DNA from: Collimonas sp. OK412
Lineage (GTDB): Bacteria; Pseudomonadota; Gammaproteobacteria; Burkholderiales; Burkholderiaceae_D
DNA length: 53,516 nt
NCBI RefSeq assembly: GCF_900112135.1
Contig: NZ_FOLC01000009.1
Span: 1 to 53,516, forward strand
Reading direction: 5' to 3'
Below, piece after piece: positions 1-53,516 of this stretch. Position 1 is the stretch's first letter; each line of letters starts with the position of its first letter. Both the position numbers and the translations under genes were made by a program. The notes below the pieces were generated by a model. That model was not told the origin of the DNA. It ran no database searches and saw nothing but the letters and a program-made list of their open reading frames with translations.

Positions 1-228
1 AAGGCCAGTGCGCTCATCCTGTAAGTGGGAGTTACTCAGAAGTCGATCACAGCACTTGATCCGATGCCGCAAATCGCTGCGGCTATCGAGTGCCTTGCTC
101 ATCCGAATCAGGCTCAAGCCACCGTGCACGGCGGCGCTGCTTACCTTCGCCAGGCAGTCACGCCGTTTAGCATGCACTGCAGGGTATTGCTTCAAAATCA
201 GATCTTGTATGATGCGTTGTGCATGCAT
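1..228 (-). CDS. IS4-type transposase, N-terminal part (cut by window edge)
   Basis: Seventy-six codons run without a stop from an ATG at 228 to the left edge, so only the amino end is visible. A GAAGGA ribosome site lies six bases before the ATG. The protein begins MHAQRIIQDLILKQYPAVHA and continues with SKALDSRSDLRHRIKCCDRL and a LLSNSHLQDER stretch. I recognise this arrangement from the N-terminal region of IS4-family transposases. The DDE catalytic core would lie outside the window, so activity cannot be judged. The plus-strand frames over the same bases give cysteine- and arginine-rich proteins without family features and are shadows. Identification is from memory of the family. Confidence 0.72.
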   Translation of the reverse strand, partial: MHAQRIIQDLILKQYPAVHAKRRDCLAKVSSAAVHGGLSLIRMSKALDSRSDLRHRIKCCDRLLSNSHLQDERTGL

Positions 229-349
229 GGTCTTTCCTTCGCAGTTTGGTCGCTACGAATGAAAGGGGTAACACAGCCATGCATGCACCGTTTTTGAGAT
301 TGAAAGTTAACGCGATTTCGGAGAGTTTACAAGCGAAATTTGAGGGGAA

Positions 350-401
350 GGGTCAGGGTCAGAGTAATTTTCGCAAAACCCGCGAAAAAAAACTCTGACC
401 C
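350..401. repeat. REP-like palindrome next to the transposase
   Basis: GGGTCAGAGT (356-365) pairs perfectly with ACTCTGACCC (392-401), and inside it TTTTCGC (368-374) pairs with GCGAAAA (382-388). A second GGGTCA copy precedes it in tandem (350-355). The whole folds as a long hairpin between the transposase start and the end of the M20 peptidase gene. It may be an insertion-element end, a REP-type repeat, or a terminator for the peptidase gene, since the minus strand carries a T-run inside the fold. Between 229 and 349 I see only the transposase ribosome site. Confidence 0.6.
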
Positions 402-435
402 CATTTGACTGCTGTCGTGCCAGTTTTCAGATCGT

Positions 436-1989
436 TCAGGGTTTGCTGCCGAAGGGCTCCGACAGGATACCTACAAGGCTGTTCACACCATTGACGTAAT
501 TTCCCAACCGCATATTCTCATTGGCGCTGTGCTGATTGTTATCGGCATTGACCAGCGGCACAATCACGAAAGGCACTTTCAGAGCATCGACTAGCGCGCC
601 AGTCGGAACAGTGCCGCCCATCATTCTGATCTGCACCGGTTCCTTGCCGTAGGTCTTGGTCAGAGAGCGGCGCAGCCAATTACTGATTGGCGCATGCAGA
701 TCGGTACGAACGGCGCTGCTGGAAGCCGATGCCGACTCGAACTCAAGCGAAGCCAGTTTAGGATAGCGGGCGCGATCCGCATCGCTCGGTTCGCCATTGA
801 CCAGGTGAAAGCCCTGCTTCTCCGTAAATCCCTTGAGTAAAGCCGCCAAGGCCGCCGGCTCGGTTTCAGGCACGGTACGCAGATCCAGTTCGGCGACGGC
901 CATCGCCGGCACGACAGTGCGAGCCTTCTCGCCGACATCTCCAGATTGCATGCCACGCACATTGAGCGACGGATATTGCATCGCTTCCTGATAATTTTGT
1001 CCGACCTTATCTGCCACCGCAATCCCGAGGCGCTGGCGCAGCGCCGCTTCGTCGTCTGGCACTGCGCGCATGACACGCAATGAATCGGCGTCCAGCTTGA
1101 CGCTATCGTAATAACCGGGAACCGTCACTCGGCCCTCATCATCTTTCATCGATGCCAGCAAACGCGCCATCAATTGCGCCGGGTTGGCGGCATAGTTACC
1201 GTAGTGTCCACTATGGCTATCCTGCTTCGGGCCATAAACCTTCAAAGTGCCGACAACGATTCCGCGATTGCCGAATACCAATGTCGGCTGATTGCTGGGG
1301 TGCATCGGACCGTCCAGTACGACCAGCATATCGGACTTCAACAAATCCTGATTCCGCTTGATGACGCTGCCCAATGACGGCGATCCTTTTTCTTCTTCCG
1401 CGTCAAGAATGACCTTGAGGTTGATCGCCGGCGCCTTGCCGCCGGCTTTGAGTGCGTCGATCGCAGCCAGCAGCATCATGATCGGCGCCTTGTCATCCGC
1501 TGAAGCCCTGGCGAACAAACGCCACTCTGGATCGACATCCTTGGCGAACAGCTTATCCAGCGGCATGGCTTCCCACTGGCCTGCTGCATTGCGCTGTTTC
1601 AGTACTGGTGTCCATGGGCTTTTCTGTTGCCATTCAGAGGGATTGACCGGCTGTCCATCCATGTGCCCATAAAACAGTACCGTGGGAAGACCGGGAGCGC
1701 TCTTTGGAAACTCTGCAAACAGCAGCGGCTTGCCGTTATTGGGCAATTGCCTGGCATGAAAACCACGCCGCTGAAAAGCCTGTTCAAACCAGGCGGCATT
1801 GCGCTGGATATCGGCGGCTACCGCAGAGTCGTTGGGAATTGCCAGCACCTCGGCCCATTCCTTGAAACTTGCTTGCGCAGCATTCTGCACTTGTGGTGCG
1901 ATCGGCGGTTCAGCCGCATGAACAGACGGTGTCGAAAATATGGCCATGGCACAGGCGGCTAACTGGCAGTGCTGGAAGAATGTTTTCAT
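436..1989 (-). CDS. M20-family metallopeptidase, exported
   Basis: Zinc-dependent exopeptidase or amidohydrolase of the M20/M25/M40 fold. From the ATG at 1989 the protein is 517 residues with a signal peptide (MKTFF..., hydrophobic ACAMAIF, probable cut after PSVHA), so it should act in the periplasm. Metal-site motifs are visible: GHMDGQPV (His109, Asp111), ASADDKAP, DAEEEKGSPSLG and HSGHYGNYAANP. The dimerisation domain lies between these and the C-terminal NADNNQHSANENMR motif. An upstream in-frame TTG at 2016 would add nine residues before the signal peptide; neither start has a strong ribosome site, and the ATG gives the cleaner leader. It follows the small transglutaminase gene on the same strand after 49 bases, so co-transcription is possible. 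The substrate is unknown. Confidence 0.85.
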   Translation of the reverse strand: MKTFFQHCQLAACAMAIFSTPSVHAAEPPIAPQVQNAAQASFKEWAEVLAIPNDSAVAADIQRNAAWFEQAFQRRGFHARQLPNNGKPLLFAEFPKSAPGLPTVLFYGHMDGQPVNPSEWQQKSPWTPVLKQRNAAGQWEAMPLDKLFAKDVDPEWRLFARASADDKAPIMMLLAAIDALKAGGKAPAINLKVILDAEEEKGSPSLGSVIKRNQDLLKSDMLVVLDGPMHPSNQPTLVFGNRGIVVGTLKVYGPKQDSHSGHYGNYAANPAQLMARLLASMKDDEGRVTVPGYYDSVKLDADSLRVMRAVPDDEAALRQRLGIAVADKVGQNYQEAMQYPSLNVRGMQSGDVGEKARTVVPAMAVAELDLRTVPETEPAALAALLKGFTEKQGFHLVNGEPSDADRARYPKLASLEFESASASSSAVRTDLHAPISNWLRRSLTKTYGKEPVQIRMMGGTVPTGALVDALKVPFVIVPLVNADNNQHSANENMRLGNYVNGVNSLVGILSEPFGSKP

Positions 1990-2038
1990 ATGTTTTTTAT
2001 TTATAGGTGCGATCAAATGAGGTCAGAGCATGCATCGG

Positions 2039-2974
2039 TCAAACCGCGAATCCGAAGCCTGGTGCTTCATGGGCCGGCATGACGGTAACGGCAACATCCA
2101 TGGTTTGCTGGCCGCCGCCGATCAGCACGCCGCGCAAGGGTGAAATGTCGAGAAAATCGCGGCCCCAGCCGAGCGTGATATGGCTGGTGTCGGGGAAGAT
2201 GCCGTTGGTCGGATCGGCGTCTATCCAGCTGCTGGCTTGTCCATTGAATCCCGGGCAATACACCGATACCCAGGCATGCGAGGCGTCGGCGCCGATCAGG
2301 CGCGGTTGTCCGGGCGGCGGTTCGGTCAGCAGGTAGCCGCTGACATAGCGCGCCGCCAGGCCGAGGGAGCGCAGGCAGGACAGCATGAAGTGGGCAAAAT
2401 CCTGGCACACGCCGCGCCGGGTAGCGAATACCTCGGTGACCGGGGTAGAAACGGTGGTAGCCAACGGGTCGAAGGTGAATTCCTGGAAAATCCGCGTCAT
2501 CAAGGCGTCGATCCCCGCCAGCAAAGGCAGCCCGGGTGTGAACGACTCGGCTGCATACGCCAGGAATTCACGCTTGATCCGCACGTGCGCCGACTCAAAC
2601 AGGTAGCGCGTGGCTTCCAGGTCGTCAGGCAATAAAAACTGGCCGGCCTGGTATGACAGCGCGGCGCGCGCCTGCTCCCAGGACGGCGTGGCCGGCGGCA
2701 GCTGGCGCGGCGTCAGCGTGACCCAGGATTCGGCCAGGGCGCGCAGGTCGGTATGGTCGTTTTCCAGCGAAAACGATTGCAGCGGATTACCGAAGCTGTC
2801 CAGGAACATGCGCAGGTTTTGCGGCTCCGGCGTGATGCTGATGCCGTGCGAAGTGCAGGTTTGCCATGGCAGGGAACGCGGCGTCAGGCGCAGCATCTGG
2901 TGCGACAGGCGCACTGCCTGCGAATACGCGTAATGGGTGTCGTGGCGGATGTGGTAGGTATGCTGGTCCATCAT
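2039..2974 (-). CDS. transglutaminase-like protein of module A
   Basis: A 311-residue protein with a bacterial transglutaminase-like N-terminal region followed by a papain-like transglutaminase core. The catalytic triad can be read as Cys190 (RRGVCQDFAHFM), His233 (DASHAWVSVY) and Asp254 (WIDADPTNG). The ATG at 2974 overlaps the stop of the preceding ATP-grasp/alpha-E gene (ATGA), which implies translational coupling. A longer in-frame reading up to 3817 only shadows the neighbouring gene and is not coding. No signal peptide is seen, so the protein is probably cytoplasmic. Such proteins may act as peptidases or amide-forming enzymes; the substrate is not known. It is the third gene of the set that starts at 9000. 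Confidence 0.88.
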   Translation of the reverse strand: MMDQHTYHIRHDTHYAYSQAVRLSHQMLRLTPRSLPWQTCTSHGISITPEPQNLRMFLDSFGNPLQSFSLENDHTDLRALAESWVTLTPRQLPPATPSWEQARAALSYQAGQFLLPDDLEATRYLFESAHVRIKREFLAYAAESFTPGLPLLAGIDALMTRIFQEFTFDPLATTVSTPVTEVFATRRGVCQDFAHFMLSCLRSLGLAARYVSGYLLTEPPPGQPRLIGADASHAWVSVYCPGFNGQASSWIDADPTNGIFPDTSHITLGWGRDFLDISPLRGVLIGGGQQTMDVAVTVMPAHEAPGFGFAV

Positions 2975-5517
2975 GACACTCCCTGGCTGACCGGCGCATT
3001 CAAGGGCGTAAAGAAATGCCGCGCCAGCTCGTCGGACAGCGAAAAGGCGCCACCGATGGCGTCGCGCATCAGCTGCACCAGGCGGGCGTGGGCGTCGGCC
3101 ACGAACAAGGAATCGTGGCCGAGGTCCTGCAATTCGAATTCGCGCAGCAAGGCCGACAGGTGCGCCGGCGTGTCCATGTTCAGGGTGCCGAGCTGTTCCC
3201 CGATATCGCTTAGATAGCGCTCCAGCATATGGAACTGGAATGCAATGCCGTGCGGGTTGCTGACGTCGAATATCAGCAGATGCAGCACCGGCAGCCATTC
3301 CGGCGCGCGCCGGTAGCGTACGCGGTAGGTGACCACGCTGTTGGCCGATTCCAGCAGCCACGGCAGCGTCCGGTTCTGGCGCTCCGCCGGCAACAGCAGG
3401 AACTGGCTGAACAAGGCCGCCAGGTGCGTCATGCGTTCTATATGCCGGCCCAGCATCAGGAAATGCCAGCCTTCGTCGCGCGTCATGTCGTCCAGCGCGT
3501 GCCCGGCCAGGCCGACGCAAGCCTGGATGACATTGTTGAGCATGTACAGCGCGGCGGCGGGCGTCACGCCGCCGGGGCCGCTGCTGTCGGTCGTCAGGCC
3601 CGGCATGCGGTTGAGCGCCTGCCAGTTGTCCAGCGAAAGATGCTCGCGCACCTGGTAGCCGCAATGATGCAGGTGGCGCAGGTTGCCGGCAATGCCGACG
3701 CTGGCGGTGGGATCGGCGATGGCGGCAATCAGCGCCTGCTGCAGGGCGGCGACGGTCGGCCGCGCCGTCGCTGATGCGGCCGGCAGGGCAATCCCGAGGC
3801 CGCGGCAGATTTCGCACAGCTGGTAGAAGGTTTCACGGGCTTCGCCCTGCAGGTCGGTGCTGCGCTGCAAGGTGGCGCGCAGCAGATGCGCCAGGTTGTC
3901 GCAGCGCTCGGCGTAACGCCCCATCCAGAACAGGTTTTCGCCGGCGTGCGATGAAATGTCGACCGTGCTGCGGATGAAATCCAGCGTGCGCTGCCGGCCG
4001 TCGCCATCCTCCAGCGGCGCCACCGCCGGCGCGACCGCATCGCCGGCCTCGGCGCGCACCGGGCTCAGCACCCAGACATCCTTGCTGGCGCCGCCCTGCT
4101 GCATCGACACCACATCCTTGCGCTGGCGCGGCGCGACCCGCGTCAAGCCGCCGGGCATCACATGGTAGCTGCCGTCGGCGGCGGCGACCACGAATACCCG
4201 CAAGCTGACCGCACGGCTCATCAGGCGGTATTCGCCGCTGCGCGACAATACCGGCGCCTGCGACAGACGCACCCATTCCTGCGCCACATAAGCATGCGGC
4301 TGGGCCAGCAGGCTCTCCACCAGGCGCTGGCGCGATTGCGCATTCAGGCTATGGCCATAGACCGGCTGCATGCGCATCGAAGGGAACGCCGGCATGATCA
4401 CCAGCTGCTCCAGATTGGCCAAGGTGTAATCGAGCGCCGGTTTTTCGCCGCACCACCAGGACGCCACCGCCGGCAGCGCCAGCGGCTGGCCCAGCAAACG
4501 CTGGCAGATGGCCGGCAGGAAACCATGCAAGGCGCCCGACTCCAGCACGCCGCTGCCGAGCGAATTGGCGATCAGCACATTGCCCAGGCGCGCCGCCTGC
4601 ACCAGCCCGGGAATGCCGAGCGCGGAATCGGCGCGCAATTCGAGCGGATCGCAATAATCGTCGTCCAGCCGCCGCAGGATCGCATGGACGCGCCGCAAGC
4701 CGCTCAGGGTCTTGAGGTACACCATGTCGCCGCGCACCATCAGGTCGGCCCCTTCGACCAGCGGGAAACCCAGGGTATGCGCCAGGAACGCGTGTTCGGA
4801 ATAGGTTTCGTTATACGGCCCCGGCGTCAGCAGCACCACCAGCGGCGTTTCGCCGGCGGCCGGCGCCAGTGCGTTCAGGCTGTCGTGCAGGGTATGGAAA
4901 AACTTCAGCAGCGATTGCACATGCATGTCGCGCACCGTCTCCGGCAATGCGCGCGACATGATCTGCCGGTTCTGCAAGGCGTAGCCGGCGCCGGACGGTC
5001 CCTGGGTGCGGTCCGACATGACCCACCAGTGGCCATCCGGCGAACGCGCCAGGTCGATCGCGTACAGGTGCAGGTGTATGCCGGCCGGCGGTTCGATGCC
5101 GCGGCAAGGCCACAGGTAGCCATGCTGGCCGAATACCAGCGCCGGCGGCAGCAGTCCTTCGGACAGCAGCGTTTGCGGGCCGTACAGGTCGGCCAGCACG
5201 GCATTGAGCAGGCGCGCACGCTGTACCACCGCAGCGGACAAGACCTGCCATTCGTCGGCGGAAATGATTTGCGGCAACAGATCCAGTTCCCAGGGCCGGT
5301 TGGCGCCCTGCGGATCGGCGTATACGTTGTAGGTCACGCCGTCGGCGGCAATCGCTTCGCGCACCTCGCGCGCACGGCGCCGCAGGATCTCCGGCGACAG
5401 CCCTTCAAGCTGGTCGATCAAGGTCCGCCAGTGCGGCCGCAGGCGGCCGCCCGCTTCAAGCATTTCGTCGTAACGATCCGCCTCTGCGGGATAACTCTCG
5501 AGTAAACGCCGGTACAT
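2971..5517 (-). CDS. circularly permuted ATP-grasp / alpha-E fusion protein
   Basis: An 848-residue fusion. Residues about 1-480 are the circularly permuted type 2 ATP-grasp domain (DUF404/DUF407). Residues about 500-840 are the helical alpha-E domain (DUF403; STVDISSHAGENLFWMGRYA marks its start). The same two domains are separate genes at 12093 and 13510. The usual EDNxRxPSG stretch reads SDRTQGPSG here. The glycine-rich K-x-x-HGAGGYGM segment of the standalone copy is replaced by VIMPAFPSM, so nucleotide binding may differ or be lost; I believe fused homologues share this. The family is proposed to form amide bonds, but its substrate is unknown. A hairpin terminator precedes the gene, and its stop overlaps the next start. 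Confidence 0.88.
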   Translation of the reverse strand: MYRRLLESYPAEADRYDEMLEAGGRLRPHWRTLIDQLEGLSPEILRRRAREVREAIAADGVTYNVYADPQGANRPWELDLLPQIISADEWQVLSAAVVQRARLLNAVLADLYGPQTLLSEGLLPPALVFGQHGYLWPCRGIEPPAGIHLHLYAIDLARSPDGHWWVMSDRTQGPSGAGYALQNRQIMSRALPETVRDMHVQSLLKFFHTLHDSLNALAPAAGETPLVVLLTPGPYNETYSEHAFLAHTLGFPLVEGADLMVRGDMVYLKTLSGLRRVHAILRRLDDDYCDPLELRADSALGIPGLVQAARLGNVLIANSLGSGVLESGALHGFLPAICQRLLGQPLALPAVASWWCGEKPALDYTLANLEQLVIMPAFPSMRMQPVYGHSLNAQSRQRLVESLLAQPHAYVAQEWVRLSQAPVLSRSGEYRLMSRAVSLRVFVVAAADGSYHVMPGGLTRVAPRQRKDVVSMQQGGASKDVWVLSPVRAEAGDAVAPAVAPLEDGDGRQRTLDFIRSTVDISSHAGENLFWMGRYAERCDNLAHLLRATLQRSTDLQGEARETFYQLCEICRGLGIALPAASATARPTVAALQQALIAAIADPTASVGIAGNLRHLHHCGYQVREHLSLDNWQALNRMPGLTTDSSGPGGVTPAAALYMLNNVIQACVGLAGHALDDMTRDEGWHFLMLGRHIERMTHLAALFSQFLLLPAERQNRTLPWLLESANSVVTYRVRYRRAPEWLPVLHLLIFDVSNPHGIAFQFHMLERYLSDIGEQLGTLNMDTPAHLSALLREFELQDLGHDSLFVADAHARLVQLMRDAIGGAFSLSDELARHFFTPLNAPVSQGVS

Positions 5518-5575
5518 AGTTGATCGCTTGCATCACCTGGAACAATTTAAATGCAAACCCTGCCGACAGGGTGCT

Positions 5576-5616
5576 GAAAAACTGCAGCGCAAACCGGAAA
5601 TAGTTGCGCTGCAGTT
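5576..5616 (-). terminator. intercistronic hairpin terminator inside module A
   Basis: A 13-base perfect stem, AACTGCAGCGCAA (5580-5592) with TTGCGCTGCAGTT (5604-5616) around an 11-base loop. Read on the minus strand it is followed by TTTTTC. It sits between the large transglutaminase gene and the ATP-grasp fusion, so it probably lowers or conditions downstream transcription. A second small hairpin (CCCTG-CCGA-CAGGG, 5558-5571) follows. Confidence 0.7.
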
Positions 5617-5643
5617 CCTTTACACCGCGGTTGCCGAGCTTGA

Positions 5644-8600
5644 TCAGAAGTGACGTAAGTCTAACGTAAATGGGAACTCGATGGATGCTATCGGTTGCGT
5701 TACCTGCATCGGTCCCGGGGTGTGGTTGAGGCGGAAATAACGCCCCAGGCGCCGGCTTTCGGCCTCGAAAGCGTTGACCGGGAAGGTCTCGTAGCTGCGC
5801 CCGCCGGGATGCACCACGTGATACTGGCAACCGCCCAGGCTGCGGCCGTTCCAGGTATCGACCAGGTCGAAGGTCAGCGGCGAATCGATGCCGATGGTCG
5901 GATGCAGGGCCGAAGGCGGCTGCCAGGCGCGATAACGCACGCCGCTGACGAATTCGCCGACGCGTCCGGTCGGCTGCAGCGGCACCGGCACGCCATTGCA
6001 GGTCAGCACATAACGATCCGGCGCCATGCCGTTCACCTTCACCTGCAAGCGCTCCAGCGAGGAATCGACGTAACGGGCGTTGCCGCCGGAACGGCTTTCC
6101 TCGCCCAGCACATGCCAGGGTTCCAGCGCGGTGCGCAATTCGAGCCCGATGCCGTTGATCGCAAAATCGCCGATTTTCGGGAACCTGAACTCGAAATGCG
6201 GCGCGAACCATTCCGCTTTGAGCGCGTAGCCGGCCTGCTGCATGTCGTCCATCACATCGCAGAAATCCTGCCAGATGAAGTGCGGCAGCAGGAAACGGTC
6301 GTGCAGTTCGGTGCCCCAGCGCACCAGGCGCCGCGGCTTGTACGGCGTCTTCCAGAAGCGCGCCACCAGCGCCCGCAACAGCAGCTGCTGGGTCAGGCTC
6401 ATGCGCGCATGCGGCGGCATTTCAAACGCGCGCAATTCCAGCAGGCCGAGGCGGCCGGTGCTGCTATCGGGCGAATACAGCTTGTCGATGCAGAATTCGG
6501 CGCGATGGGTATTGCCGGTGACGTCGATCAACAGGTTGCGCAGCAGCCGGTCCACCAGCCACGGTGCACATTCGCCGCCGGCAAGCTGGCGCTCCATTTC
6601 GGTAAACGCCAGCTCCAGTTCGACCACCGCGTCGTTGCGCGCTTCGTCGACGCGCGGCGCCTGCGAAGTCGGGCCGATGAACATGCCGGAGAACAGGTAA
6701 GACAGCGCCGGATGGTTGTGCCAGTAGCTGATCAGGCTGCGCAGCAGGTCGGGCCGGCGCAGGAACGGCGAATCGCCGGTGGTGGCGCCGCCCAGCACCA
6801 GGTGGTTGCCGCCGCCGGTGCCGGAATGATGGCCGTCGAGCATGAATTTCTCGGTGGTGAGCCGGGTCTCGCGCGCCACGTCGTACAGGTAGGTGGTGTT
6901 GCTGACCAGTTCGCCCCAGCTGTGCATGGGCTGGATATTCACTTCGATCACGCCGGGATCGGGCGTGACGCTGAACTTGCCCACGCGCGGATCATGCGGC
7001 GGTTCATAACCTTCCATCAGCAAGGGCTGCTCCAGGGCTTGCGCCGTCGCTTCGATCGCCGCCACCAGTTCCAGGTAATCCTCGAGCCGCGCCAGCGGCG
7101 GCATGAACAGGTACAGCACGCCTTGCCGCACTTCCGCGCACAAGGCGGTGCGGGCAATCTGGTCGGCCGATTCGAACGGCGCCGGCGCCGCTTGCGCTTC
7201 GCTGGTGAAAGCCGCGCTGTAAGAGGTTGAACTGTACTTCGGCGCATCTGCCGCGGTTGCCTTGCCAGTGGCGGCCGCCGGCGTCGCCAGTTGCTGGCGG
7301 ATTTGCTGTGTTACCGGCAGCGGCTGGAATTCCTGGGTCGGGTCCTGCTGGTGCACAAAAGGATAATCGGCTTTCTTGACCCACGGTTGCGAATCGAGCG
7401 GCAAGCGGTAGCCCAGGGGAGAATCGCCCGGCAGCAGGTAGCAGTGTTCGCCGCGCAAATACCAGCTGCTGCTTTGCCAGCCGCTTTCATCATCGGAGCG
7501 GACCAGCGGTAAAACGTAGCCGGCGACTTTGCGCAAGCCTTGCGAAAAGACCCGCGCCAGCCGCGCCCGTTCCTGCTTGTCATCCAGCCGCGCATCGGAG
7601 GGATCGACATTGATCGCCAGGCGGCGTTCGCGCCACAGGTAGTAATAGATATCTTCATAGGCGGCGAACACATACTGCCGGTCCAGCGTCAGGCGCGCTG
7701 CAACTCCCAGCAAAAAACGTTCGGCGATAGTGTCGTCGGTGGCTTGCTTCTTTGTTTCGTCGGCAATCAAGGCCGGCGTCGACCAGATCGGCTCGCCGTC
7801 GCGGCGCCAGTAGCAGTTGAGCGCCCAGCGCGGCAGCTGCTCGCCGGGATACCATTTGCCCTGGCCGAAATGCGGCAAGCCTTGTGCCGCATACTGCTGG
7901 CGCAGCCGGTGGTAGAGCTCGGCTGCCAGCGGCTTCTTGGTAGGCCCCATGGCGGCCGTGTTCCATTCCTCGCCTTCGGGATCGTCGAGCGCGACGAAAG
8001 TCGGCTCGCCGCCCATCGTCAGGCGCACGTCGAGTTCGTCCAGGTCGTCGTCGATGGCATGGCCCAGCTCTTCGATTTCCTCCCACTGCTGCTCGCTGTA
8101 TGGCTTGGTGACGCGCGGCGATTCCCAGATGCGGCGCACGCTCATCGCATGCTCGAATTCGACTTCGCATGGCTCCACCATGCCGCTCACCGGCGCCGCC
8201 GACGACGGTTCCGGCGTGCAGGACAGCGGGATGTGTCCTTCGCCGGCGAACAGGCCGGAAGTAGGATCAAGGCCGATCCAGCCGGCGCCCGGCAGATAGA
8301 CCTCGCACCAGGCGTGCAGGTCGGTGAAATCGGTTTGCGGGCCGGACGGGCCGTCCAGCGATTTCTGGTCGGCCGTCAGCTGGATCAGGTAACCGGAGAC
8401 GAAACGCGCCGCCAGCCCGAGATAGCGCAGTATCTGCACCAGCAGCCACGACGAATCGCGGCAGGAGCCGGAACCGAGGCTCAAGGTCTGCTCCGGCGTC
8501 TGCACGCCCGGTTCCATGCGGATGGTGTAGCTGATCAGTTGCGCCAGCTGCTGGTTCAGGCTGACCAGGAAATCCTCGGTGCGGATTCTTTCGCGCGGCA

Positions 8601-9000
8601 CCTGGTCCAGGAATTTTTGCAGCAGAGGCGTCAGCGGCAGCTTCTTGCGGTACGGTTCCAGCTCGTTCTGCAGCTCAGGCGCGTAGGAAAACGGCACTTT
8701 CTCGGCATACGGCTCAAGAAAGAAATCGAAGGGGTTGAGCACCGACATTTCCGCCACCAGGTCGACCTCGATGCGGAATTCGCTGGCCTTTTCCGGAAAC
8801 ACCAGGCGCGCCAGGTAATTGGCTTGCGGGTCCTGCTGCCAGTTGATGAAATGCGGCTCCGGCAGTATCCGCAGCGAATAGCTGAGGATGCGGGTGCGGC
8901 AATGCGGCGCCGGCCGCAGGCGGATGATCTGCGGGCCCAGGCTGATCGGACGCTCATAACGATAGGTGGTGAGATGATTGAGTGCTACGTGAATTGACAT
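5644..9000 (-). CDS. large transglutaminase / DUF2126 protein
   Basis: An 1118-residue protein. Residues 1-90 are the bacterial transglutaminase N-terminal region. The core covers about 150-260, with a likely triad Cys180 ([11 protein letters not shown]), His229 ([10 protein letters not shown]) and Asp245 (WIGLDPTSG). The rest, from about 330, is the long DUF2126 region typical of this family. The start is the ATG at 9000, preceded by GAGGA six bases upstream; a TTG eighteen bases earlier is less likely. It heads module A and lies 82 bases after phaZ on the same strand. Function is inferred only from the family: a cytoplasmic amide-bond enzyme working with the ATP-grasp/alpha-E protein. A terminator-like hairpin follows its stop. 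Confidence 0.9.
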
Positions 9001-9066
9001 GGATATCCTCTGCGACAATCAATAATCATTCAGTGCATGAACTTCTGCAGCTGCCACAAAACCAGA

Positions 9067-9096
9067 ATTACTGGTACTGATATTACTGGTACTGAT
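9067..9096. repeat. 15-base perfect tandem duplication over the phaZ stop
   Basis: ATTACTGGTACTGAT occurs twice head to tail (9067-9081 and 9082-9096). On the minus strand it encodes the last residues Gln-Tyr-Gln and the TAA stop, so a second in-frame TAA stands 15 bases beyond the first. It looks like a recent slippage or duplication event. Confidence 0.9.
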
Positions 9097-10315
9097 GATG
9101 GCTGTGGATGAAATCACGCAAGCGCGGATAGATTTCATTGTCCCAGCGGCGGCCGTTGAAGACGCCGTAATGGCCGACGCCGGTCTGCACATGGTGCGAT
9201 TTCATGTACGGCCGTATGCCGCTGCACATGTCTTGGGCCGCCACGGTCTGGCCTACTGCGCAAATGTCATCCTTTTCTCCCTCCACGGTAAACAATGCGG
9301 TACGCCGGATTACCGCCGGCTCTATCGTACGCCCTAATGCCTGCATTTCACCAAGCGGCAATGCATGATCCTGGAACACGCTTTGCACGGTTTCCAGGTA
9401 AAACTCCGCGGCCAGGTCCGACATGGCGAAATATTCGGCGTAAAACGTCTTGATGGCGTTGGCTTTTTCGTCTTCGCCATCGACCAGGTAGTTGTACAGG
9501 TTCTGGAAAGCCTTGAGGTGACGTTCCAGGTTCATGCTCATGAATGCATTGAGCTGCAGGAAACCTGGGTAAACCTGGCGCTGGCTGCCGGCGAATCGGC
9601 CGGGCACGGTACTCACCAGGTTTTTCTCAAACCAGTCGATCGGCTTGCTTTTGGCCAGCTGGTTGACCGCGGTCGGATTGATGCGGGTGTCGATCGGGCC
9701 CGCCATCAGGGTCATGCTGGCAGGTTGCGCTGGGTGCTTGTCGGCCGCCATCAGCGACACCGCCACCAGCGCCGCCACGGTCGGCTGGCAGACTGCCACT
9801 ACGTGCGCGCCGGGGCCGATCTTCTCGATGAAACGGATCAGGTGGGCGACATATTCGTCGAAACCGAAACGGCCGTCGCTGAGGGCCACGTCGCGGGCGT
9901 TGTGCCAGTCGGTGATATACACGTCATGATCGCGCAGCAGGGTATTTACGGTGCCGCGCAGCAAAGTGGCGAAATGCCCTGACATGGGCGCAACCAGGAG
10001 GATGCGCGGCTGCGCGGCCTTGGTTTCCTTGCGGAAATGCAACAAAGTGCAGAACGGCGTCTGGTCGGCGATCTCTTCGTGCACCGAAACCGTGCAGCCG
10101 CTCTCTTCCACGCTGTCGATCCCGAATGCGGGGCGCTGATGCGTCAAGCGGGTGCATGAAAACACTTCGCAGGCGGCAGCCAGCTTGCGCAGCGCCAGGC
10201 TGTCGGGCCAGCCGGGAAAACGGTAGCCCAACATCGGTGCGGCAGCGCCAGCCCATGCACGCATCGGATCGCTGAAATCCGCATAGCCCTGATATGCCTG
10301 GTAAATTTTAGTCAT
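9083..10315 (-). CDS. phaZ: intracellular polyhydroxyalkanoate depolymerase
   Basis: A 410-residue alpha/beta hydrolase of the intracellular PHB depolymerase family, which releases 3-hydroxybutyrate units from storage granules. The nucleophile is a cysteine in a lipase-box-like motif, VCQPT (Cys176), as in the Ralstonia-type enzymes. A C-terminal histidine lies in TGVGHYGVFNGRRW (His382). The ATG at 10315 gives the usual family length. It is upstream of module A on the same strand; the 82-base gap shows no clear terminator, so read-through into the transglutaminase genes is possible. The 3-prime end carries a 15-base tandem duplication that includes the stop codon. The presence of this gene suggests PHB storage. 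Confidence 0.9.
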   Translation of the reverse strand: MTKIYQAYQGYADFSDPMRAWAGAAAPMLGYRFPGWPDSLALRKLAAACEVFSCTRLTHQRPAFGIDSVEESGCTVSVHEEIADQTPFCTLLHFRKETKAAQPRILLVAPMSGHFATLLRGTVNTLLRDHDVYITDWHNARDVALSDGRFGFDEYVAHLIRFIEKIGPGAHVVAVCQPTVAALVAVSLMAADKHPAQPASMTLMAGPIDTRINPTAVNQLAKSKPIDWFEKNLVSTVPGRFAGSQRQVYPGFLQLNAFMSMNLERHLKAFQNLYNYLVDGEDEKANAIKTFYAEYFAMSDLAAEFYLETVQSVFQDHALPLGEMQALGRTIEPAVIRRTALFTVEGEKDDICAVGQTVAAQDMCSGIRPYMKSHHVQTGVGHYGVFNGRRWDNEIYPRLRDFIHSHHQYQ

Positions 10316-10420
10316 GGGACTACCCTGTTATTGGAATGCCGGCAAACATGCTAGGTGCAATATCCATGCCCATATCTCTGGCACGGCCTTTGCTCAGTAG
10401 ACATCAAACGGTTTGCCAAT

Positions 10421-10687
10421 TAGGGCCTGTTGATATTCAATTTGGGAGTGCGAACGCGCGGCAGGCGTTACAGGCCTAGGCGCGACGACGCGACGTAGTG
10501 GTGCTACGGCAAGGAGGAGCAACAACGGCATGTGACGCCTGCAGCCGTTCCCGGAGGGTTCAAACCAAAACGTGCGCTGGCCGCGTTGCATGGCTTGCTG
10601 GGGCACCAGCCCCAGCTACGCCACGCGCCTTGCCAGCACACGTTTTGGTTTGAACGCATCTCCCAAATTGAATGTCAACAGGCCCTA
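10421..10687. mobile_element. MITE-like element with 28-base terminal inverted repeats
   Basis: The ends TAGGGCCTGTTGAtATTCAATTTGGGAG (written here by position: 10421-10448) and 10660-10687 are reverse complements with one mismatch. Inside are a 23-base inverted repeat (10558-10580 with 10633-10655, one mismatch), a GCTGGGGC/GCCCCAGC hairpin (10597-10616), a CGTAG/CTACG hairpin (10493-10507), and GCAGGCGTTAC matched by GTGACGCCTGC. No open frame carries protein features. The outermost TA on each side could be a TA target duplication. The element fills most of the gap between phaZ and the GST gene. The flanks 10316-10420 and 10688-10721 show only the GST ribosome site. Confidence 0.75.
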
Positions 10688-10721
10688 AAACGCTTTCGAT
10701 CCAATACGGAAGAATATTGCC

Positions 10722-11375
10722 ATGCCTAAGACCACCCTGAGCATCACCAGTAAAAACTATTCGTCGTGGTCCTTGCGCGGCTGGCTGCTGACCCGGTTCT
10801 CCGGCCTGGAATTCCAGGAGAACCTGATCTCGCCGGACGACCCGGATGCGCGCGCCGAAATCCTGCTGCTGTCGTCGTCGATCCTGGTGCCCTGTCTATA
10901 CCATGGCAACATCGTGGTGTGGGATACCCTGGCCATCGGCGAGTACCTGCACGAAATCCGCCCCAAGGCCGGGCTGCTGCCGGCGGACCGCGCCGCGCGC
11001 GCGCACTGCCGTTCGATCTGCGGCGAAATGCATTCCGGCTTCAGCGCCCTGCGCTCGGCGCTGCCGATGAACATCAAGGCGCATTTCCCCGACTTCAAGG
11101 TGTGGTCGCGCGCCGAAGCCGACATCAAGCGCATCACCACCATCTGGAAACAGTGCCTGGCAACCTATGGCGGCCCGTTCCTGTTCGGCGAGCGCTCGAT
11201 GGCCGACGCCATGTATGCGCCGGTGGCGACGCGTTTTCTGACGTACGATGTAAAACTGGATTCCGTCTGCAGCGCCTATTGCAAGCGCATCATGGCGCTG
11301 CCGGAAATGCAGGAATGGATCAAGGCGGCCAAGCTGGAGCCGGACGATATCAATGAACTGGACGTGGAATTCTGA
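10722..11375 (+). CDS. glutathione S-transferase-like protein
   Basis: A 217-residue protein of the GST fold. Residues 5-80 are the thioredoxin-like domain; the SKNYSSWSLRGWL stretch provides serines near the position of the usual catalytic Ser/Cys, and SSSILVPCLYHGNIVVWDTL includes the cis-proline and the Asp-Thr pair that binds the glutamyl end of glutathione. The helical C-terminal domain covers about 90-215 and contains FLFGERSMADAMYAPVATRF, the N-capping/Asp motif of the family. A GGAAGA site precedes the ATG. The substrate is unknown. It lies just after the MITE-like element and 35 bases before the cupin gene, with which it is probably co-transcribed. Confidence 0.85.
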   Translation: MPKTTLSITSKNYSSWSLRGWLLTRFSGLEFQENLISPDDPDARAEILLLSSSILVPCLYHGNIVVWDTLAIGEYLHEIRPKAGLLPADRAARAHCRSICGEMHSGFSALRSALPMNIKAHFPDFKVWSRAEADIKRITTIWKQCLATYGGPFLFGERSMADAMYAPVATRFLTYDVKLDSVCSAYCKRIMALPEMQEWIKAAKLEPDDINELDVEF

Positions 11376-11410
11376 AAACGATTTCCGATGCCAAGGAAAG
11401 GATAGCTGCA

Positions 11411-11854
11411 ATGGACACCAAGACTGAAGCGGGACCCAAGACTGTGTTCTCCCATGTGCGCGAAGGCGACACCGCATTCGAATCAGGCGGCCTGCGCGAT
11501 TTTTTCCTGTACCGCGACCTCGGCATCGCCGCCGCTACCGGCGGCCAGGTAGTGGCGCACCTGGTGAAGGCCAACATGGCGCCCGAAATCGGCACCGGCT
11601 GGCACCGGCATGAAGCCAATTTCCACATCGTCTACATGCTCAAAGGCTGGGCGCGCTTCATGTACGAGGACAAGGAAACGCTGGTCAAGGCCGGCGACTG
11701 CGTGCACCAGCGCCCGGGCATCGTGCATTTTTTATTCGACTACTCGGAAGACATGGAGTATCTTGAAATCGTTAGCCCGGCGGCATTCACCTCGATCGAC
11801 ATGCCCGCACCGTGCGCCGTCCCGGCGCCGGCGCCATGGAGCAAGGCGGGTTGA
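11411..11854 (+). CDS. single-domain cupin protein
   Basis: A 147-residue protein with both cupin motifs. Motif 1 is GTGWHRHEANFHIVYMLKGW (His-x-His with a downstream His in place of Glu) and motif 2 is GDCVHQRPGIVHFLFD. It should bind one metal ion in a small beta-barrel. The C-terminal twenty residues are rich in proline and alanine. No enzymatic assignment is possible from sequence. It follows the GST-like gene closely on the same strand, which hints at a shared stress or small-molecule role. No terminator is evident after it. Confidence 0.8.
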   Translation: MDTKTEAGPKTVFSHVREGDTAFESGGLRDFFLYRDLGIAAATGGQVVAHLVKANMAPEIGTGWHRHEANFHIVYMLKGWARFMYEDKETLVKAGDCVHQRPGIVHFLFDYSEDMEYLEIVSPAAFTSIDMPAPCAVPAPAPWSKAG

Positions 11855-11958
11855 GCGGCATTTCACATGGCTGTTTTTTGCAATCCAAACATGACGGAGG
11901 ACGCCACCCAGATTAAGCAAAATTTGCTAAGAGCTGTCCTGGCAATACTGAAAATAAA

Positions 11959-12016
11959 GCCTATTCAACAAGCAAGACCGCATGTTAGTCTTTAATTAAG
12001 ACAATGCTTAATAGGC
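11959..12016. promoter_or_regulatory. nested dyad upstream of module B
   Basis: GCCTATT (11959-11965) plus AAGCA (11970-11974) mirrors TGCTT (12005-12009) plus AATAGGC (12010-12016). Inside lies GTCTT-TAATT-AAGAC (11988-12002), nearly a perfect palindrome. The fold sits 77 bases before the ATP-grasp start and has no T-run, so an operator or leader structure is more likely than a terminator. No known binding protein is recognised. Confidence 0.4.
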
Positions 12017-12092
12017 AACCAGCAGCTTGCTACGGGCACGCTTCTTGATAGCTACTTGATAGTTTCCGATCAAACCACAGCAAAGCAAGATC

Positions 12093-13508
12093 ATGGCAAA
12101 TTTTTTCGATGAAATGTACTCCGATGGCAATTCGTCGGTGCGCCCGCACTATAACGAATTTTCCAATTGGCTCAACGCTCAGACTGCTGAAACGATCGCC
12201 CGCAAACGGGCCGAAGCCGACCTGATTTTCCGCCGGGTCGGGATTACTTTCGCCGTGTACGGCAACGACGCCGGCACCGAACGCCTGATCCCCTTCGACA
12301 TCATTCCGCGTATCATCCACGCGCAGGAATGGGCGGTCCTGGAAGCCGGCCTGATCCAGCGCGTCAAGGCGCTCAACATGTTCATCCACGACATCTACCA
12401 CGACCAGAACATCGTCAAGGCAGGCGTGATCCCGGCTGAACAGATTTTCCGCAACGCCCAGTACCGGCCCGAAATGCAAGGCATCTCGGTGGCTTCGGAC
12501 ATCTATGCGCATATTGCCGGCGTCGATATCGTGCGTGCCGGCCAGGGCGAGTTCTACGTGCTGGAAGATAACCTGCGGGTGCCGTCGGGCGTGTCCTACA
12601 TGCTGGAAAACCGCAAGATGATGATGCGGCTGTTCCCTGAGCTGTTCCTGCGCCACAAGATCGCGCCGGTCGACCATTATCCCGACATGCTGCTCGATAA
12701 CCTGCGCTCGGTGGCGCCGGTCGGCGTGACCGATCCGACGGTGGTGGTGATGACGCCGGGGATGTACAACTCGGCTTACTTCGAGCACGCTTTCCTGGCC
12801 CAGCAGATGGGCGTGGAGCTGGTCGAAGGCCAGGACCTGTTCGTCAACGACAACCACGTCTACATGCGCACCACGCGCGGCCCCAAGCGGGTCGACGTGA
12901 TCTACCGCCGGATCGACGACGACTACCTCGATCCGCTCGCCTTCCGCCCCGATTCGTCGCTGGGCGTGCCGGGCTTGCTGTCGGTGTACCGCGCCGGCAA
13001 CGTAACGCTGGCCAACGCCATCGGCACCGGCGTCGCCGACGACAAGTCGGTCTATCCGTTCGTGCCGGACATGGTCCAGTTCTACCTGTCGGAGAAGCCG
13101 ATCCTGAACAATGTCCCGACCTTCCAGTGCCGCAAGAAAGAAGACTTGCAGTACACGCTGGACAACCTGAAGGACCTGGTGGTCAAGGAAGTGCATGGCG
13201 CCGGCGGCTACGGCATGCTGGTCGGCCCGGCCTCGACCAAGCAGGAAATCGAGGATTTCCGGCAGCGCGTGATCGCCAAGCCGGACGGGTATATCTCGCA
13301 GCCGACCCTGGCCTTGTCGGCTTGCCCGACCTATGTCGAATCCGGCATCGCACCGCGCCACCTTGACCTGCGGCCGTTCGTATTGTCCGGCAAGAATGTC
13401 TCCCTGGTGCGCGGCGGCCTGACCCGCGTCGCCCTCAAGGAAGGTTCGCTGGTGGTCAACTCGTCCCAAGGCGGCGGCACCAAAGACACCTGGATTCTGG
13501 AGAAATAA
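12093..13508 (+). CDS. standalone circularly permuted type 2 ATP-grasp protein
   Basis: A 471-residue member of the DUF404/DUF407 ATP-grasp family, a predicted peptide or amide ligase of the cytoplasm. The substrate and nucleotide residues look intact: VLEDNLRVPSGVSYMLENR (about 150-170), RRIDDDYLDPL, and the glycine-rich LVVKEVHGAGGYGMLVGP (about 366-383), followed by RHLDLRPFV and VRGGLTRVAL. The last two segments match the fused copy at 2971-5517, but the glycine-rich loop does not, so this is the likelier active enzyme. It starts module B; the alpha-E gene begins one base after its stop. Its substrate is unknown. Confidence 0.9.
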   Translation: MANFFDEMYSDGNSSVRPHYNEFSNWLNAQTAETIARKRAEADLIFRRVGITFAVYGNDAGTERLIPFDIIPRIIHAQEWAVLEAGLIQRVKALNMFIHDIYHDQNIVKAGVIPAEQIFRNAQYRPEMQGISVASDIYAHIAGVDIVRAGQGEFYVLEDNLRVPSGVSYMLENRKMMMRLFPELFLRHKIAPVDHYPDMLLDNLRSVAPVGVTDPTVVVMTPGMYNSAYFEHAFLAQQMGVELVEGQDLFVNDNHVYMRTTRGPKRVDVIYRRIDDDYLDPLAFRPDSSLGVPGLLSVYRAGNVTLANAIGTGVADDKSVYPFVPDMVQFYLSEKPILNNVPTFQCRKKEDLQYTLDNLKDLVVKEVHGAGGYGMLVGPASTKQEIEDFRQRVIAKPDGYISQPTLALSACPTYVESGIAPRHLDLRPFVLSGKNVSLVRGGLTRVALKEGSLVVNSSQGGGTKDTWILEK

Positions 13509-13509
13509 C

Positions 13510-14505
13510 ATGCTCAGTCGCACCGCCGATCATTTGTTCTGGATGTCCCGCTACACCGAGCGGGCAGAAAACACCGCACGCATGCTCGACGTGCACGTGC
13601 AAACGGGGCTGCTGCCGCAGTCGATCGAAGACGTTGAAAAAGGCTGGCGCGCAGTGCTCGGCATTTCCGAGCTGACCCACGCCTACGACAAGAAATACAG
13701 CGTCGTCACGCAAAAAGACGTGATCGATTTCATGGTGCGCGATCCCAGCAATTCTTCTTCGATCGCTTCCTGCCTGAAGCAGGCTCGCGAGAATGCGCGC
13801 GCGGTGCGCGGCGCGCTGACTACCGAAGCATGGGAAATCCAGAACGCCACCTGGATCAAGATGCAGGGTTACCTGCAGACCAACGCGCTGGAGCAAAACC
13901 CGAGCGAGTTTTTCGAATGGGTCAAGCACCGCTCTCACCTGTCGCGCGGCGTCACCATCGGCACCATGCTCAAGGATGAAGCATTCCACTTCATCCGCCT
14001 CGGCACCTTCCTGGAACGCGCCGACAATACGGCCCGCATCATCGACGTCAAATTCCACGGCGCCAAGGAAGGCACCTACACCAAGAACCTGCAAACCGGC
14101 CAGCGCCAAAGCCAGGAGCAGGATTCCATTGCCGATCCGCAAATCGACTTCTACTACTGGGCGGCGATCCTGCGTTCGGTATCCGGTTTTGAAATCTACC
14201 GCAAGGTGTACCGCGACGTGATTACGCCGGCGCGCGTGGCTGACTTGCTGATCTTGCGGCCAGACATGCCGCGTTCGCTGCTGTCTTGCATGGAACAGGT
14301 GGTCGGCAACCTCAAGCATGTGCACAACGACACCTCCTCCGATACCGAGCGGTTCGCGGGGAAACTGCATGCCGACCTGAAATTCAGCAATCTCGAGGAG
14401 ATCCTCGACGCCGGCCTGCATGACTACCTGACCCGCTTTTTCGAACGGATCTTCGAGCTTGGGAATCGCATCAGCCGCGATTTCCTGGTGCCCCTCAACA
14501 CCTGA
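13510..14505 (+). CDS. alpha-E domain protein
   Basis: A 331-residue, mostly helical protein of the alpha-E (DUF403) family. It starts MLSRTADHLFWMSRYTERAE, and conserved acidic and arginine residues follow in FHFIRLGTFLERADNTARI. Conserved Glu and Arg residues suggest a catalytic or binding helical bundle, but no reaction is established. The same domain is fused to ATP-grasp in module A, which supports a physical partnership with the ATP-grasp protein encoded one base upstream. Its stop shares a base with the next gene's ATG (TGATG), so translation of the three genes is probably coupled. Confidence 0.9.
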   Translation: MLSRTADHLFWMSRYTERAENTARMLDVHVQTGLLPQSIEDVEKGWRAVLGISELTHAYDKKYSVVTQKDVIDFMVRDPSNSSSIASCLKQARENARAVRGALTTEAWEIQNATWIKMQGYLQTNALEQNPSEFFEWVKHRSHLSRGVTIGTMLKDEAFHFIRLGTFLERADNTARIIDVKFHGAKEGTYTKNLQTGQRQSQEQDSIADPQIDFYYWAAILRSVSGFEIYRKVYRDVITPARVADLLILRPDMPRSLLSCMEQVVGNLKHVHNDTSSDTERFAGKLHADLKFSNLEEILDAGLHDYLTRFFERIFELGNRISRDFLVPLNT

Positions 14506-15326
14506 TGCCTGACATGCTACTGACCATCCGGCATGAAACGGTTTATCACTACACCGCGGCGCTCACCTACACCATCCAGCAGCTGCGCCTGTCGCCGCGG
14601 GCGGAAGCGCAGCAGCGCACGCTGGCCTGGCATATCAGCAGTTCAGGCAACCGCCATCCGTACATCGATGCGTTCGGCAACCTGAGCCATACGCTGACGG
14701 TCACCAAACCGCACCACGAGGTGCGCATCATCGCCGAGGGCACGGTAGCGGTGACGCCGCTGCAGCAGGGCCGGCTGCCGCAGGCGGGAGAATTTTCGCC
14801 ACTGGTGTTTACCGTGCCGACCCAGCTGACGCAAGCCACGCCGGCAGTCATGGAGTTCGCCCACCGGAACTTGCGCAGCGGCGCCGACAGCAGGCAGCTG
14901 CTGGCGCTGGCGCAGGCGATCTGCGCGGCGGTGGCCTACCAGAGCGGCTCGACCGCGGTAACCAGCAGCGCCGACGATGCGCTGGCGCTGGGCCAGGGCG
15001 TGTGCCAGGACCATGCGCACCTGTTCCTGGCTTGCTGCCATATAGCCGGCATCCCGGCGCGTTATGTATCGGGCTATATCGATCCCGGCAACACCAGCCA
15101 CGCCGAAAGCCATGCCTGGGTCGACGTCTGGGTGCAGGAAAGCGGCTTCGCCGGCTGGATCAGCATCGATGTCACCCATGCATGTTTTGCCAGCGATAAT
15201 TATTGCAGGCTGGCAATTGGACGCGACTACGACTCCGCCGCACCGGTGCGCGGCGTGCGGCGCGGCGGCGGCGAAGAAACCCTGACTGTGCAAGTCAATG
15301 TTTCTGCTTTACCATCCGATCAATAA
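14505..15326 (+). CDS. transglutaminase-like protein of module B
   Basis: A 273-residue protein with the bacterial transglutaminase N-terminal region (1-90) and a core with Cys167 (LGQGVCQDHAHLF), His203 (AESHAWVDVW) and Asp222 (ISIDVTHACF). The Asp motif differs from the D-P-T seen in both module A transglutaminases, which marks a separate subfamily. The ATG at 14505 overlaps the alpha-E stop by one base; a second in-frame ATG nine bases on is an alternative. The role is inferred: peptide-bond cleavage or transfer on the product of the ATP-grasp/alpha-E pair. A 114-base gap with a dyad separates it from the Anbu gene. Confidence 0.9.
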   Translation: MPDMLLTIRHETVYHYTAALTYTIQQLRLSPRAEAQQRTLAWHISSSGNRHPYIDAFGNLSHTLTVTKPHHEVRIIAEGTVAVTPLQQGRLPQAGEFSPLVFTVPTQLTQATPAVMEFAHRNLRSGADSRQLLALAQAICAAVAYQSGSTAVTSSADDALALGQGVCQDHAHLFLACCHIAGIPARYVSGYIDPGNTSHAESHAWVDVWVQESGFAGWISIDVTHACFASDNYCRLAIGRDYDSAAPVRGVRRGGGEETLTVQVNVSALPSDQ

Positions 15327-15341
15327 GCGGCTTACATCAAC

Positions 15342-15371
15342 TTACAATAAATTGTCGTATTATTAATGTAA
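15342..15371. promoter_or_regulatory. dyad upstream of the Anbu gene
   Basis: TTACAATAA (15342-15350) and TTAATGTAA (15363-15371) form an inverted repeat with one mismatch and a 12-base spacer, in an AT-rich stretch about 70 bases before the Anbu ATG. This would suit a dimeric regulator near a promoter internal to module B. It is a pattern observation only. Confidence 0.35.
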
Positions 15372-15440
15372 AACTCAATCTGATCGAGAAACCGCCTTGG
15401 CTTCCTGTAAAATCGCCACTTTGTATTTTTCTTCGACACC

Positions 15441-16313
15441 ATGACTTACTGCGTTGCCCTCCGCCTGGAAACCGGCCTGGTTTTTCTCTCCGACTCGCGC
15501 ACCAATGCGGGCGTGGACCATGTCGCCACGTCGCGCAAGATGAGCGTGTTCGAAAATCCCGGCGAGCGCCTGATGGTATTCATGACCGCCGGCAACCTGT
15601 CGATCTCGCAGTCGATCAAGGAAATCATCGGCGAGCGCGTGAATGCCGCCGGCAAGACCATCTGGACCGTGGACTCGATGTACGAAGCGGCGCAGATCGT
15701 CGGCGAAGTAATCCGTTCGGTGTATGAACGGGAAGCGCAGGCGCTGGAAAAATTCGGCATCGATTTCAACGTCAGCATCATTTTCGGCGGCCAGATCAAG
15801 GGCGAGCGCTGCCGCCTGTTCCAGATTTATTCGGCCGGCAATTTCATTGAATCGCACAATGAAAACACGTATTTCCAGATCGGCGAATCGAAATACGGCA
15901 AGCCGATACTCGACCGTGTCATCACGCCAGCCTCGTCGCTGGACGAAGCGGCAAAATGCGCGCTGATTTCGATGGACTCGACCCTGCGCTCGAATGTCTC
16001 GGTTGGCTTGCCGCTGGACATGCTGCTGTATGAAAAAGATACGCTGGCGGTCACGCGCTTTGTCACCATCGGCGAGAAGAACCAGTACTTCCAGATGATC
16101 CGCGAAAACTGGGGCAAGCAGCTCAAGAGCGTATTCGACGGCATCGCCGACCCGGTCTGGAACGCCAATCCTGAAACCACCTCGAACGTGCTGTCGGCGC
16201 AAGGCTCGCGCAGCGAACCGCTGGTGGTCACGCCGCCGCAAGGCATCGGCAACGACAGCCAGCCGGCGCCGCTGCAAACCTTGGCGCAAGGCGGCAACGG
16301 CCGGCAACACTAA
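15441..16313 (+). CDS. Anbu-type proteasome-like peptidase
   Basis: A 290-residue member of the Anbu (ancestral beta subunit) branch of Ntn-hydrolases, related to proteasome beta subunits and HslV. The start MTYCVALRLETGLVFLSDSR puts the catalytic threonine directly after the initiator Met, with no propeptide. Counting from that Thr, Asp17 and Lys32 (TSRKM) correspond to the proteasome Asp17/Lys33 pair. The core ends near residue 245; a tail of some 45 residues rich in Ser, Pro, Gln and Gly follows. No AAA ATPase partner gene lies nearby. The gene is last in module B, an arrangement known from several bacteria, which suggests it works with the ATP-grasp, alpha-E and transglutaminase proteins. 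Confidence 0.92.
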   Translation: MTYCVALRLETGLVFLSDSRTNAGVDHVATSRKMSVFENPGERLMVFMTAGNLSISQSIKEIIGERVNAAGKTIWTVDSMYEAAQIVGEVIRSVYEREAQALEKFGIDFNVSIIFGGQIKGERCRLFQIYSAGNFIESHNENTYFQIGESKYGKPILDRVITPASSLDEAAKCALISMDSTLRSNVSVGLPLDMLLYEKDTLAVTRFVTIGEKNQYFQMIRENWGKQLKSVFDGIADPVWNANPETTSNVLSAQGSRSEPLVVTPPQGIGNDSQPAPLQTLAQGGNGRQH

Positions 16314-16326
16314 GTCTGATCACGAA

Positions 16327-16358
16327 AAAAACGGCGCCCGATTCTCGGCGCCGTTTTC
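16327..16358. terminator. bidirectional terminator between Anbu and panB genes
   Basis: AAAACGGCGCC (16328-16338) pairs with GGCGCCGTTTT (16347-16357) around an eight-base loop. A-rich sequence before and T-rich sequence after the stem allow it to end both converging transcripts. Confidence 0.88.
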
Positions 16359-16399
16359 AATTCAGGCGCCGGCCCGGCGCCCGCCGTGGCCGGAGGCTC

Positions 16400-17230
16400 T
16401 CAAAAACAGTGTTCCGGCGCTGGAAACGACTTGTCCTTCACCGCGCTGACATAGGCCTGCACAGCTGCATCGATGCTGGTCTGCCCTTCCATGAAATCTT
16501 TCACGAAACGCGCCTTGTGGCCGGGGAAAACGCCCATCAGGTCATGCATCACCAGCACCTGGCCGGAACAGTCCGGGCCGGCGCCGATGCCGATGGTGGG
16601 GATCGTCAGCAGTTCGCTGACTTCCTTGCCCAGCGCCGCCGGAATCGCTTCCAGCACCAGCAGGCTGGCGCCCGCCGCCTGCAACGCCAAGGCGTCGGCC
16701 TTCAGCTGCTCGGCAGCCGCGTGCGACTTGCCCTGCACTTTGTAGCCGCCCATCTGATGCACCGACTGCGGCGTCAGCCCGAGATGGGCACAGACCGGGA
16801 TCGCGCGTTCGGTAAGGAAGCGTACGGTCGGCGCCAGCCAAGTGCCGCCTTCGATCTTGACCATCTGCGCACCAGCCTGGATCACCGGCACCGCATTCTC
16901 GAATGCGCTTTCCGGCGTGGCGTACGTGCCGAACGGCAGGTCCGACAGCACCAGCGCGGTACGATTGCCGCGCGCTACGCTGGCGGTGTGGTACACGATG
17001 TCTTGCAGGGTGACCGGCAAGGTCGAGCTGTGGCCCTGGCACACCATGCCGAGCGAATCGCCGATCAGCAGGGTTTCCACGCCGCAGCGGTCCATCAGGG
17101 CGGCGAAGCTGGCGTCGTAGCAGGTCAGCATGGTGATCTTTTCGCCCTTGTCGCGCAAGGCTTGCAGCGCCGGAATGGTGATCGGCTTGCTACGCGCCGC
17201 CGGATCGCTGCCTTGTAAATATCCTGCCAT
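16400..17230 (-). CDS. panB: 3-methyl-2-oxobutanoate hydroxymethyltransferase
   Basis: Transfers a hydroxymethyl group from methylene-tetrahydrofolate to 2-oxoisovalerate, the first committed step of pantothenate synthesis, in the cytoplasm. Family motifs include [34 protein letters not shown] (Asp/Ser metal and substrate site), [27 protein letters not shown] and [17 protein letters not shown] choose the ATG at 17230 (276 residues) because GGAG stands seven bases before it; the in-frame ATG at 17236 overlaps the preceding stop but leaves only one base to that site. It is the last gene of the minus-strand operon that begins with hda. panC and panD are not nearby. Confidence 0.93.
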
Positions 17231-17232
17231 TG

Positions 17233-17880
17233 TCATTCTCCACGATTGAAAAATTCGCGCTTGCCGCGCATGCCGTCGATGCGCGCCAAGAGCAAGCTGA
17301 AATCGGCATCGCTGCCGGCCAGGTCCAGGTGTTCGTTATTGACGATCATCAGCGGTGCTTCGTCGTAGTGATAGAAGAAGCGGCTGTAGCTTTCGCACAG
17401 GCGCGCCAGGTACTCCGGCGAAATGCTTGCTTCCATCTCGATGCCGCGCTTCCTGATGCGCTCAATCAGGGTTTCCGGCTCGGCCTGCAGGTAAATCACC
17501 AGGTCCGGCGTCGCTGCCTGCGGCCGCAGATGATCGTACATCTGCCGGTATAGCTTCAACTCCTCGTCGGCCAGCGTCAGACGGGCGAAGATAGGATCCT
17601 TGGCCAGCAGGAAATCGGCGACCAGGTGGCCGGAACTGTCGAACATGTCGTTCTGCGCCGAATCGCGCAACTGGTTGATGCGCTGGAACAGGAAGAACAT
17701 CTGGGTCGACAACGCATAGCGCGGCGCATCGCGGTAGAACTTTTCCAGGAAGGGATTGGCTTGCGGCTGCTCCAGCAATACCTTGCCGCCCAGGTGCATG
17801 GCGATCTTGTTGACCAGCGTGGTCTTGCCGACCCCGATCGGGCCTTCGACGACGATGTACTTGTAGCTGTCTAGATTCAT
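17233..17880 (-). CDS. deoxynucleoside kinase
   Basis: A 215-residue P-loop kinase of the deoxyadenosine/deoxyguanosine kinase type, which salvages deoxynucleosides to monophosphates. Walker A is [14 protein letters not shown] (about 9-22). The [12 protein letters not shown] helix and the [13 protein letters not shown] segment contribute to the substrate site, and the LID-like [10 protein letters not shown] holds the arginines. It lies between folK (84-base gap) and panB in the hda-panB operon; its stop falls in the panB ribosome-site region, implying coupling. In betaproteobacteria it commonly sits next to panB and folK. Exact base preference cannot be read from sequence. Confidence 0.85.
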
Positions 17881-17964
17881 GTTTGAGAGATGTGCTGCAT
17901 GCGTGAAAGGATCAGTGTGCCAGAAGCTGGCGCATCCGGCAGGCTGCCCTCATAAAACGGATTC

Positions 17965-18465
17965 TTATATCTTGCGGATGGCCTGGTCCGCGACTTGCGG
18001 GGCAAACTGGTGGGCCGGGCCCTGCTTCGGAATGACGACGAAGGGATCCAGCTGCAGTAGCGGAATCAGGACGAAAGCGCGTTGCGTCATGCGCGGATGC
18101 GGTACGGTCAGCACCGCATCGGCGAATGTCGACTGGCCATATAACAGCAGGTCCAGGTCCAGCGTGCGCGGGGCGTTGGGATAGGGGCGCTGGCGGCCGA
18201 AATCCTGTTCGATCTGTTGCAAGCCTTGCAGCAAGGCATGCGCGCTCAGGCGGGTTTTGATGCGCGCCACGGCGTTGGTGTAATCGTCGCCGCCGGCATC
18301 CAGCGGCGCCGTGCAAAACAGGCTGGATTGCGCATCCAGGCTGGTGTCAGGCAATTTGCCGAGCTGCAGGATGGCGCGCCGGACCTGGCCGCTGGCGTCG
18401 CCCAAGTTGGCGCCGACGCCGATATACGCAGTGACCGCTTCGGCCGCAGGAGAAATTCCGGTCAT
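17965..18465 (-). CDS. folK: 6-hydroxymethyl-7,8-dihydropterin pyrophosphokinase
   Basis: Transfers pyrophosphate from ATP to 6-hydroxymethyl-dihydropterin in folate synthesis. The 166-residue protein begins MTGISPAAEAVTAYIGVGAN; family signatures are AYIGVGANLGD, the FGRQRPYPNAPRTLDLDLLL segment with the metal-binding aspartates, and VPHPRMTQRAFVLIPL. The ATG at 18465 overlaps the pcnB stop by four bases (ATGA). A longer reading to 18690 in the same frame is only a shadow of pcnB. It is the fourth gene of the coupled operon, where folK follows pcnB as in many proteobacteria. Confidence 0.93.
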   Translation of the reverse strand: MTGISPAAEAVTAYIGVGANLGDASGQVRRAILQLGKLPDTSLDAQSSLFCTAPLDAGGDDYTNAVARIKTRLSAHALLQGLQQIEQDFGRQRPYPNAPRTLDLDLLLYGQSTFADAVLTVPHPRMTQRAFVLIPLLQLDPFVVIPKQGPAHQFAPQVADQAIRKI

Positions 18466-19853
18466 TGACCACCTTGATCGTCGTTGCCGCGGCCGCCCGC
18501 GCTGCTGCCTGGATTCACACCCTTGGCGCCGCTGCGCGAGCCGCGCCGGCGCGCACGCTTTTTGGCGGGAGCCGCTTCGGCTGCCACCTTCGGTTTTTGC
18601 GCCAGCAGCAGTTCGCGCTCGGCGCCGTCGCCCTCCATGAAGGCGGTCCACCACTCGCCGATTTCGCCGTCGATCTCGCCAGAAGCGCAACGCAGCAGCA
18701 GGAAGTCGTAGCCGGCGCGCAGGCGCAGGTGTTCCAGCAGCTTGTATGGCGCCTTGCCGACCCGGCGCTCAAAGCGCGGCTGCATGGCCCAGATGTCGCG
18801 CATGTCGGAAGCGATCTTGCGCTGCAGGGCCAGCTTGTCGGTTTGCGCTTCCAGCACGTCGTCGGCCGCCAGGTGCAGCGCCGGGATAGGGAATTCGCCG
18901 GCGGCCTTGTAGGCGGTCCATTTTTCCAGCACCTGGTGCCACAGCAGGGATGCAAACAGGAAGCCGGGGGAAACCGGCTTGCCCTGCTGCACGCGGACAT
19001 CCGTATTGGCCAGCGCCAGGGTGACGAATTTTTCGCCCAGCGGCTGCTCCAGCACCACGTCGAGCAAAGGCAGCAAGCCGTGATGCAGGCCCTCCTTGCG
19101 CAATTGCTGCAGGCAGGCCAGGGCGTGGCCGCTCATCAGCAGCTTCAGCATTTCGTCGAATACCCGCGCCGCCGGCACATTGTCGATCAGCGCCGCCATC
19201 ACCGGTATCGGCGCGCGGGTGGCCGGGTCGATCGTAAACTTGAGCTTGGCGGCGAAACGCACGATGCGCAGCATGCGCACCGGGTCTTCGCGGAAGCGCG
19301 CTTCCGGCTCGCCGATGATGCGCAAGGTCTTGGCGCGGATATCGTCGATGCCGCCGTGGTAGTCGAGCACGCTTTCGGTGGCCGGATCGTAGTACATCGC
19401 ATTGATGGTGAAATCGCGCCGCACCGCATCTTCGTGCTGCTCGCCGAAGGTGTTGTCGCGCAATACGCGGCCATGCTCATCTTTCGGCGAGCCGTCGGAG
19501 GAAGCGCCGCGGAAGGTGGTGACTTCGATCAGTTCCTGGCCGAACATCACGTGCACGATCTGGAACCGCTTGCCGATGATGAAGGCGCGCCGGAACAGGC
19601 GCTTGACCTGTTCCGGCGTGGCGTTGGTGGCGACGTCGAAATCCTTGGGCTTCACGCCCAGCAGCAGGTCGCGCACCGCGCCGCCGACGATAAAGGCCTT
19701 GAAGCCGTTATCCTGCAGGGTCTTGGTGACCCTTACCGCATTCGGCGATACCAGCTGTGGATCGATGCCATGCTGTTTAGGGCCGAGTACCAACGGTTGG
19801 GTGGGATCTTTTTTCTTTTTCCCAAGGATGGAGCGAATCAGCTTCTTGATCAT
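18462..19853 (-). CDS. pcnB: poly(A) polymerase I
   Basis: Adds 3-prime poly(A) tails to RNA and so promotes its decay. The 463-residue protein has the class II nucleotidyltransferase signature IVGGAVRDLLLGVKPKDFDV with the catalytic aspartates, then FRRAFIIGKRFQIVHV, RRDFTINAMYYDP and FREDPVRMLRIVRFAAKL typical of the PcnB/CCA-adding superfamily. The C-terminal thirty residues are strongly basic (KKRARRRGSRSGAKG), an RNA-binding tail. It is distinguished from tRNA CCA-adding enzymes by length, this tail and the pcnB-folK order. Four-base overlaps with the upstream HAD gene and downstream folK indicate translational coupling. Confidence 0.92.
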   Translation of the reverse strand: MIKKLIRSILGKKKKDPTQPLVLGPKQHGIDPQLVSPNAVRVTKTLQDNGFKAFIVGGAVRDLLLGVKPKDFDVATNATPEQVKRLFRRAFIIGKRFQIVHVMFGQELIEVTTFRGASSDGSPKDEHGRVLRDNTFGEQHEDAVRRDFTINAMYYDPATESVLDYHGGIDDIRAKTLRIIGEPEARFREDPVRMLRIVRFAAKLKFTIDPATRAPIPVMAALIDNVPAARVFDEMLKLLMSGHALACLQQLRKEGLHHGLLPLLDVVLEQPLGEKFVTLALANTDVRVQQGKPVSPGFLFASLLWHQVLEKWTAYKAAGEFPIPALHLAADDVLEAQTDKLALQRKIASDMRDIWAMQPRFERRVGKAPYKLLEHLRLRAGYDFLLLRCASGEIDGEIGEWWTAFMEGDGAERELLLAQKPKVAAEAAPAKKRARRRGSRSGAKGVNPGSSAGGRGNDDQGGQ

Positions 19854-20524
19854 TGCGCGTCGAATAAATTCAGGATGGGCCAGCCGTGGGCAATTGCATG
19901 CTCTTTCAAGCGGGCGTTCGGATTGGTGGCGATGGGGTCGGTGACCAGCGCCATCAGCGGCAGGTCGTTGTGCGAATCGCTATAGAAAAAACTGCGCGGG
20001 AAGCTGGCCAGCGTCATGTCCATGGTCGCCAGCCAGGCATGGGTGTGGATCACCTTGCCGGGACCGTAGGTGGGCGTATCCAGCAGCTTGCCGGTGATCT
20101 CGCCGTCGCCGGTGGTTTCCGGGTCGGAGGCGATCAGGAAATCGACGCCCAGGGCCTTGGCGATCGGCTCGGTGACAAAGCTGTTGGTGGCGGTCACGAT
20201 CGCCACCAGGTCGCCGGCGTCCTGGTGTTTCTGCAGCAAGGCGCGCGCCGCCGGGGTAATCTGCGGATGGATCACTTGCGCCATGAACTGCTCATGCCAG
20301 GCATCAAGCTGCTTGCGCGGGAATTGCGACAAGGTGCCGAATGCGAACTCCAGGTACTTGACCGGATCCAGCGTACCGGCCTGGTATTGGGCAAACCACT
20401 CGGCGTTGCTCTTTTCAAAGGCATCGGGATCGACTGCGCCGATGCGCACCAGGAACTGCCCCCATTCATAGTCTGAATCGACAGGCAGCAGCGTATGGTC
20501 AAGGTCGAATAGGGCCAGGTTCAT
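19850..20524 (-). CDS. HAD-IB family phosphatase
   Basis: A 224-residue haloacid dehalogenase-type hydrolase. Motif I is LALFDLDHTLLP (nucleophile Asp at residue 7), motif II lies in IVTATNSF, and motif III/IV is FYSDSHNDLPLM. The helical cap falls between motifs I and II, as in phosphoserine phosphatase relatives. Homologues at this locus are variously annotated as phosphoserine- or histidinol-phosphatase, and the sequence does not decide. The start overlaps the hda stop and the stop overlaps the pcnB start, each by four bases, so it is an integral part of the operon. Confidence 0.85.
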   Translation of the reverse strand: MNLALFDLDHTLLPVDSDYEWGQFLVRIGAVDPDAFEKSNAEWFAQYQAGTLDPVKYLEFAFGTLSQFPRKQLDAWHEQFMAQVIHPQITPAARALLQKHQDAGDLVAIVTATNSFVTEPIAKALGVDFLIASDPETTGDGEITGKLLDTPTYGPGKVIHTHAWLATMDMTLASFPRSFFYSDSHNDLPLMALVTDPIATNPNARLKEHAIAHGWPILNLFDAQ

Positions 20525-21222
20525 AGTGATTGTTTATCTTCGGATTCGAGTTGCAGCAAGCTGCGTAGCAAGGGCAGCGTTATTGGGCGCTGGGTTTCCA
20601 GCGAATAGCGGTCGAGCTCGTCCAGCATGGCCGACAAAGAACGCATGTCGCGCCGGAAATGCGTAATCAGGTAGGGTAACACGCCGCTCGACAGATGCAG
20701 CCCGCGCGCTTGCGCCGCGTGCGTCAGGGCGGCGATCTTTTCTTCATCGCTCAAACCGTGCAGCTGGTAGATCAGGCCCCAGCCGAGGCGCGTCCGCAGG
20801 TCTTCGCGCACGCTCAGCTCGGACGGCGGCAGTTCGCCGCTGGTGACCAGCCAGCCGCCGTGCTCGCGGATCTGGTTGAACAGGTTGAAGGCTTCTATCT
20901 GGTCGCCGGCCGACAATTTGTCGCAGTTGTCGATCAGGTAGCCAGCGACATCCGGCGAAAAAATGAAGGCGCCGGCGTCGTTATTCGGACCATGGATCAG
21001 GCGCGCGCTGGTGCTGCTGGCCAGCGCCTGCAGCACATGGCTCTTGCCGGCGCCGGCCTGGCCCCACAGGTAAACGAAGCGGTCGCCCGGCGCGGTGAGG
21101 GATTTCGCCGATGGCGCGACCAGACGCTGCAAGAACTGTAAGGCTTCTTGGTTCTGCCCGACCACGAAAGTAGCCAGGGTCTGCGGCTCGTCCGCAGTAA
21201 TGTCCAGCGTTAGCTGCCTCAT
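20521..21222 (-). CDS. hda: DnaA regulatory inactivator Hda
   Basis: A 233-residue AAA+ protein related to DnaA. With the DNA-bound sliding clamp it stimulates ATP hydrolysis by DnaA and so limits re-initiation of replication. The N-terminal QLTLDI (residues 3-8) is the clamp-binding hexapeptide. Walker A reads WGQAGAGKSHVLQAL, and Arg-rich sensor segments RTRLGWGLIYQL and HFRRDMRSLSAMLDELD follow. It lacks the DnaA DNA-binding domain. It is the first gene of the minus-strand operon through panB and lies 52 bases after the AI-2E-type gene. Confidence 0.9.
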   Translation of the reverse strand: MRQLTLDITADEPQTLATFVVGQNQEALQFLQRLVAPSAKSLTAPGDRFVYLWGQAGAGKSHVLQALASSTSARLIHGPNNDAGAFIFSPDVAGYLIDNCDKLSAGDQIEAFNLFNQIREHGGWLVTSGELPPSELSVREDLRTRLGWGLIYQLHGLSDEEKIAALTHAAQARGLHLSSGVLPYLITHFRRDMRSLSAMLDELDRYSLETQRPITLPLLRSLLQLESEDKQSL

Positions 21223-21274
21223 TCTTGTTTCTTCACTTGTTACTTAAACTCAATCAATTGGAGAGCATTATTGC

Positions 21275-22357
21275 TTAGGTATTATAAAAACTGCTGTCCA
21301 GGTAATGTGCGCGCACATGCTTGACCACCACCGACATGATCGCCGAACACGGCAGCGCCAGCAGTATGCCGACGAAGCCGAACAGCTGGCCGAAGGCCAT
21401 CAAGGCAAAAATCACTACCAGCGGATGCAGGCCGATGCGCTCGCCTACCAGGCGCGGCGTCAGGATAAAACTTTCCAGCACCTGGCCGATGCCATACACG
21501 ATGGCGACTGCAATCAGTCCGTGCCAGCCGCTGAACTGCAGCATCGCCGCAATCAGCGCCAGCCCCAGCCCGAGGCCGAAGCCGACATACGGGATGAATA
21601 CCAGCAGGCCGGTAATAATGCCAACAGGCAACGCCACGTCAAAACCCGCGATCGCCAGCCCGGTCGAATAATAAATCGCCAGAACCAACATTACCAGCAA
21701 TTGGCCGCGCAAATACTGCGCCAGCAGGCTGTCTACCTCCTGCGTCATGTTGCCGATCTTGCCTTGCCAGCGGCGCGGCACCAGCCGGCTCGCGCGCGCG
21801 ACGATCGCATGCCAGTCCTGCAGCAGGTAGAACAGCACAACCGGCACCAGCAGGATGGTGGCGAGCCAGCCCAGCACCGCGGTGCCGCCGACCTTGACCG
21901 AAGCCAGCACCGAGGTCCAGATCTCGTCGCCGCTGGTGGCCAGCTGCTTGGTCAGCATCTCTTTGATGCCGGTGCCGTCCAGCCGTACATTGATGCCGAA
22001 ATCCTGCAGGTGCGGGCCGATCACGCCGTCCAGCTTGTTGAGGAAATTGGGGATCTGGTCTTGCAGCAAGGGAAACTCTTTGCGCAACACCGGCACCACG
22101 ATCAGGATCACCGCCAGGATCGCGAACACCAGCAGCAGTATCACGATCAGCACCGCCAGCGCGCGCGGAAAGGGAAACTTGCCGATCTTCCTGCGCGCCA
22201 GCCAGTCAACCCCGGGATTGAGCGCGTAGGCGAGGATGGCGGAGGCGATGAAAGGCGTCAGGATCGGTCCCAAGGCCACCATCAGCGCTATCAGCAACAG
22301 GCCCAGTCCTAGCCATAATGCGGTTTGTTTTTGTTCGTCGGTAAAAGAAAATGGCAT
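21275..22357 (-). CDS. AI-2E family transporter (PerM-like)
   Basis: A 360-residue inner-membrane protein. Hydrophobic helices are visible near residues 12-35, 65-90, 155-180, 215-240, 245-275, 280-300 and 310-340, giving the seven to eight spans of the family. The characteristic soluble segment after the third helix (about 95-150) precedes a PLLVGERIGLHP-type motif, read here as LTPRLVGERIGLHPLVVIF. Members export autoinducer-2 or act in ion exchange; the cargo here is unknown. It lies upstream of hda on the same strand and diverges from purM. The 263-base gap to purM must hold both promoters, but no single clear one stands out. Confidence 0.85.
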   Translation of the reverse strand: MPFSFTDEQKQTALWLGLGLLLIALMVALGPILTPFIASAILAYALNPGVDWLARRKIGKFPFPRALAVLIVILLLVFAILAVILIVVPVLRKEFPLLQDQIPNFLNKLDGVIGPHLQDFGINVRLDGTGIKEMLTKQLATSGDEIWTSVLASVKVGGTAVLGWLATILLVPVVLFYLLQDWHAIVARASRLVPRRWQGKIGNMTQEVDSLLAQYLRGQLLVMLVLAIYYSTGLAIAGFDVALPVGIITGLLVFIPYVGFGLGLGLALIAAMLQFSGWHGLIAVAIVYGIGQVLESFILTPRLVGERIGLHPLVVIFALMAFGQLFGFVGILLALPCSAIMSVVVKHVRAHYLDSSFYNT

Positions 22358-22620
22358 GGAATCGAAAGTTTGATGGATCGGTTTGATAAAATACCGCTTT
22401 TACCGCGCAATAACCTGGCCGAAACCAAGCGATTGGAAAGTTAAAAACAAGCTGAAAACAAGACAAAACCCGTGGGAAAGCCGTATTCTCCACTGATTTA
22501 CCTCTTGTTTGGCTGTTTTTGGCCGGTTATTTGACCTGACAGGCAACGCTGATGCAGCGCTGAATCTCAGGTGCGTGGCCGAATTCCCCCTATTTTACCG
22601 CCTCTGCCGCCAATCACATC

Positions 22621-23673
22621 ATGACTTCCACTTCAAACGTGTCCAACGTTCCTCTCTCTTACCGCGATGCCGGTGTTGATATCGACGCCGGCGACGCCCT
22701 GGTCGAGGCCATCAAACCCTTTGCAAAGCGCACCATGCGCGAAGGCGTGATGGGCGGCATCGGCGGTTTCGGCGCCCTGTTCGAAATCAGCAAGAAATTC
22801 AAGGAGCCGGTGCTGGTGTCGGGCACCGACGGCGTCGGCACCAAGCTGAAGCTGGCTTTCCACCTGAAGCGCCACGATACGGTCGGCATCGACCTGGTGG
22901 CGATGAGCGTCAACGACATCCTGGTGCAAGGCGCCGAGCCGCTGTTTTTCCTGGATTATTTCGCGTGCGGCAAGCTTGACGTGCCTAGCGCCACCGACGT
23001 CATCAAGGGCATCGCCAAAGGTTGCGAGCTGGCAGGCTGCGCCCTGATCGGCGGCGAAACCGCTGAAATGCCGACCATGTACCCGGACGGCGAATACGAC
23101 CTGGCCGGCTTCGCGGTCGGCGCGGTGGAAAAATCGAAACTGATCGACGGCACCAAAATCACCCCGGGCGACGTAGTGCTGGGCCTGGCGTCCTCCGGCG
23201 CGCACTCCAACGGCTATTCGCTGGTGCGCAAGATCATCGAAGTCGCCCAGCCCGACCTGGATGCAGACTTCCACGGCCGCAAGCTGGCCGACGTGCTGAT
23301 GGAGCCTACCCGCATCTACGTCAAGCCGTTGCTGGCGCTGATGGAGTCGATGGAAGTCAAGGGCATGGTGCACATCACCGGCGGCGGCCTGGTGGAAAAC
23401 ATTCCGCGCGTACTGCAGGACAACCTGACCGCCGCGTTGCACAGCGACAGCTGGACCATGCCGCCGCTGTTCACCTGGCTGCAGCAGCATGGCAAGGTGG
23501 CTGACGCAGAAATGCATCGCGTCTTCAACTGCGGCATCGGCATGACTGTCATCGTCGCCAAGGAAAACGCCGACGCTGCCGTCGCGCAACTGCAAGCCGC
23601 GGGCGAAACCGTCTACCGGATCGGCGAAATCCGCGCCCGCGCCGAAGGCGAAGCGCAGACTATCGTGGTGTAA
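22621..23673 (+). CDS. purM: phosphoribosylformylglycinamidine cyclo-ligase
   Basis: AIR synthetase of purine synthesis; closes the imidazole ring using ATP in the cytoplasm. The 350-residue protein shows family motifs [65 protein letters not shown] and [12 protein letters not shown]. The start at 22621 gives the usual length. It is transcribed away from the AI-2E-type gene and ends at a strong terminator shared with the converging carbonic anhydrase gene. purN, a frequent neighbour in other bacteria, is absent here. Confidence 0.96.
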
Positions 23674-23697
23674 CTGCGGTACGGCCTGCCCCAAAAG

Positions 23698-23731
23698 AAA
23701 AAGACGACCGTTGATTGGTCGTCTTTTTTTT
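23698..23731. terminator. bidirectional terminator after purM
   Basis: AAAAAGACGACC (23698-23709) pairs with GGTCGTCTTTTT (23717-23728) around a seven-base loop and continues into T residues. The A-rich left arm lets it serve the converging carbonic anhydrase transcript too. Confidence 0.92.
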
Positions 23732-23770
23732 GTCCGATGATTGCCAGGCGCCAGGCAAACTCAGGCGGCT

Positions 23771-24439
23771 TTAATCTTCGTAGCGCTTCAAGCTGGCCGC
23801 CATGCCCTTTTCCAGGTCGGACATGCAGCTGACTGTCACTTCCAGGTCGCGCAACAGGCCGTCGCGCACGCCATACACCCAGCTATGGATGGTCAGCGGC
23901 TGGCCGCGGTCCCAGGCGTCCTGGACGATGGTGGTGCGGCAGATGTTGGCGACCTGCTCCATCGAATTCAGTTCACACAGGCGGTCGTGGCGCACGGTTT
24001 CCGGCAAGGCTTCGCCCAGGTAGCGTTCATGCTTCTGGTGCACGTCTTCAACGTGGCGCAGCCAGTTGTCAGCCAACCCGACACGACGCTTGGTCAGCGC
24101 CGCATGGACGCCGGAGCAGCCGTAATGGCCGACCACAAAAACGTGCTTGACCTTCAGAACGTCTACCGCAAACTGCAGCACCGACAAACAGTTCAGGTCG
24201 CTGTGCGCGACCACGTTGGCGATGTTGCGGTGAACGAACAGCTCACCCGGCAGCAAGCCCAGCAATTCATTTGCCGGCACCCTGCTGTCGGAACACCCGA
24301 TCCAGAAATACTCCGGCGCCTGCTGCGACGCCAGTTTTTTGAAAAATTCCGGATCGCGGGCGGTAATTGCCGCCGCCCACTCGCGGTTTCTCTGGAAAAG
24401 GTCTTCTCGGGTCAGGGATTGCTTGTTGTTTGCTGTCAT
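23771..24439 (-). CDS. can: beta-class carbonic anhydrase
   Basis: Interconverts CO2 and bicarbonate, supplying bicarbonate to carboxylases. The 222-residue protein has the zinc ligands Cys49 and Asp51 in WIGCSDSRVP and His105 and Cys108 in VVGHYGCSGV, together with HRNIANVV, all diagnostic of the beta class. Length and residues match the E. coli Can type. It converges on purM with a shared terminator and follows the chalcone isomerase-like gene on the same strand after 134 bases, without an evident terminator between them. Confidence 0.94.
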   Translation of the reverse strand: MTANNKQSLTREDLFQRNREWAAAITARDPEFFKKLASQQAPEYFWIGCSDSRVPANELLGLLPGELFVHRNIANVVAHSDLNCLSVLQFAVDVLKVKHVFVVGHYGCSGVHAALTKRRVGLADNWLRHVEDVHQKHERYLGEALPETVRHDRLCELNSMEQVANICRTTIVQDAWDRGQPLTIHSWVYGVRDGLLRDLEVTVSCMSDLEKGMAASLKRYED

Positions 24440-24573
24440 CGTTTTCTATTCAATAAAGTTCCATCTGCATAGTGTTTTTGCAACACATGCGCGACATCCT
24501 GGGCCTTATTTTATAGAAAGTTGGATATCGCCATCGGCTTTTATCCGATATGCAGCATTCCCTTTGGCGCAAC

Positions 24574-25173
24574 CTATCCTGTCTGGCCCAGCAACAAGAG
24601 CTTCAGCTTGCTGTCCGCCGGTTTCTCGCCCAGCCAGATTTTCAGCAGAGCGTTGTAGAACACCAGGTCAGGCAGCGTCTCCGATACCGGCTTGCCGTTG
24701 AAGTGGATCTGCGTGCCGACGCCTGGAATCCAGTCGGTGGTCATCACATCGCCTTTTTTCAGCTCCGGGATCGAGGCAAACAGTTCGCCGAATTTCAGCA
24801 GCTGGTTGACGATCTTCGACTTGTCCGCCTTGTCCACATTGTTCTGGATGCCGCTCATGAAAGCACGGCTGAAATCTTCGCTGCTGACGTCGCGCAGCAT
24901 CACCAGTTCGATCCGGCGCGCGCCCGGCGCTGCCAGTACGTCCGGCACCGTGGTTTTCTTGTCGGACAAATATAAGGCAGCGGTATAGACCTTGAAAATG
25001 ACCTTATAGCGGATCCCGGCGCCGTTGAGCTTCAGGTCCTGGTTGCCGACCTTGGCGGTTTCTTCGATCTTGACGCCGGCCACGTCTACCGCAAATGCAC
25101 CCTGCGCCAGGAACAACGCAGACAACACGCAGGCGCAAGCCCCTGCACGCTTCAAACGAGCAACTATCTTCAT
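24574..25173 (-). CDS. chalcone isomerase-like periplasmic protein
   Basis: A 199-residue protein of the bacterial chalcone isomerase-like family; members are generally not flavonoid enzymes and their role is unknown. The ATG at 25173 follows GGGGGA, a strong ribosome site, and starts a signal peptide (MKIVARLKRAGACACVLSAL, probable cut after GAFA), so it is exported. An in-frame extension up to 25284 lacks a ribosome site and would bury the leader. Core segments are VDVAGVKIEETAKV, KVIFKVYTAALYLSDKKT and MLRDVSSEDFSRAFMSGI. It stands between dnaJ and the carbonic anhydrase gene. Confidence 0.85.
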   Translation of the reverse strand: MKIVARLKRAGACACVLSALFLAQGAFAVDVAGVKIEETAKVGNQDLKLNGAGIRYKVIFKVYTAALYLSDKKTTVPDVLAAPGARRIELVMLRDVSSEDFSRAFMSGIQNNVDKADKSKIVNQLLKFGELFASIPELKKGDVMTTDWIPGVGTQIHFNGKPVSETLPDLVFYNALLKIWLGEKPADSKLKLLLLGQTG

Positions 25174-25342
25174 GTCTCCCCCTATGTTTGTATATGGAGT
25201 TTGAGTTTGTATCGACCGCAAATAAAAGAACGATCGTTTTATTATTACCCTATACAGAATAGTGAGCTGGACAAAATTATGCAATAAAGAATTTGTTAAC
25301 GATGATTGGGCAGCGCGCCCATGCCTATGGGAGCCGCCATGA

Positions 25343-25376
25343 AAAAAGCCGCCAACCTTGTACGGTTGGCGGCTTT
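25343..25376 (-). terminator. terminator of the grpE-dnaK-dnaJ operon
   Basis: AAAGCCGCCAACC (25345-25357) pairs with GGTTGGCGGCTTT (25364-25376), a 13-base perfect stem with a six-base loop. On the minus strand it ends in a run of six T, 24 bases after the dnaJ stop. Confidence 0.93.
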
Positions 25377-25399
25377 CGCGAGGCTAAGGGTAGTCCTGC

Positions 25400-26524
25400 T
25401 TACTCGAAGAACTCTTTGACCTTGTCTTTCCAGGACTTGCTCTGCGGACTGTGCTTGGCGCCGCCTTCGCTGGTCAGCTGCTCGAATTCCTGCAGCAGCG
25501 CTTTCTGGCGGTCGTTCAGTTTGACTGGGGTCTCGACCACGACATGGCAGAACAGGTCGCCGGCATAACCCGAGCGCACACCCTTGATGCCCTTGCTGCG
25601 CAGGCGGAAAGTCTTGCCGGACTGGGTGCCGTCGGGAATCGTGAAGGAAGCCTTGCCGTTCAATGTAGGCACTTCGATTTCACCGCCCAGGGCGGCTTTG
25701 GCGAACGAGATCGGCATTTCGCAATGGAGGTCGTCGCCTTCGCGCTGGAACACCGCATGCGGCTTGATGTGGATTTCCACGTACAGGTCGCCGGTCGGTC
25801 CGCCGTTCATGCCTGGCTCGCCGTTGCCGGAAGAGCGGATCCGCATGCCGTCGTCGATCCCGGCCGGGATCTTCACTTCCAGCGTCTTGTTGCGCTTGAT
25901 GCGTCCTGCGCCGGCGCAGGATGGGCATGGCTCCGGAATGATCTTGCCGCTGCCGTGGCATTTCGGGCAAGTCTGCTGGATGCTGAAGAAACCTTGCTGC
26001 ATCCTGACCTGGCCGTGGCCGCCGCAGGTTGGACAGGTGATCGGCTCGGTGCCGGGTTTGGCGCCGCTACCGTGGCAGGGCTCGCACTCGTCCCAGCTTG
26101 GCACCCGGATAGTGGTGTCGAAACCGTGCGCCGCTTGTTCCAGCGTGATTTCGAGGTTGTAGCGCAAGTCGGCGCCGCGGTATACCTGCGGTCCGCCGCC
26201 ACGGCCGCCGCGGCCACCGCCGCCGCCGAAGATGTCGCCGAAGATATCGCCAAAGGCGTCGGCAAAACCGCCGCCGCCACCGCCGCCGCCCATGTTAGGG
26301 TCGACCCCGGCATGGCCGTAACGGTCGTAGGCCTCGCGCTTTTGCGGATCGGCCAGCATTTCGTAGGCTTCTTTCGCCTCTTTGAATTTCTCTTCCGCAC
26401 CTTTGCTGTCCGGATTGCGGTCCGGATGATGCTTCATTGCGAGCTTGCGGTACGCCTTCTTGATTTCGTCATCAGTAGCGTTTTTCGCAACACCCAATAT
26501 TTCGTAAAAATCACGCTTCGCCAT
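25400..26524 (-). CDS. dnaJ: chaperone DnaJ
   Basis: Hsp40 co-chaperone that delivers substrates to DnaK and stimulates its ATPase. The 374-residue protein has the J domain with HPD ([11 protein letters not shown]), a glycine/phenylalanine-rich linker with long glycine runs (about 75-110), four zinc-finger repeats ([32 protein letters not shown]) and the C-terminal substrate domain. It is the third gene of the heat-shock operon; the 117-base gap from dnaK carries a long hairpin, and a strong terminator follows. Confidence 0.97.
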
Positions 26525-26588
26525 CTTTTTGCACCCAGTTGTTTAAGCGAAAACGCCGAACAGAGCTGCAATAGCATCTGCCCGGCGC

Positions 26589-26640
26589 ATCTTCGCGCCG
26601 GTTCGCCGATATAAAGCGGCAAACCGGCGCTGACGAAGAT
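26589..26640 (-). promoter_or_regulatory. long hairpin between dnaK and dnaJ
   Basis: ATCTTCG-CGCCGGTT (26589-26603) and GCCG (26605-26608) pair with CGGC (26617-26620), AACCGGCG (26622-26629) and CGAAGAT (26634-26640), with small internal bulges. It starts two bases after the dnaK stop and has no T-run, so it more likely stabilises the dnaK message or tunes dnaJ expression than ends transcription fully. Confidence 0.6.
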
Positions 26641-26641
26641 C

Positions 26642-28576
<1,935 letters not shown>

Positions 28577-28623
28577 GGTGTGTGTCCTTTACTGAATATC
28601 TGGTTAATGTTTTGATGGTCTGA

Positions 28624-28651
28624 ATATAGGGAGAAAAGCGGCGCTTTCAAG
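28624..28651 (-). promoter_or_regulatory. dnaK: sigma-32-type promoter upstream of dnaK
   Basis: On the minus strand CTTGAAA (28651-28645), a 13-base spacer and CCCTATAT (28631-28624) fit the heat-shock consensus CTTGAAA-N13/14-CCCCATNT. The -35 box lies inside the perfect inverted repeat GCGCTT-AAGCGC. It sits about 50 bases before the dnaK ATG, within the grpE-dnaK gap. Confidence 0.75.
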
Positions 28652-28680
28652 CGCTGGCACGCTTATTCCTGGCGTTTTTT

Positions 28681-29220
28681 CTATTTTCCTTGCGCCACGA
28701 CGACCAGCGCAGGCCGCAGCAAGCGGTCGGCGATGGCGTAGCCCTTCTGCAGCACAGTCACCACGGTATTGGCTTCCTGCTCCGCCGGAACGGTCGAAAT
28801 TGCCTGGTGTTTCATCGGATCGAGCTTGTCGCCGACTTGCGGCGAGATTTCCGTCAGGCGGTTTCTTTCGAAGGCGGAAGACAGCTGTTTCAGCGTCATT
28901 TCCACGCCTTCCTTGAGCGACTCCAGCGACGGCGTTTCGATCTTCAGCGCCATTTCCAGGTTGTCCTTGACCGGCACCAGCGCCTCGGCAAAACCTTCGA
29001 TCGCAAATTTGTGAGCACGGGCAATATCTTCCTGAGCGCGGCGGCGAACGTTTTCCGACTCAGCCTTGGCGCGCAGGAAAGCATCCTGCATTTCAGCGAT
29101 CTTGGCTTGCGCTTCCGACAACTGGGTTTCCAGCGTCGTTTCGGGAATTACCGTTGCATCTTCGGCAACCGGGGTCTTTTCCGTTTGCGCCTGTTCGTTC
29201 TGATTTTCCATGTGTTCCAT
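28681..29220 (-). CDS. grpE: nucleotide exchange factor GrpE
   Basis: Releases ADP from DnaK and acts as a thermosensor in the chaperone cycle. The 179-residue protein has an acidic, Gln/Glu-rich amino end, a long helical coiled-coil region (about 30-85, with [20 protein letters not shown]) and the C-terminal beta domain with the family signature around [11 protein letters not shown] to [24 protein letters not shown] stands eight bases before the ATG at 29220, favouring it over a second ATG nine bases on. It is the first gene of the heat-shock operon, below a sigma-32-type promoter. Confidence 0.95.
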
Positions 29221-29262
29221 TCAAAAATCTCCAACAATCAATAACTTACTAAGTATAGGAAG

Positions 29263-29295
29263 CCAAATGAGGCTATGCCCTTACTTTTTCAAGGG
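29263..29295 (-). promoter_or_regulatory. grpE: sigma-32-type promoter of the grpE operon
   Basis: On the minus strand CCCTTGAAA (29295-29287), a 14-base spacer and CCTCATTT (29272-29265) match the heat-shock consensus closely. It is about 45 bases before the grpE ATG. No CIRCE element (TTAGCACTC-N9-GAGTGCTAA) is present here although hrcA is encoded in this window. Confidence 0.82.
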
Positions 29296-29713
29296 TTAAA
29301 AAAAATGCGCCCTGATTTGGCTGCGAGCCGCGATTCAATCGCCGGGAAATGATCAAACCCGGCAACAATTTGAAACAAGATTTACCAGCCAAGGTTTGCT
29401 GCAACGCGGCATTGGAACTAAGCTGCAGGTGTGGGCTCAAACAGATGAATGTTGCCCTGTCCCAACAAACAAAAAAGGAAATATCGTGAAACTGCCGTTA
29501 ATTTCCGCATTCCTGGTCGTTTATATTTTGCTTGCAGCAAGCTGGATCAGCTATTCGCAACTGATCGCATTATATTGACTTTGGCTATTCGCCTTTGCAA
29601 CTTGCAAAACAAGCAATAACCATCCATTAGCACCCGGTATCGGGCGCTCATTATAGTTGTGCCTGGCCGCAGCGGCGCAAAACACTCAAAATTTCCAGAC
29701 CGGCCAGGCCGCT
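29296..29713. other. grpE-hemH intergenic stretch
   Basis: Apart from the 30-residue reading frame at 29486, this stretch holds only a GCACCCG-GTAT-CGGGCGC hairpin (29630-29647, one G-T pair) without a T-run. It may end or process transcripts between the small frame and hemH. No other gene or RNA is evident. Confidence 0.5.
29486..29578 (+). CDS. possible 30-residue single-span membrane protein
   Basis: A GTG start preceded by AAAGGAAATATC opens a 30-residue frame: a short polar start (KLP), one hydrophobic span (LISAFLVVYILLAASWI) and a short tail ending SQLIALY. This is the usual shape of bacterial small membrane proteins, with a well-placed ribosome site. A longer in-frame reading from 29396 lacks such a site. 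It has no recognised family and faces away from grpE. It is supported only by composition and ribosome site. Confidence 0.5.
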   Translation: MKLPLISAFLVVYILLAASWISYSQLIALY

Positions 29714-30814
29714 TTATTGGCTGGCGCCCAGGCGCATTGCCTGTTGCCGCGACGCTTCAGCCTGCTGCTTCAATTCTTCCCGCTCACTCTCTGTGGTAGG
29801 CCAGCCGATCAGGTGCTCCTCGGCCAGCGAAGCCATGCCTGCTATCCAGGCCGGCGCCTGGTTCAGGCAGGCGATGAAGTGGAACTCCTTGCCGCCCGCC
29901 CTCAGGAAATCCTGTTTCGCCTCTATCGCAATTTCTTCCAACGTCTCCAGGCAATCGCTGGTGAAACCCGGGCACATCACATCAACCCGGCCGACGCCCT
30001 GCTTTGCCAGCTTTTGCAGGGTCGGCGCGGTGTACGGCTGCAGCCATTCGGCCTTGCCGAAGCGCGACTGGAAGGTCAATTGATACTGCTCGGGCCCGAG
30101 TCCTAGCTGCTGCGCCAGCAGGCGCGCGGTTTTCTGGCATTCGCAATGATAAGGGTCGCCCAGCAGCAGGGTGCGCTTGGGTACGCCATGGAAACTCATG
30201 ATCAGCTTGTCGGGCGTGCCGTGCATCGCCCAGTAAGCCAGCACCGACTCCTTCAGCGCCTGGATATAAGCTTCGTGATCGTGGTAATGCTTGATGAAAC
30301 GCAGTTCGGGGACATTGCGCACCTGCGCGTAGTGCGCAAATACCGCGTCATAGATCGATGCCGTGGTGGTCGCCGAATATTGCGGATACGCGGGCAAGAC
30401 CAGGATCCGTTCGCAGCCGTCGACTTTCAACTGCCCCAGCACTTCCGGTATCGAAGGCGAACCGTAACGCATCGCATAGGCTACCTGCACTTGATGGCCG
30501 CGTTGTCCCAAGTAACCGCGCAACAGGATCGCCTGTTTGCTGGTGTGGACTTTCAGCGGCGAGCCTTCGTTGCTCCAGATGGAAGCATATTTATGCGCCG
30601 ACTTGCTGGAGCGGAACGGCAGGATCACGCAATGCAAAATCAGCCACCAGAGCGCCCGCGGTATTTCCACCACTCGCGGATCGGACAGGAATTGCTTCAG
30701 GTAGCTGCGCACCGCCTTGGTGGTAGGCGCATCCGGCGTGCCCAGGTTGACCAGCAGGATTGCGGTCTTGCCGGCCTTGCCATGAGTGAACGGAGGTTCT
30801 TTACGGAATGCCAT
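29714..30814 (-). CDS. hemH: ferrochelatase
   Basis: Inserts ferrous iron into protoporphyrin IX, the last step of protoheme synthesis, at the inner face of the membrane. The 366-residue protein has AILLVNLGTPDAP near the start and LIMSFHGVPKRTL with the invariant catalytic histidine. CPGFTSDCLETLEEIAIEAK carries the second family signature, including the conserved glutamate. It lies between grpE and recN on the minus strand, 23 bases after the recN stop codon. A HemJ-like membrane protein in the window (45596) may act earlier in the same pathway. Confidence 0.95.
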   Translation of the reverse strand: MAFRKEPPFTHGKAGKTAILLVNLGTPDAPTTKAVRSYLKQFLSDPRVVEIPRALWWLILHCVILPFRSSKSAHKYASIWSNEGSPLKVHTSKQAILLRGYLGQRGHQVQVAYAMRYGSPSIPEVLGQLKVDGCERILVLPAYPQYSATTTASIYDAVFAHYAQVRNVPELRFIKHYHDHEAYIQALKESVLAYWAMHGTPDKLIMSFHGVPKRTLLLGDPYHCECQKTARLLAQQLGLGPEQYQLTFQSRFGKAEWLQPYTAPTLQKLAKQGVGRVDVMCPGFTSDCLETLEEIAIEAKQDFLRAGGKEFHFIACLNQAPAWIAGMASLAEEHLIGWPTTESEREELKQQAEASRQQAMRLGASQ

Positions 30815-30837
30815 GCGAACAGATCCAGGAAACAGGG

Positions 30838-32508
30838 TTAGAGCGCCAGCAGTTCACGCGCATGCTTGCGCGTGGTTGCGGTAATCTCAAGGCCGCCGAG
30901 CATGCGGGCGATTTCTTCGATCCGGTTCTTGGCGTCGAGGCCGTCGATCGCCGACACCGTCTTGTTGCCCTGGCTTTGCTTGCTGACCTGGAAGTGCTGG
31001 TTGGCCTGGCTCGCAACCTGAGGCAAGTGGGTGACGCACAGCACCTGGCGATCCTGTCCCAGGCGTTTCAGCAAGCGTCCGACCACTTCCGCCACGCCAC
31101 CGCCGATGCCGCTGTCGACTTCATCGAAAATCAAGGTCGGCGTCGCGGTCGAACTGGAAGTAATCACCGAAATCGCCAACGCTATCCGCGCCAGCTCGCC
31201 GCCCGAGGCGACTTTGGCCAAGGGCCGCGGCGCCACGCCGGCATGACCCGCCACCAGGAACTCCACCTGCTCGACGCCATAGCTGGCTGCCTCGCAAGGA
31301 TTGAGCGCAACCGCAAAACGGCCGCCGCTCATGCTCAAATCCTGCATCGCCGCAGTCACCGCCGAGCCCAGCGCCTGGGCCGCCTTGGTCCGTGCTTTTG
31401 ACAGCTTTTGCGCCAACGCCAGGTAGGTTGCTTTCAGCTTTTCTTCCTGCGCCTTCATGGCGTCGAGATCGCTGGCGTCGGCCAGCTGGCGCAGCTGCTG
31501 CGACAAGGTTTCCAGCTCCTGCGGCAGTTCGTCCGGCGCCAGCCGGAATTTGCGGCCGGCCGAATGGATCGCTTCCATCCGGTCTTCGACCTGGTGCAGG
31601 CGCGCCGGATCGAGCTCGACCCGGCTCAGGTAATCGTTCAGCGCGTAGACCGCCTCCTGCAGCTGGATGCGCGCCGGCTCCAGCGCTTCCAGCACCGGCT
31701 TGAGGCTGCTGTCGACATCGACCAGCTTGCCGATCTTCTGGTTCAGCGCCGACAGCTGCGACAACATCGGCGGGCTGTCGTTGGCGTCGTTTTCGGAAAT
31801 CACGCTGAGCGCTTCCTGCGCCCCTTCGATCAGGCTGGCGGCATGCGACAGGCGGCTGTGCTCGTTGGTGATCTCATCCCATTCGCCCGGCTTGACCGCC
31901 AGCTTTTCCAGTTCGCCGACCTGCCACTCCAGGCGTTCCCGTTCCAGCAGCACGTTCTTGGCGTTGGTTTCAAATTCTTCGCGCTGGCGCGCCAGCGAAC
32001 GCCAGCTTTTGAAGGCGCCGGCCACTGCCAGCAGGTCGTCCTGCAAGCCGGCTTGTCCATCCAGCAACAGCCGCTGGGCGTCGCTTTTCAGCAAAGACTG
32101 GTGCGCATGCTGGCCGTGGATGTCGACCAGCATTTCGCCCAGCTCGCGCAGTTGTCCCGCGGTTGCCGCCACGCCGTTGATGAACGCCTTGGAACGGCCG
32201 GCGTTGTCGATCACGCGCCGCATCAGGATCACGCCGTCTTCGCTGGCGAATTCGTTCTGCGCCAGCCAGCCGCCGACTTCGCCATCGGTCTCGCCGGCCA
32301 GCGCGAACTCCGCCGTCACGTCCGCCTTGGCCGCGCCTTCGCGCACCACGCTGGCGTCGCCGCGGCCGCCCAGCGCCAGCGCCAGGGCATCGATCAGGAT
32401 GGATTTGCCGGCGCCGGTTTCGCCGGTGAATACGGTAAAGCCGGCGGCGAACTCAAGCTCGATGGCATCGACAATGACAAAATCGCGGATGGAAAGTGTG
32501 CGCAGCAT
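30838..32508 (-). CDS. recN: DNA repair protein RecN
   Basis: SMC-like ATPase that holds DNA ends during double-strand break repair. The 556-residue protein starts MLRTLSIRDFVIVDAIELEF, has Walker A FTGETGAGKSILIDAL and a long central coiled coil. Toward the end come the ABC signature LAKVASGGELARIALAI and Walker B TLIFDEVDSGIGG. The ATG at 32508 fits the family N-terminus; a longer frame to 32574 adds residues unlike RecN. It follows the NAD kinase gene by 84 bases and precedes hemH on the same strand. Confidence 0.95.
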   Translation of the reverse strand: MLRTLSIRDFVIVDAIELEFAAGFTVFTGETGAGKSILIDALALALGGRGDASVVREGAAKADVTAEFALAGETDGEVGGWLAQNEFASEDGVILMRRVIDNAGRSKAFINGVAATAGQLRELGEMLVDIHGQHAHQSLLKSDAQRLLLDGQAGLQDDLLAVAGAFKSWRSLARQREEFETNAKNVLLERERLEWQVGELEKLAVKPGEWDEITNEHSRLSHAASLIEGAQEALSVISENDANDSPPMLSQLSALNQKIGKLVDVDSSLKPVLEALEPARIQLQEAVYALNDYLSRVELDPARLHQVEDRMEAIHSAGRKFRLAPDELPQELETLSQQLRQLADASDLDAMKAQEEKLKATYLALAQKLSKARTKAAQALGSAVTAAMQDLSMSGGRFAVALNPCEAASYGVEQVEFLVAGHAGVAPRPLAKVASGGELARIALAISVITSSSTATPTLIFDEVDSGIGGGVAEVVGRLLKRLGQDRQVLCVTHLPQVASQANQHFQVSKQSQGNKTVSAIDGLDAKNRIEEIARMLGGLEITATTRKHARELLAL

Positions 32509-32592
32509 GGGAGGGCTCGAAATAGGTGTAAATACAACGCTGGCCTGGCAGCGCCAGGCAATGTCGGCCAGCATAACAAAATCGGCGGCGGC

Positions 32593-33474
32593 TTACTTGA
32601 GCTGCCCTTCCGCCGACGGATATTCGTTCCAGTGCAGCTTTTGCCGCAAGGTGTCGTAATAACTCCAGCCGGCCGGATGCAAAAAGGTGATGGTATGTTC
32701 GGAGCGCCGTATCAGGATGCGGTCGCCATGCTGCAGGCTGGCCAGCGACTGCATGTCGAAATTGGCGCTCATGTCGCGGCCGTTGACGATTTCAATCACG
32801 ATTTCGCTGCTGTCCGGGACCACGATAGGCCGGTTCGACAGCGCATGCGGCGCAATCGGCACGAGCACGATGCCGCCCAGCGAGGGATGCAGCAAAGGCC
32901 CGCCGGCGGACAGGGAATACGCGGTCGAGCCGGTCGGCGTCGCCACGATCAGGCCGTCGGAACGCTGGTTGTACATGAAGCGGCCGTCGACCTCGACCAT
33001 CAGTTCCGCCATGCCCGAGCCGGCGCCGCGCGCCACCACCACGTCGTTGAACGCCAGCGCGCTGAAGATCTGCTGGCCGTCGCGCATGACCGACCCTTGC
33101 AACAGGCTGCGCCGTTCCGATTCGACCTTACCGTCCAGCATTTCGCCCAGCACCGGCAACATGCGCTCCAGCGAGATATCGGTGATGAAACCGAGGCGGC
33201 CCTGGTTGATGCCGATCAAAGGCACATCGTAAGGCGCCAGCTGGCGCGCAATGCCCAGCATGGTGCCGTCGCCGCCGACAATGATCGCGGCGTCAGCCTG
33301 CTGGCCGATCTGCGCCGGCGTCATCGCGGCGATCGGCAGCGCGACGTTCTGCGCAGTCTCGGTCTCCAGCACCACATGGTGGCCGCGTCCTTGCAGGAAA
33401 TCGGCGATTTCAGTCAGCGACTCGGAAATGCCGGCGGCGAAATACTTGCCGACGATCGCAATGGTTTTCGGCAT
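32593..33474 (-). CDS. nadK: NAD kinase
   Basis: Phosphorylates NAD to NADP. The 293-residue protein begins [20 protein letters not shown], carries the diagnostic GGDGTMLG (Gly67-Gly70), [12 protein letters not shown], and the C-terminal [19 protein letters not shown] motif that completes the NAD pocket. The ATG at 33474 fits the family start; in-frame residues further upstream shadow the divergent HAD gene. It lies upstream of recN, an arrangement common in proteobacteria. The 91 bases to the divergent HAD gene must hold both promoters. Confidence 0.95.
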
Positions 33475-33565
33475 AGGTTCTAGCAAAACCGCTTGAGAAG
33501 GTAATTTTATAGGCCACATGCTGGCGATTAGACCATAATTTAGGCTTGCAATGAAGGATACGCAC

Positions 33566-34315
33566 ATGGCCCTGACGAATAATTCAGCTATCTTCCCTGG
33601 TTCCCGGCCCGGCAAATCGCCCGCCGTCAAAGCGGTGCTGTTCGACCTCGACGATACGCTGTGGCCGATCGTGCCGGTGATCGCGCGCGCCGAACAGCTG
33701 CTGTTCGACTGGCTGCGCCAGAATGCTCCCGCGGTCGCCCGCGAGTTCACCATCGAGAGCCTGCGCCAGCAGCGCATGGCGCTGGTGGCGAGCAACCCGG
33801 TGTTCAAGTTCGACCTGTGGCGGCTGCGCCATGCGGCGCTGACGATTGCTTTCAACAGCGTCGGCGAAGACGCCGGCAAAGTGGATGCGGCGATGGCGGT
33901 ATTTTCCGAAGCGCGCCACGCGGTGACGCCGTTCGCCGACGTCCAGCCGGCCTTGGTGCGGCTCAGCCGGCGCCTGCCGCTGGGTACGGTCTCGAACGGT
34001 TTCGCCGATCTCGGCAAAATCGGCCTGGCCGAGCATTTCCAGGCATCGATCGCAGCCCACAGCTTCGGCTGCGCCAAACCCGATCCCAGCATTTTCCATG
34101 CGGCTTGCGCAGCGCTGAACGTGGCGCCGGAACAAGCGGTGTATGTCGGCGACGACCCGTTGCTGGACGTGGTCGGCGCCCAGCAAGCCGGTTTGCAGGC
34201 GGTCTGGATCAACCGTTTCGAGCGCGTGCTGCCGGCCGGCATCAGCGCCCAGGCCAGCTGCGCCAGCCTGCTTGAGCTGGAGACGTGGCTGGAACAAACC
34301 GCGGTTAGCCGCTAA
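33566..34315 (+). CDS. HAD family hydrolase
   Basis: A 249-residue phosphatase-like protein of the HAD-IA type. Motif I is [12 protein letters not shown], motif II is the [12 protein letters not shown] threonine/serine region, the conserved lysine lies in [14 protein letters not shown], and motif IV is [18 protein letters not shown]. The ATG at 33566 has GAAGGA seven bases upstream; an ATG five codons earlier is possible but poorer. The substrate cannot be told from sequence. It is divergent from nadK and followed by hrcA after 66 bases. Confidence 0.85.
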
Positions 34316-34381
34316 AACAGTGTATAAGTGCATGCATAAGCCGCTGGCATGCAAGCCCGGCGCTCGCTAAAATACAACTAT

Positions 34382-35404
34382 ATGCAACTAGATAATCGCG
34401 CTCAAACCCTGCTCAAAGCCCTGGTCGAACGGTATATCGCCGACGGCCAGCCGGTTGGCTCGCGTGCCTTGTCCAAGATCTCGGGCCTGGAACTGTCGCC
34501 GGCGACGATACGCAACATCATGGCTGACCTTGAGGAAATGGGCTTTGTCGCCAGTCCCCACACCTCAGCCGGCCGGGTGCCTACCCCGCGCGGCTACCGC
34601 ATGTTTGTCGACACCCTGCTGACGGTCGAGCCGATAGACGAAACCGCGCTGGAATCGAAGATGCAGGCGCGGCTGCAGCCGAATTCGCAACAAAAGATCA
34701 TTGCCAATGCGGCACAAGTGTTGTCATCCCTATCGCATTTTGCGGGCGTGGTGCTGTCGCCGCGGCGCGAATCGATTTTCCAGCAGATCGAATTCCTGCG
34801 GCTGTCGGAAAAACGCATCCTGCTGGTGATCGTCAGTCCCAACGGCGACGTCCAGAACCGGCTGCTGCTGACCGATGTCGACTACAGCCCGGCCAAGCTG
34901 GTGCAGGCCGCCAATTACATCAACCAGCATTACGGCGGCCTCAGCCTGGACGATGTCCGCCTGCGCCTGCAAGGCGAACTGCGCAAGCTGCGCGACGACA
35001 TGACCTGGCTGATGCAGGCCGCGGTCGAAGCCGGCAGCGACGCCATGACCGACAATAGCGACGAAGTGGTGATTTCAGGCGAACGCAACCTGCTCAGCGT
35101 CACCGACTTGTCCTCGAACATGGATTCCTTGCGCAAGCTGTTCGACATGTTCGAGCAAAAAACCAGCCTGATGCAGCTGCTCGATATTTCTGGCAAAGCC
35201 ACCGGCGTCCAGATTTTCATCGGCGGCGAATCGCAGCTGGTGCCGATGGACGAAATGAGCGTGGTGACCGCGCCCTACGAGGTCAACGGCAAGATTGTCG
35301 GCACGCTGGGCGTGATCGGCCCGACCCGGATGGCGTATGAACGCGTGATCCCGATCGTGAATATCACCGCCAAGCTGCTGTCGAACGCCTTGAGCCACAG
35401 CTGA
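34382..35404 (+). CDS. hrcA: heat-inducible transcription repressor HrcA
   Basis: Represses chaperone genes by binding CIRCE elements; its folding depends on GroE. The 340-residue protein starts [20 protein letters not shown] with a winged-helix region carrying [20 protein letters not shown] and [13 protein letters not shown], followed by [20 protein letters not shown], and then the GAF-like dimer domain. An in-frame extension of 11 codons lacks family similarity. No CIRCE element was found in this window, including before grpE and dnaK, so its targets (probably groESL) lie elsewhere. The TfoX-like gene follows 12 bases after its stop. Confidence 0.95.
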
Positions 35405-35416
35405 GCCGCCTGGAAC

Positions 35417-35788
35417 ATGTCCCGCAACGACGCCGTCATCGACTATATCCGCGAGCTGCTGGCGCCGCTGGGCGCCATCAGCGCGCGCAGGATGTTCGGC
35501 GGCTACGGCGTCTACCACGATAGCGTGATGATCGCCCTGGTTGCCGATGGCGTCCTGTATCTCAAGACCGACGACGAAACCCGGCCGCAGTTCGCCGCCG
35601 CCGGATGCACGCCCTGCGTCTTTGAAAGCAAAGGAAAAACCATTGAGATGAGCTACTGGTCGGCGCCTGAAGACGCGATGGATTCAGCCGCGGCGATGAC
35701 GCCCTGGGCGCGTCTGGCCTATGCGGCAGCGGTGCGCAAGGCTAACGCCAAGCCGGCGCCGAAGGCGCGCAAGCGCAAAGCAGCGTAA
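35417..35788 (+). CDS. TfoX/Sxy N-terminal domain protein
   Basis: A 123-residue protein with only the TfoX N-terminal domain: an ARRMFGGYGVYHDSVMIALV core and TDDETRPQFAAAGCTPCVF with two cysteines near the middle. The C-terminal end is a basic, Ala/Lys-rich tail (KPAPKARKRKAA). In some gammaproteobacteria two-domain TfoX controls competence; single-domain relatives like this one have no proven role. It sits 12 bases after hrcA and converges on fur with nine bases between the stops. Confidence 0.88.
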   Translation: MSRNDAVIDYIRELLAPLGAISARRMFGGYGVYHDSVMIALVADGVLYLKTDDETRPQFAAAGCTPCVFESKGKTIEMSYWSAPEDAMDSAAAMTPWARLAYAAAVRKANAKPAPKARKRKAA

Positions 35789-35797
35789 GAACTGGCA

Positions 35798-36223
35798 TCA
35801 GCCTTTTTTCTTGCGGCAATCGCGGCAATGGCCATACAGCGCCAGCGCATGGTCGGCGATTTCGAAACCGTGGTCCTTGGCGACGATTTTCTGGCGCTTT
35901 TCAATTTCTTCGTCGTAAAACTCTTCCACCAGGCCGCAATCCAGGCAAACCAGATGGTCGTGGTGCGAGCCTTCATTGAGTTCAAACACGGCCTTGCCGG
36001 TTTCAAAATGATTGCGCTGCAACAGCCCGGCCTGCTCGAATTGGGTCAGTACGCGGTACACGGTCGCCAGGCCGACATCGAGGTTGTCGCTCAGCAGGAT
36101 TTTATAGACGTCCTCGGCGCTCAGATGGCGTACTTCGCTATTCTGGAAGATTTCCAGGATTTTGAGGCGTGGCAACGTGGCTTTGAGGCCGCTGGCTTTC
36201 AGTTCGGATGGATTGTTCGGCAT
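35798..36223 (-). CDS. fur: ferric uptake regulator Fur
   Basis: Iron-dependent repressor of 141 residues. The winged helix covers about 1-85 ([53 protein letters not shown]). Metal-site motifs follow: [18 protein letters not shown] with the His and CxxC cluster, and a second CRDC near the C-terminus. It is divergent from bamE, an order common in proteobacteria. Several likely iron-regulated genes (hemP, bfd, tonB, bfr) lie in the same window. The 74-base gap to bamE has no convincing Fur box. Confidence 0.96.
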
Positions 36224-36297
36224 GTTTTGGTCACAAATGGATGATCTGCTTTATCATATAGCGTTTTAGCACAGTTGCTCAATCAATTGAGATCCTT

Positions 36298-36876
36298 ATG
36301 CGAATGTTGCTCTCCCCTGTCCGTACCTCCGCCCGCATCGTCCCTTTAGCCGCTGCAGTTGTCTTGATGGCTGCCCTGGCCGGCTGCGCTTCAAAAAAAC
36401 CCCTGCTCGACCAGTCCGCTGCCAGCGCAGATCCGGCGGCGGCCCCTGTAGTCACCGATACCAGCGGAGTGCAAACCGTCAAGCATCGCCGCTTCCTGGG
36501 CATCTTCTCCCCTTACCGGATCGATATCCAGCAGGGAAATTTTGTCTCGAAAGAAATGTTGGCACAAGTTAAAGAAGGCATGACGCGAGAACAAGTGCGT
36601 TTCGCGCTCGGCACGCCGTTGCTGACCGACCTGTTCCATGAAGATCGCTGGGACTACGTGTTCCGCCTGCAAAAGGGCAATGGCGAAATCACCACCAGCC
36701 GGGTCAGCGTTTTCTTCAACGGCAACCTGCTGGCGCGCGTCGACGGCGGCAACCTGCCTACCGAGAACGACTACCTGGACCGGCTTTCAGGCGGCGCGGC
36801 AGAAGCCAAGAAGAGCGTCAAGAATGTGGAAATTGCCCCAACCGTGCCTAGCGCGCCAGGCCCTTCCAAGAACTGA
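36298..36876 (+). CDS. bamE: outer membrane assembly factor BamE
   Basis: Small lipoprotein subunit of the BAM complex, which inserts beta-barrel proteins in the outer membrane. The 192-residue precursor has a lipoprotein signal with lipobox LAGC (MAALAGCASKK). The SmpA/OmlA domain covers about 70-145, with MLAQVKEGMTREQVRFALGT and FHEDRWDYVFRLQKGNG. The C-terminal extension (about 150-192) is low in complexity. It is divergent from fur and 31 bases before dapB. The start at 36298 gives a basic amino end suited to export. Confidence 0.92.
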   Translation: MRMLLSPVRTSARIVPLAAAVVLMAALAGCASKKPLLDQSAASADPAAAPVVTDTSGVQTVKHRRFLGIFSPYRIDIQQGNFVSKEMLAQVKEGMTREQVRFALGTPLLTDLFHEDRWDYVFRLQKGNGEITTSRVSVFFNGNLLARVDGGNLPTENDYLDRLSGGAAEAKKSVKNVEIAPTVPSAPGPSKN

Positions 36877-36907
36877 TTTATAAATTGTCCAGATCGTCGA
36901 ATTGATA

Positions 36908-37714
36908 ATGACTCAGATGAAAATAGCCGTTGCAGGCGCCTCGGGACGCATGGGACGCATGCTGGTCGAGGCGATCCAGAACGCCGACGACGCGCTGCTG
37001 GCCGGTGCGCTGGGCGTGCCGGGCACGCCTGAACTGGGAACCGACGCTGCGGCGTTCCTGGGCAAGCCTGCCGATGTCCTGATCGAAGCCGACCTGGCCA
37101 AGGGCTTGGCGCAAGCGGCCTACCTGATCGATTTCACCCGTCCCGAAGGCACGCTGAAGCATCTGGATTACTGCGCCGCCCATGGCATCAAGATGATTAT
37201 CGGCACCACCGGTTTCGATGAAGCCGGCAAGGCTGCAATCGCGGCGGCGGCGAAAAAGACCGCTATCGTGTTCGCTTCCAACATGAGCGTCGGCGTCAAT
37301 GTCACGCTGAAATTGCTGGAGATGGCGGCCAAGAGCTTTTCCCATGGCTACGACATCGAAATCATCGAAGCCCATCATCGCCATAAGGTCGACGCCCCCT
37401 CCGGCACCGCGCTGATGATGGGTGAAGTCGTCGCTGGCGCGCTCGGGCGCAAGCTGGACGACGTCGCAGTCTATGCCCGCGAAGGCATCACCGGGGAACG
37501 CGATCCGTCCTCGATCGGTTTTGCCGCCATCCGCGGCGGCGATATCGTCGGCGACCATACGGTGCTGTTTGCCGGCATCGGCGAACGCGTAGAGATCACG
37601 CACAAATCATCCAGCCGTGTCACTTACGCCCAGGGCGCCTTGCGCGCGGCACGTTTCCTGCGCGACAAGAGCAGCGGCCTGTATGACATGCAGGATGTAC
37701 TGGGCCTGCGCTGA
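36908..37714 (+). CDS. dapB: 4-hydroxy-tetrahydrodipicolinate reductase
   Basis: NAD(P)H-dependent step of lysine and diaminopimelate synthesis. The 268-residue protein starts [20 protein letters not shown] (nucleotide-binding GxxGxMG), then [26 protein letters not shown] and the signature [20 protein letters not shown] with the catalytic histidines and lysine. The first possible start is a TTG at 36902; I prefer the ATG at 36908. It follows bamE on the same strand and ends before a wobble-rich terminator. Confidence 0.95.
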
Positions 37715-37758
37715 CGCCGGCCTTCAACAAACTCCTCCCTCCAAGTAATTCACTGAAT

Positions 37759-37789
37759 CCGGTGGGGCCGCCTGGCCTTGCCGGTTTTT
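37759..37789 (+). terminator. terminator after dapB
   Basis: CCGGTGGGGCC (37759-37769) pairs with GGCCTTGCCGG (37774-37784), with three G-U pairs in RNA and a four-base loop, followed by five T. It lies 45 bases beyond the dapB stop. Confidence 0.75.
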
Positions 37790-38029
37790 CCCTCGACCTT
37801 CGCTTCCTTCTCGCGGTTTCCCTTCACTAGTCCGCTGCACCGCTTCCGCATCAACACTTTCCGCTTGGCAATTCAATAATTCGATCAAATTACTCCAGCT
37901 TGCAAGTTTGCATGTAACATCCTATTTTTATTTGTATCTTAATGTGTCTGAAAGTAACAAAGCAGGTACAGCCCTGCAAAACATATATTTTTAGCACCAT
38001 TTTTACCCCAATTCTGATCGCCCACGCAT
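37790..38029. other. intergenic stretch before the PAP2-like/DUF535 gene
   Basis: An AT-rich region from about 37870 onward presumably holds the promoter of the next gene, but no -35/-10 pair stands out. No frame here has protein features and no RNA gene is recognised. Confidence 0.4.
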
Positions 38030-39559
38030 ATGACTTTGTCTTCTTACAATCACCTTTTGTGGTCGGCGGGCCCGCCCGGGTATATCGGAATTCCGTTCAT
38101 GCTGGCGCTGGCGATCGCCGAATGGGGCGTCTACCTGGTGCCGACCAGCCTGGTCGGCTTGTGGATCAGCGGTGGCAGGGCTACCCGCCGGCTTTCCCTC
38201 AAGGCAATCGTCACGACCGCCGCCGCGGTACTGGCCAGCAAACTCATCCCACCGCTCTGGGATACCCTGGTGCCGGCCACATGGAATGATTACCTGTACC
38301 AGGCTAAAAGCGCGCATTGCGTCTCGCCCAGTGTGACGATTGCCATCATCCTGGCCACCGGCCTGACACTGTGGACGGCAAAAACCATCAAGATCAAATG
38401 GATAGGCGTATTGCTGGTGATGCTGTCGCTGGCCGTCAGCTGGGCCAAGATTTTCCTTGGCGTGCACTATCCGCTGGATATTTTTGTCGCCGGCCTGGTT
38501 TCGCTGGCGATGATGCTGGCCATGAACAGCAGGTATGGCAAAGTCATCAGCCTCGGCGCCGTGCGGCTCCTTCACGGCCGCCTGCAAAACCTGGCATTGC
38601 TATCGGAAATATCCCTTTTCTTCTTCCCCCAGCCAGCCCTACCCCGCGTCGGCAACAGCAGTCCGCGCATTACTCTGCACACCTGCCTGAAGCACTCGCC
38701 GCGCGGCCTGTCGTATTTCGCCAAGCAGATCAAGCTGAGCGCCCGCAGCGTGATCCACTACCAGCAGACGCAGCGCTGGCTGGCCTACTGGAATGCAACG
38801 CCGATGCACGCCAAACTGGCGCAAGCCACGCCCAGGCTGCTGCAAAAAATCTATCGCCCCTACCAGTCGCTGCGCCTGCGCAGCCAGGACCGGATGAATA
38901 TCCTGGTCAGCCACTACGACTTCATTTTCCGGCAAGGCCTCGGCTCCCTGGTGCTGAGCGCGGCGCAAGCACCGCTGCTGCTAGGCAGTTTCAGCGGAAA
39001 ATCCGGGGCCATCTACGAAATCCAGCTGTCGGCGATTGCCACGCTTGACCGCGAGGGCGAACTGGCGCTCGACCTGTACAGCGACCAGCAACGCCTGTTC
39101 TCGGTAGCCTTCACCTTTTACGGCAGTGAACTGGTCCCCTGCGTCGGCGTCGGCTGCCTGCAAGGCCCGCGCGGCAGCGATGCCCAGGAACGGGTGCGCA
39201 ACGCCACCCGCGACATGTTCGGCCTGCGCCCGAAAGGCTTGATGCTGCGCCTGGTGAGGGAAATCGGCCGGGCTTACGGCTGCAAAAAGCTGATCCTGGT
39301 AGGCAACCGCAACCGGGTCTTGTTTCATCAGATCCGCACCGGCAAGGTGCTCGCCGATTATGATGATTTTTGGCAAGAAATGGGGGCGACCCGCCGTCCC
39401 GACGGTGAGTACCAGCTCTGCTGCGAGGCGATCCCCGTCCCCAACCTGCAGGAAATCCCCTCTCACAAGCGCTCGGAAGCGCGCAAGCGCATTGAACTCA
39501 CGGAACGCGCGGTCGAAGCCACCCTGAACGGCTTTGCCGGCAACTTCAACGCCGCTTGA
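38030..39559 (+). CDS. PAP2-like membrane domain fused to VirK/YbjX (DUF535) domain
   Basis: A 509-residue protein of two parts. Residues about 15-170 form a membrane domain of five or so spans that ends SWAKIFLGVHYPLDIFVAG, the third PAP2 phosphatase motif with His146 and Asp150 kept. The Ser-Arg of that motif reads Ala-Lys, and the second motif, normally PSGH or PSDH, appears only as CVSPSV (97-102), so catalysis is doubtful. Residues about 215-505 match the DUF535/VirK-YbjX family (HYDFIFRQGLG, VGCLQGPRG). The two are joined in one frame without a break. No ribosome site is clear. Function is unknown; envelope-related by family. Confidence 0.7.
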   Translation: MTLSSYNHLLWSAGPPGYIGIPFMLALAIAEWGVYLVPTSLVGLWISGGRATRRLSLKAIVTTAAAVLASKLIPPLWDTLVPATWNDYLYQAKSAHCVSPSVTIAIILATGLTLWTAKTIKIKWIGVLLVMLSLAVSWAKIFLGVHYPLDIFVAGLVSLAMMLAMNSRYGKVISLGAVRLLHGRLQNLALLSEISLFFFPQPALPRVGNSSPRITLHTCLKHSPRGLSYFAKQIKLSARSVIHYQQTQRWLAYWNATPMHAKLAQATPRLLQKIYRPYQSLRLRSQDRMNILVSHYDFIFRQGLGSLVLSAAQAPLLLGSFSGKSGAIYEIQLSAIATLDREGELALDLYSDQQRLFSVAFTFYGSELVPCVGVGCLQGPRGSDAQERVRNATRDMFGLRPKGLMLRLVREIGRAYGCKKLILVGNRNRVLFHQIRTGKVLADYDDFWQEMGATRRPDGEYQLCCEAIPVPNLQEIPSHKRSEARKRIELTERAVEATLNGFAGNFNAA

Positions 39560-39636
39560 AATGCCACGGTTGCCCGGCCAGCCGGCCGGTATTGCGTATG
39601 CATGGCGCTACTCCACCTCTCCTATACGCTAAAGCA

Positions 39637-39670
39637 GCATCCGAACCAGTATAATCACTGGTTCGGATGC
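39637..39670. promoter_or_regulatory. perfect 14-base inverted repeat upstream of leuS
   Basis: GCATCCGAACCAGT (39637-39650) and ACTGGTTCGGATGC (39657-39670) are exact reverse complements around a six-base loop. The bases 39650-39655 spell TATAAT, so a -10 box would lie at the centre of the dyad. There is no T-run after it. It may be an operator over a promoter, or a leader hairpin 148 bases before leuS. Confidence 0.5.
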
Positions 39671-39748
39671 CATGAGTATTGGCTCAGCAAGTTCACATTC
39701 CGATTCGCAGCGACCAAGATGCTTGAATTCGTCCCGGCCGACGTTTGA

Positions 39749-42463
<2,715 letters not shown>

Positions 42464-42522
42464 CCTCGCGTATGGCCGGACCACCAGGTCCGGCCTCGAA
42501 TCTTGAAACAAGGAATGCCCGA

Positions 42523-43116
42523 ATGTTGAATAGAATGCCTCTCAGAATGCCCGCCGATTCCCGCAACTGGCTGCGCTGGCCGTTGATACTGGCCATGACC
42601 GCGCTGCTGTGCGCCTGCGGCTTCCATCTGCGCGGCACGGCCAACTTGCCATTCAAGTCGCTGTACATGACCTTCGGCGCCAACTCGCCGCTGGGAATCG
42701 AGCTGAGGCGCAATATCCTGGCCAGCGGCAATACCCAGGTGCTGAGCTCTGCCGAGGGCGCCGAGGCAACGCTGGATGTGCTGGCCGAGACGCGTGAAAA
42801 AGTCATCCTGACCACCAACAGTTCGGGCCGGGCCAGCGAGTACATGCTGTATTACCGGCTGACTTTCCGGGTTGTCGACGCACAAAAGAAGGAATTGCTG
42901 CCGGCCACCCAGATCACGCTGAAACGCGATATCAGCTACAACTCGTCGCAAGAACTGTCGAAGGCAGCGGAAGAAGTCCTGCTGTACCGCGACATGCAGT
43001 CAGACATGGTGCAGCAGATCCTGCGCCGCCTGGCCGCCATCAAGACCGCCCAGCCGACCCAGCCTGAAACCGCGCCGGCAGCAACTCCGGCGCCAGTTCC
43101 GGCCCCCTCCAAATAA
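42523..43116 (+). CDS. lptE: LPS assembly lipoprotein LptE
   Basis: Outer-membrane lipoprotein that plugs and assembles the LptD channel for lipopolysaccharide export. The 197-residue precursor starts MLNRMPLRMPADSRNWLRWP and has a lipoprotein signal ending LLCAC (modified Cys32) followed by GFHLRGTANLPF, typical of LptE. An AAGGA site precedes the ATG at 42523; a longer frame to 42193 shadows leuS. The C-terminus has a proline/alanine-rich tail (about 175-197). Sixty bases follow leuS, and holA starts 13 bases after its stop. Confidence 0.92.
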   Translation: MLNRMPLRMPADSRNWLRWPLILAMTALLCACGFHLRGTANLPFKSLYMTFGANSPLGIELRRNILASGNTQVLSSAEGAEATLDVLAETREKVILTTNSSGRASEYMLYYRLTFRVVDAQKKELLPATQITLKRDISYNSSQELSKAAEEVLLYRDMQSDMVQQILRRLAAIKTAQPTQPETAPAATPAPVPAPSK

Positions 43117-43129
43117 CCAGGGCCGGTGC

Positions 43130-44146
43130 ATGCAACTGCGGCTTGACGCGCTGGACGGCCATTTGGCGAAAACCCTGGCGCCCTTGTATGTGATCACCAG
43201 CGACGAGCATCTGCTGGCGCTGGAGGCGTCCGACAAGATTCGCAAGAGCGCGCGCAGCAACGGTTGCAGCGAGCGCGACGTGCTGGTGGTCGACCGCAGC
43301 TTCAAATGGGGCGAGCTGCTGGCCGCCAACCAGTCGCAATCGCTGTTCGGCGATAAAAAACTGATCGAGCTGCGCATCCCTACCGGCAAGCCGGGCAAGG
43401 ATGGCGGCCAGGCTTTGCAAAACTATACGGCGACGCTCAATCCCGACAACGTCACCATCATTACCCTGCCCAAGCTCGACTGGGCGACGCAAAAGGCGGC
43501 CTGGGTCGCCACCCTGCAGCAGAGCGCGGTGTATATTGATATTCCGCTGGTGGAACGGGCGCATTTGCCGAACTGGATCGGCGTGCGGCTGGCGGCCCAG
43601 CAGCAAAGTGCTGATCGCCAGTCGCTGGATTTCATCGCCGACCGGGTCGAAGGCAACCTGCTGGCGGCACACCAGGAAATCCAGAAACTGGCTTTGCTGC
43701 ATCCACCCGGCAAACTGAGTTTTGAACAGTGCCACGATGCGGTGCTCAACGTCGCGCGCTATGACGTATTCAAGCTCAACGAAGCGATGCTGGCCGGCGA
43801 TGCGGCACGCCTGGTGCGGATGATGGATGGCTTGAAAGGTGAAGGCGAAGCGCTGCCGCTGGTGTTGTGGGCGGTTTCAGAGGAAATCCGCACCTTGCTG
43901 AAATTGAAATCGGCAGCCAGCCAGGGACGTCCGATTCCCGCGCTGCTGAAGGAATACCGTATCTGGGGGCCACGCGAGAGGCTGATGGAACCGGCGCTGC
44001 GGCGCCTGAGCCTGGCGACGCTGGAAGCGGCCCTGAAGGATGCGGCGCAAGTCGACAAGATGGTGAAAGGTTTACGTGCAAAAGCCTTTTCCGGCGATGC
44101 TTGGGATGCATTGCTGCAGCTGGGTTTGAAAGTCGCACATACTTGA
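43130..44146 (+). CDS. holA: DNA polymerase III subunit delta
   Basis: Clamp-loader subunit that opens the sliding clamp. The 338-residue protein starts [20 protein letters not shown] and has the family segments [59 protein letters not shown] and [19 protein letters not shown]. It lacks a working Walker A, as expected for delta. It follows lptE by 13 bases and precedes proA by eight, so leuS-lptE-holA-proA may be one transcript. Confidence 0.94.
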
Positions 44147-44154
44147 TTGAACAT

Positions 44155-45420
44155 ATGGATATCCAACAATACATGACCGAAGTCGGACAACGTGCACGCG
44201 CCGCATCGCGCGCCATGGCGCGTGCCGACACTGCGGTCAAGAACCGCGCACTGAGCCTGATCGCCGCCGCCATCCGGCGCGACGCCGACCTGTTGCGCGC
44301 CGCCAACCAGGTCGATCTCGAAACGGCGCGCGCCAACGGCCTGGCGCCTGCAATGCTGGACCGCCTGACGCTGTCGGAGCAGGCTATCGCCACCATGGTG
44401 GCCGGGCTCGAACAGATTGTCAGCCTGCCCGATCCGATCGGCGAAATCTCGAACATGAAATACCGTCCTACCGGCATCCAGGTGGGCCAGATGCGAGTGC
44501 CGCTGGGCGTCATCGGCATCATTTACGAAGCCCGGCCGAACGTCACGGTGGATGCCGCGGGCCTGTGCATCAAGAGCGGCAACGCCACCATCCTGCGCGG
44601 CGGCTCCGAAGCCCATCATTGCAACCAGGCGCTGGCCAGGCTGGTGCAGGAGGGGCTGGCCGGCGCCGGCCTGCCGCAGGACGCGGTGCAGGTAGTCGAC
44701 ACCACCGACCGTGCCGCGGTCGGCGCCCTGATCACCATGCCGCAATATGTCGACGTCATCGTGCCGCGCGGCGGCAAGGGCCTGATCGCACGCCTGATCC
44801 AGGAGGCCACGGTGCCGATGATCAAGCATCTCGACGGCATCTGCCACGTTTATATCGACGACCAGGCCGATCTCGACAAGGCCGCGAAGATTGCCTTCAA
44901 TGCCAAATGCCATCGTTATGGCACTTGCAACACCATGGAAACCTTGCTGGTGGCGCGCGCGGTTGCACCGCAGGTCTTGCCGCAGCTGGCCAAGCTGTAC
45001 CAGGGCAAGGAAGTCGAACTGCGCGCCGACGATGAAGCCCGGGCCATCCTCGCCGGTTATCCCTACCTGGCCGCCGCCAGCGAGGATGACTGGCGCACCG
45101 AATACCTGGCGGCGATCCTGTCGGTCAAGATCGTTGCCGACGTGGATGAGGCAATCGCCCATATCAACACCTATTCTTCGCAGCACACTGACAGCATCGT
45201 CACCGAGAACCACTCGCGGGCCATGCGTTTCCTGCGTGAAGTCGATTCCGCATCGGTCATGATCAATGCCTCGACCCGTTTTGCCGACGGTTTCGAATTC
45301 GGCCTGGGCGCCGAGATCGGCATTTCCAACGATAAGCTGCATGCGCGCGGCCCGGTCGGCCTCGAGGGCCTGACTTCGCTAAAATATGTCGTGTTCGGGC
45401 ACGGCGAAGTACGCGAATAA
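44155..45420 (+). CDS. proA: gamma-glutamyl phosphate reductase
   Basis: Reduces gamma-glutamyl phosphate to the semialdehyde with NADPH in proline synthesis. The 421-residue protein starts [20 protein letters not shown] and shows [49 protein letters not shown] and the catalytic cysteine in [14 protein letters not shown]. The ATG at 44155 fits the family; upstream in-frame residues shadow holA. proB is not in the window. It lies eight bases after holA. Confidence 0.96.
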
Positions 45421-45595
45421 AATGCAGCATGCGGCGGGTGTGCCGATACTGCCGCCGCCGGTTCTTTGTTTGCGGACCAGAGCAAGAAGCCCTGGTCCCG
45501 TTTAAGCTATTGCCCGATATCCGCAGCGCCGGTTTGCATTGGTGTTGCATGCAACCGCAATCACCCTTCCCGCAATAATCAAAAAAAGGAACGCC

Positions 45596-46018
45596 ATGCT
45601 TTGGATCAAATCGCTGCATATTGTCTTCATCGCATCATGGTTTGCCGGCCTGTTTTACCTGCCGCGGATCCTGGTCAACCTGGCACAGGAAACCGATGCC
45701 GCAGCCACCAGCAGATTGCTGCTGATGGCGCGCAAGCTGTATCGCTTCACGACCATGCTGGCGCTGCCGGCAGTCGTATTCGGCGCCTGGCTGTGGCTGG
45801 GCTATGGCATAGGCAAAGGTCCAGGCAACGGCTGGCTGCATGCCAAGCTGTTCCTGGTGATCCTCGTGATCGGCTACCACCATGCCTGCGGCAGCCTGCT
45901 GAAGAAATTTGAAAACGGGGCGAATACCCGCAGCCATGTCTGGTTCCGCTGGTTCAATGAAGTCCCGGTCCTGCTGCTGCTCGCCATCGTTATCCTGGTG
46001 GTTGTCAAACCGTTCTAA
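45596..46018 (+). CDS. HemJ/CopD-like integral membrane protein
   Basis: A 140-residue protein with four membrane spans (about 5-25, 48-68, 80-98, 118-138). It carries the features of the HemJ group: LHIVFIASWFAGLFYLPRIL with a heme-ligand-type histidine, then WLHAKLFLVILVIGYHHACG. HemJ oxidises protoporphyrinogen IX in bacteria that lack HemG/HemY; the CopD-domain relation leaves that open. AAAAAGGAACGCC gives a strong ribosome site for the ATG at 45596. Its presence with hemH in the window fits a heme role but does not prove it. Confidence 0.75.
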   Translation: MLWIKSLHIVFIASWFAGLFYLPRILVNLAQETDAAATSRLLLMARKLYRFTTMLALPAVVFGAWLWLGYGIGKGPGNGWLHAKLFLVILVIGYHHACGSLLKKFENGANTRSHVWFRWFNEVPVLLLLAIVILVVVKPF

Positions 46019-46037
46019 GCCTATCCAAGGACCAGCC

Positions 46038-46640
46038 ATGAGCAAGCTCTGTGAATATTATTTTGCGCCGCATTCGCCATTCGCCTACCTGGGCCATGCG
46101 CGCCTGGTGGCGTTGTCCCATCAATACGATGTCAAGATCGCATTAAAACCTTGCGACTTGTCCAAGGTCTTCAACACCTCCGGCGGCTTGCCGCTGGCCA
46201 AACGGGCGCCCCAGCGCCAGGCTTACCGGCTGGAGGAGCTGCGGCGCTGGAGCGAATACCTGCAGGTGCCGCTGAACCCGCACCCAACGTTCTTCCCGGT
46301 GCAGAGCGACGACGCCGCAAAACTGATCATCGCCAGCCAGCTTGCGCACGGCACGGAAGCCGCCCTGGCGCTGACCGGCGCTATAATGCGCGCAGTCTGG
46401 GCCGAACAGCGCAATATTGCTGACCACGCCACCCTGGCCGCGATCGCCTCGGAACTGGGGCACGACGGCAAGACCTTGCTGAAATCGGCGGAAACCGCCA
46501 GCGTCCAGAGCGAATTCGACCGTTTTACCGAGGAAGCCATTTCCGCCAACATCTTTGGCGCGCCCTGGTATGTAGTCGACGGCGAAGCGTTCTGGGGCCA
46601 GGACCGGCTGGACTTCGTAGAGCGTGCATTCGCCAGATAA
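46038..46640 (+). CDS. DsbA-fold 2-hydroxychromene-2-carboxylate isomerase-like protein
   Basis: A 200-residue member of the kappa-GST/HCCA isomerase family. It opens MSKLCEYYFAPHSPFAYLGH, with the serine in PHSPFAYLG at the site used for glutathione, then KPCDLSKVFNTSGGLPLAKR and the C-terminal IFGAPWYVVDGEAFWGQDRL typical of the fold. Some members isomerise naphthalene-pathway products; no catabolic genes are nearby, so a general glutathione-dependent role is as likely. The ATG at 46038 fits the family start. It follows the HemJ-like gene by 19 bases. Confidence 0.85.
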   Translation: MSKLCEYYFAPHSPFAYLGHARLVALSHQYDVKIALKPCDLSKVFNTSGGLPLAKRAPQRQAYRLEELRRWSEYLQVPLNPHPTFFPVQSDDAAKLIIASQLAHGTEAALALTGAIMRAVWAEQRNIADHATLAAIASELGHDGKTLLKSAETASVQSEFDRFTEEAISANIFGAPWYVVDGEAFWGQDRLDFVERAFAR

Positions 46641-46715
46641 ATATATTTTTCTTACCGCCTGGCTAGTCAAGGTAGCCAGGTGCAACTGCAGTATCAACGG
46701 ATAAAGGGTACCCCC

Positions 46716-47951
46716 ATGTCACATCTATCAACAGATTCGCATTCCTATTTTTGCCCTTGCCCGCGCGGGCTGGAAGCCGCGCTGGCTGAAGAACTGAATG
46801 AAATAGCGCAGTTCAGCGCCCCCGCCGTCACCCTCAAGGTCCATAACCAGGTGCCGGGCGGCGTCCATTGCTCCGGCCTGCTGAGCGACGCCTGGCGCAT
46901 CAACCTGCACTCGCGCATCGCCAGCCGGGTGCTGCTGCGCCTGACGCATGGCGCGTACAAGAACGAAAACGATATCTACGACATGACGCTGGAACAGGAA
47001 TGGGAAAGCTGGTTTCCGGTCAGCCACACCATACGGGTTGACGTCACCGCGGTGAAATCGCCGCTGCGCAGCCTGCAATTCACCACGCTCAAGATCAAGG
47101 ATGGCATTTGCGACCGTTTCCGCGACCTGTGCAATGAACGGCCTTCGGTAGACACCGGCACGCCGGACATGCGTATCGTCGGTTTCCTCGATGCCCATAA
47201 CTTTACCCTGTACCTGGATACCTCCGGCGAAGCCCTGTTCAAGCGCGGCTGGCGCGCCGAAACCGGCGATGCGCCGCTGCGCGAGAATCTCGCCGCCGGC
47301 CTGCTGCGCACCTCCGGCTGGAAGCCGGGCACCGTCTTGTTCGACCCCATGTGCGGCTCCGGCACCATCCTGGTGGAGGCAGCCCAGATCCTCGCCGGCA
47401 TCCCGGCTGGCGCCCGCCGCCATTTTGCCTTTGAAAAATTCAACGATTTCGAGAGCGCCAAATGGCTGGCGATCAAAGGCAGTTTCAAGCCGAATCCTTT
47501 GCCTGCCACGCCGACCATCTTCGGCAGCGACATCTCCGGCGACATGGTGCAGATCGCGGCGAACAACCTGCGCAATGCCGGCATCCTGTTTGAAGTGCCG
47601 GTCAAGCAGATTGAAGCGCAAGAGGTCAAACCGCCTGCCGACGCAGAACACGGCATCATGCTCACCAATCCGCCTTACGGCGAACGGATCGGCGTGCGCG
47701 GCGACAGCACCCTGAGCAGTGACGACTTGCTGACCGCTTTCTTCAGCGCATTCGGCACTACGCTGAAACAGCGCTTTGCCGGCTGGAGCATATTCCTGTT
47801 TTCGGCCGACCTCGGTTTGCCCAAGCTGCTGCGCCTGAAAGAAGCGCGCAAGACGCCTTTCTTCAATGGTGCGCTGGAATGCCGGCTGTTCCGCTTCGAC
47901 ATGGTGGCGGGCTTCAACCGGCGCGAAGCGGCCAAGCCAAAAGCAGAATGA
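46716..47951 (+). CDS. THUMP-domain rRNA guanine-N2 methyltransferase, RlmL-like
   Basis: A 411-residue SAM-dependent RNA methyltransferase. Residues about 10-160 carry a ferredoxin-like and THUMP part (CPRGLEAALAEELNEI). The catalytic domain has VLFDPMCGSGTILVEAAQI as the SAM-binding motif and LTNPPYGERIGV as the NPPY catalytic motif. By similarity it corresponds to the first half of E. coli RlmL, which makes m2G2445 in 23S rRNA; the second (RlmK) half is absent. The ATG at 46716 is preceded by AAGGG. A hairpin terminator follows 30 bases after the stop. Confidence 0.88.
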   Translation: MSHLSTDSHSYFCPCPRGLEAALAEELNEIAQFSAPAVTLKVHNQVPGGVHCSGLLSDAWRINLHSRIASRVLLRLTHGAYKNENDIYDMTLEQEWESWFPVSHTIRVDVTAVKSPLRSLQFTTLKIKDGICDRFRDLCNERPSVDTGTPDMRIVGFLDAHNFTLYLDTSGEALFKRGWRAETGDAPLRENLAAGLLRTSGWKPGTVLFDPMCGSGTILVEAAQILAGIPAGARRHFAFEKFNDFESAKWLAIKGSFKPNPLPATPTIFGSDISGDMVQIAANNLRNAGILFEVPVKQIEAQEVKPPADAEHGIMLTNPPYGERIGVRGDSTLSSDDLLTAFFSAFGTTLKQRFAGWSIFLFSADLGLPKLLRLKEARKTPFFNGALECRLFRFDMVAGFNRREAAKPKAE

Positions 47952-47981
47952 CCGCCTGCCTTCCTTGACGAGGTTTTAATA

Positions 47982-48008
47982 AAACAAGCGCAATCTTTGC
48001 GCTTGTTT
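47982..48008 (+). terminator. hairpin terminator after the rRNA methyltransferase gene
   Basis: AAACAAGCGCAA (47982-47993) pairs with TTGCGCTTGTTT (47997-48008), a 12-base perfect stem with a three-base loop. The T-run is short and forms part of the stem. Confidence 0.7.
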
Positions 48009-48173
48009 CACGTCTGGCCGCCTAGGCTCTCTGCCCCTATTCCCATCCTCTCCCCCTCAAAAATTCAGCCTCCTTGGAAACAGCCTTGCCTATGTGCATC
48101 GTCGGCAAGGCGCGGCTGATATTTCCCGCTTGACATCTTTTCCAGATTACGCCAACAGATGCGCTAAAAATGC

Positions 48174-48225
48174 TTGCATTCCCTGCTCAGGTGACGAATA
48201 ATACAAATACGAATTGTTCGCATTT
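48174..48225 (+). promoter_or_regulatory. hemP: promoter and dyad operator candidate of hemP
   Basis: TTGCAT (48174-48179), 17 bases and AATAAT (48197-48202) form a weak sigma-70-type promoter. Directly after it AAATACGAA (48205-48213) and TTCGCATTT (48217-48225) form a dyad with one mismatch and a three-base centre, covering the expected start site. Repression of hemP-type genes by Fur is known in relatives, but this dyad matches the E. coli Fur box poorly. Confidence 0.4.
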
Positions 48226-48240
48226 ACAGAAAGGACTATA

Positions 48241-48438
48241 ATGAGCCAGACGATCCGACGCGAAACACAAGTTGAGAAAACCCCTGTGTCCAGCATCACG
48301 AAGTCAGTTGCATCAGCAGTCACGCGAATCAAGAGCCAGGATCTGTTCAAGCAAATGCGCGAACTGGAAATCGATCACGGCGGCCGGATTTACAAGCTGC
48401 GGCTGACGCAACTGAACAAGCTGATCCTGACCGCTTGA
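48241..48438 (+). CDS. hemP: hemin uptake protein HemP
   Basis: A 65-residue HemP/HmuP-type protein, the small regulator or accessory factor that accompanies heme uptake genes and is normally iron-repressed. The family C-terminus is plain: RELEIDHGGRIYKLRLTQLN followed by KLILTA. AAAGGA precedes the ATG at 48241; an in-frame start at 48214 lacks a ribosome site. No heme receptor or transporter gene lies beside it, but bfd, tonB, exbB, exbD and bfr follow on the same strand. A dyad near the promoter is a possible operator. Confidence 0.9.
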   Translation: MSQTIRRETQVEKTPVSSITKSVASAVTRIKSQDLFKQMRELEIDHGGRIYKLRLTQLNKLILTA

Positions 48439-48530
48439 TTGGAAACCTGAGCACGGCATTTTTTAATTGATCCAACACCAGCCCGCCCGCAGCAAGCGCC
48501 AGCCAGCGAGATACTGATATAGGAGTGCTG

Positions 48531-48851
48531 ATGGTATCGGAGAAAATCAATCCGGCTTTTGTGGAGCCAAACGGCGCGCCGGCACAGCCGGAGCTGCTGG
48601 TCTCGGCGGTGCTGCACCTGATGTCGCAGTACACCGCCAACAGCCAGGAAGTCAGCGGTTGCGTCAAGCTGGCCTCGGTGATCGAGCGGCATCTGAAGGC
48701 GCTGGCAGATTTGCCGAACCTGGCGCCGGTATTGCGGGCAACCTGCCTGCAGTTGTCGGAGCAGTGGGGCACGGTAGTAGAGAGCACGATGCCGCGGCCT
48801 GAGAAATACAGCCTGTTCAGCAGGTTCGGGACTGCAAGCCGGGTCTGTTAA
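48531..48851 (+). CDS. small conserved-looking protein of unknown function
   Basis: A 106-residue, mostly helical protein (VSAVLHLMSQYTANSQEVSG, VIERHLKALADLPNLAPVL) with three cysteines and no membrane span or signal. AGGAG stands five bases before the ATG at 48531, a strong site; a GTG two codons earlier is unlikely to be used. I do not recognise a domain. It lies between hemP and bfd, all reading the same way with about 95-base gaps, so a link to iron or heme handling is a position-based guess. Confidence 0.75.
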   Translation: MVSEKINPAFVEPNGAPAQPELLVSAVLHLMSQYTANSQEVSGCVKLASVIERHLKALADLPNLAPVLRATCLQLSEQWGTVVESTMPRPEKYSLFSRFGTASRVC

Positions 48852-48949
48852 AGAAGCATCGCGCAGTAACAACCAACCGCCGCAAGAACATCTCTGTCGG
48901 CGGACTTTTATTTCTTAATCTGCCTTTAACCATGGCAGTGAGGTACAAA

Positions 48950-49180
48950 ATGATTGTTTGTGTTTGCAATAACGTGTCGGATCGGAAAATCCGGCAGGCA
49001 GTCGATTCCGGCATGTCTTCCATGTCTGAATTGCGCGAGAACCTGGGGATTGCCACCTGCTGCGGGAAATGCCATTCCTGCGCGAAAAGCGTGTTGCGCG
49101 AATGCCTGGACAACCGTGCTCCGGCTGCCTTGCGTCATGTTCAAGCATTGGTATTTCAACAAAACATACAAGCTGCCTAG
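48950..49180 (+). CDS. bfd: bacterioferritin-associated ferredoxin
   Basis: A 76-residue [2Fe-2S] protein that reduces the iron core of bacterioferritin and releases iron. The four ligands are Cys4 and Cys6 (MIVCVCNNVSD) and Cys38 and Cys41 (ATCCGKCHSC). GAGG six bases upstream supports the ATG at 48950; a start six codons earlier is weaker. It precedes tonB by 23 bases, and its partner bfr lies about 2.2 kb downstream. Bfd is typically made under iron starvation, in keeping with the neighbouring TonB system. Confidence 0.93.
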   Translation: MIVCVCNNVSDRKIRQAVDSGMSSMSELRENLGIATCCGKCHSCAKSVLRECLDNRAPAALRHVQALVFQQNIQAA

Positions 49181-49203
49181 TACCCGGCAGGATCAGCGCA
49201 ACC

Positions 49204-49884
49204 ATGTCGTCAGCAACAATCAGTTCCCCTGCGCTTGCGTGGAAAAAGATCAAACGCATCGGCCCCTTGGCTACGATCCTGCTGCTTCACGTCGCATTTT
49301 TCTGGGCATTGAAAAGCGGCCTGATCCACCAGGCCGCGCAGGCCGTCCCAAAAGAAATCTTCGCCAGCTTCATCACGCCCGAAAAAGCGCCTGAACCGAC
49401 GCCGCCCGCACCTACGCCGGCCGCACCAAAAACCGTCGCTGTCGTAAAGAAGAACATTACTCCGCCGCGTCCAACGCCAGTCGTCAACACCACGCCGTCG
49501 GAAACCGCCATTTCAGTGCCGACGCCGGCGCCGCAGCCGCCCCAGCATGAAGAACCGGCCGCCGCTGCGCCACCGGCGCCGCCCGTCGCCCCGCCCCAGC
49601 CGCGCACCATCACCTCCGGCGTCGAATACCTCCAGCCGCCCGATGTGAAATATCCTGCCGTCTCCAAGCGCATGGGCGAGGAAGGCAAATCGGTCATCCG
49701 CGTCCTGATCAATGAAAAAGGCCGCGCCGAGCGCGTCGAGGTGCAAAAATCCTCCGGCTCCAGCCGTCTCGACGACGCCGCCAAACAAGCGGTGATGCGG
49801 GCTTTGTTCAAACCCTATATGGAAGACGGCAAGCCGCTGCCGGTGTTTGCCATCGTGCCGATCAATTTCCAGCTATCCAATTAA
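49204..49884 (+). CDS. tonB: energy transducer TonB
   Basis: Couples the proton motive force to outer-membrane receptors. The 226-residue protein has one inner-membrane span (about 20-38, PLATILLLHVAFFWAL, including the histidine found in TonB spans). A long proline/alanine-rich periplasmic stretch follows (about 58-135), and the C-terminal domain contains SGVEYLQPPDVKYPAVSKRM, GKSVIRVLINEKGRAERVEV and the end FAIVPINFQLSN. The ATG at 49204 removes an upstream shadow of bfd. exbB and exbD follow, so this is a complete TonB-ExbB-ExbD set. Confidence 0.94.
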   Translation: MSSATISSPALAWKKIKRIGPLATILLLHVAFFWALKSGLIHQAAQAVPKEIFASFITPEKAPEPTPPAPTPAAPKTVAVVKKNITPPRPTPVVNTTPSETAISVPTPAPQPPQHEEPAAAAPPAPPVAPPQPRTITSGVEYLQPPDVKYPAVSKRMGEEGKSVIRVLINEKGRAERVEVQKSSGSSRLDDAAKQAVMRALFKPYMEDGKPLPVFAIVPINFQLSN

Positions 49885-49951
49885 TCAATGGCGCTCTTGG
49901 CGCTTTGCCGAGGCTGCCGCACTCAATTCACAGATACAAGGGGAGTTCATC

Positions 49952-50692
49952 ATGGAAGTAAGTCCTTACGGATTGGAAGCGCTCTGGAGCCAGGGCGATT
50001 TCGTCATCAAAAGCGTCGCCGTGCTGCTGGTGGCGATGTCGATTGCGTCCTGGTACGTCATCCTGACCAAGGCCCTGCAAATCCTGCGCTTCCAGCGCGC
50101 GGCGCACGCCGCCGGCCACCAGTTCTGGGATACCACCAGCCTGCCGGAAGGCATCGCCACGCTGGGCACGGAGAATCCGTTTGCCGAAGTAGCCCAGGCC
50201 GGCGTCTCCTCGATGCGCCACCACGCCGCCCACAAGGGGCATCTGCACGATCAGCTCTCGGTCAGCGACTGGGTCACCCTCTCGCTGCGCCAGGCCATCG
50301 ATGAAGTTTCAGGCAAATTGCAGGCCGGCATGGCCGTGCTGGCCTCGGTCGGCTCTACCGCGCCTTTTGTCGGCCTGTTTGGCACTGTGTGGGGCATTTA
50401 TCATGCGCTGGTGTCGATCGGCACTTCCGGCCAGGCCAGCATCGACAAGGTCGCCGGTCCGGTCGGCGAGGCGCTGATCATGACCGCCCTCGGCCTGGCC
50501 GTGGCGATCCCGGCTACCTTCGGTTATAACGCCCTGGTGCGCGGCAACAAGACCATCATCGCCAAGCTGAACAAATTCGGCTTTGACCTGCACGCCCTGT
50601 TCGTTACCGGCTCCCGTTCCAGCAACAATGAAACAGACCATGCCAACGGCTCGAACAATGGCGCCAAGCTGGTCGCCGTGAAAGGTGCATGA
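49952..50692 (+). CDS. exbB: biopolymer transport protein ExbB
   Basis: Proton-channel subunit of the TonB complex, related to TolQ and MotA. The 246-residue protein has three membrane spans: about 20-42 (SVAVLLVAMSIASWYVIL), 125-150 (GMAVLASVGSTAPFVGLFGT) and 165-190 (GEALIMTALGLAVAIPATFG). AAGGGGAG gives a strong ribosome site for the ATG at 49952. The C-terminal 25 residues are polar and Asn-rich. Its stop overlaps the exbD start (ATGA), giving coupled synthesis of the two channel subunits. Confidence 0.95.
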   Translation: MEVSPYGLEALWSQGDFVIKSVAVLLVAMSIASWYVILTKALQILRFQRAAHAAGHQFWDTTSLPEGIATLGTENPFAEVAQAGVSSMRHHAAHKGHLHDQLSVSDWVTLSLRQAIDEVSGKLQAGMAVLASVGSTAPFVGLFGTVWGIYHALVSIGTSGQASIDKVAGPVGEALIMTALGLAVAIPATFGYNALVRGNKTIIAKLNKFGFDLHALFVTGSRSSNNETDHANGSNNGAKLVAVKGA

Positions 50693-51108
50693 TGGGCATG
50701 GGCTCCTTGTCCGATTCGGACGACGATTTCAATCCGGAGATCAACACCACGCCGCTGGTCGATGTGATGCTGGTGCTGCTGATCATCTTTATCATGACCA
50801 TCCCGGTGATGAACCACGCGGTGAAGATCGATTTGCCGCGCGCCGCCAACCAGCCTGACCAGGCCAAGCCGGAAAACATCAGCCTGTCGATCGACGCCGA
50901 CGGCAAGCTGTTCTGGAATGATGAAGTGGTCGACCGCAACGAACTGAATGCGCGGATTGCGGTTGCAGCGCAAAAGCAGCCACAGCCGGAGCTGCATTTA
51001 CGCGCGGCGCGCACGGTGCAATATGAAAAAGTGGCCCAGGTGATGGCGGCGGCCCAGTCCGGCGGCCTCGGCAAAATCGGCTTTGTCACCGATCCGGACG
51101 CCAAGTAA
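50689..51108 (+). CDS. exbD: biopolymer transport protein ExbD
   Basis: A 139-residue partner of ExbB with one span near the amino end. The conserved channel aspartate is Asp25 in NTTPLVDVMLVLLIIFIM, followed by the periplasmic domain. The ATG at 50689 shares ATGA with the exbB stop; further methionines within the first four codons make the exact start uncertain by up to three residues. It ends the tonB-exbB-exbD group; a strong terminator follows 50 bases later. Confidence 0.95.
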   Translation: MMGMGSLSDSDDDFNPEINTTPLVDVMLVLLIIFIMTIPVMNHAVKIDLPRAANQPDQAKPENISLSIDADGKLFWNDEVVDRNELNARIAVAAQKQPQPELHLRAARTVQYEKVAQVMAAAQSGGLGKIGFVTDPDAK

Positions 51109-51157
51109 ACAGATCGCTGGATAAGCGTTCGCGGCTATCAAACGCCGCCTCCGCAGG

Positions 51158-51191
51158 AGCCTGCGCATGTCGCCATGCGCAGGCTTTTTTT
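51158..51191 (+). terminator. terminator after exbD
   Basis: AGCCTGCGCATG (51158-51169) pairs with CATGCGCAGGCT (51174-51185) around a four-base loop, followed by a run of T to 51191. Confidence 0.93.
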
Positions 51192-51222
51192 CTTTCCCGC
51201 ACCATCGCGTTGATGCACAAAT

Positions 51223-51241
51223 CACAATGAAAATGATTCGC
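51223..51241 (+). promoter_or_regulatory. Fur-box-like site upstream of bfr
   Basis: CACAATGAAAATGATTCGC agrees with the 19-base Fur consensus GATAATGATAATCATTATC at 13 positions. It lies between the exbD terminator and bfr, about 160 bases before the bfr ATG. fur is encoded in this window. Function is inferred from the match only. Confidence 0.45.
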
Positions 51242-51403
51242 GCTACCCGATGATGAAAAAGCTTATCGCATGCGCTATCATGGCAGCGATTTCGGTCGCA
51301 TATCGTTTAAGCGACGCGCCGATCACGTGAGAAGCCGGAATACAGTCCAGAAATCCCCGACTTTATCCCTGAGCGCTCCGCATCCCATCACAGCGAGGTC
51401 CCC

Positions 51404-51874
51404 ATGCAAGGCGAAAAACAAATCATCACGCTGCTCAACGCGCAGCTGACCAACGAACTGACAGCGATCAACCAGTATTTCCTGCATGCCCGCATGTACA
51501 AGCACTGGGGCCTGGAAAAACTCGGCAAGAAGGAATACGAAGAATCCATCGGCGAAATGAAGCATGCCGACAAACTGATTGACCGCATCCTGATGCTGAA
51601 CGGCTTGCCGAATCTGCAAGCGCTGCACAAGCTGATGATCGGCGAATCGACGCCGGAGATGCTGCAATGCGACCTGAAGCTGGAGCAAGGCGCACAAAAG
51701 ACCGTCAAGGATGGCATCGCTGCCTGCGAAAAAGCGGGCGATTATGTGTCGCGCGAACTGTTCAAGGAAATCCTTGAAGACACCGAAGAACATATCGACT
51801 GGCTGGAAACCCAGCTCGACCTGATCGACAAGGTCGGCCTGCAAAACTACCTGCAAAGCCAGATGGACGCCTGA
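51404..51874 (+). CDS. bfr: bacterioferritin
   Basis: A 156-residue subunit of the 24-mer iron store. Ferroxidase ligands are visible as Glu18, Glu51 and His54, with the later [11 protein letters not shown] helix supplying the rest. Met52, the heme ligand between subunits, is kept ([18 protein letters not shown]). GAGG precedes the ATG. It is transcribed alone: a terminator lies before it (after exbD) and another after it. Its partner ferredoxin Bfd is encoded 2.2 kb upstream. Confidence 0.95.
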
Positions 51875-51901
51875 CCCTGCATCCATCCGGGCACACGGCT
51901 C

Positions 51902-51934
51902 ACGGCTTCCGACTCACCATCGGAAGCCGTTTTT
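51902..51934 (+). terminator. terminator after bfr
   Basis: ACGGCTTCCGA (51902-51912) pairs with TCGGAAGCCGT (51920-51930) around a seven-base loop and is followed by T residues. The converging DUF167 gene ends 14 bases beyond. Confidence 0.92.
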
Positions 51935-51947
51935 CCTTCCTCGGCGT

Positions 51948-52268
51948 TTACTGCGCCGATGCCAGCAAACGGCGCATGACGGCTTCGGCGGTCAGTGACG
52001 GAGCATGCGCTTCGACGATTTTGCGCTTGTTGGTATGACCGTGGGTAATGACGATCTTGCTGCGCGGCACATCCAGCAACTCCGCCAGGTAGCGCACCAG
52101 CGCGTCATTCGCCTTGCCCTCGATAGGCTGCGCCTGCAAGCGCAGCTTGAGGACATTCTCCAGCGGACCGATGATCTGGCTTTTCTTGGCGTTAGGCGTC
52201 ACCTGCAGCGCCAGCCTGACCCCGCCGGCAACATCGGAGCACCATGCGGCGCCCGCCTTTTGGTTCAT
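51948..52268 (-). CDS. DUF167 (YggU-type) family protein
   Basis: A 106-residue protein of the small DUF167 family, with LALQVTPNAKKSQIIGPLEN, VLKLRLQAQPIEGKANDALV and VPRSKIVITHGHTNKRKIVE. These match the family pattern; no function is established. Its ATG overlaps the stop of the YggT gene by four bases, and the yggT-yggU pairing is common in proteobacteria, which supports both calls. It converges on bfr. Confidence 0.88.
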   Translation of the reverse strand: MNQKAGAAWCSDVAGGVRLALQVTPNAKKSQIIGPLENVLKLRLQAQPIEGKANDALVRYLAELLDVPRSKIVITHGHTNKRKIVEAHAPSLTAEAVMRRLLASAQ

Positions 52269-52807
52269 GCCACCGACATGATCAGGTAAATGACCAGCTG
52301 GTGCACTACCCGCAGCAATATCAGCGCCGCCAGCGGCGACAGATCGATATTGCCGATCAGCGGGATAATCCTGCGCAAAGGGCGCAGCAGCGGCTCATTC
52401 AGCGCCCGCACGAAGGGCGCCAGGGGCGCATTCGGATTCACCCAGCTAAAGATCGCCTCGATGATCAGCAATGCGATCAGCCCATAGAATACCCACTGGA
52501 AAAACAGCAGCGCCGACAAGCTGAAGATCAGCGAAGCACTCAGCGCCGACCTGACGCCCAGTTCCAGCAGGATGCAGATGACGGCGACCACAACCGCGCC
52601 TATCAGGCTGGCCCAGTCATAGCCGCCTACCCCCGGCAACAAGCGCCGCATCGGCCGCACGGCCCAGTCGGACAAGGTGAAAATGAATTGCGCCAGCTGT
52701 TGCGGCGGCCGCACCCGCACCGCCTGGATCCAGAACCGAAGCAACAGGACACCGCCCAGGACGCTGGCGATAGTTTCGATAATCAAGGTGAAAATGTTCT
52801 GCAACAC
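52265..52807 (-). CDS. YggT family membrane protein
   Basis: A 180-residue inner-membrane protein with two copies of the YGGT unit: IASVLGGVLLLRFWIQAVRV...FTLSDWAVRPMRRLLPG, and LIALLIIEAIFSWVNPNAPL...LNEPLLRPLRRIIPLIGNID. Four spans are expected. I choose the GTG at 52807, with AAGGGA about nine bases before it. An ATG at 52900 would add a 31-residue polar segment unlike the family, and a TTG one codon on is also possible. YggT proteins have been linked to osmotic tolerance and cell division; the role here is not known. It overlaps the DUF167 gene. Confidence 0.85.
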   Translation of the reverse strand: MLQNIFTLIIETIASVLGGVLLLRFWIQAVRVRPPQQLAQFIFTLSDWAVRPMRRLLPGVGGYDWASLIGAVVVAVICILLELGVRSALSASLIFSLSALLFFQWVFYGLIALLIIEAIFSWVNPNAPLAPFVRALNEPLLRPLRRIIPLIGNIDLSPLAALILLRVVHQLVIYLIMSVA

Positions 52808-53089
52808 GACGTGTTTCCCTTTCCAGATGAAGCAGCGATTCAGGCGGACCGGCATCGGCGTCAGTCCATATACTGATAACTTACCCGAATTCGGGCGCAA
52901 GATGTAAGTCGGGAATGCGGGCGAACGCCACAGTTCAAGGTTTAAGAAAAAAATGGACCTGCCGGCTGGCTATCGTAGCAGCAATTTCCGACAGGCTGAC
53001 GACCCGCTGACGACCCGCTTGCGCGAGCATATGCCGGCTGCCAGACGCACAGCGCTACCCGCCCCTCTGTGATATCCGCCGCCACAAAT
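52808..53089. other. intergenic stretch upstream of the YggT gene
   Basis: No convincing gene. The upstream region of the minus-strand YggT gene and an 11-base tandem repeat (CTGACGACCCG twice, near 52996-53017) are all that is visible. Confidence 0.4.
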
Positions 53090-53124
53090 AAAAACCCGCT
53101 GCAGGCGCTAGGCCATACAGCGGG
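53090..53124 (-). terminator. terminator of the histone-like gene
   Basis: On the minus strand CCCGCTG (53124-53118) pairs with CAGCGGG (53101-53095), with a 16-base loop that can pair further inside, followed by TTTTTATTT. It lies about 40 bases after the stop at 53166. Confidence 0.7.
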
Positions 53125-53165
53125 CGATATGCCTGAACTTGATCAGGCAAGCCGGCAAACGCTAA

Positions 53166-53516
53166 TTACGGGCGTGTGCCAGTTGGGAACGGCCAAGCTG
53201 CTGCCGGGTTCAGCACTGTTGTTGCTGCTGGTGCTGCTGCCGGCTTTGCTGCTGGCTTCTTGGCTGCAGGTTTCGCTGCGGCCTTTTTAACAGCTGGCTT
53301 GGCGGCAGCAGGTTTCGCTGCTGCTTTAGCTGCCGGCTTTTTTGCTGCTGGCTTAGCCGCGACTTTCTTAACTGCCGGCTTTTTTGCCGCTGGTTTCGCT
53401 GCTGCCTTAGCAACCGGCTTCTTGGCTGCTACTGCTTTCTTGGCTACCGGCTTTTTGGCCGCGACAGCTTTCTTGGCAACCGGTTTCTTGGCTGCTGGTT
53501 TTGCTGCTGCTTTCTT
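53166..53516 (-). CDS. histone H1-like Lys/Ala/Pro-rich protein, C-terminal part
   Basis: The last 116 codons of a gene that enters from the right edge; no ATG lies in the window. The protein is a run of AAKKPVAKKAV- and AAKPAAKKPA-type units, then APAATTVLNPAAAWPFPTGT and a TAA at 53166. Such tails are known from histone H1-like, AlgP-type DNA-binding proteins of beta- and gammaproteobacteria, which bind DNA through the lysines and may compact it. The amino-terminal part, which would settle the family, is outside. The plus-strand Leu-rich and minus-strand Gln-rich frames over it are shadows. Confidence 0.82.
   Translation of the reverse strand, partial: KKAAAKPAAKKPVAKKAVAAKKPVAKKAVAAKKPVAKAAAKPAAKKPAVKKVAAKPAAKKPAAKAAAKPAAAKPAVKKAAAKPAAKKPAAKPAAAPAATTVLNPAAAWPFPTGTRP

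Follow-up and report, generated by a model that had tools for sequence, protein, structure and literature searches.

A divergent pair of ATP-grasp gene modules in Collimonas sp. OK412: a classic Anbu operon next to a DUF2126 module with a probable pseudo-ATP-grasp

The window analyzed in this work, i.e., the whole stretch of 53,516 nucleotides of contig NZ_FOLC01000009.1 from Collimonas sp. OK412, contains two groups of genes, named module A and module B, which are transcribed in opposite directions and are separated by phaZ, a MITE-like element, and the GST and cupin genes (Table 1). An earlier note, made from the sequence alone, had named most of these genes, and all of them were found at the places that it gave. 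The two CP-ATP-grasp genes and the two alpha-E genes found by searching the genome are all located in modules A and B, and Anbu is confined to module B, as the note had claimed and as the genome search, Pfam, and PDB matches confirm. An Rfam scan of window positions 1-20000 at the gathering threshold gave no match.

Table 1. Genes and sequence elements of the two modules and of the region between them (window positions).
Feature	Position	Strand	Evidence or remark
Standalone transglutaminase-like protein (TG; Bact_transglu_N + Transglut_core), module A	2039-2971	-	Pfam; start overlaps the stop of the fused gene
CP_ATPgrasp_2 + Alpha-E fusion, module A	2971-5517	-	Single 848-aa frame; Pfam
TG + DUF2126 putative amidoligase, module A	5644-9000	-	1118 aa from ATG at 9000; PF09899
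phaZ, PHB depolymerase	9083-10315	-	PF06850; on the module A strand, 82 bp before module A
Weak sigma-54-like site facing phaZ/module A	10356-10371	-	2 mismatches
Sigma-54 (-24/-12) site facing GST, cupin, and module B	10379-10394	+	Perfect consensus match
MITE-like element, between sigma-54 site and GST	10420-10688	none	29-bp terminal inverted repeats
Glutathione S-transferase-like gene (GST)	10722-11375	+	Pfam; on the module B strand
Cupin gene	11411-11854	+	Pfam
ATP-grasp, module B	12093-13508	+	Pfam; catalytic residues present
Alpha-E, module B	13510-14505	+	Pfam
TG, module B	14505-15326	+	Pfam; triad intact
Anbu, proteasome-like Ntn-hydrolase	15441-16313	+	PDB matches; Thr1, Asp17, Lys32

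Module B is a classic Anbu operon with the expected catalytic residues. The ATP-grasp, alpha-E, TG, and Anbu genes follow each other in this order on one strand, with gaps of 1, -1, and 114 bp, as in the operon described in the available text of PMC6376114 and PMC5666114 (citing Valas and Bourne, 2008; Iyer et al., 2009). The ATP-grasp protein matches PDB 3n6x with an E value of 1.4e-233 and contains D145, E158, N160, K318, K365, and the GGYG loop. The Anbu protein matched five Anbu/peptidase chains in PDB (best E 8.7e-89), and Thr1, Asp17, and Lys32(33), the catalytic residues named in the part of PMC6376114 consulted, are all found in it.

The ATP-grasp, alpha-E, and TG families are also present in module A, as the earlier note had stated, but there the first two form a single fused protein. 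The description of two complete modules does not hold, since the ATP-grasp half of this fused protein lacks most of its catalytic residues (see below). The DUF2126 putative amidoligase had been overlooked. The PF09899 match to DUF2126 reaches 1358 bits and spans three quarters of the protein. In a structural model with a pLDDT of 70, the TG half of TG-DUF2126 resembles 3isr, and glutamine synthetase gave only weak fold matches, with E values of 0.17 and above. Each of the window's three TG domains has an intact Cys-His-Asp triad, and so have 41 of the 41 standalone TGs counted at the module A position (window included) and the 99 DUF2126-linked TGs counted.

The ATP-grasp half of the fused protein is recognized by Pfam with 513 bits, and its model shows the fold of the glutathione synthetase/GspS family, with 3n6x as the best PDB match (TMt 0.89) and 2hgs, 2io7, and 2vob as further ones; only ATP-grasp relatives were significant in this fold search, and the alpha-E half had no match. 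Among the Mg2+ ligands, the phosphate lysines, and the glycine-rich loop, most elements are missing: SDR replaces EDN, a G stands for K318 and an M for K365, and the GGYG loop is absent, whereas the Asp corresponding to D145 is retained. For this reason, the protein is classed here as a pseudoenzyme candidate and not as a ligase. E158 and N160 correspond to the Mg2+ ligands Glu344 and Asn346 of TryS, and D145 to Asp330, according to residue roles taken from the accessible text of PMC3581523 and mapped by motif spacing and fold, with no superposition; the role of K318 as a phosphate lysine is tentative.

The comparison of 118 fused and 104 unfused sequences revealed that E158, N160, and K318 are missing from every fused copy and retained in 103 of the unfused ones. 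The lone unfused exception resembles an A-type copy cut by a contig end. Replicons of Azospirillum, Shinella, and Sinorhizobium, those of Halomonas where readable, and six further fused copies have suffered the identical residue loss, and the fused type occurs in Pseudomonadota and in MAGs of Verrucomicrobiota. The fused copies of the survey described below (45/45) lie on one side of a single branch (SH-aLRT 100), while in the larger tree of the 118 fused and 104 unfused sequences the fused label takes two changes and not one, the likely cause being one cut-off copy (L184). The idea that module A is a recent tandem copy of module B was rejected, because the fused type forms one well-separated group.

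The fused ATP-grasp is under purifying selection. Against a genome of the same genus, dN/dS is 0.022 for the fused ATP-grasp half and 0.023 for the module B ATP-grasp; against more distant relatives the values are 0.24-0.25 and 0.13-0.15, respectively, module A evolving faster. Moreover, the residues that replace the lost ones are conserved in the fused copies (R for N160 in 114/118, Q for R162 in 107/118, and the domain residue G118 in 117/118). The low dN/dS and the conserved replacements make a random decay of module A unlikely. Judged from these residues, the fused protein seems to be a conserved but catalytically dead counterpart of the module B enzyme, and we infer that it would lack ATP-grasp activity. 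A literature search on inactive, pseudo, or degenerate ATP-grasp proteins, with Iyer et al. (2009) outside its scope, found no earlier report.

The purifying selection and the strong conservation of the replacement residues would also be explained if the ATP-grasp of module A were alive with a changed chemistry, i.e., with another nucleotide/metal arrangement or acyl donor and a DRTQxPSG-like motif as new active site. In addition, D145 (114/118), S165 (110/118), and K365 (91/118) are still kept in the fused copies. This explanation has to face the loss of two of the three mapped Mg2+ ligands, of K318, and of the glycine-rich loop, together with that of K365 in the window, and we consider it unlikely, but deserving attention: because D145 is kept in most fused copies, we give it more weight and hold our main reading, set out below, less firmly.

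To analyze whether the pairing of the modules is particular to this genome, 300 genomes of the same order were surveyed. All the 107 genomes with DUF2126 have a CP-ATP-grasp match, and 64 of the 171 genomes with CP-ATP-grasp are without DUF2126 (raw counts, kinship uncorrected). In the 101 DUF2126 loci examined (G050, G094, G153, G216, G224, and G292 being left out of the 107), the operon contains the fused copy only in 38, Anbu only in 40, both in 5, and neither in 18 (kinship uncorrected). The fused A-type copy and DUF2126 occur together in 46 stretches, window included, and 27 of them, belonging to 15 families, have an unfused B-type copy no more than 10 kb away from the fused one (kinship uncorrected; in G183 the 'unfused' match is a fragment of a disrupted A-type gene and the true B-type copy is on another contig, and in G177 the B-type copy is cut by the stretch end). 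In 16 of the 46, the two types are apart, on different contigs (11) or 50-300 kb distant (5). These data support that the pairing of modules A and B is meaningful, as the earlier note had proposed; modules unlinked in nearly all relatives were not what the comparison of neighborhoods gave.

All the 53 survey genomes with an identified fused copy also hold an unfused-type copy, a count that comprises the 46 stretches, G282, G181, G269, G120, G211, G249, and G100 (the last counted as fused by frame length only). In the fused/unfused counts, the extra copies of G059, G110, G111, G272, and G289 were left uncharacterized, and the B-type copy of G135, whose open frame is unusually long, was judged by score. 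The ATP-grasp copy numbers are counts of matches, those of G153 and G224 being fragments, and the pairing refers to the survey genomes, while named and plasmid loci were examined at the locus only. In G249, the fused protein and a TG lie beside a B-type ATP-grasp and alpha-E, and neither DUF2126 nor Anbu was found; thus, the partner of the fused protein in this genome may be the B-type ATP-grasp.

A more compact arrangement was observed in 44 fetched genomes that contain DUF2126, Anbu, and a single ATP-grasp gene. In 35 of them, Anbu lies inside the DUF2126 operon, and the gene order of this one-operon form is ATP-grasp>alpha-E>Anbu>TG-DUF2126. Since these 44 genomes pair DUF2126 and Anbu with one ATP-grasp gene, the proposal that the modules make two products is unsupported, and the alternative of synthesis in one module and turnover in the other meets the same objection, together with the residue loss in module A and the co-occurrence in 53/53 genomes. 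The notion of two independent pathways, in which A and B make or cut different products and are neighbors by shared ancestry and common regulation, draws on the 16 separated loci, on the 64 genomes that have CP-ATP-grasp but not DUF2126, and on the presence in module A of a separate TG and of DUF2126, both with their residues conserved. Against it stand the lack of most catalytic residues in the module A ATP-grasp, the absence from the survey of any identified fused copy without an unfused-type one, and the 35 single operons that join DUF2126 and Anbu, so that we consider it improbable.

The region between phaZ and GST contains divergent sigma-54-like sites in the window and in three relatives. 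The GST-side site has perfect matches at the equivalent place in G006, G164, and Herbaspirillum, and thus its GG and GC elements, at fixed spacing, are kept in relatives; the phaZ-side site is closer to the consensus in G164 and Herbaspirillum, with one mismatch, than in the window. The surrounding sequence differs between genera, as judged by eye in these four genomes. No sigma-54 core site was found directly before module A in the window, where relatives often have one, and directly before the module B ATP-grasp there is only a site with two mismatches, in which GA stands for the -12 GC and the core is not preserved. No palindrome matching a general NtrC consensus with up to two mismatches was found in the control region of the window.

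Over the family, sigma-54 core sites are enriched at the heads of the operons. They precede 61 of 94 B heads and 63 of 110 DUF2126 heads, versus 6.8 and 7.1, respectively, in dinucleotide shuffles, and were found at only 2/100 alpha-E and 5/70 DUF2126 internal starts. In the antisense direction, too, sites in front of DUF2126 heads (21/110) are more frequent than in the shuffles. No sigma-54 site was found at 16 separate Anbu heads.

Homologues of phaZ were found near the system in eight loci (one as a partial frame), and those of GST and cupin in seven loci each, window included in all three cases. The earlier note had seen these genes and the MITE as a 3 kb island flanked by the modules; because the divergent sigma-54-like sites are kept between phaZ and GST, they are better read as promoter-proximal genes of both arms, and their recurrence in other families together with the kept sites makes an insertion island unlikely. 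The MITE-like element is a real repeat, as claimed: it is short, has terminal inverted repeats, and has five near-full-length copies (81-93%) and two partial ones elsewhere in the genome; it is also present at the corresponding place in G006. Recurrent neighbors are the ComEC, RelA/SpoT-like, and RidA genes, which other lineages carry nearby, as well as Peptidase_Mx and a family of 413 aa that has no match in Pfam; many neighbor clusters were antisense shadow frames, and only the Pfam-matched ones were used. No substrate gene was found among the recurrent neighbors.

Published nitrogen-limitation data agree in part with a role of these genes in nitrogen starvation. According to the portion of PMC5491218 consulted, the genes for DUF404/DUF407, DUF403, TG, large TG, and PHB depolymerase are down 6.0- to 9.4-fold in the ntrC mutant of B. 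cenocepacia H111, and PHB depolymerase and GST are listed as sigma-54/NtrC-dependent. In P. putida KT2440, Table 2 of PMC7801951 gives PP_2686-2688 as up 11- to 15-fold under nitrogen limitation in the wild type, with the proteasome-like gene PP_2685 changing 1.12-fold; the rpoN-mutant data of that table disagree with this reading, PP_2686-2688 being still up 14- to 20-fold. The genes of both bacteria have the same domain content as those of the window, and are presumed, from the names in these sources, to be their orthologues; in the window, by contrast, they are grouped around one control region. It could be argued that the island and the pairing are only conserved synteny of the order, with functionally unlinked genes, since the ComEC, RelA/SpoT-like, and RidA genes near the system suggest an old neighborhood of mixed function, but the divergent sites kept in four genomes despite differing surroundings and the NtrC/sigma-54 dependence of the phaZ, GST, ATP-grasp, alpha-E, and TG genes in the B. 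cenocepacia data render this quite improbable.

Our main reading, to which we give even credence, is that modules A and B form one nitrogen-starvation system, transcribed in both directions from a control region that they share, with the fused protein of module A as an adaptor. Sigma-54 RNA polymerase, probably with NtrC, would start outward between phaZ and GST, producing one transcript per arm: phaZ and then module A leftward, and GST, cupin, and module B rightward. The module B ATP-grasp would be the working amide ligase, with an acyl-phosphate mechanism like that of glutathionylspermidine synthetase, and the TG and Anbu of this module would cut amide bonds. TG-DUF2126 may act as a second ligase that depends on the B set, probably glutamine-synthetase-like and fused to a cysteine amidase. 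The fused ATP-grasp/alpha-E protein would have no catalytic role but serve as an adaptor or regulator, binding the substrate or product of the B set and passing it on to TG-DUF2126. A more specific version, which we put forward only tentatively, is that the dead fusion is an obligate adaptor between the live ATP-grasp and TG-DUF2126, replacing the Anbu of the one-operon form, and that both arms, phaZ and GST included, are co-switched by sigma-54.

The peptide-tagging system reportedly predicted by Iyer et al. in 2009 combined circularly permuted ATP-grasp and GS-like ligases, an Ntn-hydrolase, and an alpha-helical domain. The same protein families are found here, and the one-operon form fits that system, the window differing by its apparently dead fused ATP-grasp/alpha-E copy. 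Glutathionylspermidine synthetase/amidase and trypanothione synthetase, which follow the logic of a ligase plus a papain-fold cysteine amidase, share the ATP-grasp fold class of the window protein (PDB 2io7, 2vob); in the window, the ligase and the amidase are separate proteins, and Anbu, alpha-E, and DUF2126 are added. Compared with the known Anbu operon, module B has the same genes, order, and residues, and the difference is that its neighbor is a DUF2126 module whose ATP-grasp is an apparent pseudoenzyme, the two modules being arranged around one control region. When the four-gene operon of Yersinia was tested, no peptidase activity or specific protein interaction was observed, but only phosphate release from ATP, as reported in the consulted text of PMC6376114, and the set tested there was without DUF2126, which is often part of the system in the relatives of the window. 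For the Anbu/ATP-grasp/alpha-E/transglutaminase system, a role in peptide tagging or peptide synthesis has been proposed. Our results provide a growth condition, i.e., nitrogen limitation, a compact one-operon set with a single ATP-grasp to be rebuilt, and a specific, testable claim, namely that one ATP-grasp copy is dead; together they bring the question of the Anbu system within direct reach of tests in laboratory strains.

The window lies on contig C22 of a genome of 5.46 Mb, in which we have found no circularly permuted (CP) ATP-grasp or alpha-E genes beyond those of modules A and B, and the closest named relative of both ATP-grasp copies is a Herbaspirillum MAG (Oxalobacteraceae). The earlier note had outlined the genes correctly, but it missed the DUF2126 of module A, whose presence changes the reading of the locus. 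The M20-family peptidase gene next to module A has a homologue at the matching place in the survey genome G006 (locus L069).

Features of the two modules and of the region between them (window coordinates; TG, transglutaminase-like protein)
Feature	Position	Strand	Content or orientation
M20-family peptidase gene	436-2016	-	immediately downstream of module A
Module A	2039-9000	-	TG-DUF2126, ATP-grasp/alpha-E fusion, TG
Weaker sigma-54-like site	10356-10371		faces phaZ, module A
Perfect sigma-54 site	10379-10394		faces GST, cupin, module B
MITE-like element	10420-10688		29-bp terminal inverted repeats
Module B	12093-16313	+	CP-ATP-grasp, alpha-E, TG, Anbu

Judged from its sequence, the ATP-grasp of module A looks like a dead, conserved paralogue. 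The Mg2+ ligands of trypanothione synthetase (Asp330, Glu344, Asn346; PMC3581523) were matched by motif spacing to D145, E158 and N160 of module B, and its ATP-phosphate contacts (Lys513, Lys548; PMC3581523) were tentatively matched, also by spacing, to K318 and K365. In a comparison of 118 fused with 104 unfused sequences, E158, N160 and K318 were present in 103 unfused copies, the lone exception looking like a fused (A-type) copy cut by its contig end, and absent from all 118 fused ones, module A's included; the description of A and B as two complete modules is thus not supported. Fused copies retain D145 in 114/118 and K365 in 91/118, their GGYG loop is unconserved, and N160 is replaced by an Arg conserved in 114/118; the window's copy keeps the Asp at D145 and also lacks K365 and the GGYG loop. 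The same loss is seen in six additional fused copies and in Azospirillum, Shinella and Sinorhizobium replicons, as well as in Halomonas where readable, with D145 changed to Glu in Shinella and one Sinorhizobium copy. Several polar residues retained by unfused alpha-E are likewise missing from the alpha-E half of the fused protein.

This ATP-grasp domain is not decaying, since its dN/dS against a same-genus genome is 0.022 (0.023 for module B's ATP-grasp). With two relatives that are more distant, the values become 0.24-0.25 for the A half and 0.13-0.15 for module B's ATP-grasp, so the A half evolves faster than its B counterpart, yet under constraint. All 45 fused copies of the survey fall on one side of a branch (SH-aLRT 100), and unfused copies of every layout intermingle. 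The predicted structure of the fused protein (pLDDT 84) matches 3n6x, glutathione synthetases, GspS and TryS.

The TG triad is intact in 99/99 DUF2126-linked TGs, in 41/41 stand-alone TGs of A sets and in all three TGs of the window; TGs that follow an unfused (B-type) alpha-E retain the Cys in 8 of 10 cases. The window's Anbu carries Thr1, Asp17 and Lys32. The DUF2126 structure model (pLDDT 70) gave no firm fold assignment.

Across 300 genomes of the window's order, its own genome among them, CP-ATP-grasp occurs in 171, DUF2126 in 107 and Anbu in 157. In these counts, uncorrected for kinship, every DUF2126 genome (107/107) has a CP-ATP-grasp match, DUF2126 never being alone, and 153 of the 157 Anbu genomes hold one too. 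Anbu is present in 94 DUF2126 genomes and absent from 13, all of which have at least two CP-ATP-grasp matches (fragments in two of them).

Locus layouts were compared in 100 of the 106 other DUF2126 genomes plus the window, using profiles seeded from the window's own proteins. Type I is a single operon (ATP-grasp, alpha-E, Anbu, TG-DUF2126); 26 loci show exactly this form, and 21 of the corresponding 26 genomes contain just one CP-ATP-grasp match. Type II combines TG-DUF2126 with the fused ATP-grasp/alpha-E; a TG usually comes next, and an unfused copy lies nearby or elsewhere. The pairing of modules A and B proposed earlier is real and recurrent: in 27 (15 families) of the 46 fused-copy stretches the unfused copy lies within 10 kb of the fused one, whereas 3 have it 10-30 kb away, 5 have it 50-300 kb away and 11 have it on a separate contig, two rows of this count having been corrected by hand. 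A fused copy is missing from 55 stretches. Of these, 44 belong to genomes that have Anbu and a single ATP-grasp match, and in 35 of the 44 Anbu sits inside the DUF2126 operon. Of 101 DUF2126 operons, 38 hold only the fused copy, 40 only Anbu, 5 both and 18 neither; thus, the two are mostly alternatives. On a tree of DUF2126, loci that have a fused copy alternate with loci that lack one; the state changes 10 times, and starred branches force 9 of these changes. Two Anbu genes lie near one DUF2126 set in L103, L105, L122, L127 and L133. In 80 named loci, the top-ranking ones of at least 592 stretches, type II also occurs in Pseudomonas, Marinobacter, Serratia, Rhodocyclales, Azospirillaceae and Verrucomicrobiota MAGs.

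Sigma-54 sites (GG/GC core, up to 2 mismatches; background from dinucleotide shuffles) precede 61/94 B-type operon heads (43/63 genera; shuffles 6.8) and 63/110 DUF2126 heads (40/75 genera; shuffles 7.1), at median distances of 45 and 51 bp from the start. The excess appears both in survey loci (41/61 and 25/47) and in named loci (20/33 and 38/63). Controls gave 2/100 for alpha-E starts (expected 6.0), 5/70 for internal DUF2126 starts (3.2), 9/119 for fused ATP-grasp/alpha-E starts (6.6) and 6/46 for internal Anbu starts (2.6); antisense sites numbered 8/94 and 21/110, and separate Anbu heads had none (0/16). The window's own two operon heads did not pass this test. Counterparts of the window's two sites between phaZ and GST are present in G006, G164 and Herbaspirillum. 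The MITE-like element, with five near-full-length (81-93%) and two partial copies elsewhere in the window's genome, lies between the strong site and GST, and G006 also has it at this place.

In an ntrC mutant of Burkholderia cenocepacia H111, genes named as DUF404/DUF407 (-8.2), DUF403 (-9.4), TG (-9.4), large TG (-6.0), which we take for TG-DUF2126, and PHB depolymerase (-6.6) are expressed at lower levels (PMC5491218); the authors list PHB depolymerase and GST as sigma-54/NtrC-dependent. In Pseudomonas putida, nitrogen limitation induces PP_2686 (TG), PP_2687 and PP_2688 11- to 15-fold, and the proteasome-like PP_2685 changes 1.12-fold in the wild type (PMC7801951, Table 2); PP_2687 and PP_2688, unnamed in that table, would be alpha-E and ATP-grasp by their operon. 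PP_2686-2688 still rise 14- to 20-fold in an rpoN mutant, in which urea-transporter genes assigned to NtrB/NtrC likewise remain induced (same table). Two organisms therefore support nitrogen control; for sigma-54 dependence, sequence and one organism speak in favour, and one data set contradicts it. A metagenome study also ties these domains to urea metabolism (PMC3597751).

Other genes recur around the system. phaZ, GST and cupin are found near it in 8, 7 and 7 loci, respectively, the window counted. In L203, L213, L219, L224, L235 and further Comamonadaceae loci, the divergent B and A sets are 2.5-3.1 kb apart, and the space between them holds a ComEC-like gene (Pfam on one member, L128) instead of phaZ/GST/cupin. 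Peptidase_Mx, a zinc-ribbon putative metallopeptidase (Pfam on one member, L099), lies near the DUF2126 set in Paraburkholderia, Caballeronia, Achromobacter and Marinobacter (L199, L201, L202, L206, L207, L220, L221, L244, L185, L188). A RidA/YjgF-like gene accompanies 16 loci (including L090, L097, L108, L136, L212 and L219), the named ones mostly Comamonadaceae or Sphaerotilaceae.

We propose that both arms would be activated by nitrogen shortage, and that module B's ATP-grasp would make an amide bond cleavable by TG and Anbu, much as glutathionylspermidine synthetase/amidase cuts one with its amidase half. TG-DUF2126 would add a second ligation and cutting step, and the pseudo-ATP-grasp/alpha-E may hold or pass on the substrate, or regulate. 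In genome G249 (locus L279), the genes for the fused protein and a TG point away from those for an unfused ATP-grasp and alpha-E, and neither DUF2126 nor Anbu was found in that genome, which hints that the partner of the fused protein may be B's ATP-grasp. We conclude that the locus represents a variant form of a system that is known but still unexplained; one of its paralogues is apparently dead yet conserved, and its two arms flank a control region of the nitrogen type.
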